Shown here piece after piece: positions 1 through 64,000 of a stretch of DNA of 64,000 nt. Each line of letters begins with the position of its first letter. Within the stretch, counting starts at the first letter, position 1. This DNA is from Anaeramoeba flamelloides (Eukaryota; Metamonada; Anaeramoebidae). The DNA is taken from contig JANTQA010000012.1 in the NCBI GenBank assembly GCA_027625915.1, positions 8,082,501 to 8,146,500 of the forward strand, read 5' to 3'. The notes beneath the pieces were generated by a model that was given only the letters and a program-made list of their open reading frames with translations, ran no database searches and was not told where the DNA came from. The translations under genes were made by a program, and so were the position numbers.

Positions 1-424
1 ATTGTATTTTTTCTTTTTCCTCTTAAAGTGTGTGTAAGAAAGTTAGTAAATTATAAAAGTTTTTGTCTTTTCGAATATTTTTCAATATCCGAGTATTTTA
101 CTTACTATTTTTGTTTGTAATTTTATTGACTACCCATTAAAAAACAACTTTGGTCCTTCCCAAAAAACTCAAGGTTTCAAAAGTACGTTTATGTTTTTTT
201 GTTCTTTCGTGATGAGTGTGTCTTCCTGGATGACTCTTTTACTTTAAAAATCAAATTACCCAATTTCAAATTTTATCTTATAATCAATAAGGAAGCTTAA
301 AGCCATTCAAAAAAATATCCTTTTTAATTTGTTTTGCCAAGATTTCTGGGTTTGTTCTATTAATTTTATTCAGAAAATTAAGATATTTGGTAGACCGAAA
401 GAAAAACTTAGATTTATTTCTTAA
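1..424. other. AT-rich intergenic, no gene seen
   Basis: Homopolymer-rich sequence without a credible reading frame. It ends at the TTAA (421-424) that forms the left flank of the first inverted-repeat element. Confidence 0.5.
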
Positions 425-1170
425 GGGATTAGTGTCACCATAGATTTCTCTATAATCAAAGTATGTTGTAATTGGGTGTAAATGATATTAGTGCACCATG
501 GCTCAAATAGCTCTAAAAAATCTATTATAAATCTTATTGCACAATAAATTATTATAATTTTTTACTAATGATCACAATTAAAAAATTTCATTTTGAAAAA
601 TTTTTTTTTAATTACTTTTCTAAATCTAAAAATAAAAACCCAAAATACAGTATTCCGGTATTTAATAATTTAGATTTAGAACTTCCAAAAGTAACTATTT
701 TTATAATTTTTGAATTTCAAAGATTAACTCAATAATCATCAACATAAAAGTACAAAGACTGATTGGTTTTGTTTGCTTTTGATAAGTCTAATTATAGCAT
801 CAATATATTTCCATGATTTGAGAAATAATTTGACAAAAAACTTTATTGGTTAATTATTTAATTTTTTAAAAAAAACGAATTTTTTAGTAACTAATCTAAA
901 TTTCGCCATAAATTTAAGATAGATATTTTATTGCTTTGTAGTCTGAATATTGATAATTCAATCATAAAATTTATGGAGAAATGCAGATTTTATTCTGAAT
1001 TTGCTGGGTTTTTTACTAATACATAGATCATTTTTAATTGATGAGATCAATAAATATTACTCCTTTGTAATCGATTTTTTTGAGACATTTGAACCATGTA
1101 ACACTAATTTGGTTAGGTCCAATAACAACATACTTTGATCCTATGCTTCTCCTTGGTAGATGCTAATCCC
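425..1170. mobile_element. TTAA-flanked inverted-repeat element A (MITE-like)
   Basis: Terminal inverted repeats of roughly 80 bp: the left end opens GGGATTAGTG after TTAA (421-424), and the right end reads in reverse GGGATTAGCA after TTAA (1171-1174). Both ends share the block ATCAAAGTATGTTGT. The 746-bp interior has no open frame of note, so this is a non-autonomous DNA element. TTAA target duplication is the hallmark of piggyBac-type transposons, and that assignment is an inference. Its right TTAA also serves as the left flank of the next element. Confidence 0.75.
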
Positions 1171-1174
1171 TTAA

Positions 1175-2113
1175 GGGACTAGTTTATATTAAATTTTTTT
1201 AGATAAATTTAATAGAGATTTAGAATTTTTTTTGCCAATTACTTAGATTTCAAATCAAAGTGAAAAACTTCTTTGTATAGTAATGAAATCTCGATAAATG
1301 ACATTCATTAAATTTAGTTATTGTTTTTATAGAAATAAAAAATTTTTCCTGTTTTTTCCCTTTTTTGAAAGTTGCTTTTTTTCAACTTTTAGCAAAAATA
1401 CAAAAAATAAAAAAAAATAAAAGAAAGAAAGCAAAATATTGATATTTTTGTGGAAGAAATACAAAAAATAGTTTGAATTAAAAACCTGAAAAGGTTTTTT
1501 TGGATTTGCATGATAAAAAAGTTTAATTCGAAAAAAATATGCAATATATGCTTTACTCAAAATAAAAGATTTTCTTTCTTTTCTTTTACCATTCTTTTTT
1601 TTCATGAATCTACTTTTTGAGTTTACACCTTCTTGTTTTTGTTGAATTTGAAGTTTTTTAAAAAGTATTCCCAAATTATCATTCTAAAAGTTTTTATCAT
1701 AGCCAAAAAAAATAAATGAAAAGAATAAGAACTATTTTTTGATAAAAAGTAATTATTGATAAAACAAATTGAGTTCTTTATTGAGTTAAGTTGGATGAAC
1801 AGAAGCGAAAGAGAAAATATTCACTAGTTTTTATTTATTTTTTCGTTTTTCAAAATGAGAATAAATATTAATTTTGAGAAAATAAATAAATCCAAAATTA
1901 ATCAAAAAATTCTCATCCATTAAAGATATTATTTGAAAAAAAAATTTATAAAAGTCGCTTTTTTTGACTGAATTGTAAATTTTTTTAAAAAAACAAGAAC
2001 TAAAAGTTCTAACATTGAAAAAACCTGTCTATTTTCGATTTTTAAGCATATTTCTAGAAAAGGATTCCTTATTTAGTTATTGGTCAAAAAAAAAAATAAT
2101 AGAGACTAGCACC
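1175..2113 (-). mobile_element. TTAA-flanked inverted-repeat element B, copy 1
   Basis: A 939-bp element with terminal inverted repeats of about 30 bp (GGGACTAGTTTATATT at the left; the right end reads in reverse GGTGCTAGTCTC). It is flanked by TTAA at 1171-1174 and 2114-2117. It is the reverse-complement relative of 60315-61244, with similarity along the whole length. A 115-codon frame on the minus strand (1327-1674, GTG start) is not matched by a long frame in the other copy and is probably chance. Non-autonomous, possibly piggyBac-type. Confidence 0.8.
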
Positions 2114-2210
2114 TTAATAGGACAAGGACAATTTTCAATTTTTGAGAAAACACAAAAAATGAATAAAAATGGTCATTTACCATATAAGAAATTGACCCTA
2201 AGAATACTAG

Positions 2211-2258
2211 TGACTTAAATTCCATTCAAAGATTTTTTGTTCAAAGAGGAACTGACTG
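2211..2258 (-). mobile_element. Right-end fragment of mariner-like MITE
   Basis: The 48 bp ending GGAACTGACTG before TA match the right terminal repeat of the element at 30648-30845, including the block CTTAAATTCC. The matching left end was not found, so this is a truncated copy. Confidence 0.55.
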
Positions 2259-2351
2259 TATTAATAGATCTTACTTTTCAGTTTTTAGGTTTCTGTTATT
2301 CTTTACAATTTCAAATAATAAATTGTTTTTCATCTTCATTAATCAAAATTT

Positions 2352-3041
2352 CAGAACTATCTAAAATAAAACCAAATCGTGTGTCTTAAGAATTAGAATA
2401 CCATTGAATCGGAATCTTTATCACTTTCAATCCAGAAGAACTATAAAATTTAAAAAATTTATTTGCAGTTAATAATTTGTCCCGATCAGATACTTAATTT
2501 GTTGGTTCAGTAGTGAAAATATGGAATATTGTAAAAAATAGAGTTTTTACAATTTTAGAGATAAATAAAGAGTTCTATTCATTTATCCAGATTTCCGGAA
2601 TAGTAAACTAAACACCCATTTTGATTTTTGTGCTTGAATGGATTTTCAATATAAAATCGTTTGGTGAACACCAATACTTTGTTTGAAAAATGATTATTTT
2701 TAAAAAATTCAAAGTATTGTTCACCAAACGATTTTTTGATCAAGATTATTATGAGTCTATTAAAATAATCAGATATTATATTTACTATGTCCAAAATTTT
2801 TTTAAAGGCATGGAACTCTTTATTTATCTCGAAAATTATATAAACTCTATTTTTTACAATATTCCATATTTTCACTACTGAACCAACAAATTAAGTATCT
2901 GATCGGAACAAATTATTAACTGCAAATAAATTTTTTAAATTTTATAGTTCTTCTGGATTGAAAGCGATAAAGAGTCCGATTCAATGGTGTTCTAATTCTT
3001 AAGATACCCATGATTACTTAATTTTAGATAGTCCTTCAGAA
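2352..3041. mobile_element. Long fold-back element
   Basis: Two arms of about 230 bp (2352-2583 and 2808-3041) are inverted copies with few mismatches by eye. Shared blocks include CTTAAGAATTAGAA and GTTGGTTCAGTAGTG. Inside lies a second, shorter stem (about 2654-2683 with 2708-2733) built on CGTTTGGTGAACA. The high arm identity suggests a young element or active gene conversion. Short frames on both strands here are by-products of the palindrome. No target duplication was resolved. Confidence 0.75.
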
Positions 3042-4569
3042 ACCAAACTTTATTTGCCATGCGCTAATATTTGAAATTTAATTGATAACAAATTTCATCT
3101 GATTTTCTTTTAAAACCCTGAAATATCGTTTATTTGAGGGGGTTACAAGAGAAGAAAACCATACAATAATAAAAAAAGTTACAAAGTAATGAAGAGTGAT
3201 CAAATATTAAAGTCTATTTCTTTTAAAGTTTCTTCGTCAAAAAAGAAAATGTGGTGATTATTTTTTTCCACTTTTATCCTTAAAGGTTTTTGTGGAAATT
3301 TCACTTTTTTTCTCTGTAATATTAAAGAATACTATTAATTGAAAAATCAAAAAATCAAAATTTTCAATTGTTTTCCAAAATATAATAAAATTACACCTCT
3401 CAAAGAATTTAAAATAAATCGTCAAAAGTCAAATTCTAAAAGGGAGGTTAATACTTTAAACTTGTTTTCAGTATTTTTAATTTGAAATTTTAGAGTATTT
3501 GACTTTAAAACTTTTTTTTTGGTTAGCTGAATGAAAATTTTGTTCCATTTATTTTGCAATAAAATAGTATGAGCTAAATGGGAACATAGTTTTATTTTGA
3601 AACACGGATTTAACAATTCAGATAATTGTATTTCATCAAAAAAACACGTTTTAATTTTAAAACTAGTAAATATTTTTTGACAAAAAAATTATTAGTCTGT
3701 TGAGAATTCTAATCAATAGAGATTTTTTTTATAAAAATTAGGTAATGTCCAGTCTCCTTTTTTTAAGGATTTTGAATAAAAAGAGTAATTGAGAATTAAT
3801 TCAACATTTTTAACCAAAAATTCTTAAGAACAAAAGTTAATCTTTTGTTTAATCAAATTATACCGTTTGGATTTGGAAATCAATGACAATTTCGAAATAA
3901 ATCAAAATTGTTGATAAAAAGATAATAAATCTTTTCTTTTTGTTCAAATTCCAAAAAACTGTCGTTTGATCTAAAATGCAACAAGAAAAGAACAAATATT
4001 GTTTTAATTCAGCCATAATTTTTGTTAAATTTTTATTTTTAAGATATTTTAAAATGATTTCGTTTAATGATCCCTTCTTGACCACTACTGATCTACGTGC
4101 TCCTAATACAATCAAAAAGTGAAACAAAAATAATTGAAGATATCAAATTTCAACCAATTCTTGGAAATTTCGAGTTAAAAAAAAAAAAAAGACAATGAAA
4201 ACAATATTTGAATTTTTACCCTTTTTTATTTGAATACAAGCCTAATCATAAAAGAACCACGAACCAGAAACGTTTTCAAATGTATAATTTAAAGTCTTAA
4301 AGTTGTTCAATAACAAGTTCGAACAAAAATATATATACTTTTCCTAACTTTTAAAAGATCAAGTTATGAAAAGTAGACATTTTTCATTGAACGACAAAGA
4401 TTTTTTTGTTTAGTCGGAGGTTTAAAGATTATTTTGAGCGATACTACAAATTTTGGGAATTAGAAAACTCCTATTTTAACAAAAGTGGGACATTTAAAAA
4501 AAATATAAACTGAATCAAAATCATTTTTTATTAATTATTATTTTTATTAAACATCTTTAAAAACCTAAA
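3042..4569. other. Intergenic, upstream of sirtuin
   Basis: AT-rich sequence with no recognised element. A frame of about 89 codons on the minus strand (3858-4127) has a somewhat protein-like first half but no recognisable motif and no homopolymer-free continuation. It is left uncalled. The promoter of the downstream sirtuin should lie in the last few hundred bases, but no motif is obvious. Confidence 0.4.
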
Positions 4570-7500
4570 ATGACAGAAGAACAAAAAAAAAACACTGAAA
4601 AAAAAACAGACGAAAAAATTGTTCAAGAAGAAAAAACTACAGAAGAAAAAAAAACAGAAGAAAAAACAGAAGAAAAAGAAAAAACAGAAGAAAAAGAAAA
4701 AACAGAAGAAAAAAAAGAAGTTAATTCTGGGGGAGAAATTTCAATGGAAAAAATAACAAGCCTATTAAAAGATATGATGAAAGGAGTGAAAAAATATGAG
4801 GATAAAAATCGAGAAAAAATTAAAGTTGTCGAGAACCCACCATCAATCGAAGAAATATGCGAAAGATTAAAAAACGATGAATTCAAAAACGTTGTAGTTA
4901 TGTGTGGTGCTGGTATTTCAGTCTCAGCAGGAATTCCTGATTTTCGAAGGTTTTACCCTTTTAAACTTTTTGTAATTTTTTTTCTCAATTCCCCAATTTA
5001 ACAATTTTACTTACTTTTCTCATTTTGAATAATAAAAAAAAAAAGTGCTGATGGACTTTATAAGCAACTTGATGGGTTTGAACTTCCATACCCAGAAGCA
5101 ATTTTTGACATTAGCTATTTTAAAGAAAAACCTGAACCATTTTTCCGCCTTGCCAAAAATTTGTATCCAGGTAACCTTCGAATTTTTTCTTTTATTTATT
5201 TGAAAAATGCTTCAAGGCAATCTAAAAATACTTTTGGTACACACTTTATTTACTTGTAACTTTTGGAATAAACCAAACTTTGTTGACATAAAGACAATCA
5301 TTTAAAAACTAAAGATCGATGGATCGATCCAATTTTAAAAACAAAAAATACTTTATAAAAAAAAAAACCGATTTTGGGAATTGAAGGATTGATTGCACAA
5401 TAGTTATTGTTGGTTTTAAGAAAAAAACATTTTATAAATTACAGATATTCTAAAAAAGTGAGGAATGAACGTTTTGGAAAAATGTGACTCAAACTGCCTA
5501 AAAAGAGTGAAACAAAAAGTTTGTGCAGCACTTTTTAAAACTTTTTGATCTGAAATTCCATGAGGTTTTTCTCAAACAATTGAATAAAAACCGTAACAAA
5601 TTTGCATTTGTGAACATTTTGGATGAAATTATTTTTTTTTTCGAGTCAAAACTATTTTCTCTCAAAACCATTAATTAAACAATTCACCCAAGACATGGAC
5701 TAAGAATGGTAAACAAACCAAATTGGAAATGTATAAAGAAAGATGAAAAATCTTAAAAAACAAAATTAAAAAATTTAAAACTGTTGATTATTCAACCACA
5801 AATATTGATCATATTTTCTGAGAGGGCAAACCAAAGTGTAAATACTTGTCTTTTTGAACAAAAGTATTTTTCTGTAAATGAAGTGCTTTGTTTTGTTTTT
5901 TTGTTCTAAAAATGTTAAATCTAAAACACAAAATGATTTTTGGATTGATGGCTTAGAAAAGAATTAGAAAACATATTGGTTTTTTGTTTGAATTGGCGAA
6001 AGATTTAAGTTCTGTTAACCGAAACGATTTTAAGGATCAAAAGATCTTGTTCGACAACAACCCATGAAAACTTTGCTATTATAAACTCTGTTTCAGTCAA
6101 AGGGGCCCAACGTTTTTTTCAAATATCAATTATTTTATATAATTGACCTTTGAAGAACAAATAAGAAATAAAGAGAATAATACACCTCAAAGAAATGTTG
6201 ATACATGTCTGAAAGAAAACTAATTAATCAATAGCTTTTCTTAAAAATTGAAAAACTCAAATTCTTAGGGCCCTATTGAGAAAAACAAGGATGTTTGTTT
6301 TGAACTTCTACTGGTATTTGAATAATAAATATGAAACATTTTTCACTTCATTTTCCATACTTTTCTTTTGGAAATTAAGCCCCCAAACAAAGTTTGTTGG
6401 TATTTGTGGTCTCTATTTGAAAAAGGAAATGAAAATGAAGTGAAAATTTTTCACATTTATTAAACAAATATCAAGATCAAAGATTGACTAGAATTCCAAT
6501 ACAAATCAATATGATTTCTCAACAATCTTTACATGGTTTCAATAACCTAAGAATAACACGTTTTTACCAAGTGACTATTGATCTTGCAATAAAAAATTTT
6601 TTACAAATGAATGACATTTTTAAAAAAAAAATTGAAAAAAAAAAACAAAAATGTGTAGAAATGTGAAAAAATGATTTCAATTTTGAAAATTTCCAAAATA
6701 AAATTTTTCTTCTAATATCTATGCAAACCCTTTGAACACATGTATTATACCATTACAACTGCCCCCCTTTGACTGAAAAATAGTTTAGTTGACAATTTTT
6801 AAAAAGAAATTCTAGACTTCATTGATTATGAGATAAATATGATTTCCTATTATCACAAATTGTTTTGATACTGTTTGTTTTCTGAAATACCCGATTTAGA
6901 GAAAAAAAAAACTTTGAAAAAAACTTTTATTTATTTTCATTTTTTATTTCAACTTTTTATCATTTGTTCTGATTTAGTCCAATCAAGCTGTATTGCCAGT
7001 GGTTAAATAGGAGATAGGTGGTGGTGATATTTTTTAAATTGTGGGAAAAATAGTTTTTTCCAAAAATGTTCAATCCTGTAATGGAATGACATATGTCTTC
7101 GAAAATGGAGACAATATTTTTTTTTGAAGAATTTTTTTTATGGAATAACAGTACATCTAAATTTTAGATTAGAATATTGCTGAACTCAACTCTTGATTCA
7201 CTATTTGGGTTTAACAAATCTCCAGAATCTTTTACTGAAAATTGAAAGAAAATAATTATCTTTTCCAACTTTGTATTATTTCCTTAGTTACAAAAATCAA
7301 ATAAATTTAAAGGTCAGTCAAATGTGGTGAGTTTACTTCTTTATATCCAGATTTGGAACAAATAAGAAAAATAATTTTATTTCACAAAAAAATTGAAATT
7401 TAATTGTAATTTTTTTTCATTAAAAAATACAACACCTTTTTTTCAGTAATAAGTGGAATATATACCACCAAAACAAAACAATTTTTAAACACTTGATGAA

Positions 7501-9755
7501 AATCAAACTATTCTTTCAATGAGTTGAGGAATTAACTTTATACCTATTTTATACTTTTATTTAGACAAAAAAAAAGATAAAATCTAACTAATAAACAGCC
7601 AAGTTACAAATTTTTTTCTTTCCCATGTGTATTTGTAATTTTTCAAACTCACTTGGAAATAAATAATCTCAAAAAGAAAATCACATTAATGGAAATGAGT
7701 ACCAAAATCCTAGATCTCTGTCAAAGATTTAAATCTTTTGGATTGAAAATTCCCCTTTAAAAAAAGGGCAATTAAAACTTTTTTTCCAGTTACGCTCTAA
7801 AATAAATAACTTTTTTATCCTTAAGAATTCTAAATTATTAAGATATCTTTCCAAAATAATTATTCTAAAAAAAAAAAAATACCTTCTTATTTTTCGTTAA
7901 AATTGTCGTATTCCAAAACATTTCGTTTTTCACATAAAATCTAATTTGAGATAAAACTCTTTTGATCAAAAAATCAAATTACCTAAACTTTTTTAATCTT
8001 GTTAAATTCAAATTTGTACTTGTAGTTTTAATTCAATTCCAAATTTAATATATTTTTAATTATGTTTTCACACAATAAGCAAAAAAAGTTTCAGTTTATT
8101 ATCTTTGATTTTTTTTTTCTTTATTAGTTTATTGATCAACAATCCCCTTTCAATTTTTAATATTCAAATAAGAATAACAATTATTTTTGGTGTTTTGATT
8201 ACTGAAAATTAGAAAAAATAAAAAAATACTGAAATTGTCGCACAAGAGATATATTATTATCCAAAAAATGTTGATTATGTTATACGACAATAACCAAACA
8301 AATGGAAATTAAAAAGTAATTTGAAATTTAATATGAATTAATCAAACAATAACAATCCCAACAAAATCTAATCTCTTAATTTAACATCTATAGGAAATTT
8401 TGTACCAACAAAAACACATTACTTTTTCAAATTACTTGAACAAAAGGGTATTTTGCAAAGGGTTTTCACACAAAACATCGACACCCTCGAAAGAGTTAGC
8501 GGACTATCATCGGATAAAATTGTTGAAGCACATGGATCATTTGGAGAAGCAACTTGTCAATCCTGTGGCGCCAAATATGATCATTTAGAATTCAAACCAA
8601 CGATTTTAAAAGGAGAAGTGCCAAGATGTACAAAGTGTAAAACAGGTGTAGTCAAACCAGATATTGTATTTTTTGGAGAGGGTCTACCAGAAAAGTTCTG
8701 GGACTTGAAGAAGAAAGACTTTCCTAAAGCTGACCTTTTAATTGTGATCGGTACCTCTCTTGTTGTCCAACCCTTTTCAACCTTAATTAATGATGTTACA
8801 GATGAATGCCCAAGGTTTGTTTAATTTTTATTTTATTATAATTGAATGCTTTTATTATTTGATTAGCAATGTAATATTTAATTAATAACTATTACCAGCT
8901 TTTATCAGATTATAATTTAATTCGTCTGAAAAAACCCCCTTTTTTTTTTTTCTGCAATTAAATCACTATTTACTATTTGTCTAAAAATAAATTGAACAAA
9001 ATTTTCATTCAGCTTTCCAAAAAAAATTTTTAAATAAAAAATGCACAGTTAAATAATTGAATTCCATAAACCAGTTTTAATTAGTAATTTATTATTCTTC
9101 GTCTTTTAGAATTGGGGACTGTGATGTTTTATTTTAATTCTTTGGGTTTAATTTTTTTTGAAAAGAAAGCTGAATGAAAATTTTGATCCTTTTATTTTGC
9201 AATTAACCGTATAATTTATTATTTTAAATTATCTTTATAAAATTGTTTGAAATATTAAAAAAAATCATCACCACCACCTTTCCTCATTATCATCTTATTA
9301 TTATTAAAATTATTAATTCATTTCTATAAATTTTATTCTTGTACTAATGGAATTCTTATTATTATTATAATCATTATCATTATTTTCAAACCATTGTAAT
9401 CTAATAAAAAAACTTTTAAATAAAATATTATAATTTTAGGTTATTAATCAATCGTGAAGTAGTTGGAAAATTTAGCGAAGGAAACATCTATAGTTTTCTA
9501 ATGGGTGGTGGATCAAGTGGCGGTTTTAAATTTGGAAGACAGGATAACTCAAGAGATCTTAAATTAATTGGTGACGCTGATGAAGGAATTCAAAAATTAG
9601 TTGATTTGTGTGGTTGGAGCGAAGAATTTGAAGAAATATTAAAACACAGAAATGAAATACTAAAAACAATTAAGAAGAAAGAAGAGGAAAAAAAAGAAAA
9701 TACAGAAAAAAAAGAAAATGACAAACAAGAAAAAGAAGAGGAAAAAGAAAAGTAA
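4570..9755 (+). CDS. Class I (SIRT2-like) NAD-dependent protein deacetylase, 4 exons
   Basis: Exons 4570-4949, 5046-5170, 8394-8814 and 9440-9755 join in phase to 413 residues plus TAA. Residues 1-55 are a K/E repeat tail. The sirtuin core follows: GAGIS 113-117, GIPDFRS 121-127 (created by the first splice), TQNID 194-198, probable catalytic His215 in HGSF, zinc cysteines 223/226 and 247/250, then KPDIVFFGE, GTSL and LINRE (created by the last splice). All expected catalytic and zinc residues are present. The family removes acyl groups from lysines using NAD and acts in nucleus or cytosol; no targeting signal is seen. The C-terminus is another K/E tail. Introns are 96 bp, 3223 bp and 625 bp; donors GTTTTA and GTTTGT are non-consensus beyond GT. 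The long N-terminal low-complexity arm is atypical of the family core. Confidence 0.96.
5171..8393 (+). other. Intron 2 of the sirtuin gene (3.2 kb)
   Basis: Donor GTAACC follows TATCCAG, and acceptor TATAG precedes the exon encoding NFVPTKTHYFF. The sirtuin alignment is continuous across the join, so no exon is missing. The intron carries a TA-flanked inverted-repeat element at 6084-6785; the remainder is AT-rich with no other recognised content. Confidence 0.88.
6084..6785. mobile_element. TA-flanked inverted-repeat element C, copy 1 (702 bp)
   Basis: Terminal inverted repeats of about 25 bp: left AACTCTGTTTCAGTCAAAGG, right in reverse AACTATTTTTCAGTCAAAGG. It is flanked by TA at 6082-6083 and 6786-6787. 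The interior from about 6320 matches 47108-47560 closely, and 49080-49475 more weakly. No transposase frame was seen. TA duplication suggests a Tc1/mariner-like or related DDE mobiliser in trans (inference). It lies in a sirtuin intron. Confidence 0.8.
8815..9439 (+). other. Intron 3 of the sirtuin gene
   Basis: 625 bp with donor GTTTGT and acceptor TTTTAG. It contains ATT/ATC-type trinucleotide-rich sequence near 9260-9400 and no recognised mobile element. Confidence 0.85.
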
Positions 9756-10329
9756 AAAGAAAAAAAAAGAAAAAGAAAAAGAAAAAGGAAACAGAAGAAC
9801 AAAAATAAAATTTAATTAAAAAAATTATAAATAAAAATTAATTTTAAACAAGTGATAAAAAACCCTTATATCTATTTCAATTTATTTATCAATTTGATTA
9901 CTTTTATGATTTATTTTATATCAGAAGTAATTAGTTTTTATTAATCTAAAAATAAAATTCTCGGATCTTGTATTTTTCAGTTTTATAATACTTTTGAAAA
10001 TTTAGAAAATGAAAAATAATTTTAAGGGAGAAGTGTTTTTTAACAATGAAAATGAAACCTTGTTTAAGATCTTAAAAATTTTTTTTTGGAATTTGTGTAT
10101 TTGCTTATTAAATTGATTAACCAACCTCATCTACACAATTTATTAATTTAAGACTATTTGTTGAAATCCAAAAATTACATTTTTCCAATATAAAAACCTA
10201 AAAAAAGTAAACTAAAAAACAAAACAGCTTATTTTTATTAACAATTAAGTTAATTCTTGAAAATGGTGTTTCATTTTTTTTAGTTTGATGTTGGAAAGTA
10301 TTGATTTTGATTGAAAAATTTTTATTTGG
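9756..10329. other. Sirtuin 3' flank
   Basis: Starts with an A/G-rich repeat continuing the coding K/E codons, then AATAAA-like sequences near 9803-9840 that could serve polyadenylation. No gene seen. Confidence 0.4.
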
Positions 10330-11150
10330 TTATTATTTTTACTTATTAACAGTTTAATCTAAATCTCAGCCCAATAAAACCAATTTAGGGATAGCTGATG
10401 AAATAAATCAAAATTATGATAGAAGCGAAAAAATTTTTAACAATGAAATTTCGATCTATTAAGCAAAGTTTTTTTTATTCTTTATAGTTTGTAAAAAAGT
10501 TGTTTTCTAGTTTTCTAAAAATGAAAAAAAATTATAAAAAAATTTTCAATCTGACAAATTATTTAGTCTTTATTCACAAGAATTATTAAACCATTTAAAT
10601 CATTTTTAGAATCACAAAAATTGATTTTGAATTTTGAGGATAAAATTACCTCATTCCCAAATATCTTCAAGAAAATTTTATTTTAAAAGAGCGAATTTCA
10701 TAAAAAAATATAATCTATATTTAAAATAACTTTGTAAATGACCTCAAAATTTAATGATTATAACTATCCTTTTTAAATCAATATAAATATTATTCAATAG
10801 TTTGGTAAAAAAAAATTTTGATCAAGCAAAAAAATATCTCAAAAACGAAAAAAAAAAATATTTTGTTCAATATTTGTTACAATAAAGATGAGTTATGGTT
10901 TATTAATGATCTAAATAGGAATAACCAATGTAAAGTTTTTTTATAATGGAAGACATAATATTGATTTATATGGTTTTCTTTTTCGGAAAAAAAGGAAAAA
11001 AAAAATTAATCTCATTGAAAAAAAATTTTTTTCCGGTTTTCTTAGTTAATCAGAATTTTTTGACACATTTTGTATAAAGAAAAATTGTATGAAGAGAATA
11101 TCTCCATTAACATATTATGAAAATTTACCCTACTACAGTAGAATACTGAT
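10330..11150. repeat. Dispersed repeat I, copy 1
   Basis: Diverged direct copy of about 60180-61915 once the 930-bp TTAA element in the second copy is removed. Shared landmarks include GATCTATT (10453, 60291), AAAATTGATTTTGAATTTTG and AATTTTTTGGCAC/GACAC. The ends were not resolved and no reading frame is seen, so the class is unknown. Confidence 0.6.
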
Positions 11151-11253
11151 CCCATATGAGCCAATTTATTGCAAAGCATGTATAATTATTAATTGCCAAA
11201 ATTGGTTAAATTTTCTATTTTACTAAAATACTCTTTTCTAATAAAAAACATTA

Positions 11254-11322
11254 TACAAGTGTAAATATGAAATGTTGTAAAAACTTTATTTTTTTACAAC
11301 ATTCCAAATTTACAATAGTGTA
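11254..11322. repeat. Short perfect-type hairpin
   Basis: An imperfect palindrome of about 69 bp whose arms contain GAAATGTTGTAAAAA and its reverse complement with mismatches. It begins TACAAGTGTAAAT and ends ATTTACAATAGTGTA. It could be a very small MITE or a structured RNA end. Confidence 0.45.
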
Positions 11323-11420
11323 TTTATCACATATTTGGACTTTTTATTTATTATTAATAATCTTTCTCTCAGTGGTTTATCCTCTCCTATGAATTATGGG
11401 AGTTCCTTCAAGTTTTGTCA

Positions 11421-11894
11421 GGTGTCCAGGCTTTCTTGAATTTTTCTGTTTATTTGTGAAGTTTTCTAGGGTTTTTTTGAGGTTTTCTATATTATTTGTG
11501 AAGTGTTCTAGGTTTTTTTTACTTTTTGAAATAAACAGAAAATTTTAAGAAATTTTCGGTTTATTTCAAAAAGTCAAAAAAACCTAACGAAAATCTATTG
11601 ATTTTCCAAATAAACAGAAAATTAAAAAAAACCTAACTGCAGTTGTTCCATGATTCAAAAGAATAGAGTATAATAAAAGATTTAATTTAATACTTTTAAA
11701 TTCTGGAAAAAATACCATAGTTAGACTTGATTTTTACTATTTTATTTGTAAAATCTATTGATTTTCGTTAGGTTTTTTTGACTTTTTGAAATAAACCGAA
11801 AATTTATTAAAATTTTCTGTTTATTTCAAAAAGTAAAAAAAACCTAGAAAACTTCACAAATAAACAGAAAAATTCAAGAAAACCTTAAGACACC
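11421..11894. repeat. Hairpin-array element D1 (nested palindromes)
   Basis: The outermost arms of about 60 bp (GGTGTC, then TTTTCTTGAATTTTTCTG) at 11421-11480 and 11832-11894 are inverted copies. Inside are two complete hairpins (about 11510-11600 and 11765-11850) with stems of the type TTTTTGAAATAAACAGAAAA, closing with AAAACCTAAC or AAAACCTAG. Between them lies a second stem type built on TTCAAAAGAATAGAGT. It shares modules with arrays at 19.9, 36.2, 46.5 and 57.7 kb. No protein frame. Confidence 0.75.
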
Positions 11895-11967
11895 CTTTTT
11901 TAAATATGTGAAATAATAACAATAATTTTTTAATTTTTTTAAATTTCTTCTATTATAAAAAAGATAA

Positions 11968-12045
11968 CTCGGTTTCCATAATTTAAAAGAATTTTGTAAT
12001 GTAAATGATTTTACTCTATTCTTTCAAATTCTCAAAAGCTAACAG
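11968..12045. repeat. Single hairpin module, EcoRI-type stem
   Basis: Arms of the second stem type found in the 36-kb array: ATTTAAAAGAATTTTG pairs with TACTCTATTCTTTCAAATT, and the module closes AAAAGCTAAC. A solitary module near the large array. Confidence 0.5.
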
Positions 12046-14281
12046 TAGTTTTTTAATTTAATATTTGAAAAGAAAATTTAAATAATTTTCTTTTTATTTC
12101 AAAAATTATTACAAGCAAATGAGAGTGAAAAACTTTTAAATTTGTTCATACAAATGATATTATTAACTTTAATATTGATAATTTAATTATTTTTCCTCAC
12201 ATCTTTTTGATTTATATTGATAAAATTTTCATTGTATACCCCTTTCTCTTAATAAATTAATAAAAAAATAAAATCCAGAACTTTTCAAAAATTTAAACTT
12301 TTTTTATTTGTATTTGAAAATCATGGTGTTGGTCTAGATATTGTATCGACTTGATTTCCAATAATTTTATTCAATCTTAAAATATTAAACCATTCCTAAT
12401 TTAATTTTTTAATTTCATTTTATAAAATAAATGATATTTCAAATCGAATTAACTCTTCCTTTAAATGACCTTTTCATGAGAAGATTCTGATTTTAAACCA
12501 GTCATATCCAAGTAAAAAAAATAATCGAATTCACATTATAACATAGATAGTTACTTTAAAAGCACAGAAAAAACAATTATACAAAATTAAAAAATAGATT
12601 AGAAACCAAAACGCAATTTTCCTCTCCAAAAAATAGAAATTTCTTTTTTTTTTTTTCTTAATGTATATGGAAGAGTTCAGATAAATTTAAAAAAAAAAGA
12701 AAAAAAAAAGAAATTTTTGTCATTTGAAAAAAGAAATTTTCACAATATTTTGGTTTACAGAATATTCAAAATCAAATAACATTGAAACGAAAATTGTATT
12801 ATAATTTACTAAAAACTTTTAATATAATGAAAACAAAGGGCATTTCTTTGTACATTTGTTTTTAAAAATGAACAAGACTTTATGAAATTGAAGGTGCATC
12901 TCTTAAGTTTAATTTATTCAATCAAATTGCTGGAATTTCCAACAATAACAACAGTACAAAATATAATCTTTTTTTTTTTTTTTTTTTTTTTTTGAGTTAG
13001 GAAATATTTAAATAATAAATCAAGATAGTTAAAAAAGATTGTATATAACATTAGTAATTTTTTAACTTATGTGATACAATTATATTATATTAAAGTGTTA
13101 GCTATTTAAGCAACTTTTTAAAAAGAATATGAATAATTAATTATTTGCAACATTCTTGTCAACATGGCCACTTTATTTCAATATTAGTTTTTTCAAATTT
13201 CTGACAAATTAGAAAAAAAAAAATAAATAGATATCAACAACAAAGTAAATAAATTTATTTGTTTTAGATTCAAGTTGAATATTTGAAAAAATTCTTCAAT
13301 ATTACTTTATGACCAAATCTTATATTAGTGAAAATATTTGGGAAAAATGATTATTTAGGACTTGAAACCAAAAATAAAAAAAAATAACTTTTACATCAAA
13401 TCAAAAATAGATCCAAATAAAATAATTGTTTTTTACAGTAAAATGTATTGATTTTGAAGAGTTAAACCACAGTTTACACTTTATTTTGTTAAATTTTAAA
13501 GCCATTAATCCGTCACAAAAAGTCAATGGGTATTTATTTTTTAATTTTCCAAATTAGTAAAATAATATACCCCAATTCAAAATTTTTAACACACCAAAAT
13601 TCGATTTGTAAAAAAAAAAAAACTTATTTAATCACTTCAAGAGGATATACCAAATTAGAACCATTCACAAATTGAAATGTTAACACTTGTTTATAAATTA
13701 CAATACTCACAAAACAATAAATAAATAATTACCAATACAAATAAATCCTGGGTGTGTCAAAAATTTTGGAGAGAGCAAAACAAAAAAATACATTATTAAA
13801 TTTGTTTAAATTCTATTAGGAATATTGATCGATCAAATAGTTAGATATACCAACTAATTTTATTTGAGTTCTTCTATTTGGTTCAACTCAACTTTAACCT
13901 AATATCGATGGTTGAAAAAAATTTTGATCGAACGAAACAAGTTACTTCATTCAAACAATGAAATGAAAACAAAAACTAAAAGATGAAAAAATGATTTTCA
14001 TATTTTACAAAAATCAAAATTATCTCCAATTTCAATGAAATTGTATTATTGTGATTGTTTGGAACGTTTTAGCTGTGTGGAAAATTTTGAATTTTAGTTT
14101 AGTTTGTCATATCTTAACATAATATCTGACTTCTCTTTTAAAATAATCATTTTTTTTTTTTAAAACCATTTTTTTCCTTTTCAATGTTGAAAAGAAGAAA
14201 AAAAATCATTTGATTAAAGGTAAATGGGGTGATATATATTTATTAATTCAATTATTCTTTATTATATTCTCGATAAATTTA
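12046..14281. other. Intergenic, no gene seen
   Basis: AT-rich and homopolymer-rich, including a run of about 25 T at 12969-12993. No reading frame or inverted-repeat element was recognised. Confidence 0.4.
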
Positions 14282-14640
14282 AACTATAACTCGGTCAAAG
14301 AGACGGAGTTGTAATACATTTATTACATATTTTTAAAGGACATTTAGAAGAAAAAAAATAATTTTGGAAATTTGAAAATTTTAAATTTCATAATGGGAAT
14401 CAACTTTTGACATTTTTACTCTTTTTTTCGATTTTAATTGAATCATATACATATTGTATATATTTTTTTATTGTAAGATTTATATTCACTATGTAAAAAC
14501 TTGCTACTCTTATATTATTGTAACAGTCGGAATAGTTTTGGAAAAAAAATTATTCAATTCTATTGGAATCTTATTTGATTTTCAAATGAAAATAAACCGG
14601 AATATTGTTATTTTTTTCAAATTACTTCATTAATGATTTT
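14282..14640 (+). mobile_element. Element C family, partial left half
   Basis: Opens TA-AACTATAACTCGGTCAAAG. Its interior (GTTGTAATACA; later AATTCTATTGGAATCTTATTTG) follows the same order as the copies at 37201-37736 and 51989-52529. The right terminal repeat was not found. Confidence 0.5.
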
Positions 14641-15901
14641 TATTTAACAATTTTTTAAAAAAATGATTGACTTGTTTGATTGAATATACACTACATATTG
14701 AGTATTTCCTTAAAGAAAAAAACAAGAATAAAATATTTTTAAACTTGAAGTAGAGATTGCACATTCAATTATAAACCAAAAACCAATCCAATGACCCTAG
14801 TAATAATTACAACTTTTTTCCAATTACTATATACTATTCAATGCAAGATCAAAACTTTAAAATTTAAATTTATTTTTTTTTTTTAAGAAATCAACCTAAA
14901 ATAAAAAAAAAAAAAGAAAAAAAGGGGGGAGCGAGGGAAAAAAAGGAAAAAACATACTGGGGAAATATTGACCAAATAACGATATTATTGGAAATTAAAA
15001 TTGATAAAAATTTAGATATATTATAAAATAACCCATAGAAGATTCATAATAATCTTTGATATTTATTATAGACATAATAGATATACTTTTTTTTGTTTTA
15101 TTTATCATGTTTGTAATTTTTTGACCCTGATGTTTTTTTTTACTGGATTTTATTATAATGAATTCTTTAAAATCAGTTTCAGAATCTTTCATACTTATTA
15201 AATTCCCAAAAGAAATCATCTAAAAAATCTTGAAAAAATTTCGGATTTTATTGATTTTCAGTAAAGCAAAAAGTTTATTGTTATTTTCATTTAGAAAATA
15301 TGAACACCCATTTAGAAAATTGAAAGACGATCAAAAATATACAATTGGAATGATATATAATTTTTTTTATTAATATTCATTTATTGTTGAAATCTAGTTT
15401 ATAATAATTGATTAAGAATTTTCTGAAAACATTCAAAACTTTTCAAACTTTTTTTTGAATTTTAAGAATTTTTAAATTATTTTAGCTTGAAATTTAGTTT
15501 TTTTATCTTAATATCTGTTTTTTAATTTGTTCAATATTATCCACTTTATTATATTTTTCTCAATTCTTTCTCAAAAAATATTTTCAATATCATAAATAAT
15601 TAGGTAAAAGAGTTGTCCCAATTTAATTAATTTACTTTGCGTTTTTTTAATAAAAGTTTCTAATTTTTATTGTTTATAAAATACTTAACTCTACTTTTAT
15701 ATATGAATAATATTGATTGGTATACCATTCTGTAATCTTAATATTACGTGTAATCTATGATTAAATCAAGTATTTACATCTTTTAATTCATATTTATGAA
15801 GAATTGAAAATCCCCAATCCAATATATATTTGAGTTAATAAAACTGTTTTAAAGAACCTTAATCAAAGATTAATTGAGAATTGAGATTTTTTGACAATAT
15901 A
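14641..15901. other. Intergenic, no gene seen
   Basis: AT-rich with an A/G-rich stretch near 14900-14955. A frame of about 74 codons on the minus strand (14995-15219) shows no motif and is not called. Confidence 0.35.
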
Positions 15902-16100
15902 CAGTAAGCTTCACTTTTAAGGTATAAACCATGAATAAAAATTAAAGACACAATAAAAAACTAAAATTAAGACACAAAATTTGGAATTTTAATTTACACA
16001 GTATATTTTACTAGTATCTGAATCCTTTCCCATAGTTTGAGAATTTTTTTATTCCTGAAATTTTGTTGAAAACTTGTAATATAAAAAGTTGAACTGGCTG
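15902..16100. mobile_element. Mariner-like MITE, diverged copy (199 bp)
   Basis: Flanked by TA on both sides. Ends are CAGTAAGCTTCACTTTTAAG on the left and, read in reverse, CAGCCAGTTCAACTTTTTAT on the right. The left arm keeps three AATTAAGACACAA-like blocks, corresponding to the TTAAGGCACAA blocks of the copy at 30648-30845. Same length as that copy, hence the same family. Confidence 0.7.
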
Positions 16101-16501
16101 TACTACATCTTTTCTTATAAGCTATGGTTTGTAAAAAAAAAATATGAAATAAAATAATAATAAAAAAGAGTTAAAAATGATTATCTAAATAATTTATTTG
16201 AATTTTTGTAATTTTTTTTTTTTTATTATTATAATATTGGTTTATGTTTTTGATATTTTATTGTATATTTAATTTTTAAAATTTGTATTTGTTTTTATAA
16301 ATGATTTTCTATTTGTTTGGAAATAATAGAAAAAAAAAAAAAAAGAAAAATCTAAAATAAAATCTATGTATAATAAAAAATAATAAAGATCAAAAATAAA
16401 AAAAAATGAAACAAATAAATAATTATGGAAGAAAAAAAAAATGAATTAATCAATAGATAAAAAAAAAATGAAAAATGTATTGATTTCTTTTTAAAAAAAT
16501 A

Positions 16502-16601
16502 TAGGAGAAGGAAAAGATCAAGAACAAGAACAAGAAAAAGATCAAGAACAAGAAAAATATCAAGATCTATAAAAATATCAAGATCTAGAAAAAGATCAAG
16601 A
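16502..16601 (-). repeat. Tandem AAGATCAAGAACAAG-type repeat just past a stop codon
   Basis: Imperfect repeats of AGATCAAGAACAAGAA, then ATATCAAGATCTAT, occupy the bases directly downstream of the stop of the minus-strand gene. They would lie in its 3' UTR. Confidence 0.6.
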
Positions 16602-19106
16602 TTAATCGATAAATTTTCCGATATCATAAATCTTTTCATTTAAATTTTTCTCGAAATGATCTTTAAATTGATTATTGGTATTCCATTCAACCTGAGGCTT
16701 TAAATTTAAAAAATGATGATTATTTTTTTTCTGCTCATTAATTGACAAATAAGAAGAGTTTTGATTATCATAGTCTGGATTTATAAGATTAAAAGATTGT
16801 GTTTCAAATAAATTCTTTGTTGGGGAAAATTCAGTTATTGAAGTTTCAAAAAGATCATTCTGTAGGAACAAAGAATTAGTATCATCTTGAATATTAGATT
16901 TTTCAAAATAACTTAATGATTCTATTGACGGCTGTGGAATTTCGAAAGGTATTTGGCATGAATAATTAATTGAATATTCGTTATTATTGAAATGCTCATC
17001 ATATTCGTAATCAACACTGTTCACATTCTCATTGCTTTCAATGTCTAAATTATAATCAGAATCTAAAGTTAATAATGATTGCATCCCTTCATTTGCGAAA
17101 CTTTGGTTGTCTGTACCACTTTCATTGCCTTCTGAAGATTGGTTATCGATAATATTCTTTTTATTTTTTTTGTATTTTTCGTTGTGCTTTCTTTGCCTTC
17201 TTTTTTTTGTTTTATTTTTTTGATAAACTCTTAAATAAGACTGAGGTGAGCCAATCGAATTGGATCCACAACCAGAGCCAGAATGCGAACTGTTGTGATC
17301 GGAATTTGAATGAGAAATAGAATCAGAATAAGAAGTTAAACTTTCAGATAATGAACTTTTTAAATTGCCATTGTTTGAATCAGAAACTGAATTAATTTTC
17401 GAATCAGTATCAGTAGCAGAATCAGAATTGGAATTTGAGAAATAATTTATTTTCCTCTTTGCCTTTGTCGCTCTTTTGTTTTTTGTTTTGTATTTCAATT
17501 GTGGCCGAGTTGATATATTTAAACTACGATTCCTAATTACAATTATTTTTTTAATTTTACGTTCTGAAAGAGTTCTTTTGAGTTTCTTCTTTTTTTTCTG
17601 CTTGATATAATATTTGTTATTTTTTTTTTTTAGAGTTTTTTTTTTTAATAGTTTGTTTTTATTTTTATTTTTATTTTTTTTTAAATAAAGTGAATTGGTG
17701 TCTTTGGAATATTGATATTTTTTTTTCAGTCTCTTTTTAAATTCTTTTTCTTTGAAATATTTTTTTTTCTTTTTATAATTTTTCTTTGTTTTGAATTTCA
17801 ATTTATTTTTAATTAATTTATTTTTATTATTCAGATTTAGAGCTGAGAATTTTTTGCTTTTGGAATAATTGAAATTATTGCAACTATAAGAGGATGGAAT
17901 TTTGATCGAAGGAAGCTTTTCGAATTTCACTTTATTTTTCCCAAACTGTAATAATTTTTCCTTTCTTTTCGCTAAAAGTTCCAGAATATCCTTGACGGTA
18001 TTTTTTCGCATCTCAATTTTCATTTTGATTTCTTCATTATTTGCCAATCCCAATTTCTTGTCAATTACCGTGCTAATTTGATCTCCAAGATTTCTTTCCT
18101 TGGAGTTTCTTCCTTTTTTTGCCTTGATCTTATCTAAAAGATCGTAGCTTAATTGTTGCACTTTTCTTGCCAAAATTCTTTTGATATTCTTTGCTTGCAA
18201 TAAATCTTGTAAATATTTCGTCAAGTCTGGGATTAGCAATGCTTGCTCAGTGTTCCAATACAAGAAATTTGTTTTGGGATCCTCAATCACTAATTTTAAT
18301 AACTTGTAAATCGACAAAACAGTGCAAACCCTTTGTTTTGAAAATTCGGTTAAGAACACAAGATCTTCTCTTGTACAAGGCCCTGGAGTTGTTTAAATTT
18401 TTAGTAGTTGTTTTGTTTTGTGAGGTTTGGAACAAAGATTGATTTTTTTTTCAAAAATTCGTTAGCAATGAAGAAGAGTTCATGGCTTTAATTCGGTGAG
18501 AGGAAAATAGAAAAAAAACAAAAAAGAAAAAAAGAAAAATCAAATAAGCGTTTAAAAACAATTACTCTCTTTTAACAACTTCATCATTTTGAAACCTAAA
18601 ATTCCAATAGTACGATTTGCTCTTGAATTTTCAACATTCTTGGAAGATTTTTTTTTTTTTTTTTTTTTTCTTTGCGAAGAATGTTCTTCTTTTTTTGATT
18701 TTGATCGCGATAACTTATGGAAATCAAGATCTTCCACTTCCTTATCCTTATCCTTATCCTTTTCACCACCTTCACTCAAAGAAGAAAAATACGTTGAATA
18801 ATTTGTTTCAAAAAGTTGCGACCAGATTGGACTCAAATAAAATCTTTTGTTTTCTTGTGTGAAATTCAATTTGTGTACAGTATTTTTTTTTGAGACAGGA
18901 TAAATAAACGCGCCGTTTTGAATGAGTAATTTTTGAATCAGATCCAAGTACCTCTTGGTTCGTGGGAAATTTTGTTGTTCTTTTGTTAAGCAACGATTCA
19001 GGAATTTGGTTTTTTTATGATCAATTTGAAATAATTCTTTGGCAATAGTGTGCTCTTCCAAATATTTCCCAAATTTCCAAAGTAGTGGATAAAAATTCAC
19101 AGTCAT
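16602..19106 (-). CDS. Two-exon basic/serine-rich protein, function unknown
   Basis: Exon 1 is 19106-18566 (ATG at 19106) and exon 2 is 18382-16602. The 183-bp intron has donor GTAATT and acceptor CTCCAG. Joining makes KLLKE-R-PCTREDLVF in phase and gives 773 residues. I prefer this to two genes because exon 2 has no upstream ATG and opens exactly at an acceptor. Residues 1-105 look globular. A Lys run follows, then a second globular stretch (about 181-330) with an ILARKVQQLSYDLLDKI helix that faintly recalls TFIIS-N/LW bundles; that is only a guess. The remainder is Lys-rich (several KKK tracts), then Ser/Asp/Asn-rich with an acidic C-terminal third. Composition suggests a nuclear protein, which is inference. 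No catalytic motif was recognised. Confidence 0.72.
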
Positions 19107-19836
19107 TTATATTAATTTTATAGTGTGTGGTTTTTACTAATTTTGTTTTTAAACTGGTAAAAAAAAAAAAAAAAAAATAACAAAGAGAAAAGAACAATAA
19201 CAAAAAAATCTAAAAAAAAAAAGATTGAAGAAATTCCAAACAAATAGAGAAAGAAAAAAAAATGATATATTTTGGTTTTTTTTACAAAGTTCCTTTATTG
19301 TGAGTTAATTTTTGGAACGATTCTAGGAACAATGGTGTGATCTTTAATTCAAATGTCCTCGGATGTTTTTCACTTTTAATATTCAAATACGAATAAAGGT
19401 TTTTTAATTAAAATGGGAGAAAGTTTTCAACTAATGATTCATTTTTCCAATTCTGAAATATTTTTAGTTTTATTGAGGATGCTTAGTTTGTTCAGTGTAT
19501 ACAATATAAAATCAACTAACAAATAAATAGTGATAAAAAATTACAATCTATTCCTCGAAAGTTTCTTGAAGAAAAAATGTGAAAATGAAGGGAAAATTTT
19601 TTCCCGTTTAAAATTCAAATACTAGTTATTAAAATTAAGATTTGTGTTCTTTAGTTGTACCGTTCCTGAAGAACGAAAAAAGATTATCTTGTTTTAGGTT
19701 TAACTGAATGTTATTTTGGTTCTTATCTGATCTATTTTGTGATTGGTATTAATATTCTATATAATTTAAAAATGTAATTTATTATTTTTTTTTTATTTTA
19801 TTATTTAACCAAGTAGTTTTTAATTCCTCTTATTGG
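19107..19836. other. Intergenic, 5' flank of the preceding gene
   Basis: Runs of A near 19157 and 19230. No gene or inverted repeat seen. Confidence 0.4.
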
Positions 19837-20023
19837 CCGTTAGGTTTTTTTTAATTTGAGAAATAAATCGAAAATTTCACAAATTTTTTTCTTTATTTCT
19901 TAAATTAAAAAAAACCTTGGCACTTCACGTTAGGTTTTTTTTACCCTTTGAAATAAAAAGAAATTTTCTTTAATTTTCTTTTCATTTCAATAATTAAAAA
20001 AAACCTATGCACTCTACTGCACT
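19837..20023. repeat. Hairpin-array D2 (two tandem modules)
   Basis: Two head-to-tail hairpins, each opening CGTTAGGTTTTTTTTA and closing TAAAAAAAACCT. Each is followed by a GCACT word (TTGGCACTTCA, then TATGCACTCTACTGCACTT). The stems differ in sequence while the edges are constant. Confidence 0.7.
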
Positions 20024-20261
20024 TCCCAATTTCCTAAATTGTGATTTAAGAATTGTGTTTTATACTCAAAAATAAATTTATTACCCACTAAGGCTAATAA
20101 ATATGATGAATCTCTTTTTCTAATAATATTATAATTATTTTTTAATATATTAGAAATGTTAAATTTTTTTAATTCAGATATCCAGATTTTACAATTATTT
20201 TCATAGGCTGGGCAATTCCAGAGAAAAAAATTATTATTTTTTTTCTTTTGAAATTGGAATT
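20014..20261 (-). pseudogene. Fossil fragment resembling a LINE ORF2 C-terminus
   Basis: The minus-strand frame of about 80 codons reads FFLWNCPAYENNCKIW, then WISELKKFNI. The pattern H/F-FLW-C-P-A-Y followed by a spaced W is typical of the cysteine-containing region after the reverse transcriptase of non-LTR retrotransposons. It ends at TAG (20014-20016) inside hairpin-array D2. A related decayed frame is at 36400-36840, also beside a hairpin array. There is no RT core here, so the assignment is tentative. Confidence 0.35.
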
Positions 20262-23200
20262 AACTGGTGTTGGATAGAATGTTGGAAGGGTTTTAATAAC
20301 AAAATAATTTTGATTTTTGTCCTTTTAATTGAAAATTTTGATTTAAGTTTGATTGTATTTTGAGTCTTTAACAATTATTTTTTTTTCAGGAAATAAATTA
20401 AAAGGAAAAGTAAATTTTCCATATTTAACACTAAAATAACAATTTTTATTAAAAATTTACTTTCCAATCGAATAACCTTCGACTCTTCATTTCAGATTTT
20501 GGAAAAAAAAAATGTCCAATTTTGAAAAACATTAAAATACTATACCAAGTCAAAGATAGATCAGATAATAAGCCAAATTAACATTAACTTAAACCTAATT
20601 TGAGTTAACATTTTCCCACACTTCATGTATTATAACCCCTAAATTAAAAAGGTATTTAAAAAATTCAAATGATAAAAAAATAATCTTCATTTCCATTTTT
20701 TGTTTTATCAAGAGCTTTTCAGGTTAATATATTGAAATTTATTATATCTTTTTTTGTTTTGTCCTCTTTTTGTTAAATAAATTAGATGGAATATAGTATT
20801 CTAATCTCTTGAAATACAAGAAATTGGGATAATTAAAAAAACAAAATAATCATCAAAATTTTCCTATAATTCTTATTTAGAATATCATTCTGAATAAAAA
20901 TAACTGAACTGATCAAATTAACTTCATCCTTTATAAAAAAATCCACATTTAAAGATCTTTTTTCAATACAGTTCCAAACTACATATAATTTTGTTATTTC
21001 TGGGATATTCTTGAAGTAATAATGTAAAAATATATTATATTTTTTTTAGAATAGTTTTTTTACCACCAATTATTTTGCTAAATAGATGAAAAATTTTATT
21101 ATTTTCAGTTTTTAAAAAAGTTAAATTTTAAAATTTTACTTTTCTTCTTAAAAAAACAACTAATTTCAATAATTTTTGTATTATTATTATTATTATATTC
21201 ATTTAAAATTTTTAACTATAAATTACCTATAAATAGGTTTATGTTAAAATGATGTGGATATTAACAATTTTTTAAAATTTATTCTTATAATAGCAATAAG
21301 TACATAGCAAAAATGAAGTAATGTTATTCATTTTTTTCTCAAATTCATAGTTTGAAGAGGATAAGAAATTTTTTTTTTTTACTTTCATTATTTTTTGTTC
21401 AATTTTAGTAGGCTATTTACTTTTTTAAATAAAATTTATATTTTTTTACATCTAAAACCATATACCAGAGACAAGGATGATAATTAATTCTATTATCTCA
21501 ACTTTTTTAAAAAAAATTCAACTCACTTTCTATCTTATTAGAAGAGGTTCTGTACAGTTTTTCTACTCATATACTCTTCAAAATTTTTTTTTCAATTTTT
21601 AGATTAAAAGTATTTTTTCAAATTATTGAATTTTTTTTTAAACAACTTTTCCTTTTTCTTTTTTTTTTCACTTTCTTTTTTTTTTTGTTTTCTTTGATTT
21701 TATAGAGGGTAAGTATATTTTTCATTTTTTGAGTGCCATCATTTATGTGAAACCGAATTCTTCAAATCAATTTCTTTAGCCAAATAAATTGATATTTTCA
21801 TAAATACTAGAGTGGAATATATCGTAGTATAATATATTTCCAAAAGAATAAAAAAATGGAATTCTAAAAAATGAAAACATTGATTAAGAAAAAAATTAAT
21901 AAAAATCATTTATTTTTTGATCTTATGTTTAAAATTAGACAGAATTATATATTCTTTATTTGGCTTCATTCTGAATTCTTCATGGAAATACTTTTATTTA
22001 AATATTTTTTTAAAAAAAAATTACTTATTTATTTCCTGAATAATTTCTAAAATAGATTTAAAAATCCATTTTCATTTAATTCATCCAATTCTTGAGTTTT
22101 ATTTCAGATATTCAGTTATTTTTTTTTTTTTAATTATTCTTGATAATAAGGGTTTATTGGATGTATTTATTTGATTTGATAATTATTTATTTTACATTAA
22201 AATTGAAAACTCAAAAAAAAATTCCAAATCTGATTGAAATTTTTTCTTGAATTTTTCTTCTATGTGGGGTTGAATCTTTTTGTAGCTGTTTTTTGTTACC
22301 AAGAATTCAATAAATTTATTTTTTTTTGAAATAGTATTCTTAATTTTGGCTGGTTTTGATAAAAATATTTGAAAAAAGAATTCGGAAAGCAAATTTGTTA
22401 CAAAAATGTTTTGTAAAATAATAATAAATAGTAAAGGGACGAGAAATTCAAGGTTATAAATTGTTTAGAATCATACAAAATTAAGGACATAAAATAACAA
22501 AATCTTCAAAAATAGGCTTTTATCCATTTTTTTTCTGGATTTCAATAAATCTATTTGGAATGGTGATCTTTTGTGTTTGGTCTTCTAAAAGAAAATATTT
22601 ATTTCATATACACACCTATTCGGGCCTTTTTTGTTTACTCTTTGATTAATTTCAATCAGTGGTATAAACACATCTCTAGATCCAAAACAAAATTGAATAA
22701 AACCAAAATTTAATCAAAAAAATGTTCAAAAAATTGAAAAATAAAAGATTCAACACTGAATTATTTTGACTCTTTTCACGAATAGAACAGAGATATGGAT
22801 TTTGTTTTTGGGTTTCAAAGTTTCGATATCTACTGACACTCAAAAATATTTTTCAGTAATGTTCACACAATTATATTTTTTCAAAATGGTATAATGTACT
22901 TACTTCCTTAAAAATAAAATGAAATAAATATATTTTAAAAAGTGACAAACAAAGTGAAATAAAATCCTTAAATGAAAGAGAGTAAAAAAAAAAAAATAAA
23001 AAATCAGTAAAAAATGATTTATTTCTTTTTGCGCCCCAAGTGTTTAATAGGTTAATGCTTGTTTCCTTTTATTTCGTAATTTTTTTGGATCACCAACATA
23101 ATTTGTTTTAATAAAAAGATCTAAATATTTGCACAACTATAGATCAAAAAAATAATTTACTTTATTAAGTTTTTTAAAACTTTATAGATGGTCTGAATCG

Positions 23201-24313
23201 ATCAAGTACTGATTTTTTAAGAATTAGAATTGCTTTTTGAAATTTTTTAATTTTCGAAAAGTTTAATTTTTTTTTTTTGAGTTGCCTTGAATTTGATTTT
23301 TTTTAATCTTTATTATTTTTTTTTTTATTTTTAAAGTTTCCCAAATTTTGTTTTATAAAAATACCAATAAATGTATAGACTGACAACACTGATCCAGTCT
23401 TATTCACAATTGTAGATATTGAAAGAAAGGTTGATTCTTTTCGCTTCAGTTGGAATCAGTTCTCTTCAGTTACCTCAAACCAGTTGATTTCAGATCTCGT
23501 CGAAGATCTAATCAGAACATGTTAGTTTAAGACCAAATCAAGGAATGAGTTTACCAATTCTTTGAATGATTTTTTGTTTCTACTATGCCCCCCCAAAAAC
23601 ATCTAAATATACAAAATGGAATGAAAGAAAAAAACTCCAAAAAGGAAAATTTTGAAAAAATCAGAAATCTCAAAAATCAAAAATCTTATTTTCAAACAAT
23701 AATAATTTCTTATCGGACTTGAGTCCATTTGGTACAATCATTCTATTGATGTTACCTTTTTAAAAATTAATTTATTTTTTTCGAAAAAATAGAGTTTATT
23801 AAGATATTTTAGTTACAAATATCATCTTTAATCTGAAATTTATTATTTCTCATATTTCTAATTAATATTATGTTGTTTGATTCTTAAAAATAAGAGAATC
23901 CTACATTTCCGGATTATCTGAGAGCTATAAAGCAACATTTTTATTTTATTTTTGGTAAATATTGTTTTTATTTCTGGAAAACTATCGATATTATTTCTAA
24001 AACACAAAACTGGTAAATAGGAAACGACTACAAGTGAATTTTTTTTTTGTATTTTTACTCTTTTTTCAATTATTTACATTATCATTTCCAAATAAGTTAA
24101 GACTTTATATTAGTTTTTACAGATTCACAGACAATAATGATAGATACAATGTAGTGATCAGTTAAGAATTAAAGATTGGGCCAATAGAATAAATCGATAA
24201 CAGAAATAGTAAATGAAAGAGTAAACTGAAATCTCAGATTAAACTTCTTGAGAAACTGGCTTCCTTAAAAAAAAAAACCAAAACATTTTTTGTTTTTTTT
24301 GTTCAACCAAAAT
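20262..24313. other. Long intergenic region, no gene seen
   Basis: About 4 kb of AT-rich sequence. A frame of 66 codons (22192-22392, minus) has no motif. A slightly more complex patch at 23380-23530 contains CTTCAGTT repeats and the near-palindrome AGATCTCGTCGAAGATCT; its nature is unknown. The last 300 bases should contain the promoter of the nucleoside hydrolase. Confidence 0.4.
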
Positions 24314-25378
24314 ATGGAGAAAATTAATTTATTCTATGACTGTGATCCAGGAATTGATGATGCGTTTACCATTTTAATGCTTCGTGATCCAAAATTTAAT
24401 GTGATTGGCATCTCTACTGAAGGTGGCAATGTCTCCATTGAGGACACAACAAGGAATGCGATCTTATTAAAATACATTGCCAATTTAAACGAAGAGATAC
24501 CTGTCATCCGAGGTGTGAGCTTGCCGCTGATCGTTGAAGAAAAGTGTGCAAGTGAGGTGCATGGAGACACTGGCATTGGCCCAAAAAACTATGGCTTTAC
24601 GCGAGTTCAAATTGACAACGAAGAGTACATCAAAAGGGCGATCAACGTGGACGAAAACGGGAAAGTCTTCAAAAGCGGGATCCTGTGCATGTATGAACAA
24701 ATTATGGGCTGCAAAGGAAAGGTAACAATTCTAGCAACAGCAAGGTTAACAAATCTTGCCTTGCTTTTCACAAGCTTCCCCGATGTGGAGGAAAAAATTG
24801 AAAGGATCGTGATTATGGGCGGCTCTTTATCAAAGGGCAATGTAACCTCGTCTGCAGAATTTAACATCTACACCGATCCACATGCAGCGGAAATTGTCTT
24901 TCGCTTAGGTACTCGTTTGGAGATTGTTTTAGTGCCTCTTGGGTGTACCCATTTGCTTTATTATAACGAAAAGATTTTGAATTCGATCAAAAGCAAACTT
25001 GGTGACACAACCTTTTCAAAAATTCTTATTGAGACAAAGCTATTTTGTCAGAAGTCAATGAAGGACTTAAGCAAACTCTACCCAAATAATGAAGAGGAAG
25101 ACACTGAATTTACTGAGCTTTTTCTCCCTCATATGCACGACCCTTGCTCTTGCTATTATCTTCTTGACCCTCAAATGTTCGAAACAAAAAGGTTGGTTGT
25201 GCACGTAGAGTGTAATTCTGAAACAACAAGAGGTGCAATCATTTGGGACAACCTAGAAAGAAATGGTATGAAAAAAAATGTTTATGTTGCAACAAGCGTT
25301 AAAGTTGAACAGTTTTGGGAAAAGTATATTTCCTTGCTGGAAATTGTTAACAAAGACACACCAGTAAATAAAAATTAA
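24314..25378 (+). CDS. Inosine/uridine-preferring type nucleoside hydrolase
   Basis: One intronless frame of 354 residues from the first ATG (24314); the frame is open upstream but without an ATG. The family hydrolyses the N-glycosidic bond of ribonucleosides to base plus ribose for purine/pyrimidine salvage, using a Ca2+ held by aspartates. Visible motifs are D9-C-D11-P-G-I-D15-D16 (metal site), HGDTG 83-87, AEFN 181-184 with D188, and H275-D276-P (general active-site histidine and metal aspartate). The usual GPLTN turn is ATARLTNLA here, so Gly-Pro is replaced by Ala-Arg. No signal peptide, so probably cytosolic. Length is slightly above the usual 310-340. Intronless structure and visibly higher GC than the surroundings would fit acquisition from bacteria, but neighbouring real exons are also GC-richer. 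Substrate preference cannot be told. Confidence 0.95.
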   Translation: MEKINLFYDCDPGIDDAFTILMLRDPKFNVIGISTEGGNVSIEDTTRNAILLKYIANLNEEIPVIRGVSLPLIVEEKCASEVHGDTGIGPKNYGFTRVQIDNEEYIKRAINVDENGKVFKSGILCMYEQIMGCKGKVTILATARLTNLALLFTSFPDVEEKIERIVIMGGSLSKGNVTSSAEFNIYTDPHAAEIVFRLGTRLEIVLVPLGCTHLLYYNEKILNSIKSKLGDTTFSKILIETKLFCQKSMKDLSKLYPNNEEEDTEFTELFLPHMHDPCSCYYLLDPQMFETKRLVVHVECNSETTRGAIIWDNLERNGMKKNVYVATSVKVEQFWEKYISLLEIVNKDTPVNKN

Positions 25379-27795
25379 TTATTTTCTTGTTTTTATTCTT
25401 CTTTTTTTATTTTTACGAAAGGATCTTTAATCCGTCAGGCCATTTTTTTTCATATTTTCAATTTTAATTGAAAATTAAAACAACAAAAAATAAACAATTG
25501 TTATTTTTTTTCACTATTTTTACCTTTTTGATTTTATAACACACAAGAAAGGTTAAGAACGATCCAAATTTTATACTCACAAGGGTTGGAAAGCAATAGT
25601 GTTGTAAGACGAAAAAAATCTTTGTATTGATTTTTTGTGTTCGGAAATTCAAAAATACCAAAATTTTGAGATTTTTTTGATTTTAGTCAAAAAAAATTTA
25701 TAGAAATTGAAAACATTTTGAAATTTTCGATCGATTTCAAGTCAAATTTGAAATCAAGATTTTTAACCTCTTTCTGAACTTCCCCTCCAGATATTTTAAA
25801 GTGTACTTATGCCATTGTCTTTAACTTGATAATACTTCTATATAAAGTAGATGGAGGTTTTTCTCAGCAGGAGCTTTTGGCTTTTCAAGATAAATTTCCA
25901 ATTTGGTAGTCAAAAGGTTTTTAACCAACTTTCAAATTTTTAAAATGAAAAAAACACTAAATTTTAAATTTTACCAAGTTTTCTTAACTTGCCCTTTTTT
26001 TCAGAATCGAACTCTTCACGTTGATGATCTCAATAGTAATTGAAATCGAAAATAAAATATCGAAAATCCTTATTTATAACAAGAATAAAATCAAAAATTT
26101 TTTTACAAGTGATAATAACAGATGTTCATAAAAATGAGGTGCAATAGTTTTAAAAAAGTGTTAATCAAGCTGTTTGGATCTATCTTTTGAATTTAAGGGG
26201 GTAGTTACCCTAAAAAAAACTTTTTAGTAAATTTAAAAACCAATTTAAAATTATTTGACCTCATCTTGGAATTGAAAAATGAATTAAATATCATATTAAA
26301 ATTATCACCAAACCTATATTTAACTATATATTTTTTAGAAATAAATTATTATTTTTAAAAAGTTTGATCAATTTTTCCATTTCGGAAAAGTTCAAAATTC
26401 AATATATTTTTAAAGTATTTCAAAAAATTATTCTATTCAAATAAAGAAAGAAATCTTATTTTATTTATAAAGAAGTGTAAAAAAATACACTTTAAACATT
26501 AACTCAATAAGTTTTGTAATAATTTAGTACAAAAAATATTCATAATTTTAAAAAACATTACAATAATTATTTTTAACTTGCCAGAATAATCTTCTTATTT
26601 GAGTAACATTACCCTTAACAATTTTTTCATTTTGGTAAATAATAACAACATACAAACCATCAAACCATTAAATTAATACATCCCCCAAAAACTTTTTTAA
26701 AAACCTGTGAAATTCAACTTAAAATATAAGGAAATACTTTTTCATGTGATTATTTCTTAATAATAATAAATAAAAAAAAATATTTATTTCAGTGAGTTGG
26801 TAATAACCCAAAAATGAAATAGTATCAATATGATTTTATTCTTTTCACAATTTTTATAAATATTTTCAAATAAATAAAACAAATTTTAATCAATAATTCT
26901 AATAATAAAACAATTCTCAAATATTCTCAAATAACTAGTTTTAATAATAAACTCAATTTCTTTATAAATGACCCAATTTTTATTCATTTTTTTTTTTTTA
27001 CTTTTTTTTATTTTATTTTTAGAAGATAAAGTAATATTTCTAGTATATTGAACATAATACTAGCATAAGTAATTTTTTTTATTATAATATATATCTTGAA
27101 TTTATAAAAATTTTTATTTTCCAAATTTGATTTTTAATGGGCCAATTATTATGAAATGTAGTTTAATAGTTCTTTTATATACCCTTGATATTTGAAAAAG
27201 AAAATTGCCTAATCTTTTAAAATTTCAGGAAATCTAATAAATATTTGTGAATAAAAAAAAAATAATCACTTTTTTCTCAATCTTCAAGAGATTTAATATT
27301 TGTTTTATTTTTCTGGTATTTTTTAAAATAAGATTAAAGGCCCAAGGTTATTTGTCCATACAGACTCTTTTAAATTACTAAAAGTGAGATTTCATAAAAA
27401 TAAAAATCTATTGCAAATTTCTTTTTCTTTTTCAATCCAAAAATCCAAACAAAAAATGTAAAGAACTTTGGATTGTAATTTTATTGGGCAAAAATGAACT
27501 TTTCTTTACAAACGATAACTCATTTCTCTACAGTTGTTAAATGAGTGTTTGCTTATCGGAAGTTTCTTAGTACTCTTTTTGAAATAAATACACTATTACC
27601 TATCAGGACAAAAAATAAACGAGATTTACTAGCCCATAAATCAATAATTGAGAACAAGGCTAATAGATAAGACACTGAGAATTTCCATAAAGAAAGAATG
27701 AATTCAAAAATCCACCCATACCGAGAACCTAACAGTAAGTTCAAAAAGTTTTGTATACCATTTTTTTCAATAATCTTTTACTTACCAACTTTTTT
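25379..27795. other. Intergenic, no gene seen
   Basis: AT-rich spacer between two same-strand genes. A 65-codon minus frame at 25464-25661 and a 63-codon minus frame at 27553-27744 show no motif. The last 200 bases are less homopolymeric and may hold the transporter promoter. Confidence 0.4.
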
Positions 27796-28331
27796 ATGCG
27801 ATCGTTCTTTTCTTCAATCCAGAAACCAAATGCATCTCAAGTAATTCTCTTTGTAGTGTGGACAATGATAGGAATTGTTGCAGACATTGTGAAGTGGAAA
27901 GTTGTAAGGACAGTCTCGATCCCACTATTATTAATATTTATCGAGACTGTGGTGAACTCCACATTCTGCTTTATCTTGCTGTACGTGATCCCACGTTTCA
28001 AGAACCGAAAAGGAGGCAGTTTCTTAACGCTCAACTACCTGATCAAAGGTGTGGTGTGCTTATTTCCAGCATCAATCTCGATCACTGCCATGCATTTGAG
28101 TGGGTGGGCTGCATTAAGAAATGTTCCCATTGTGATGGTGTTAACTTTGAAAATGTTTTCACCATTTTTCTCAATGTTTTTCGTGTATGTTTTATACAAG
28201 CAAAGGTTTTCGTTTTTGTCTTGGCTTTCTTTGCTCATAATTATCTTTGGATCGTATTTTGTAATTTTTTCCAAACACGATCATTTAAAAAAACATCACC
28301 CGTCTTCAGCTTCAACAACAACTCCAACCTC

Positions 28332-28372
<41 letters not shown>

Positions 28373-29214
28373 GGTCTTCTAATGCGTATCCGTATAGTAA
28401 TTTTTACTTCATTTGGTCCATTATTTGTGCAATTTCTTCTTCAGGCTTCAGTGCTTTAGAATCCATTTTCACCAAAAATGGGATTAACAATTTCAAAGCA
28501 AAGCAGTCACTCAATAGCACCACCTTGCCACAAAACAATAATGAAATTAGAGACTATTCGGGAGGTTCCAGAGAGGCCCATCTTAAGAAATTGCAAAAAT
28601 CATACAAAGAAAGCAAACCATCGCTCAACCTTAAAAAAGGCCTCGAAACAAATCTAATGATCAGCCTTGGATCTCTTTTGTTAGTCACGCCATTTTATTT
28701 GCTCTTCGAGGCCAAATATGATGCAGGCATCATCTCAGAAATGGATCCAACAAAGCGCGAACAATTTTACAAATTCATTGTGTCAATGGTGATAATTAGC
28801 TTCTGTCGTTTCCAAATCTCCTTGCTAATCATTTCTTCGGTGCAACCAGTAAGTTTCGAAGTCATCAAAATTTTGAAGCGTGTGGTTATCATTTCAGCTA
28901 CTGCACTTCTCCTACATCAAAAATTTACTTTCAAGATCTTTTTTGGCATTGTGATCGTTTCAATTGGCTCCTTTGTATATTCTAAAAGCAAAAAGCTTTC
29001 AGAAAAGTCAAAAAAAATTGACATAAAACTGAAAAAATTGGCCAATAATAACCAAAACTCCTTAATGAAAAATTGGGCAAATATATCGTTTCGTTTCAGA
29101 GTCGCGGCAATACTAAGCTTTTGTTTCTTAGTGGCATATATTTTTGTAATTTCTTCTTTCTCCAAGAAAATTGATAACTTGAAAAATCAAAATGTAATTA
29201 AAGAAATTAAATGA
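27796..29214 (+). CDS. SLC35/triose-phosphate-translocator type membrane transporter
   Basis: Single exon of 472 residues from ATG 27796; an extension to 27751 has no ATG. About ten hydrophobic segments are arranged as two halves, as in the drug/metabolite transporter superfamily. The N-terminal half includes LRNVPIVMVLTLKMFSPFFS. The C-terminal half includes SSVQPVSFEVIKILKRVVII and FGIVIVSIGSFVYSKSKK, a layout typical of nucleotide-sugar and triose-phosphate translocators of Golgi/ER membranes. The central loop is expanded to about 130 residues and starts with a run of Thr (about residues 174-192) from an ACA microsatellite, then Asn/Ser/Lys-rich sequence. The C-terminal tail is Lys-rich after a last hydrophobic segment. 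An organelle location and sugar-nucleotide cargo are family-based inference; the exact substrate is unknown. Confidence 0.85.
28312..28371 (+). repeat. ACA trinucleotide microsatellite in coding sequence
   Basis: About a dozen consecutive ACA codons plus interrupted copies encode the poly-Thr loop of the transporter. Likely length-polymorphic. Confidence 0.85.
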
Positions 29215-30647
29215 TTTTTTTGAAAATAATATTTTCAATACAATCTAACCCTAATAACAAAATATGTGTTATAACTTTAGATATCTATAAAATAAATTTT
29301 AAAAAAAATTGTCAATTTTGATACAATTTTAAATTTTGATAATTATAAAGCTTTTTGTTTAAAAGTGAATCTCGTTTTTGGATGGAAAAAAAATTGAAAT
29401 ATTTTGAAAAAAAAGTCCTTAAATTGTAACAATTTCTATTGACTTTGTATTCTTGAAAGTCAATAAATAGAATGCTTAAAATTGAAAGGAATATTATCTG
29501 AGAGTTAAATTCCATTTGCCTACAAGTTATACATCTTAAAAAAGTGGAAATTTCATTAAAAAAAGTCTGGGAATGTTGATGTTATTGGTTGTTTAGGATG
29601 GCTGCCCTTCCGAGTAATATTAGGGATTTTAATTTTCATTTTTTTACGTTGTAACTTGAAAAGTTACTAATTCAAATCTTCTTAAAGTACCAGTAACTTA
29701 ATAAAAGGGGAAAGAGAACTCAAAAATTTTAAAGATTTTATGTGAAATAAAATAGTTTTAAATTAAATAAACTTTTTTTCTTCTTGAAATTAAGAAAGAT
29801 TAAAAATAAAAAAAAGGGACAGATTAAAATAAATAGTATCATCATTTTATTGAATTACAGTTTGAAAAAGTTTGACAATATCTTGATTAAAAAGAAAATA
29901 TTTTGAAAAAGATAATCAAAAAAAAAATAAATAAAATGAAATAACCGTATTATTATTATTTTTCGAGATGAATTTGGTTATAAGTGAGAAAATGTACTAA
30001 TTTTTCTTTTTCTTCATTTTATTTCCTTAATTCTTTGATTTTTTTTGTTTTGTATTCTTACATTTTATCAATGATTGGCAAAAAATTTTTGGGAAATTAT
30101 TACTATTCATAATTTCTTGAATTGATTTTTTTAAGTATTTTAGATAAGTAAATTGATTTTGTCATCAATATAAAAGTTTTTTTAAACAGTTTGTATTGGT
30201 TGTGAAAGGAAAAATAAATAAAAATTATTTAATGATTTGTAGTGTTTAATTACTTTAAGTATATAAAATCCAAAATTAGATAAAATTTCAAGAATAAATA
30301 CTTTTAAAAATATGTTTGAAACCCAATTTTAACCCACGAGGTTTAAAGATTTTTTTTTTTTTTTAACCAAGTCACACAAGTTCGGTTCATCTCTTAAATA
30401 TTTTTTTTTTAATCAAAATCTTAACCAATATCCTTGCTGGTCATCCAAACCTTACTCTATCCTAACCTAACCTACCATACCATTTCCTGTCAAAAGGGGG
30501 GTTTTATGTATCTACAGCATATTAAATAACAATAGAATCAACTTTGTGAAAAAACTGATTATTTTCCAAACTTTAACCATTAATAGTTTTTATCATTATG
30601 TTTGACTAACAACAATTTCATCATCCAGATTAATTCTTTTTGTTTTA
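29215..30647. other. Intergenic between convergent genes
   Basis: No gene seen. A more complex 60-base patch near 29570-29635 (GGATGGCTGCCCTTCCGAG) and a CCTAACCTAACCTA motif at about 30464-30478 stand out from the AT-rich background without explanation. Confidence 0.4.
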
Positions 30648-30845
30648 CTGTCAGTTCCACTTTTAAGGCACAAACTTTCAACGGAATTTAAGGCACAATA
30701 AAAATCTCAAATTAAGGCACAAAATTCAGATTCTAGTAAAATAAATTGTAAAAAAAAAAAATTACAAATTTTGTGCCTTCATTTGAGATTTTTATTGTGC
30801 CTTAAATTCCGTTGAAAGTTTGTGCCTTAAAAGTGGAACTGACTG
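30648..30845. mobile_element. Mariner-like palindromic MITE (198 bp)
   Basis: Nearly the whole element is one palindrome flanked by TA. Ends are CTGTCAGTTCCACTTTTAAG and, reversed, CAGTCAGTTCCACTTTTAAG. Each arm has three copies of TTAAGGCACAA spaced about 25-30 bp, separated by CTTTCAACGGAA and AAAAATCTCAAA. TACAGT ends with TA duplication are typical of Tc1/mariner elements. Arm identity is very high, so this is the youngest copy in the window. Confidence 0.88.
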
Positions 30846-31254
30846 TATTTACTCAATAAAAAAAACAAAAAAAAAAAAGTTTATGTAAAAATGATTTGTG
30901 GTAACAATTTCGATTTATATACACTCTGAAGTGCATTAATTATTATATATTTTTCTTCTTTTATTTGTATCATTTCAACTTTATATATACAGGTTTTTAA
31001 TTATACAAATAAATAAAAAAAAAACCAAAAAAAGGAATTCAACAAAAAGGTAAAGTTTTTAGAAAAAAAGATAATTAAAAAGCTAACAAATTATTATTAT
31101 TTTTTTTTACAGAGAATATTTTTTTTTTATTTATTAATCTAAATTCTTGTTAAAAAAAAATATAAATTTATGATTTTTTTTTTTTTTTTTCATTTTACTC
31201 GAATGTGGAGATTAATTTAATCTTTGTATGTTTGTATATGAATATATACATTGT
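30846..31254. other. 3' flank of the CS-Sel1 gene
   Basis: AT-rich, with A and T runs. Presumed 3' UTR and terminator region of the minus-strand gene. Confidence 0.4.
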
Positions 31255-34200
31255 TTAGTTATCTAAATTATTTTTATTATTTTTTGAATTACTTTTAAGT
31301 TCGTTGTATAAACAAATACTAGATACGACGATAATTGAACCGAAGGTAAATAATGAAGAAAATATTGGTTTTTTTGTTTCGAGTTCAAAATGTCGTGGTT
31401 GTTTAAGTTCTATTTCCTGATGTTCACTTTCACATTCACACTCACTTTTACTTTTACTTTCAAGTTTGCTTGCACTTTTGCGATTGTTTTCGTTTTCATT
31501 TCTTTGTTTCATTTGAGTTGATGGTTGCTCTTGTTTTGTTTCTAAATTATTAACCCCCTTTTTGGCTTGATTATCGTTTTCATTTAAAAACTTTTGTAGC
31601 TCTTGTGGTATAAATATATAAGGATTTTTCTTTTGTGCTTTTAGAATATATTCTTTACATAAATTAATGTTTTTTTCAACGCCCTTTCCATTTGCATATA
31701 TTTTCGCTATAGTTTATTAATTTTAAAATAAATGATTGAAAAAAAGTGGATCAAGAAAAATTTATTGATAAAAAATTCAATCAATCAAAAAAAAAAAAAC
31801 AAATTTAGTAGTTGTTAAAAATTAGATAAAAGGTTATATTTTTAGTATTATTTTGTATGATTAACTTTTCAAAATTTTTCATAATTCAATGAAATTTATC
31901 ATTTCTTTAAGAAGATGGTGGATTGGAAATTGTTAGACTTCTCATTGAAATGGCCATTTAACTCAGGTTTGTACAAGAATTATTGTATTTGAATAAAGAA
32001 AAAAAAAATTTACAAGTTAATAATTAATTTGAAAAATTATGTCTTATCAAAAGGTAAAACTTCCTTTATTTTTCTTTCTATATAAATATAAAAATTTTAG
32101 ATTTTTGTCTGTTTTTTCGGTTGACTCTATTTGAGATCAATTAGTTTATAAAATAAATAAAAATTGTGTGAATATCCTTATAAAGAAAATTATTTTTATA
32201 ACACATGATAAGGATACTATATTGGTGTTAAAAAGATAAAAGTTTGTATAAAAAATTGAGAGAAACTCATTAAACTATTAATAGTAGAATCTAAAGCATG
32301 TTATAAAAAAATGAACAGATTAATAACATTTTTTTTGTTTGTTATAAAAGGCGTTATAAATTTGTTTAACATGTTATATTGGTGTTATAAAACATGTTAC
32401 TAATGCGTTATAAATTTGGGATATTATAAAAAAAAAAACAATAAAAAATATATTACATAATACATCTTGTGAAAATTGCTTCACTTTAAAAAATTTTGGT
32501 AGGAAACTGTTAATAATTTTAAAATTATCTTTTAAAACATTTTTTGAAAAACAAATTCGAATTAAATATTTTGAATTGTTTTTTTTTTAAAATATTTCTA
32601 ATAACTAAATTTTTTTTGAAAAATTGAAATATTTTAAAAATAATAAAAACTATTTTTCAAAAATTTTGACTCACTTTAGTAATGCTAATGAAAGTTGTTT
32701 TGAGGGTTTATCCCGTATTCTTATCAAAAAAATATTTTGAAAATTTTGGATCTAGACTCATTTTTTCTAATTTTGCAAATTTTAGTTTTACTTTTTCAAA
32801 TTTTTGTTTTTCTTTTCTTTTTTTTGGATTTCTTGTTTTTTATATTCTTTTCGCTTTTTTTTTTTTGATACCTTTTTTTTACAAAAGATCAAGTGGAAAA
32901 AAAAAAAAGATCTTCGAAAAAACAAATAATCAATAAGAAAATTTAGAGTATGTAATGTCTTTTAAAATGGATTTAATTATTAGTAAAAAATCTTGTTGTT
33001 AACTTTTTTTTAGTGAAAATTCAGTAATAAAAAATCGGTAAAGCTCATTTCAAAAATTGTGACTTACTTTTTTTTGAGTTTTTGATTTTATTTTTTTTAG
33101 TTTTTAAAATATCGGGTTTTTATATATTTAGAATGATTTAAAAGGTGAATTATGAATCAGGTTTAATTTTATGTTTTTGAATACTAAATGATATTTTTTT
33201 TTTCAATTTATTATTTAGGGTGAGTCACAATTTTTGAAATGGTGTTTATAAACGTTATATAGAAATTTTTAGTATTTTTTTATTCAAAAATCATAATATG
33301 TCCCTACGACCCAAAAAACACTAAAAATTGAAAACTGATCAAATACCTTCCATTATAAAAATTAAAAAAACAAAATGAAAAAATAAAAATAAATAAAGTT
33401 TACATTTAACTTATTCTTGAAAACATTTTTTACCAAAATGATTGAATTCAAAGTTGAAATTATGTATATTTTTATATACAATATCTTATTTTAACTCATT
33501 TACTAAAACAAATCCGAAATTATCGGAATTTTCTTTTCACAAAGGGGACTAATTTGGTCTTCAAATGTTTTTTTTATTTTCAAATTTTAAAATTAAAAAA
33601 AAAGGTTATTTAAATAAGATAAACTCTCTGAAGGTGTATTCTAATTTAATCTATTAGCTTATTCTTTGATTTCAAAATTTTCTCAACCCCAATTTTTCAT
33701 AAAAAAAATAAAAAAGTGCACAGTAATTTCAAAAAATATTTTTGATATTCAAAAGTTGAGAGTGTTTTTATTCTAAAAAAAAAATTATCCCAGTGGTTAA
33801 TTGAATTAAGTTATTATAGTAGATTTCAAAAAATATTAATCAGAAAAAAATAGTGCTTAATTTTATTAAGGACATATAAATAAGATTTTTGTTATCGAGA
33901 TGTGGATGATTGTTATGAAATTATTTTTTTCTTAGGGTTGAATAAAAAAAAACTCACTCTTACTTTGTTTCTTTTTTTTTCTTTATTATTTTTTTTTTTT
34001 TTAATACAAAACAATAAATTCTTATTTACAAGAAGAATTTTATTTCCCTTCTTTAAATATTCTCATATAATTTATCTTAAAAAATAAATAAAAAATTCTA
34101 TTAAATCTTCTCTAATAATTTGTCGGAAAATAATTTCATTTTATTGTTGTATTTAAAACATCTTTTTATTGTATTTTTGGAAAATTTCCAACAATTAAAG

Positions 34201-37200
34201 TTTATTTTTTGAAAAATCTACCTTTTTTTTTTTTTTTTTTGGTTATTGATAAATATCAATAAATTGTTTATATCTCATCAAGTAGAAAATTTTCCCTATA
34301 ATTTTATATTTAATTCATTTCAATTTACAATCATTAATTTTTCAAATTCTTTGAATGTTTTGAAAACCAAATACAGAATAAGAATTGTTTCAGTTTGATC
34401 TGTAAAACAGTAAATATCCCAAACGAATCAAGATAGATCAGAATAAATGGAAAAAAAAAAAAATGAATAAAAATATCAAATCAAAAGTAAATAATCAACA
34501 TACCAATTTGGATACACCCTTCTGGAGATTTGGAATATTTCGATTTTAGTAAGTGTTTAAATGATTTTTTCAAATCAATTTCAGTCCCAAAACCACCCTT
34601 TTCATAAATTACAGATAAACTGAGATGCGCATCATCACATCCACGTAAAACAGCAAGTTTATAATATTCAACAGCTTTTTTATAATCTTTTGTACACCCA
34701 ATTCCTTGAAAATAAAAATGGCCTACCCTACAAAATAAATAAATAAAATTTATAAAAAAATAAATAATTAAAAAAAAATTCTTTTATTTAATTTTTAGAT
34801 ATTATTGATTTAAAAATAAAAAGTGAAAATATTTAATTGTGGTATTCCATTCTGGGCATGATTTATGCATTTTAAAATAATTTTACTTTTCCCACGATTT
34901 TAAAAAATATCGTCATAGTTCAATTAGATAAACTCTTATAAACACGTTGGTGAATCAGAATAATCATAAAAAGTTTAAATAAAAAAGGAAAATAAAAAAA
35001 AATTATTTTGCAAGTTTCAGAATTTAAATAAAATGATTTTTCAGAAAATGAACAAGAGCAAAACTGTCTTTGTGATAATACCGAATTACATATATGCCAT
35101 ACAATTAATGTATTGCCGGTGTTTATTTTTACATGCTATCAATAATAATAACAAGGCCATCTTCGTTGTTATGAGTAAAGATGTATTTCGCATTAACACC
35201 ATTTCAGTCCAAAGAACTTAAATATTTCGCCTATTAAAACAAAAAAAAAAAAAAAAATATCATAAATTTTTCTCGAGTAACCGTTGATCCATAAACCATT
35301 TTGTGTTTGAAATTAACATTTTAAAATAATAAAAAAAAAAGCACATCACTCCCAAGAAAAGTTCATATTATAAAAAAATAATCGATTACACCTTGGTTGG
35401 TAATATCAACAAATTTCTATATTTACAGTAGAATTATCAATATTAAAGTGTTTTAATTTTGTTTTTTTAATATTTTGAATCTTTTTTAGTTTGGTTATCT
35501 TTGCATTCGTAATTTGTTTTTAGATTGTGGGATTGTTGCTTAAATTTTCGGATTTGGGAAAAGGGTGAAGTAAAAAAAAATAATTTCATCAAAAATGTTC
35601 AAAAAAATACAAATTTTTTGTTTTTTAGGTAATTATTTTTACTAATATCTATTTGGATTTCAGATCAAAGAGTCAATTTTTTCCAACAATATACAAACAT
35701 ATTTCCATGTTTTGTGAAAAATAGTTAATTCTGAAAAACTAAATTGAAATTTTCTTTATCAATTCTTAAAGGATCGAGAAAGTCAAAATCAAAAAGTTGA
35801 TAAAACTTTTGAGTTAATTCATATTTGTTTTTATAATATGAATAAAGATTATATCTGAAAAAGTGTGTCAATTTTACTTTAGGTATATTTTGTGATAAAA
35901 AAAACACATTATGATTTTTTTAAAAATTAATTGTATTTGTTAATTATTTTCAAAAACATTAACAAGTAATTAGACTAAAAAAAATATTTCATAACATATT
36001 CTGTCATTTAAAAATATTGTAAAGTTTCTTGATTGTTTATAAAAGTTATAAAAGAGGATTTTAACTTTTTCAATAAAATTTAGTAATTTTTTTTTTTTTT
36101 ATTTTGAAGGAGGAAATTAGTTTCCTCTTACAGACGTTAGGTTTTCAAGAATTTAAAAGGATTGAGTAAAATCTTTGGTTTTTCTCTATTCTTTTGAATT
36201 CTTGAAAACCGCCGTTAGCTTTTTTTTAATTTGAGAAATATAAAGAAAATTTTTGAAAGGTTCTTTTTATTAAAAAAAAAAAAAAAAAAACGCCGTTAGC
36301 TTTTCCTGAATTCAAAAGAATTGAGTAAAATCAAAGATTGTTCTCTATTCTTTTGAATTTTGGAAAAGCTAGGCACTCTACGGCACTTAAGGTACTTGAA
36401 TGCACTTCCCTAATTTCTAAATTTTTGTTTAAGAAATTTAAATAAAGAATCACAATTTTCTTTATCATTGACCAATGACAATATGAATAATGATTTTTTA
36501 TTATTTTTATTATTTTTTTTCTTAATTTGAATTAATTCTTTAATCGAAAATTTTTGATTTTCTTATATAAGAATGAGCGTCGTTAGGTTTTTTTTAATTT
36601 AAAAAATGATCGATATCTTCATCCATTTCTAAATTGAAATATTTTTTGAATAAATTGCAAAATTTTGTTTTTATTGTATTTTTATGATAAAAATAAGAAT
36701 ATCTATGTCGGTAATTTGTGAAGTTTCTAAGTTTTAATATGGGTAGTAGAACAAAATTTAGTAATTTTGAAAACTCATTTTGAATAATCAAAAATTCCAA
36801 ACTATTAGTCACACTTGATAGGTGCCTAACTTTGTATAAATTAATTTAATTTCCAATTTGAAGCTAAACCCTGAAAAAAGAATTGACTATAAAAATAAAA
36901 AATAAAAAATAAAAAAAGTACGTAAGTTGTCTAAAAAGGTATATGTTATATATCTGATTAATATAAATTCTATTTCAATAATAAATTTCAACAAAATTTG
37001 GAAACATTGATAATAAGATAATAATGAACAAAAACTAATTTCTTTTACAGTGTATTTCCAGTTAAGGGGGGATCCACCTCTTGTCCCATTTCACATCTCT
37101 TACAAGAAAATCAATTTGCTTTCAATCACAGAGACTTACAATGTTCTCATTTATAATAATTTCAATGATAAATATTTTTCAGATGGGTTAATTTTATATA

Positions 37201-40200
37201 AACCATTTTCCAGTCAAAGTGGCCGAGTTGTAGTGAGTGAATTGCATGTGTTTAAACGGTTTGAATGGATATTCGAAGAAAAAAATTATTTCGGAAATTC
37301 CCAAATTGAAATCATTTTTTCACATTTTTCCTTTTTTTTTGATTTTTTTTTGAAACGTAATTCATTTATAAATTTTTTTTTATCGCAAGATCAATAGTAA
37401 CTTGGTAAAAACCTGTTATTCTAATGTTATTGAAATAAAGTAAAAATGATTGTAGAGAAATCATTTCGATTTCTATTGGAATTTGATTTTGATTTTCAAT
37501 TGAAGATCAAAATGAACCTTGTTGTTTTTCTCAATATTCCCATAAGTATTTGGGTTTTTCAATTATTAAGAAAATCTATTGTTTTATTAGTTTTATTTCA
37601 GGTAGATATCAACTATTTTTTGGATGTTTATTATTCTACTTATTTCTTATTTTATTATCAAAGCTCATTTATAAAAATTATTTGATATTTGAAAACAATG
37701 TTTTTTTTTGGATAAACCTTTGACTGAAACAAAGTTTATTTTTAACAATTCCTTTAATTCGATTTCTGTTAATTGTGAAGTTAATGAGTTGTAAATTTTA
37801 TTTTTTGAAGTTGAAAAAAAGAATTTTTTCATCTTTCTTTTTAAGTGTCTAATACCAATTAAAAAAAAAATTAACATGTGCATAGTATGTACAATCGATT
37901 CCTAAAAATCAGCACTGAAAAAACAAAGACATTTTTAGAAAAAAATTATAATAGAATTACAGTCAATTACACGTTGAAATCAACTTTACTATAAATTATA
38001 ATTTTAAATACACGTATTGTAAGCTTAATTTCAAAAAAGGGGCAGATTTTTAATCAGAAAAAAAATTGTTTAATTGTTTTTTTTTGAATAATAATAATTT
38101 TACTAAAGTGTTTAGAGATAATAAGAAATATAGATTAATAAAAAAAAATATAGTATAATCATTTTTATTTTTTGAAAGACAAATGAAAAAAGAATTAAAT
38201 AATATTAAAAAAAAAGTTTGCCCCTAATTTTGAAATTTGGATTAATTTCTGGGGTTTCAGTCTTTATCGATTTTTGAGTTTTGATAATTTTTTTTTTCAT
38301 TTTTTTTTGATTTTTGAAATGAGTTATTTTTTAATCTAAAGAATATTACAAAAACATAATATTATCTCATATAAAGTATTACAAAACAATCACAAATTGA
38401 ACTCAACTGAATTAAATTGGTTTTATAATTGAAGAAAATAATTCGCTTTAAATTAAATAAATTTAAATATTTGAAAATATAAAACAAGAAAAGATTGAAT
38501 TTTTGAAATTGGAATTTTTGGAATTGAGATTTCTTTTACACTTTTTTTTTTAAAATTTGAATGATTGCTGTTTGGGATCCTTTGTATTTTTTTTTAAATT
38601 GGTTTTTTTGCCATTTAAATTCTCTGGACTAATGGATTTTTGTAATTGGGGATGGTGTAAATATTTTGGTTCATTACATTGTAATATTGAGAATCTTTTT
38701 ACTTTTTTTTTTGTTAATTGGAAGTTTTGTATTCAAATATACTGTAATTTTTTTTTGTTTTTTACATTTTTGTAATTGAAGATCCTATGAAATTCTTTTT
38801 TTAAAAAAATTTAATTTTAAATATTAAAATGTTTTAAATCCTTACTTTATTTCTTTTAATTGTTTAAACTAAAAGAATTCTATTTTTACATTATCAATTT
38901 TAGGGAGTAAGTCACTTCTTGGGTATGAAGCAAATTCATGGTGAGTGGCTATACCCTCAAACTAAATTAAATACTATTATTTTCCAAATAAAAAATGAAA
39001 ATTTTTAGTTCACATTCCAAAATATTTTTCTAGTTGATAAGTTGATTGAAAACCCAGAGATCTTGACAACATCATTTAGAAATGATATTTTTCGGCAATA
39101 AAGTAAACTTCCTTAGTGATACTCTAAGATAAAATTTTTACTCTGCTAATTTGATTGTAGCAGTAATAATTAATATTCATTTTGGAAATTGAAAAAAAAA
39201 TTTTCATTTATTATTTGGAAAATAACAGTAATATTAATTTAATTGAATAATAAGTAAGTTTATCAAATAGTATTGGAAAATGGATAAAGCGAAATTAAAA
39301 AAGGGACGGTGTATAAAACTGGGAGTTTCCAGCTTAGGTATTGGTAATTTTTTGAAGATCAAATATTCTCAGAAAAAAATTTCACAAAGATTAAGTAACC
39401 CTTAAATTGAAAAAGAAAAACTTTGATAAAAAAAAAAAGTTTTTTAAAGCCACTAGAAGCGATAGGATAAATTAGGGAAGACTGAAGCAAATTCAAACCA
39501 TGGGTATTTTTGTTCAGAAATATATCACGTTAAAAGCGGAAGGAAAAAAAAATATTTTTGTAAAAAAGTTGCTTTTTTCAAAAACAAAAAGGTAAATGAA
39601 CATTAAAAATTTGATGCAAGCATATTTGGTTGATAAAGAGTATAATAAAAAAGAAAAAGAAAAAGAAAAGAAACTCACATCAAGGAGGAGTCTGAGTGAC
39701 CTAAATCAGATCCCATTTTCCAGTATTTGAGTGCAAGAGGGAAGTCTAATTTTATTTTAAATTTGGAATATTCGGTGTAAATCGCAGCAAGCTTAAATAT
39801 GGCCGTGAAATGCTTCTTGTCTGCTGCCATCTTTAACAAATCAAGAGACACTGAGTATTCGTTGTTGTGCTCATAAAAGGCAGCTTTTAAAACAAGAGAA
39901 TGTGGATCGATGTGGCCTTTGTATTTTGAAAAAATTAACAACGGCCATTTTATTGGGTTCTTTTTGATCAACATTATCATAAAGATCCCGTTTGTGTCAA
40001 AAATTGTTCGAGATTTTTTCACGTCAATTGGACCAAATAGGATCCCACAAACTATAGGCTCCGATCCCTTCAAACCGACAGACAAATGGTTTTCTCCTTG
40101 ATCAACTTGGATCGCCTCTTTTGTTGTTCCCGGCGGTATTGGGAAAGTTATTATGGTTTGGTTGGTTTCATCTGTGAGTTGATATTCAAATTGGTGTAAT

Positions 40201-40238
40201 TTGACAGTTGGTTTATAAATTTTTTCTTTATTGCTCAT
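31255..40238 (-). CDS. CS (p23/NudC-like) plus Sel1-repeat protein with C-terminal membrane anchor, 3 exons
   Basis: Exons 40238-39679, 34727-34504 and 31706-31255 join in phase to 411 residues. Residues about 10-105 form a CS domain of the NudC type: FPIPPGTT, NHLSVGLKG, EPIVCGILFGPID and KKNPIKWPLLI follow the family order. Sel1-like helical repeats fill about 110-300, for example MVGHFYFQGIGCTKDYKKA and IAKIYANGKGVEKNI; both introns interrupt repeats and the repeat register is restored by splicing. A charged, Glu/Lys/Ser-rich linker leads to one hydrophobic segment (about 376-395) and a short Asn/Lys tail, a tail-anchor arrangement. CS domains bind HSP90 or clients, and Sel1 repeats scaffold complexes such as ER degradation. 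A membrane-bound co-chaperone or adaptor is a reasonable inference. Introns are 4951 and 2797 bp. Confidence 0.9.
31707..34503 (-). other. Intron 2 of the CS-Sel1 gene (2.8 kb)
   Basis: Donor GTATGT and acceptor ACTATAG. It holds a TA-rich region with repeated GCGTTATAAATTTG (about 32350 and 32406) and TATTGGTGTTA (about 32221 and 32383), and an inverted-repeat element at 32649-33243. A T/F-rich frame at 32682-32936 lies in that element and is not called. Confidence 0.85.
32649..33243. mobile_element. Inverted-repeat element J (about 595 bp)
   Basis: The left end TTTTTCAAAAATTTTGACTC pairs with the right end GAGTCACAATTTTTGAAATG. A third, internal copy of the end (TTTCAAAAATTGTGACTTAC) sits at about 33042-33067 in left-end orientation, so two insertions or an internal duplication may be present. 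A similar end occurs at 45303-45325. No transposase frame. Confidence 0.6.
36135..36378. repeat. Hairpin-array D3 (three tandem modules)
   Basis: Three head-to-tail hairpins each open CGTTAG: at 36135 (GTTTTCAAGAATTTAAAAGG stem), about 36212 (TTTTTTTTAATTTGAGAAAT stem) and about 36294 (CTTTTCCTGAATTCAAAAGA stem). The last closes GAAAAGCTAG, followed by GCACTCTACGGCACTT. Modules with different stem sequences alternate between identical borders. Confidence 0.75.
36400..36840 (-). pseudogene. Fossil LINE-like C-terminal frame, interrupted by a hairpin border
   Basis: The minus strand encodes a Phe/Leu/Lys-rich stretch ending CNLFKKYFNLEMDEDIDHFL (36598 upward), the kind of C-x-x-E-D-x-x-H-F-L run that precedes L-W-x-C-P in non-LTR reverse transcriptase tails. 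After a CGTTAGGTTTTTTTT border at about 36573, a second stretch (KKSLFILSLVNDKEN) resembles the downstream part of the 20.1-kb fragment (SSYLLALVGNKF). Several stops separate the pieces. Too decayed for a firm family call. Confidence 0.35.
37051..37160. other. Unexplained GC-richer patch inside an intron
   Basis: Starts after TTTTACAG and encodes, on the plus strand, an open stretch including LRGDPPLVPFHISYKKINLL; it runs into element C. Base complexity is clearly higher than its intron. It could be a relic exon, a processed fragment or element DNA. Confidence 0.3.
37201..37736. mobile_element. Element C family, copy 4 (536 bp)
   Basis: TA-flanked (37199-37200 and 37737-37738), with ends AACCATTTTCCAGTCAAAGT and, reversed, AACTTTGTTTCAGTCAAAGG. 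It is colinear with 51989-52529, including GAAAATCTATTGTTTTATTA and TTTATTATTCTACTTATTTC. Phe/Leu-rich frames inside are not conserved between copies. It lies antisense-neutral within intron 1 of the CS-Sel1 gene. Confidence 0.8.
38020..38244. mobile_element. Element H, short copy (about 225 bp)
   Basis: Ends TAAGCTTAATTTCAAAAAAG (then GGGCA) and, reversed, TTAATCCAAATTTCAAAATT (then AGGGGCA). The longer relative at 42207-42792 has ends with GTGGGGCA. Both abut a copy of repeat G. Confidence 0.6.
38245..38960. repeat. Dispersed repeat G, copy 1
   Basis: Colinear with 42935-43390: landmarks are GAAATGAGTTATTTTT, CTCAACTGAATTAAATTG, GAAAAGATTGAATTTTTGAA and GGGTATG near the right end. No coding frame and no clear terminal repeats. 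Confidence 0.55.
38962..39246. mobile_element. Inverted-repeat element K (about 285 bp)
   Basis: Arms of about 60 bp: the left holds TTATTTTCCAAATAAAAAAT and the right its inverted counterpart ATTTATTATTTGGAAAATAA, continuing through ATTCCAAAAT / CATTTTGGAAAT. A MITE-sized palindrome with a unique centre. Confidence 0.6.
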
Positions 40239-42030
40239 GTTCAACCTTGCAATTCAATAAAAATTGGGTTTTGGTTAAAAGGTTGATTCTTGAAAAAATA
40301 AATTTGAATTTGTTGATTTTAATTTCTGGTTTGTCAAGTAGTTTCGAAGTAAGAACCTAACAATAATCAAAAACAACTCCGTAAAGAATTTAAATGAGAA
40401 CTTGATTGTCTAGGAAGAGTGAACAACTTTTAATAAATATTCAATTATTTTGAAATTAAGGACTAACTTTTTAAATTTTTCACAATGAAATAATGTATAA
40501 GAAAACCCTTTGAAGAGTTTTGTTATCCCAGTAATATTATAAAGCTGAGAAATTTCTTTGAGAAAAAATGAGAAATTTAAAACAATTTTTACCTTGAAAG
40601 ATCATGTCAAAATTTGTTTTTAATATTTTAGAATTTCCATTTCAACTTTATGAACTCACAGTAATTCCTATGGCTGTTCTACATATTTTTTAAATTTTCT
40701 TTTACAAGTTTGAAATGTTCTCAAATTTGAACTTGCACTTGAAAATCCCCAAAAGCCCTTTTTTTGCAATTATTTTTTTTTATTATTGTCAATTTCCTCT
40801 TCATTGAAAAAGAAAGAAAAAAAGTTTGTGTGAAAAGGTAAAGATGACAAAAAATGTTTTTTTTTTTTTTTGTCCAATTTCTTCAGAATGAAAATTCTTT
40901 TTGAGAAGTAAAAGTAAAATAGTATAATAACTCAACACTCTCAAGGGTGGGAACGGAGTCCTTGATAAGGTTGTACAAACTTTTGTAGGTATATATTATT
41001 TTTGAAAAATAAATCAACTTTTTTGAGTGAATTCCTTCAAAAAACCCTTTTTAGCCATTTGGCAAATACCATTGCTTTTTGGAAAAATAAATCCAATTAA
41101 AGGATAAATTTTTCTGCAAGATCTATAAAATTACTATATGTTGTTATCCAATGTTAATCACAGCAGTTTCATCATTCTAATTTCTTTAATAAAACTGTTT
41201 ACTTCAAAGAAAGTTTCAAAAAGAAACTATTTTTTTAGTTTTTCAAATTTAAATCAAAATGAGTATTAATTGAAAGGCGAATTAAATTGAGAAAATATTG
41301 TTAAACTTTTATCAAATTTATATTTAAATAATCAATTATATTTCAATCGGTTTTTATTTGTTGAGATGATAATTGTTTATTAATAATTGAAAATAATTAG
41401 AAAATATTTTTTTTACAAAATACAAGACTTTTCAATATAAAATTAGAAAATATTTTGCACATCATTTCCAAGAAATAACTTAATTGTTAATAAAACACTA
41501 TGTTATGTTTTTTGTTTTATATCAGAAACTTGTGAAATAAGAATTTCAAAAAATGACTTCAAATTAATAAATTGATCAGATTATGATAACTATTCCTTTC
41601 ATAATAAAAGTATATAAAAAAAATATACTTTGACCAGTTTTTATAATAATTTGGTTTAAAAATAATGAACTATTCATAAAAAATTCTGAATTATTTTTTA
41701 ATTTTTTATTAAATAAAGTAAAATTCAACTTTATAAAATATTTTGTATATCTTTTTTTAAATTAAATATTATGCACTATCTCATGATAATTAGAATTTAA
41801 AGATAAAATTAAGGTAATAATAGGAGCAAATGAAAGATAAATTAGATTCTTTGACACGTTCTTGAATTTTACATAATTTTTTTGTAAAAAAAAATAGAAA
41901 AAAATAAATAAATGAAAACAATTGTATTTTAAATATTTTCTTTTGAGATAATAAAAATCATCCCAGTTTGTATTTTGTTTCAGTTTTTTTTTTTTATTAT
42001 AATAATTATTGAAAAAAATATTATAATCCA
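40239..42030. other. Intergenic upstream of the CS-Sel1 gene
   Basis: No gene seen. A 102-codon minus frame (41762-42070) reads through AT-rich sequence into the MITE end and is not called. The promoter of the minus-strand gene should lie near 40240-40500. Confidence 0.4.
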
Positions 42031-42206
42031 CACCCCCAACCAGTTTCACTTTTAAGGCGCAAACTTTCAACGAATTTTAAGCACAATTAAAATCTCAAAT
42101 TAAAGGTCGAGTTATTATAATGAAAGTTTTTTTTCTGAAATGTAAAAAAAAAATAGTAATTTTTATGAGTACCTAACACCAATTAAAAGCCAACCAGCCT
42201 ATGATG

Positions 42207-42792
42207 TAAGGCATTTCCAAAAAAGTGGGGCATTTTTTTTTATATTTCATAAAAAATAATCTTTTTTAGTGATGGTAATCATTAATCAACTATACCAAAT
42301 TAAGTTTAATATTTATACCGATTAAGTCAACCACTTATGTATTTAATTCAAAGAATGTTAGTTGAAATATTCCCAAAAAATGAAAAAAAAAAAATAGCAC
42401 TTTTTTTGGTTAAAGCAATGTACGACCAATTTCAATAAAAAACCGGAAATATGGAAAGGGAACAAATGATTTTTTAAACACAAAAACAGTTATATGTTTT
42501 TAATTATATTGTAAATTTTTTTGAGATTATACAATTTATGAAAATATTTTTTTCGATCAAAAAGAAAATAATAAACACCAATTTTCACCATAAAAAAATA
42601 TCAGATAAAATCGAGATCATAAATTTTAATATATTTTATTTCTGCAATACAATACTAAGAAACAAATTGGATTATTATCAAGAATCTATAAATGGTGGTT
42701 AATGATTTTATATATTTAAATCCTTTTTTGTAGAATGGGTTATATAAATATATTTTAAAATAAATTTGCCCCACATTCTTGGAAATAGCTTA
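42207..42792. mobile_element. Element H, long copy (about 586 bp)
   Basis: Ends TAAGGCATTTCCAAAAAAGT (then GGGGCA) and, reversed, TAAGCTATTTCCAAGAATGT (then GGGGCA). It is nested inside the split mariner-like MITE. No transposase frame. Confidence 0.65.
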
Positions 42793-42837
42793 TAACCGAT
42801 CTCCAAAAATCAACAACCAAAGACGATAAAATTTTTA

Positions 42838-42944
42838 GAAAAAGTGCCAAAGAGCGACACTCAATTTCCTATTAGAATGGTTATGAATTACAATTTTGAA
42901 AACAACTATGTCCGTTTTGAAGTGTCTCTCTTTGGCCCTTTTTG
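42838..42944. repeat. Small inverted repeat with CCAAAGAG arms
   Basis: AAAAAGTGCCAAAGAGCGAC at the left pairs with GTCTCTCTTTGGCCCTTTTT at the right, giving a loop of about 50 bases. Adjacent to the long H copy. Confidence 0.5.
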
Positions 42945-43390
42945 AGATCCCCGTGATTTTTTTTTTCTTTTTTTTCATTTTTCAAATGAGTTATTTTTAT
43001 CATAAGAATATAACATAATCCTTACTTGGTCAAATTAATAGGGTTACTAAATAAACATAAATCAGATTAAATCGAATTAAATTGATTGCGAACTTCAAGA
43101 AAGCAATTTTTTTAAATTAAAGAGAAATTTAACTATTCGGAAATAGAAAAGGAGAAAAGATGAATTTTTTTTTTAAATTTTGATTTTTTGAAATTGAGAA
43201 CCCATTTCAAACTTGAATTTTTTTAAATTTGAATTTTTGCTAAAGATGATCTAATGAAATTTTTTTTTTGTTATTTGAATTTAGTCAACCAAAAGAAGGG
43301 TTATTTCACAATACCCTTTTAAGTCCTCAGATAACCCCTATGGGTATGGTTCAAAACCAAGGTAAATGAATAGACCCTTAAGGCTCAAAA
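42935..43390. repeat. Dispersed repeat G, copy 2
   Basis: Shorter and diverged relative of 38245-38960, in the same orientation (CAAATGAGTTATTTTT, ATCGAATTAAATTGATTG, GAGAAAAGATGAATTTTT, GGGTATGG). Confidence 0.5.
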
Positions 43391-44093
43391 TAAGGTTACG
43401 TGTACAATAAATTGTAAATCAAAATCTTAAAAAGGTGACTTAATTTGAGATTTTTTTGGAACTCAAACAATGTTGAAAGTTTGTGCCCTTAAAGTAAAAC
43501 TGGGTGTATTTTAACTTTTTTTAAGGTTATTTCGGCTTTTAAAACTGATTTGAAGGGTTCTTTTCACTCTTTTTTTATCAGTGAAGTTTCTGGGAAAAAA
43601 ATTTAAAATTGTGAAATATGAGTATTGTTAATTCGAAAATAAGACAAACAAAATGTTGATTTAACTTTCCAAATTAAAATAAAAAAAACAGAAAAAAAGT
43701 TAATAAAACATCAAAGTATAGAATTCTAAAAGGCAACCCAAATTATGTAATACATTACGAATTGAATAATTGACTTTTCCTTAACTTTATCAACCATATG
43801 GAAAAGTTGAAGGAAAATTTTGTAACATTTTTTTTCAATAAAGTAACGAAGAGATTTGTCTTTCAGAAAAGTTAAAGTTCCTGTCTTTTGTTCAAATATC
43901 TATTTTTAATAAATTCGAGTTTTAAAAAATAAAAATTTAGAAATGGGGTTAAGCCCAATCATTAACCAATACCTTCGTTTAATTGAATTAAAATAAAATT
44001 TAACACACAATTTGAAATTGTCTTTTGATAGGAAAAAAACAAATCATTTTTCTTAATTCTCAGAACTTTTTTTGTCAAGTTTTTTGGAATCAA

Positions 44094-47000
44094 ATGAAAA
44101 ACCCTTTCGTAACTTTTTATAACTGGACAAAGAATCTTGAACGGATCCACAAACTGTTTCTTTTTTGTGTTTTGATTGAATCAATTATTTTGATCGTGAC
44201 ACAGCTTGTTGGTGTTGTTGATTATTCCCAAAAGCGTGAAATCATTAGCAGAAAAACCTTGATCTTTTATTCTGTGCTTTTCGCTCTTTCAATTGCATTT
44301 GGGTTTTTTTTCGCTGTTAGGATTGTTGTTTCAAGGAATATGTACCAATACATAACCTTTACGATCGCTACAGTGCTTTTAACTGGGTATGCTATCTATG
44401 AAATTGGGACGTTATATTCGAACCCAAGGATCATTGCGTTCTTTTGCATAGTAATATTTTTTGATGTCATCTATTTATTTCTGTTGAATAGAATGCTTAC
44501 AAGTTTTAGATTTGCATTTTTTTCAATTGCTGGTGGTAGCCATTTAATGAAAGTTCGTTCTACTATTCTTTAATTGTTTTTTTTTTTTTTTTTTTTTTTT
44601 CTTTTTCACTTTCCCATTAATTTTTTTTTTGTTTTTATTCTTTTTGCTGTTGTTTCCAAAACCTAAATTATGTTTCTGAAACTAGATTTTATATCGAGAC
44701 TGGTCAATAATCATTTCTCAAATGCAATTAGATATTATGGTTAATGTTGTTCTTCTTTTTGCATTAGCTTTTTATGCCTCACCAAGTTCTGATCCAGATT
44801 TTTGGATCAACCTTTTTGTAGTGATTCTAGATATTGTTGGGATTTATATTGGATACAAAGGAGTAAATCTTTTTTTTTTTTTTATATTATTTTTTTTCTT
44901 CTTTTTGATTTGATTCACAAAATGTCAAATAAAATCCGATGACGAATTTTGGCCAACCTGATCCTTTTGAAATGAAATAGAAAAAGAAAAAGAAAACGAA
45001 AAGAATTTAGAAAAAGAAAAAGGGAAAAAACAAAATATTCACCAATATTTTTTAAACAGTATTTAAAAAAAAAAGCCAACAAAGTTGATCGAAAAATAGT
45101 AACAGGGAAATAGCACACATGTACAAAAATGAAATCACAATTTCATCAAAAAACCATGAAAAATTAAGAAATCATTTTTGTACCTTTATATTTCCAAAAA
45201 AAAATCATTTTTTTTGAATTTTTGTTTGTTTATTAAACAAAAAATATAAAAATGACATTTCTGATCTCAAATAAAAGATCACACTTTATTTTAATCAAAG
45301 CTATATTTCAAAAATTGTGACCCAACGCCAGTATGAAAAAATAAAATTTCAAATATAAAGTTAGACAAAACTACTGCTTCTATTAACTTTTCATCATTAA
45401 TAATAAAGTTTATTTACAATATAATCAAAATTCCAGAACCTCAAATTCTTGAGGCTATTGTATTTATTGTTGTCAGTAGTAGAACCTTTTTTAAAAGTCT
45501 CTGGTCAAGAAAAAAAGGTGTTTTTTTGGGGTAAAAAATTTCAAATAAACTGGAAAAATGAATTTTAGTTTAATTCAATCTTGGAGATATTTATTTTGAT
45601 AGATAATAACTAATAAACTCTTTTTCAAATAAAAGGGCACAAAAAATTTCAAGAATTATTCAGAATTGAATCAAATTAATTGTAGTATCATTCTAAAATC
45701 TAAGAAACTCTTTAAAACATAAAAAAACACTCGACTGGATATTTAAAATAAATTAAAACAAAAAAATAAAAATTAAAAGTAAATATTTTAAAAATTGATG
45801 TGCCCTTTTATTTGAAATGAGAAATCTCGTTTTGTAAATTATAAAGAAAAATTATTATAAAATCAATAAAAATCGTTGAACAAGGTGAATTGAGGAAAAG
45901 TTCTTTACATTTTATTGATAACTCTTTACACGTCAAACTTTTGTTCTTTAAAGTTTCATTTTCAATATTAAGCCGCAATTCATCGGGTATTTTGTTGGAA
46001 TTTTTTTTTTCAATATTTTCTTTTTTTCCATGTTCCATACATCAATTCAATAATGGAATTGTCTTAATTCCTATATCTAGCTCATTCGAAATCAAACTTA
46101 AACTGTTTCCGTTTTTATACTGGAAGATTATTTCCAAATTTTTTTCTTCTTATCTTGTTTTTTTCATTTTCCAACTGTTCAATATCCAAAAAAAAAAACA
46201 TAAAATGAAAAAATGAATAATTAAAATGAAAATCATCAATAAGTAATTCTCTTATTAACAATACAATTTAATAGGATTGATGATTTGAGAGGTGTGCCCT
46301 TTTGTTTGAAAAAGAGTTTATGTTTTGAAAATACTGTACTCGTCTAATAAAACTAAAATAGAGAAAAAAATACCTTGTGATAAATATTCAGTGTCCGTAG
46401 AGTGCCGTAGAGTGTTTAGCTTTTCTTGAGGTTTTCTGTTTATTTAGAAATCGATAGATTTTCGTTAGGTTTTTTTGAGTTTTCTGTTTTATTTGTGAAG
46501 TGTTCTAGGTTTTTTTACTTTTTGAAATAAACCGAAAATTTATTAAAATTTTCTGTTTATTTCTAAAGTAAAAAAAACCTAACGAAAACCAATAGATTTT
46601 CCAAATAAAATAGAAAGCCTCAAAAAAACCCTAGAACACTTCACAAATAAAACAGAAAACTCAAAAAAACCTAACGAAAATCTATCGATTTCTAAAAAAA
46701 CAGAAAACTCAAGAAAACCTAACGGCAGTTTTTTTAATTCCAGAATTCAAAAGAAAAAAATATTTTTTCCAATTCAAAACAATAAATAATTCTTTAATTA
46801 TCAAAATAATTGATTATCCATTTGAAAGATATTTATTAAAATTAAAATGCTTTTAAAATATATTATTATAACCACTTAACTGCGAATAAAAAAAAATTTT
46901 CAAATTTTTTACTATAAAATTTCAAAAAAATCTTAATGGAAAAATTGGATTTTCACAATAAATTTGTTATTTTTCTTGAAAAATAATATTTGATCCAAGA

Positions 47001-48247
47001 TCTTTTATTAACCAATAGTGTTTATTATTCGTGAAGTTATCAAAAAGTGAAAAATTAGCAAATATTTAATTTTTATTTTCACAAAATTTTTTCATGTTCG
47101 TGTTTGAATGATAAACAGGAAAAAATTTTCACTTCGTTTTCCATACTTTTCTTTTAGAAATCAAGTTCCCAAACGAAATTTGTTGGGATTTATGGTCTCT
47201 ATTTGAAAAAGGAAATGAAAATGAAGTGAAAATTTTTCACATTTATTAATCAAATATAAGGATCAAAGATTGAGTAAAATTCCAATAGAAATCAATATGA
47301 TTTCTCAATAATCATTTCCACAATTTCAATAACATTAGAATAGCACGTTTTTACCAAGTGACTATTGATCTTGTAATAATAAAAATTTTTGCAAATGAAT
47401 TAGGTGTCAAAAAAAAAATCGAAAAAAAAAATCTCAAAAAAAAATGATTTTAATTTTGAAAATTTTCAAAATAAATTTTTTCTTCTAATATCTATGCAAA
47501 CCCTTTAAAACACATGTATTTTACCCATTACAACTGAGCCCCTTTGGCTGAAAAATAGTTTAGTTTATTTTGTTTAACTGGACTCAACCTTAACTTTCTA
47601 TCAATTATTAAGATTTTTCAAGTAATAAATGCATTAATTTAAATAATAACGTGGAATTCTAAAGGTATTTTCAATTGTATTGCCCTTAAGGTGAAATGTT
47701 AAGAATAACAAAATAGATTTTCTTTTTATTTTGAAATAGAGTTTAAAATTAAACATAAATTTAAATCCATACGTTTATTTTTCCTCACTTAAAATTCTAT
47801 ATTTCAATTTTCTTTATTACTTTCTTTATTTTGACTTTTTATTATTATTCTTATTCTTTCTATTTCTCTTTAAAAAAACAGATTAAACTAGAAAAAAAAA
47901 TTTTTACAAAAGCGTATTTGGTTATTGTATTTTTACAGCCAATATATTATATTATTAAACTTGTTTTAATCTGGAAAGCAGAAAAAGAAGATACAACAAT
48001 TCCTATAACAATTATGATTTCTTTTGGAATTATTATTCGAATTATATTAATTATTTTTATCATCAAAGTTTTAAAAAATTTTGGAAAGGGGTTGAAATAT
48101 CGATTGTCTTCTGAATATGTTTCTTCGGGGTGGTTTTCTACCACTGAATCGCGCAATGTACAAAATGGGCTTTTGGATCAAGATAGTAAACAATTAAACA
48201 AAATGGAAAAAATTTCATCATCTTCTTCAAATATTATAAGCGATTAA
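44094..48247 (+). CDS. Polytopic membrane protein (about 8 TM), 3 exons, function unknown
   Basis: Exons 44094-44552, 44686-44862 and 47882-48247 all join in phase 0 to 333 residues plus TAA. The frame is open upstream to 44025 but ATG 44094 gives a normal short cytosolic start. Eight hydrophobic segments are visible: roughly residues 20-45, 60-85, 90-112, 118-140, 167-187, 190-212, 222-246 and 255-277. After the fourth comes a polar block, YRDWSIIISQMQLDI, created by the first splice; then GYKGIKLEKK, created by the second. A tail of Ser/Asn/Lys follows. The aromatic-charged block before TM5 and the G-x-K-x-E loop before TM7 look like a family signature seen in uncharacterised eukaryotic multi-pass proteins (such as the DUF7789 type), but I cannot name it firmly. 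Intron 2 is 3.0 kb and full of mobile elements. Confidence 0.82.
45616..46318. mobile_element. TA-flanked inverted-repeat element F (703 bp)
   Basis: Ends AACTCTTTTTCAAATAAAAG (then GGCAC) and, reversed, AACTCTTTTTCAAACAAAAG (then GGCAC), with TA at 45614-45615 and 46319-46320. The repeat E copy at 57.5 kb lacks it and reads ACTAATACTTTTGAAAA across the site, confirming a two-base TA duplication. The frames of 76 and 108 codons inside have no motif. Ends and length resemble element C, suggesting a common mobiliser. Confidence 0.85.
46411..46728. repeat. Hairpin element D4: about 320-bp near-perfect palindrome
   Basis: Arms run inward through GAAATCGATAGATTTTCGTT, AGGTTTTTTTGAGTTTTCTG and GTGAAGTGTTCTAGG to a central hairpin of GAAATAAACCGAAAATTT type, and back in reverse order ending AAAACCTAACGGCAG. 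Sub-palindromes (ATCGATAGATTTTCG) sit within the arms. No frame. Confidence 0.8.
47108..47560. mobile_element. Element C family, left-truncated copy 2
   Basis: Matches 6320-6785 at high identity (e.g. GGTCTCTATTTGAAAAAGGA, GTTTTTACCAAGTGACTATT) and ends AATAGTT before TA (47561-47562). The left terminal repeat is missing. Confidence 0.75.
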
Positions 48248-50946
48248 ATCAATTGTTTTTTTTTTTTTATTCAATACTAATTAAAGTTATCAACTTTTAT
48301 AATTTGTTATATCATTTATCCGTTTTGGTTATGTTTTAAAATGATAAATTATAGCAATGTATTCAATGTTAAATTTACTATTATTTATTTATGAAGATAT
48401 ATCTGTAATTGGATTCTTTTATTATTCATTTTATAAGAAATTATATATATATATATATATAATTAATCGATAAATCTAATAATAAAAATCTAAATTTTAT
48501 AAAAGGTTTTTTTTTTATTATTATATGTTAATATTTTCTGATACAGTAAAGATTGAAACTTATCTTCCAATGGAAAAAGTTTGTTAGACATTCTTATTTA
48601 AAGTGGGTTTTAATGTTTAAAACAAAATTTTAACCAAAACGATAAAGTAGAGCAAATAGTTATTCTTTTAAAGATCTTAAAAAGGGGGCTTTAATCGAAT
48701 ATAATAGATAATTTAAAATTTTTAGAAAAATTAATATTTATATATGAAGACAGTTATTTAAATTATAATCTTGGAAAAAATTAGAATGTATGTTTTATTA
48801 ACTAATATAATTTCTACAAAAAGAATATCTTTAAAAAAAATTGAAATAACAATTTCCCAAAAATAAAATACATATTTATAATTATTGAAAAATCTTGGAA
48901 AATATAAAAATAGAAAAATTCGCTCTTAGACCTTCTCAACTTTATGTATGCCAATTGTTTACACAAAATTAACAATATCAGTTATTTTTTCAAATTTAAT
49001 TTATCTAAAATTCAATTAAATAAGTAGAATAATCCAGATTAGAGAAGAAATGATATCTATATGAAGTTAATCGAATAAATCAATAGATTTTCTTAACAAA
49101 TTCAAAAACTAAAATGCCTCATTTACTCATTGAGAAAGAAAAATATGATCGTTTTGATCTTCAATTGAAGATCAAATAAAATACTAATTAAAATCAATAT
49201 GTTTTTTCGTTAATAATTCTCACTGTTTAAATAGCATTAAAATAGCATATTTTTACTTGGTGGTTATCGATCTTGGAAAAAAAAAATCATAAGTGAATTG
49301 GGTGTTAAAAAAAAATTTAAAAATAGATAAAAAGATAATGTGAATTAAAAGGTGAAAAAATGATTTCAATTTTGAGAATTTCCAAAAGTTATTTTTTTTT
49401 CGAATATCCATTCAAATCATTTAAAAATAATCTTTTTGATCATTGTAACTTAATCCACTTAGCTGGTGGGATTGTTTGATTATTATTTCGAAAGGACAGA
49501 ATAGAATTTTTTGAGGAATTAAAAAATCAAAAGAATTTTTGAACAAAAGCTGAAATTTTATAGAAAAATTTTAAGGTTAAATAATCAATATTCAGACGCA
49601 AAAGTTGCAAAATATATTTCTTAAATTTGTGGCAGAATGTAGATAAGGTAAAAAAAAATTTTTTACAAAAAAATTAAATAATTAAATTAGTAATTATTTT
49701 GAAAAATTATTTGTCTAATAACTTTAAAATATAGATTTGTTTCATTGAAAGTGAACTAAAATAGCTCTCTAAAAAAGGGAAAACAAAATAATAATTCATA
49801 ACATGGCTTTTATATTGATGATTAGGAGTTAACCAGTGAAATTAAAAAATTATTAAAATAGTTCCTTTTGAAAGTTCTAAATATTTATTTTAAAATTCAG
49901 GAAAAATAAAATATTTTGTTTTGATCATGTTATTTGGAAAAGGAATTAAAAAAAAAATATTAATTCAAAAATTTTCAGTGAGACCAGGGTAAAGTATCTA
50001 ATAATTTTTGATTGTTATATTTAGATTATATTTTGAGAGTTTATTTTATTCCATAATATTGGATATGATTCACTTTCGATTATAATAAATTTTGGCTTTG
50101 GATAATATATAGTGATATTAATCCAATTATGGGTAAACTTTTAATGTTGAAATTAAGTAAATAAAAAAAAATGAATGGAATCATATTAGTTTTAGTTTAA
50201 AATAAAAATACTTGGCTTGTAATTAAAACATAAATATTGTTTTAATCTTGATGAGTTGATTGGAATTGTTTTTATTTTTTTTTTTATTTCTTTGAGATTC
50301 TGTCCTGGTGAAAATCTTGATTTAATAAAATCAAAAACATTGATCTAAATTAAAATTATATGCTATTTTCGTATTTTTTGATTTTATTTTTTTTTTTTAC
50401 TGTAAAAAAAAACCATGATAGTATTTATTGAAATTTGTGACTTTTTTTAAATGTTTAACATTATAATTACATAAATTCTAATATTAAAAATTATCAATTT
50501 CTTAAAAAGTGTGGTTTTTCTTTTTTATATTTGAAATAAGATTATCTTTTTTTGGTTGGTATAGGAATAAAATATTAAAAAATATCAAAAATAGTATTAA
50601 TAATTGAATTAATTTCAATTACTGGATTTGTTTCCGTATATATTCATTAAAATATCCAGAATAAAATTAGAAAAAAAAATTACATTATTTTTATACCAAA
50701 GGTGACACAATAAACTTCACTAAAAATTAACTTTGAATTAAGAAAGTGTATAAATGATTCTTTACCTAATACAGTTACAGAGTACACCTTCTATTTAGAA
50801 TTTTTAACTGGAAAAAAATAAGAGGGAAAAATATTTAAAATCAAAATGGGGTTAATAATCGCTAATTGTTCACCTTTAAAATATATTTTTATCTGAAATT
50901 GGTATCTGAAACTTTATTTCTTTAAACTTAGTAATACAATACCCAA

Positions 50947-50979
<33 letters not shown>

Positions 50980-51988
50980 GTTATTAAGGACCAATAAATA
51001 ATAAATAACAATTTTGGATATTTAAATATTTATAGTAGAATTCAGTTTATTAAAGATATTTTAAAATAAATTTGTCCAATTTTATTGAGTATAGATGATA
51101 AACAGAAATAACTTTTAATAAAAATTCAGAAATTTAAAAAAAAAATAAATTTTATTATAAAATTCTGTTTAATCCTTGTTATTGTAGGTTTCAAAATTAA
51201 CTTTTATATAAAAAAAACAAAAAATGTTGTAAAATATCATAGAATAAAATCAAAGGTAGATCATTGGGATGTTTGAAATGATGATTCTTAGAAAAACTCT
51301 CTTCAATAATAATATTAAATAAATACTACTTATTCTAATTTTTTTTTATCAATGATTAAAACTTTAATTCTCATCTATTTCAAATATAATTATCTAATTT
51401 GCTGGTGTTCCTGTAATCCGGAATAATATAGCTATTTATTTGATTTTTTGAATTAATTGTTATTTTTTTAATGTTAAAATCAATCAATTTTCTAAATGAA
51501 ACAGAAATTAAAAAAATATAATGGCAATTGCTTTTTTTTTATCGAATAGAATAGATTGCACCCTGCTATGAAAATTATACAGTATTGAAATTGATTTTCA
51601 AATTTTAAATTTTAACATATATAATAATCATAGAATGGTTATGAAAGTTTATCATAAACTGTAAATTGTTTAATAGAAGAAAAAAAATTATGTTTTTTTT
51701 TTTTTGGAAATTATGTAAATTTGTAAAAAGAACCAACAATTAAAATGGATCACCAATTTTCAAAATTGTAAAATCATCGGTCTAAACAATTAAAAAATAA
51801 TCACCTCAAAAAACAGTTTTAAGTTTCATATGATTTCTTTTCTTTTAAAAAATTAATTTTTTACTTTGTTTCTAAGAAAAAAAAAAATTCTCTTATGCAT
51901 GAAAAATTAAAACTTTTATATAAGAAATGATAGAAATTGAATTTTCTATAGGATAAAATATATTTTTATCTTTGATAACCAATTTATA
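48248..51988. other. Intergenic, mostly unassigned
   Basis: Contains an AT dinucleotide run (about 48447-48466), a diverged partial element C (about 49080-49475) and a run of about 26 A followed by about 8 G (50945-50978). No gene seen. Confidence 0.45.
49080..49475. mobile_element. Element C family, diverged partial copy
   Basis: Shares AAAATCAATATGTTTTTTCG, TTTTTACTTGGTGGTTATCG and GAAAAAATGATTTCAATTTT with the copies at 6.6 and 47.3 kb. Terminal repeats are too decayed to place. Confidence 0.5.
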
Positions 51989-52529
51989 AACCATTTTACA
52001 GTCAAATGGGTCGGGTTTTAGTGTGTTGTTACATGATTTTAAAGGGTTTGAAAGAATATTAAAAGAAAAAATTTATTTTGGAAATTCCAAAATTGAAATC
52101 ACTTTTTTAACATTTTTGCTTTTTTCTTTTGTTCAATTTTTTTTAATTTTAATTAATCTCATTTGCAATTTTTTTTTTTTCATTGCAAAATTGATAGCCG
52201 CTTGGTAAATCCCTGTTATTCTAATGTTAATGATAAATTTAAAGTCATTATAGAGAAACAATATTTTATTCTTTTGTAATTTTATTTGATTTTCAATATT
52301 AGATCAAAATGAACATTGTTTTTTTTTTTTCGAAAAAAGATAAGATAAGTATCTGGGTTTTTCAATTTTTAAGAAAATCTATTGTTTTATTAGTTTAATT
52401 TCAGGCAGATAACAACTATTCTTTGGTGTTTATTATTCTACTTATTTCTTATTTAATCTTCAAAGGTCATTTATAAAAAATAATTGATATTTGAAAAAAA
52501 TTTTGGGAACCTTTGACTGAAACAAAGTT
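51989..52529. mobile_element. Element C family, copy 5 (541 bp)
   Basis: TA-flanked (51987-51988, 52530-52531), ends AACCATTTTACAGTCAAATG and, reversed, AACTTTGTTTCAGTCAAAGG. Colinear with 37201-37736 throughout. Confidence 0.8.
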
Positions 52530-53036
52530 TATGTCTTATAAAGTTTCATGATATTGTTGGAATGGCTATATCAAAAAACTGTCTTTATTTTTCTTATTTT
52601 TTTTTTTTTTGGTAATATTTTCTCTCTATATATATATATATATTGGTATTACCCCCATTTTTTGGATAAATTCTTCTTCCTTCACTCCCTTCTTCCAATT
52701 TAAAAAACAAATAAAATCCACATTGTCTTTCTTTATGTTGTTTGATACCTATTAAAATAAAAGAAATCAATACATATAAAAGGTTTTTTTTTTTTTTTTA
52801 TTTTTTTTTCTTATTAATATTTGGTATATTTATTTCTTATTGAATTTATGAATAATTGTTATGATATAAAATTATTCTAAAAAATATAAAATAGATTAAC
52901 TTTAGAAAAAATAATCTTTTCAAAATCTCTGATAAGCGTTTTACTTTTTTTTTTTTAGAAATTTTGGAATAAGATTTGAGTTAAACTATTTCTTCTTAGG
53001 GAAGCAAAGTAAATTATTTTTTTTTTTCTTTCAAAT
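52530..53036. other. 3' flank of the charged-repeat gene
   Basis: TA dinucleotide run at about 52627-52643 and long T runs. Probably includes the 3' UTR of the minus-strand gene. No other feature seen. Confidence 0.4.
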
Positions 53037-54383
53037 TTAGTCTGATTCTTCTGATTCCTCCGACTCTTCTGATCCATCTGATTCGTCTTCGTCTGATCCG
53101 TCTGATTCATCTTCATCAGATCCGTCTGATTCATCTGATTCGTCTGATTCGTCTGATTCGTCTGATTCGTCTGATTCGTCTGATTCTCCTGATTCTCCTG
53201 ATTCTTCGGATTCTTCAGATTTTGTTGATTCTTTTGGTTTTTCTGGTTCATCTGATTTTTTGGATTCTTTTGGTTTTTCTGGTTTTTCAGATTCTTCCGA
53301 TTCATCTGATTCTTCAGATTCTTCAGATTTTGTTGATTCTTCTGCTTTTTTTGAATCCTCTGATTCTTCAGATTCTTCTGATTTTTCCGATTCCTCCAAT
53401 TCTTCTGATTCTCCCGGGGTGTTTGAAGCGTCTTTAGATTTTTTAGAATTTGGTTTTTCTTTTCCTTTGTTTTCTGACTTTAAGGGGTTGTTTGTTTCTT
53501 TTGAATTTTCAATCTCCATTGTATTTGAATCAAGATCTTTATTTTCTTTTTCTTTTTCTTCTTCTTTGGCCTTTTCCTTTTCTTGTAATGTGTTCTTTGT
53601 CTGATCATCTATTGTACTCACTTGGCTTGAATTTTTTGTTTGATTCTCATTTGTTGTTTGATTACTTTTTTTTTGTGTTTTTTTTTTATTTTTTTTTTTA
53701 TCTTGATCCTTCTTTTTTTTTTTTTTATCTTTATTTTTATGCTTGTTCTTGTGTTTGTGTTTGTGCTTATGTTTTTTTTTATGCTTGTGCTTATGCTTTT
53801 TTTTTTTGGTTTTCTTTTTGTGTTTGTGTTTCTTTTTGTGCTTATGTTTTTTTTTATGCTTATGTTTTTTTTTTTCTTTCTTTTTTTCTTTTTCTTTCTT
53901 TTTTTCTTTTTCTTTCTTTTTTTCTTTTTCTTGTGTTTCCAATTTCTTTTTTAATAAAGAAATCTCTTGGTTTTTTTGGATTAGCTTTTTTTCCAATTCG
54001 GTGTCTTTGATTATTTTTTTGCGATAAGGAGAAGGAAGGTCAGAAGGGAAAAAAATGATTTTGTCTTGGATTTTAGATAAATGGCTTTGTGTATTCAAGC
54101 GCCGTTGCTTGTGCTTTTGAGAGATCGTTTCCGTTTGATGGAAATTGACATACAGCTCCCTTTGATCACGAAACAATTGTTCAAGTTTTTTTGAATCATA
54201 GATCGACGGAAGCTCAAAGAGATCATCGCCTTCCTTTTTTTGAATGGTTTCAATTTTTAACGTTTTTGCAAACAAGTCATGATAAATCTTGATGATCTCT
54301 TTCTTTAATGCTAATAACGTTAAAGATTTTTCAAGATAAACAACGTACTTTTGATCAGGTGGACAATAAATTCGAAATTCCAT
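53037..54383 (-). CDS. Ubiquitin-like-fold candidate with Lys/His and Ser/Asp/Glu repeats
   Basis: Single exon of 448 residues from ATG 54383 to TAA 53037-53039. Residues 1-82 (MEFRIYCPPDQKYVVYLEKS, then a helix LTLLALKKEIIKIYHDLF and IYDSKKLEQL) have the strand-strand-helix order and hydrophobic spacing of a beta-grasp domain such as ubiquitin-like or PB1. That is a structural guess. A short basic linker and a coiled coil (about 125-155) follow, then KKKEKE and HKHKKK repeats to about 240. The C-terminal 170 residues are Ser/Glu/Lys and then pure SDE/SDG repeats. A strongly basic block beside a strongly acidic block makes it a polyampholyte. Histone- or nucleolar-type partners are imaginable, but no function is assigned. 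The gene is divergent from the homeodomain gene, 1.1 kb apart. Confidence 0.8.
   Translation of the reverse strand: MEFRIYCPPDQKYVVYLEKSLTLLALKKEIIKIYHDLFAKTLKIETIQKKEGDDLFELPSIYDSKKLEQLFRDQRELYVNFHQTETISQKHKQRRLNTQSHLSKIQDKIIFFPSDLPSPYRKKIIKDTELEKKLIQKNQEISLLKKKLETQEKEKKKEKEKKKEKEKKKEKKKHKHKKKHKHKKKHKHKKKTKKKKHKHKHKKKHKHKHKHKNKHKNKDKKKKKKDQDKKKNKKKTQKKSNQTTNENQTKNSSQVSTIDDQTKNTLQEKEKAKEEEKEKENKDLDSNTMEIENSKETNNPLKSENKGKEKPNSKKSKDASNTPGESEELEESEKSEESEESEDSKKAEESTKSEESEESDESEESEKPEKPKESKKSDEPEKPKESTKSEESEESGESGESDESDESDESDESDESDESDGSDEDESDGSDEDESDGSEESEESEESD
53040..53420 (-). repeat. SDE-coding tandem repeats
   Basis: Runs of GATTCGTCT and GATTCATCT (read on the plus strand) encode Asp-Glu-Ser repeats, and degenerate TCAGATTCTTCT units follow. 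Synonymous changes between units suggest protein-level maintenance as well as slippage. Confidence 0.8.
53720..53930 (-). repeat. KHKHKKK and KKKEKE coding repeats
   Basis: The plus strand shows repeated TTTTTTTTATGCTTATG and CTTTCTTTTTTTCTTTTT units, encoding the Lys/His and Lys/Glu tracts. Plus-strand Phe/Cys/Leu-rich frames here are shadows. Confidence 0.75.
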
Positions 54384-55493
54384 CAAAACTCACTCTAAAA
54401 GAAAACTTTCAAGAAAGGATTTTTATTTTTTGGAAAGATAAAAAGATGAAAAAATGATAAAAAAAAGACCTGTTCTGTTTTATTACGTAAAGTAAAATCT
54501 AAATTAAAGTATCCAAAATCATTCAACTTGTTGCATTATGGTTGAAATTTCTCGTCCTTTTTAGTCAATACCCTAAAAACTAACACCACGATTGGGAATG
54601 TTTAGCTTTTGAACATTCAATAATTTGATTAAAAAAAATTTATACGTAACACATGAAACTCTCATTTGTGAAGCATGTAATTCCTTAATTGAACAATTGA
54701 TTCTTTTGATCGCTTTTTTCTGGATCTGTTGATTTGTTTATTTGTTGAATTAACGTAAAAGTAACATTATAATTCGAGAAAGTTTTTTATTTCTTGTTTT
54801 CTCGATACGACTCTTCAATCAAGTCTGTAATTTATATCTAAATCAAGTTGGTTTTGAATTTGGGTATTTTTAGGATTTATTAATCAAATTTTAGTAGAAA
54901 ATTGGTCCAATAATCTGCTTTTTGGGTTATTCCCTGAAAATATTGTTTTTTTGTTTTTAACAAAGACCTGAAAGAGTTAAAAATTTGAAAAATTTCTAAA
55001 AAGGAAAAAATATTCGTTAATGAATAAAAATCTTAACAATAAATGGTTTTTTTGATCAAATTTCCCTCAAGTTTTTTTCTTTTTTTCAATTAAAGTCTGC
55101 TAATTAAAGATTCAAATAATACGTTAGGAATAAAAAGGTTTTAAGAAAAATAAAAAATTTGCTTTCTGAAGGATCAAAATAATTGAATTCTCTGTTTAGT
55201 AGCTTGTATTCTGTGATTTTTTTTGACTATCAATATATTTCCTCTTGTAAAAATAATAAGAAAAACAAAAACTATTTTTCCACTTTTCAATAGATAATTT
55301 TGATTAATACAATTGATCAAAAATTTAAGAACATTAACTAAATGGAGTTTTTAATTCCAAAAATTGAAATACTAAATACGTTAAAAATTAAAAATGAAAA
55401 AAAAAAAATGTTTTCTCTCAATAAAAAATATCTATTTTTTTTTTCCTTTGCAAATATATCCTGTTTATCTTTTTTCTTTGACTTAATTTTCAA
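54384..55493. promoter_or_regulatory. Shared divergent intergenic region
   Basis: About 1.1 kb between the starts of two divergent genes, free of the mobile elements that fill other spacers. Both promoters must lie here. No TATA or other motif could be separated from the AT-rich background. Confidence 0.45.
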
Positions 55494-56852
55494 ATGACTT
55501 ATAAAACATTAGGAACCGAACAAATGGAGACTTATTCATATTTCACACCAAATTCCTATGAAATAGACTTTCATCAAAAGACACCAAGAGGCAAGCCACA
55601 ACAAAATTTTTTTCTCTCTCCGATACCTTTAAATGACCATTGGCTCCCTCGGCTAAGTGATCTTAGGCCACGGGTGACCCCAACCAAAGAAGCAACGAAT
55701 CTTTATTGGTGTAAGAACAGTCCACTAATCAGTGATCAAGAAATGGTAAATTTATATTCTGATTTTGAAAGCCTTTCAAACAGCAAATCCATATCTTTGC
55801 GAAAGAGAGCCGGCCAAATGGGATCAACCTACGATAGCTGCGAGGAGAATGATGGTTTTTGTGAAGACTGTGAGGGTATCAAAATTACGAAAAAAAAGAG
55901 TGTTTCGAAAGTCTTGTTTGCAAACAAAACCAACAACTACCCCTACCCCCAGAAGAAGAAAATAAAAAAAAAAAAAATATCAAAATCCAAAAAGCAGAAG
56001 AAAAACCCAAAGGTTAATTTCAATCACGAAAAAGGAAAAACAATTTTATCACTTAAATACAAAAACCATGAACAAGGTAGTAAACAAGAATCTAATACCA
56101 AACCAAACGAAAGTTTCCAAATTCAATTTTTGGAATTCGAGAAAGATAATGATCAAAATTTGCTTTTTTTAAATCCAGAAACAAATTTGGATAACATTTA
56201 TTCCCAACCTGCCTCTAACCAAAAAAAAATATTTACAAACCCACCGAGTCAAAAAACCAACAAAAGAAAAAGACTATATCTTGAAACACAAATTGAAGGT
56301 CTTGACAATAATGGAAGAAACACCAAGATCAAATTACAAACAAATTATAATATTCCAAGGAAAATAAAGAAAAAGATCTACAACCACAGCCAGAACTATC
56401 ACAACAACCATGATCACGACCAAGACAAATACCAAGACCAAGACCACGAGCAAGTCCACGATCACAACCCCGATAAAGACCAGGACCGAAATAAGCATCG
56501 TTTAGGAAATGAGAAACCAAAACATTGCTACTCTCTAACAAAAATTGACTGGCAAAGGAAAACTTATAAAATTGAAAAAGTAGGTACAAAAGTCACCATC
56601 TTGAAAAAGAAAAGAAAAACAAGAAGTAAAAGGCTTTACACTTCCGATTTTGGGAAAAAAATTTTAGAGAAATGGTTTAACAAAAACCAATCTAACTCTT
56701 CAGTCCCTTACCCTTCCAAAAAGCAGCGCAAATTGTTATCTAGAAAGGCCAATATACCACCTTTACAAGTTCAACGCTGGTTTGGACAGAGAAGAAGATT
56801 GGAAAGACTGAAATGGGAAAATGGCATTACCGAAAAGCCCAGTTGGGTTTAA
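55494..56852 (+). CDS. Divergent TALE-like homeodomain protein
   Basis: Single exon, 452 residues. The C-terminal 70 residues form a homeodomain: a basic arm (RKTRSKRLYT), helix 1 (GKKILEKWFNKN), PYPS at 405-408, then KKQRKLLSRKANIPPLQVQRWF in exact register with TALE-class proteins such as Meis, ending WFGQRRR (W429). TALE domains have three extra residues in the helix 1-2 loop; here the loop (QSNSSV) is about three longer still. The invariant recognition-helix Asn51 is Gln432, and position 53 keeps Arg. The protein should be a nuclear DNA-binding regulator, but altered contact residues make its site unpredictable. The N-terminal 380 residues are low complexity with Lys-rich blocks, a small Cys pair (GFCEDCEG) and an Asp/His/Gln repeat around 305-335. 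No MEIS- or PBC-type companion domain was recognised. Confidence 0.85.
   Translation: MTYKTLGTEQMETYSYFTPNSYEIDFHQKTPRGKPQQNFFLSPIPLNDHWLPRLSDLRPRVTPTKEATNLYWCKNSPLISDQEMVNLYSDFESLSNSKSISLRKRAGQMGSTYDSCEENDGFCEDCEGIKITKKKSVSKVLFANKTNNYPYPQKKKIKKKKISKSKKQKKNPKVNFNHEKGKTILSLKYKNHEQGSKQESNTKPNESFQIQFLEFEKDNDQNLLFLNPETNLDNIYSQPASNQKKIFTNPPSQKTNKRKRLYLETQIEGLDNNGRNTKIKLQTNYNIPRKIKKKIYNHSQNYHNNHDHDQDKYQDQDHEQVHDHNPDKDQDRNKHRLGNEKPKHCYSLTKIDWQRKTYKIEKVGTKVTILKKKRKTRSKRLYTSDFGKKILEKWFNKNQSNSSVPYPSKKQRKLLSRKANIPPLQVQRWFGQRRRLERLKWENGITEKPSWV
56390..56490 (+). repeat. Asp/His/Gln coding repeat in the homeodomain gene
   Basis: GACCAAGACAAATACCAAGA and CACGATCACAACCC-type hexamer repeats encode a DHDQDKYQDQDHE-like tract. 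Probably a disordered linker. Confidence 0.65.
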
Positions 56853-57224
56853 ATGTTATTATTTGAGCCTTTCTTTCAAATGTTCTTTATATTTCAATAT
56901 TATTCTTTTTGTTTAGATACCACCTTTTTTAAAGACTAATTTCTTATTATTTTTTTCAAAATTAAATGATAATTTTCTTAATTTGATTTTGTAGTGTATT
57001 AAAATAACACTGATAAGAAAAGATAATCCCTTTTAAGAAAAATTTTCTTTAAAAAAATAATATTCTAATTTTGTTACATTAATAAAAAATTAAAATTTAT
57101 TTTTACATTATTGTTTTTTTTTTTTGCTTATTGTTGTTTTATTTATTGTTGAGAATATTGTAGGCATAACAACCATTTTTAACACCCCCGTTTTTTTTCT
57201 TTTTTTTTTAGTTTAATGCTACAC
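56853..57224. other. 3' flank of the homeodomain gene
   Basis: AT-rich, T runs. AATAAAA near 57082 could be a polyadenylation signal. No other feature. Confidence 0.4.
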
Positions 57225-58250
57225 ATCACTAGTATGAAGAAATAAAATTCAAAAAAAAAAAAAGTTAGACAAACCTATTACTACAATTATCATTTTATCC
57301 TTGTTAATTGGGTTTATTCACAATATAATCAACATTCAAGTTCTTAATTATCTTGGGGTAGTTGTATTTATTGTTGAGAATATTACTACGATTTTTAAAA
57401 GTCTTTTGTATATAAAAAGTTCTATTTTGTTGTCATTTTTTTTTAAATGAATGTGAGATGAATTTTCATTAAATTCCATTTGAGGATTTTTTTTTTGAAG
57501 AGATAATAACTAATACTTTTGAAAACTCTCTTATCATCTAAAAAAACTTGAAATACTAAAAAAAATAATATATGATAATTATTGTAAGTGTATTTAAAGT
57601 ACCCATAGAGTACCGTCCAGTGCCTAGGTTTTTTTTTAATTTCAGGAATAAAAAGAGAAAATCTTCGATTTTTCAAATAAACAAAAAAGCCAAGAAAACC
57701 TAACGAAAAGTGTCCGCCAAGTGCCTAGATTTTCCAGAATTCAAAAGAATAGAGAAAAATCTTTTGAATTACTCAATTCTTTTAAATTCTGGAACATCTA
57801 ACGGTTTTTTTTTTTTTACTTTTTGGAATAAACAAAAAATTTATTAAAATTTTTTGTTTATTTCAAAAATTAAAAAAAACCTAACGGTAAAATCAAAAAA
57901 AATTATTTTTTTCAATTTAAATAAACAAATATTCTTTAATAATAGAAAAAATTGATACCTCCTTTGAAAGACACACCCCAGATTTAAATACTTTTAAAAT
58001 ATATTAAAATGACATCTTAACTGTGAAGAAAAAAAATTTACAAATTTTTTTACTATTAAATTTAAAAAAAATATTAATAGAACCTAGGATTTTTCAATTT
58101 AAATTGTAAAATATCTTTTAAAATAATTTTTAATTAAAGTTCTTTTATTAACCAACAGTGTTCATTATAATTTTAGTTATTAAAAAGTGAAAATTTAATT
58201 AATATTTAATTCATTTTTGAGAAAAAATTTTAATGATCGTGATGTGAAAA
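57225..58250. repeat. Dispersed repeat E, copy 2
   Basis: Same orientation and order as 45300-47105 but without element F. It keeps the uninterrupted target ACTAATACTTTTG at about 57505-57518 and a D hairpin region at 57613-57887. Confidence 0.65.
57613..57887. repeat. Hairpin-array D5
   Basis: At least two hairpins: a GAATTCAAAAGAATAGAG stem (about 57735-57800) closing ACATCTAACGG, and a TTTTTGGAATAAACAAAAAA stem (about 57810-57887) closing AAAAAACCTAACGG. Modules are bordered by AGTGCCTAGG and AGTGCCTAGA words. It occupies the same place in repeat E as D4 does in copy 1, but the hairpin content differs. Confidence 0.7.
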
Positions 58251-58752
58251 AATTGATTTCTTAACATTTTAAGTTTTTTTCCCAAATTTCCCCATTTTAC
58301 CAAAACGATAAAACTTTTCCAATGTGTCCAAATGGCCTGGTTTCTTGTATAAAAAACACGACCTTCAATATCAAAGAATTCAATTTAATAAACAAATGAA
58401 AATATTTGCAGTTGAAACCGAAATTTAAATATCCAAAATATTTTTTAGATAAATCTAAAAAATAAAATAACCCTAATATCTCAAAGATTTTATTAAATTA
58501 TTTTTTTTGCCCCGAGAAACCCTAAGTTTGTTACCAACCCACCCTCCCTTCGTGAAATATAGAAAAATTTTTATGGTTTTTGTGAAAATAACCAATTTGT
58601 GAAAAAAACTTAAAATATTAATAACTGAGTCTTTACACAGGTATATTTAAGTTATAAATGGGATAAAATTTTCACTATATTTTTGTTTTTTATTTTACAA
58701 AAATATTTTTCAAAGAGATGGATTGTCGTTTGTGATCTCGATTATTTTATTT

Positions 58753-58786
<34 letters not shown>

Positions 58787-60179
58787 TGTTGGATCTTGGG
58801 TGAATAAAGAACCCCATGTGAACATATATTTATAGGAAGTAAAAAAATATTTTCAATAGGTTTTTTTTCCGAATTTATTTTTCGAAAAACAACAAGGTAA
58901 ATTAATATACCCAAATTAGACTATAGTATATTTCAACCATACTTTAAAGTTGAACATGATTTTCCATTTTTTTTTCTTGTATATTTTCTTAATTGTATTG
59001 ATTCTATTTTTAAATATAACCGATTTAAGGATTTTTTTATTTTTAGATACATCAGATTTAATAAAAATCTACCAATTAAACTTTATATTTTTCTTAAATA
59101 GCCTTTAAACAAAAAAATATGGATAAAAATATAAATATAAAAAAAAATAAAAAACAAAAAATAAAAGTAAACAAAAACAATTAAAAAAGAATTTAAAGAA
59201 AATTTGAAATAAGGCATACCAAGAAATAATTTTTAGAATAAAAAATAAAGTATTTCTAATAAATACAGAATTTAATGAATAAATGAGAAAAATGTTTAGA
59301 TAAGTGGAATAGGATGAATTATATTGAGATATAATCAAGTTCCATTTGGATATAAGGAATATTATACTCTTTTAAAAGGTTGGGTTATATTGATAAGGAT
59401 ATATTCAATAATTATCATTGGGTATGTGATACGTTCATTTATTTCGTCGTTTCTTTTGTTTTTTACACAGAAACAGCAATCTTAAAATTGAATTCTTTGA
59501 TTTTTATGAGTGTTTTTTATGATTGGTTCTCAGTTTCTTTTTTTATCTGTTGCTAAGTGATAAGTACCTTCACTTTTTTTATACTGATCAACCCCTTAAA
59601 TTATTGAAAATTATTAGTTTTTATAATTTTTTTGATTATTTTCAGTTTAGATATATCCCCACCGTCCCTCAAAGTTATCTAGAAAAAGTGAAATTTTATC
59701 ATATAATTTTTTAGTTTCATGTTGTACTTCTATTTTAAGTAACTAGTAAATTGAATTTATTTTTTCAAATAGGCAATAGAAACTTATTTACAAAACATTC
59801 AAATTAAAATTTGATCAAAAAACCTTATTATTAATTTTAAATAAATGAATTATAATTTTCAAACCAATTTATTTTTTCGAAATAAATTTTCAGTTTAAAG
59901 ATCAAATCCTTTTATGTTTCAATTTTACCCTCTGTAAAATAAAAAAAATATTCAAAAAATTATAATTGTAATGAAATCATCCTTTCAATAATTTTTAATA
60001 GTTTTTCTGAACAAATATCCTTTGAATTTAGACTTATTATAAAAATATAAGAAAAATATCAAATATAACAAGTGATGTAGATCTGAAAAAAGAGACATCA
60101 TTTTTTATATTTTTTCTTGAGAAAAATAACACATTTCAAAAATTAAAATTTATATTTTAAATAGTTTTAACAACTAATA
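58251..60179. other. Intergenic, no gene seen
   Basis: Includes about 8 C followed by about 24 T (58754-58785), the reverse complement of the A-then-G tract at 50.9 kb. Short frames at 59105-59338 (minus) and 59523-59714 (plus) show no motif. Confidence 0.4.
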
Positions 60180-61915
60180 TCACAATTCAAATCTAAGCAA
60201 ATAAAATTAATAAAAGTACAACTGATGTAGTATCTCCAAATTTCATTGAATTTTATAAAAAAATGATCCATATAATTTAGATCTATTTGAATATGTGTTT
60301 TTTTATTTTTTTAAGGGACTAGTCTATATTAATTTTTTTTTGTCCAATAACTAAATAAGGAATCCTTATCTTGAAATATGTTTAAAATTGAAAATAGACG
60401 GGTTTTTTCAATGTTAGAACATTTAGTTCTTGTTTTTTTAAAATTTTACAATTCGGTCAAAAAAAGTGACTTTTAAAAAAATTTTTTTTGAAAAAAGATC
60501 TTAAACGGATGAGAATTTTTTGATTAATTTTGGATTTAATTATTTTCTCAAAAATAATATTTATTCCCATTTTTAAAATTGAAAAAATAATTTAAAACTA
60601 GTGAATATTTTCTCCTTCACTTCTGTTCATCCAACTTGACCTGTAAAGAACTCATTTGTTTTATCAATAATTACTTTTTTAAAAAATAGTTCTTATTCTT
60701 TTCTTTGATTTTTTTGACTCTGACAAAAACTTTTGGGATGGTAATTTGTGAACACTTAAAAAAACTTCAAATTCAACAAAAACAAAAGAGTGTAAACTGA
60801 AAAAGTAGATTCATGAAAAAAAAAGAACTGTACAATATAAAAAAAGAAAATCTTTTATTAATAGTAAAGCAGATATTGTATATTTTTTTCGAATCAAACT
60901 ATGTTTTCTTGCAAATCCAAAAAAACCATTTCCGGTTTATTTTTCAAACTATTTTTTTACGTCTTCCACAAACATAACAATGTTTTACTTTCTTGCTCAT
61001 ATTTTTTTTTATTTTTTGTATTTTTGCTAAAAGTTGAAAAAAAGCAACTTTCAAAAAAGTGAAAAAAATGGAAAAATTTTTTAAATCTATAAAAACAATA
61101 ACTAAATTTAATGAATGTCATTTAGCAAGATTTCATTAATATACTAAGAAGTTTTTCACTTTGATTTAAAATCTAAGTAATTGGCAAAAAAAATTCTAAA
61201 TCTCTATTAAATTTATCTAAAAAAATTTAATATAGGCTAGTCCCTTAAAGACTAAAAAAAGTCATTTTCAAGTTTTCAAAAATAATGAAAAAAAAATCAT
61301 AAAAGATTTTCAAATTCCAAACATTTTTTCAAATCAAATTGTTTGGTTTTATTCAAAAGAACCATTATAACAATTTAAATCATTTTTTTCAGAACAAAAT
61401 TGATTTTGAATTTTGGAGATAAAATTACACAATTCCCTAATATCATCATGAAAATTTTATTTTGAAACAATCAAATTTCAGATTATAAAAAAAAGGCTAT
61501 ATCTGTATAATTTTTTTAAATTACTTTGAAAGTTTTTTAAAGTCGAAAGCCACCTCTAGTAAATATAATACTAACATTTATCAATAAATCAAAAAAATAT
61601 CTTTTTTATTTATAACCAAAATAATTATCCGAATAAGAAAAAACTGCTAGACTTTGATATTTAATACAACAAAAACTCTTATGGTCTAGAAGTTCAAAAA
61701 AAAATGACAGAAACAGGTTAAAAACATATATAGTCGGAAAGAAACTTAATTTAAAGATTTTATTTTTCAAAAAATATGAAGATTACATTTACTCCATTGA
61801 AAAAATTTTCTTTTTTCGATTTTTCTTCGATCATAATTTTTTGGCACTATTAATACATACAAAATTTCTAAATACTGAATATCACTAATATCATATTATC
61901 ATATTTTACCCTTTT
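60180..61915. repeat. Dispersed repeat I, copy 2 (interrupted)
   Basis: Same orientation as 10330-11150 and split at TTAA by element B copy 2. Sequence on both sides (GATCTATTTG before; ATTTTCAAGTTTTCAAAAA after) matches consecutive sequence at 10453-10530. Confidence 0.6.
60315..61244 (+). mobile_element. TTAA-flanked inverted-repeat element B, copy 2
   Basis: 930 bp, ends GGGACTAGTCTATATTAA and, reversed, GGGACTAGCCTATATTAAAT, flanked by TTAA at 60311-60314 and 61245-61248. Full-length relative of 1175-2113 in opposite orientation. No coding frame of length, so non-autonomous. Confidence 0.85.
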
Positions 61916-62636
61916 GTGTTCTGATAATGACTAATTACTTTAAATAAAAACTTTTTATTATCAAGCATAACTTTCTATCAGTTTTAATTTGCTTAAACTT
62001 ATTTTCGTTTTGGTTGGGAGTATTTCCAGCTTTCTGTATCTTTAAAATCATGACTTTCATTATCAGGCACTTTTTTTCGACAAAATTCAAACTATTTTCT
62101 TTTTCTAAACTAACAATAAATTTTCGATCCTCTTGAAACTTAATGATCCAACAATTAAAACATGATCCTCTCAATTATTAACATACTTCAGTATGTGTTT
62201 TTGTTTCAAATTATTTCAAACAATATCAATTGAGCTTAGATTGAATTTATCTTCAATGTTTGTCAATATAAATAATAGAGTAAAATACAATTAAAAATTT
62301 ATAGAGTTTTTGTCTTTTTAAGAAAGTATTTCTGAATTGTAATTTGAAATTAAACTTGTTTTAATTCCAAATACCCAATAACAAATTTTAAACAAACAAA
62401 TGTAATTTTTTACCTTTTTATTCTTATTATTATGGATTTACAGAAATTTTTTTTAGACTTGTAAATATATTTTTTGTTTGACTGAATTTTCGAAATGAAA
62501 ACATTTTGTTGGTCGAGTTGTATTATCAATCAAAATGTAACCCAAATAAAAACTTTTAGATTTTATTTTTTTGATTTAATCCCAAAAAACTTTTTTTTTT
62601 TTTTCAATTTTTAAAATATCAAAATAACCTTATTCA
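61916..62636. other. Intergenic upstream of the coiled-coil-PH gene
   Basis: A 79-codon minus frame at 61935-62174 has a fairly protein-like composition but no motif or start context and is not called. The remainder is AT-rich promoter region. Confidence 0.4.
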
Positions 62637-64000
62637 ATGAGTTTTTACGATCCTATTCAATTAAAAAAAGTAAGTGAATTTCTTTCTTCTTTCAATAAAT
62701 TGTATGAGTTCAATTTTCAAAACAAATCTTTTTTTGTTGTTGTTCTATTAAAAAAAACTTTTCTTTTTTTTTTACTTTCTTTGGATTTTGAAACAATGGA
62801 TCTTTTTTTTTTTTTTTTTCTTGTTTATCCTTTTTTTTCTTCAAATTAACAATTGCCAAATGAAAATGATAAACTGAACAATTTCCAAATTAAAATGGTA
62901 AACCAAAAATTGACAAACATAAATTCCAAATGAAAACGAAATAGGAACAAGAAGATCAAAGGGAACTATTCCGAGAAGAAAAGGAATTTCTTACCGAAAG
63001 GTTTACAAAAGAAATTCGAAAAAAGAATAAAGAAATTTTGTCTTTAACAGAAACCCTGCAGGCGCTGACCAAAAAACACAAAGTCTCTAAAAAACAATAC
63101 ACACAGTATCTTTCTATTGTTCAAAAACTGAAAGACAAAGAAGAGACAATTTCAAATTTAAACGAATTAACAAACAAAAAGATTTTAGAGATTAAACAAG
63201 GGGTGAACAGAGATCCTGAGCACTACCGAATAAAGTCCGAACAGATCACTCAGGAGGTTCGGAAATTGGAAAATGAGATGATGGAAAAGTCCAGGCAGAT
63301 CAGCGAAAATAGCCAATTATTAGAAAAAGAAAAACAATTGAAAGAAGAATTAAAACGTGTTGAAGAAGAAACCCGCCAAGTCAGAGTCAACAAATTCACT
63401 GAAAGCCAGAAATTAAAAGTAAGATTTGAGCAATTAAGAGAACAAAATAGCAATGTAAATACATTCCTTGTCGATAGCCTCAAAAATGACTCTTCTAATT
63501 TAAGTAAACCAAATAATCCCCAAACAGTAAACCATAATACCAAAATAAGATCCTTGTCCCAAGTGAATTACAATTCAAATTCAAGCACAACCCAAAAAAA
63601 GCCATTGAAAATATCGAAAGCCAACTCTTTCAATTTGAAATCCACAAATCATAATTCTACAAAAACACAAAGAACCAATAGTAATCCAATTTCAACAATT
63701 AGAAAAACCAATTCATCCCAAAACAGTAACAACATTACCTATGCAGGATGGGTTTATTTCAAAACAAGTTCTGGCAGGCTAGGAAGAACAAAATGGGAAA
63801 AAAGATGGATGGATCTCAAAGGCGGTATTCTTATTACATCAAAAAGAAAAGTAATTTTTTTTTTTTTATTTTTTGTTTTTATTTTGTGATTTTCTTCAAC
63901 AAAAATTGAAAACTTAAACAAGATTTTCCAAAAAATATAAGATTCTGATTTATGAAAAATAAAACAGCACTCTTCTTTTTCGTTTGGTTATGAAATAAAT
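62637..64000 (+). CDS. Coiled-coil plus PH-domain protein, partial at the right edge
   Basis: Exon 1 is 62637-62669 (MSFYDPIQLKK, donor GTAAGT). Exon 2 is 62945-63850 (acceptor GAAATAG, donor GTAATT). Exon 3 begins at 63968 after AAAACAG and runs off the window. Both joins keep phase 0. Residues about 12-160 are a continuous coiled coil (EQEDQRELFREEKEFLTERF, then heptads rich in E/K/L), followed by an Asn/Ser/Thr/Lys linker to about 270. There a pleckstrin-homology domain opens YAGWVYFKTSSGRLGRTKW, then EKRWMDLKGGILITSKRK, with the conserved W-x-K-R-W-x-x-L pattern of strands 1-3. PH domains bind phosphoinositides or proteins at membranes. An actin- or membrane-adaptor role is plausible; the C-terminal domains that would decide are outside the window. 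Confidence 0.85.

Follow-up and report, generated by a model that had tools for sequence, protein, structure and literature searches.

Among short palindromes without an enzyme of their own, the GC clusters of yeast mitochondria (GC42 and its kin) share a 13-base end that joins 76 sequence types, and these clusters merge and shuffle and have altered bases beside their insertions, as described in the available portion of PMC4478555; the same portion presents the multiplication and recombination of such palindromes as still poorly understood, even in yeast. REP hairpins carry a constant short tag, GTAG, at one end (PMC3733652, in excerpt), REP/BIME hairpins are grouped in mosaics (PMC2817692, in excerpt), and Tetris, a foldback element from Drosophila virilis, is described, in the excerpt available, as modular and apparently non-autonomous, with tandem repeats in its inverted arms (PMC4079207). 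The window analyzed here, a stretch of 64,000 nucleotides from Anaeramoeba flamelloides, contained hairpin modules with constant borders. The best explanation for them, to which we give about an even chance of being correct, is that they form polar arrays of palindromic cassettes without an enzyme, lodged mostly in transposons, with stems exchanged at the hairpin bases in the manner of yeast mitochondrial GC clusters.

The first-pass annotation had described three successive hairpins opening with CGTTAG, and their starts were confirmed at 36135, 36213, and 36294 on the plus strand. The hairpin modules were real and far beyond chance. CGTTAG occurred 17 times on the two strands of the window, against a mean of 4.6 and a maximum of 10 in 100 dinucleotide shuffles. 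Eight long gapless palindromes (score of at least 16 in a purpose-written script) were detected in the window, seven of which were these modules, and none was detected in each of five shuffles. The A edge, represented by the 20-base pattern CGTTAGCTTTTNNTGAATTC, matched 2804 places genome-wide with at most two mismatches; when the pattern was reversed, 14 places matched. The GC content of the window was 19-32% per 2 kb, the genome comprised 254 Mb in 76 contigs, and the window's genes included domains such as homeodomain and CS; the arrays are probably nuclear.

Three palindrome families were distinguished, namely A (GAATTCAAAAG type), B (GAAATAAA type), and C (TTTTCTTGAG type), and their stems were AT-rich, about 75 nt long, and without coding capacity. 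The difference in stem type among the three hairpins, as first described, was borne out: hairpins 1 and 3 were of type A, and hairpin 2 was a decayed B whose far arm was largely an A-run. Besides these two families and the third, C, there were palindromes nested in palindromes, at 46.4-46.7 and 11.4-11.9 kb. The recurrences that had been placed at 11.5, 19.9, 46.5, and 57.7 kb were located at 11.4-12.1, 19.8-20.0, 46.4-46.7, and 57.6-57.9 kb. Of the closing words that had been proposed, the third hairpin closed with GCTAGGCACT, and the first two ran into the following CGCCGTTAG. The edges were constant, as claimed, but polar when read on the minus strand, where the array ran from an AGTGCC/GTACC minisatellite through CTA, stem A, CTAACGGC, decayed stem B, CTAACGGC, stem A, and CTAACG to the 3' tail of a LINE (Table 1).

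Table 1. Arrays and associated features in the window, and array sites in the LINE probe
Feature	Position	Strand	Remark
Nested C/B palindromes, A stem between two B stems	11428..11893	.	
A-B array, decayed	11973..12108	+	
B-B array, LINE site 3	19838..20013	-	
LINE 3' tail, TGTAAGAGGAAAC..TTTCCTCC + A-run	36090..36134	-	80% to LINE probe
Polar A-B-A array, site 3 of decayed LINE copy	36135..36378	-	reads 36378 to 36135
CTAACG constant right border	36135..36140	-	CGTTAG on plus strand
Stem A, last position	36139..36210	-	ends GG...CC
Stem B, decayed	36217..36292	-	ends GCTAACGGC
Stem A, first position	36298..36370	-	ends CTAGC...GCTAACGGC
AGTGCC/GTACC minisatellite, left end of array	36372..36407	-	right after LINE ORF end
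C-terminal part of LINE reverse-transcriptase ORF, decayed	36408..36860	-	extent approximate
Remnant of another array (half B stem + CGTTAG) in LINE ORF, site 4	36581..36600	+	by eye against L049, L042
C(B)C nested array in element Y (~45320-47105)	46416..46724	+	
C-A-B array in element Y (~57231-58241)	57627..57882	+	
LINE site 1	between 258 and 261 of LINE probe		array inverted relative to LINE
LINE site 2	between 305-309 and 311 of LINE probe		array direct
LINE site 3	between 679 and 678 of LINE probe		between ORF end and tail
LINE site 4	within last ORF part, roughly placed		L042 between 480 and 546; window remnant at 36581

Other repeats were observed in the window. Two pairs of inverted repeats, 2353-2607 with 2781-3035 (255 nt, 89%) and 30646-30726 with 30767-30847 (81 nt, 98%), held no A, B, or C module, and an inverted pair of repeat copies (82-89%) lay 58-59 kb apart at 1171-1953 and 60472-61248. 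A further dispersed repeat family was found at 6314-6790, 37199-37484, 47100-47565, 49168-49425, and 51987-52284; its copy at 37199-37484 adjoined the LINE copy there, and that at 47.1 kb adjoined element Y. The reading frame at 53037-54389 contained a stretch rich in lysine and histidine, together with a 9-base tandem repeat that encodes acidic, serine-rich repeats.

Profile searches of 322.5 kb identified 78 A, 81 B, and 31 C modules, 190 in all, arranged in 57 arrays with 1-11 modules each. This inventory set comprised 54 sequences and 322,547 bases, the duplicates L002 and L008 being left out; most targeted loci were picked for holding the A edge, L049-L055 were picked for holding the LINE, and the sole unbiased part came from contig C24, where twenty stretches of 10 kb (200 kb in total) were taken at a spacing of 1 Mb. 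In these unbiased 200 kb, 28 modules in 11 arrays occupied 0.96% of the bases, which scaled to a genome estimate of approximately 35,600 modules, with a wide error.

The arrays followed a polar grammar, [AGTGCC/CGTAG minisatellite]-CTA-stem-CTAAC-(GGC-stem-CTAAC)n-G; on the right the edge, CTAACG, was fixed, whereas on the left the minisatellite formed a ragged one. A typical stem was preceded by the minisatellite and CTA, or by CTAACGGC, and was followed by CTAAC plus G. A CTAACG-like word stood only on the 3' side in 109 of the 190 modules, only on the 5' side in 9, on both sides in 1, and on neither in 71; array orientation was set by the border words, and this count measures agreement within arrays, 12 of which had a single module. 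The outer bases were similar across all three families, G[GC]TTTT...AAAA[GC]C.

In 44 of the 57 arrays a flank matched, over at least 45 bp, the probe for the LINE (27 arrays), for a second, short repeat, element Y (14), or for both (3); about six of these matches, at 45-75 bp, were weak, and five of the arrays belonged to loci picked for their LINE (L052-L055), the proportion being 39/52 when these were left out. In the unbiased sample 6 of 11 arrays were matched (Y 3, LINE 1, both 2, these two weakly for the LINE) and 5 matched neither probe. Of all 57 arrays, 13 matched neither probe, and several of these ended in tails that by eye resembled those of other LINE families. The replicating modular hairpin that the first-pass annotation had proposed was only half right: most arrays, including the majority of the unbiased ones, were flanked by other transposons, and self-replication would be conjecture.

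In L049 the LINE had a 550-aa open frame with a match to RVT_1 (E = 1e-23), and the frame sequence matched solved reverse transcriptases named group II intron, retron-type, and R2. Because of these matches, the A-run, and a short GAGG..CTCC tail hairpin, we took the LINE to be a non-LTR element; no endonuclease was identified in it. Arrays occupied four sites of the LINE. Copies in L049 and L050 were uninterrupted at sites 1-3 and that in L051 at sites 1-2, and in L052 and L054 site 2 was filled and site 1 empty. Genome-wide, site 3 was found in the empty form at 731 places and as the filled right junction at 765 (controls 0 and 1), these counts being lower bounds from patterns of 21 and 18 bases and their ratio rough; the filled form of site 2 was found at 318 places (control 0). 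Insertion into the LINE was precise, with no target duplication of more than about 2 bp seen. Since the bases adjoining CTAACG at sites 1 and 2 (ACA) differed from most empty copies, the junctions could be placed only to approximately three bases.

Element Y was a repeat that measured approximately 650 bp without its array, and by eye its short inverted ends were similar. Its junction occurred at 1012 places, against 80 for the control, and the Y copies examined with both flanks all held an array, only L009, L022, and L026 among them not having been selected for arrays. In L045 a LINE copy with a full tail and A-run directly preceded the right part of Y, at the place of Y's array. The window's Y copy contained a repeat of about 700 bp (45613-46322), which was also present in L004 and L011 and partly in L005.

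That the 3' edge is fixed and the 5' edge ragged, with no clear duplication of the target, would also suit another reading: the reverse transcriptase of the LINE would have made the arrays as 3' modules of that element, joining hairpin RNAs with the 3' end CTAACG end to end by template jumping during cDNA synthesis. This would be a special case of the cassette explanation, and we consider it rather unlikely. LINE flanks were the commonest (30/57), an RVT_1 reverse transcriptase with R2 among its sequence matches was present, and the title of PMC8857657 lists template jumping among the activities of an enzyme of this kind. However, the array at site 1 was inverted relative to the LINE, the array's own edge lacked an A-tail at sites 1-3, and element Y, whose short ends by eye resemble terminal repeats, also carried arrays.

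The outer bases provided evidence for stem exchange. The base before CTAA was G in 31 and C in 11 modules when another stem followed directly, and G in 10 and C in 52 when it did not (pooled p = 3.5e-9, with modules treated as independent, 5 with T left out, and 109 of 190 right ends parsed). For stem A alone the G:C ratios were 23:1 and 7:14, respectively (p = 1.2e-5), and the effect of position was not significant for B alone (p = 0.072) or C alone (p = 0.33). The outer stem base tracked array position while the interior could be A, B, or C; therefore, the edges are fixed and the palindromes seem to be exchanged. Among the 32 of 57 arrays with a host site labeled by hand, the last stem varied at one and the same site, being B in 6 and A in 3 at LINE site 2 (n = 9), B in 7 and A in 1 at LINE site 3 (n = 8), and B in 9, A in 3, and C in 2 in element Y (n = 14). 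One stem type per border, named beforehand as a sign of chance assembly, was not what the copies showed, since last stems at the same site differed. These results agree with the first description, in which the edges stay constant and the self-complementary inserts are swapped. Neither an exchange intermediate nor a mobilizing enzyme was identified for the arrays examined.

It is unlikely that a C-A-B composite was instead inherited vertically, its stems only lost or duplicated and never exchanged, and the order and relationships of the stems bear on this possibility in both directions. By simple text rules, 133 neighbor links were classified as direct CTAACGGC-like (53), minisatellite (38), C-stem parts (20), other (16), and inverted (6). 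The direct links were A-B 29, C-A 8, B-A 7, C-C 3, C-B 3, B-C 2, and A-C 1, with neither A-A nor B-B among the 53, against about 9 of each expected arithmetically from the frequencies; a preferred order C, A, B therefore exists. The minisatellite links included A-A 6 and B-B 3, and the 16 other links included 3 B-B, two of them where B pieces abutted in L007. The B-A links speak against the composite, as do first-position B (2) and C (4) stems that had A-typical GC ends after CTA. Mean identity between stems of the same type was similar within and between arrays (A 0.818 vs 0.814, B 0.847 vs 0.836). Near-identical pairs (at least 92%) were commoner within arrays (A 5/35 vs 37/2890; B 6/49 vs 129/2914), which indicated that local duplication happens and is also what the composite would predict.

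In trees built on 73 columns from 61 stems of type A and 65 of type B (those shorter than 60 nt and unlabeled arrays left out), the A stems of Y were scattered, in conflict with the composite: the Y label required 17 changes, against a shuffled mean of 17.6, and was as low in 216 of 500 shuffles. With all host labels the A stems clustered slightly (28 changes vs a shuffled mean of 31.7, as low in 13 of 200). The B stems clustered clearly (26 vs 33.0, as low in 0 of 200; 11 vs 21.1 for the Y label), and this partial sorting of B by host favors the composite. It also counts against cassette exchange, as do the excess of near-identical pairs within arrays and the 5 of 11 unbiased arrays without a host match. 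Because stem order was not free (A-B in 29 of 53 direct links), part of the pattern could have arisen as an ancestral C-A-B composite decayed.

The possibility that stems flip between their edges was considered and rejected. Among A stems 18 of 54, and among B stems 21 of 57, had a nearest relative in another array that was flipped, and close pairs were same:flipped 14:3 (A) and 34:19 (B); these counts prove nothing, because a simulated flip-free star tree of perfect palindromes gave flipped nearest relatives in 27% on average and in at most 61%, with close pairs at about 6:6. Mirror-state linkage was only suggestive, being as high in 69 (A) and 256 (B) of 5000 shuffles.

The modules are quite improbable as ordinary palindromic MITEs inserted into one another with TA target duplication. 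Many stems read TA-G[GC]TTTT...AAAA[GC]C-TA and some palindromes lay at the center of others, as such insertion would give, but there was no TA to the left of stems after GGC, the edges were polar, and in 322.5 kb TGCCTAACG, CGTTAACG, GTTCTAGAAC, and stem-CTAG-stem each had 0 occurrences, so that a TA duplication with vacant sites was not found in the sequence examined. The remark that the modules are unlike ordinary MITEs was therefore fair. TTTTCGAAAA, a possible vacant center if the duplication were CG, had 38 matches on both strands of the 322.5 kb. A CG-duplicating foldback element at sites 1 and 2 was rejected: in place of inverted arms around a foreign center, the inverted arrays there lay about 47 bp apart around the LINE's own sequence, L052 and L054 had only the second of the two sites filled, and the guessed vacant sequence was absent in exact form, its 54 two-mismatch matches being mostly the filled form. 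An integron-like reading of the GTTAG border was also rejected, as its direction is opposite to that of attC. The 19-base link AAAAGCTAACGGCGGTTTT matched four viral contig stretches, which we took as chance; each of the four matches fell within a short open frame (66-76 codons) containing the peptide KKANGGF, none was surrounded by a palindrome, and in two stretches examined frames of at least 120 aa did not cover the match.

A structured-RNA family with folding under selection, the other proposal of the first-pass annotation, accounts for the strong self-complementarity and is nevertheless hardly credible, because no Rfam family was matched at its gathering score, both-sided changes were few (A, 21 of 1235 paired cells; B, 62 of 1313), one A pair had two mispaired states in 30 of 44 rows, and G-U, which should exceed A-C if RNA folding were kept, did not do so, G-T and A-C mispairs on the polar strand numbering 43/42 in A, 29/29 in B, and 12/8 in C (41 A, 45 B, and 12 C stems that could be oriented and paired) and, in the alignments, 45/45 (44 rows) and 23/35 (45 rows). 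Such near equality of G-T and A-C fits decay at the DNA level.

Passenger cassettes exchanged at their stem bases are preferred because the right edge is fixed and the left ragged, there is no clear target duplication, the sites are common to hundreds of host copies, and the outer bases are bound to position. Each host site would have been entered rarely, and the array would then multiply as a passenger whenever the LINE or Y is copied. Stems may be swapped, deleted, and duplicated when a polymerase, either a DNA polymerase or the LINE reverse transcriptase, switches template at the hairpin base, where CTAACGGC and the TTTT/AAAA runs could provide matching ends. Exchange may proceed through DNA repair, replication, or reverse transcription; the inverted array at site 1 and the arrays in Y point to a DNA process, and the large number of LINE hosts points to reverse transcription. 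More tentatively, the arrays may represent nuclear cassettes without their own enzyme, consisting of fixed polar clamps and interchangeable palindromes, which would spread as hyperparasites of two unlike transposons and pass stems from one to the other, the hairpin structure being the unit of exchange. In the open-licence literature searched, the available portions gave no account of arrays of this kind in a nuclear LINE or a nuclear genome. The estimated 35,000 copies, together with a LINE site that is filled in hundreds of copies and empty in hundreds of others, would provide enough material for dating insertions and mapping exchange points, and the same copies would help to distinguish reverse transcription from DNA repair.

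The arrays resembled several known systems, and we regard the yeast GC clusters, REP, and Tetris as analogues. A Helitron ends at its 3' side in a hairpin followed by CTRR. In the arrays the stem was followed by CTAA, but with no spacer between them, and the 5' end was variable. Tetris, as far as its available description goes, is modular and apparently non-autonomous like the arrays, but its repeats form the transposon's own terminal arms, whereas the arrays are polar and lie inside other elements. REP/BIME, like the arrays, have a hairpin whose one end bears a short constant tag; they differ in being bacterial and in being thought to be mobilized by tyrosine transposases (RAYT), and the Y1 tyrosine transposase PF01797 had 0 matches at E 0.001 in the genome (control matches in 5 of 14 genomes). 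Closest in their logic are the yeast mitochondrial GC clusters, which, as described in the portion available, are palindromes with a constant end, a varied remainder, and shuffling, and the arrays likewise consisted of palindromes without coding capacity that had a shared end and an exchanged remainder. The GC clusters are mitochondrial, GC-rich, and 18-86 nt long with AG or ACT repeat flanks according to the same description, whereas the arrays are AT-rich, with units of about 75 nt, and lie in the LINE and Y of a 254-Mb genome without clear duplication.
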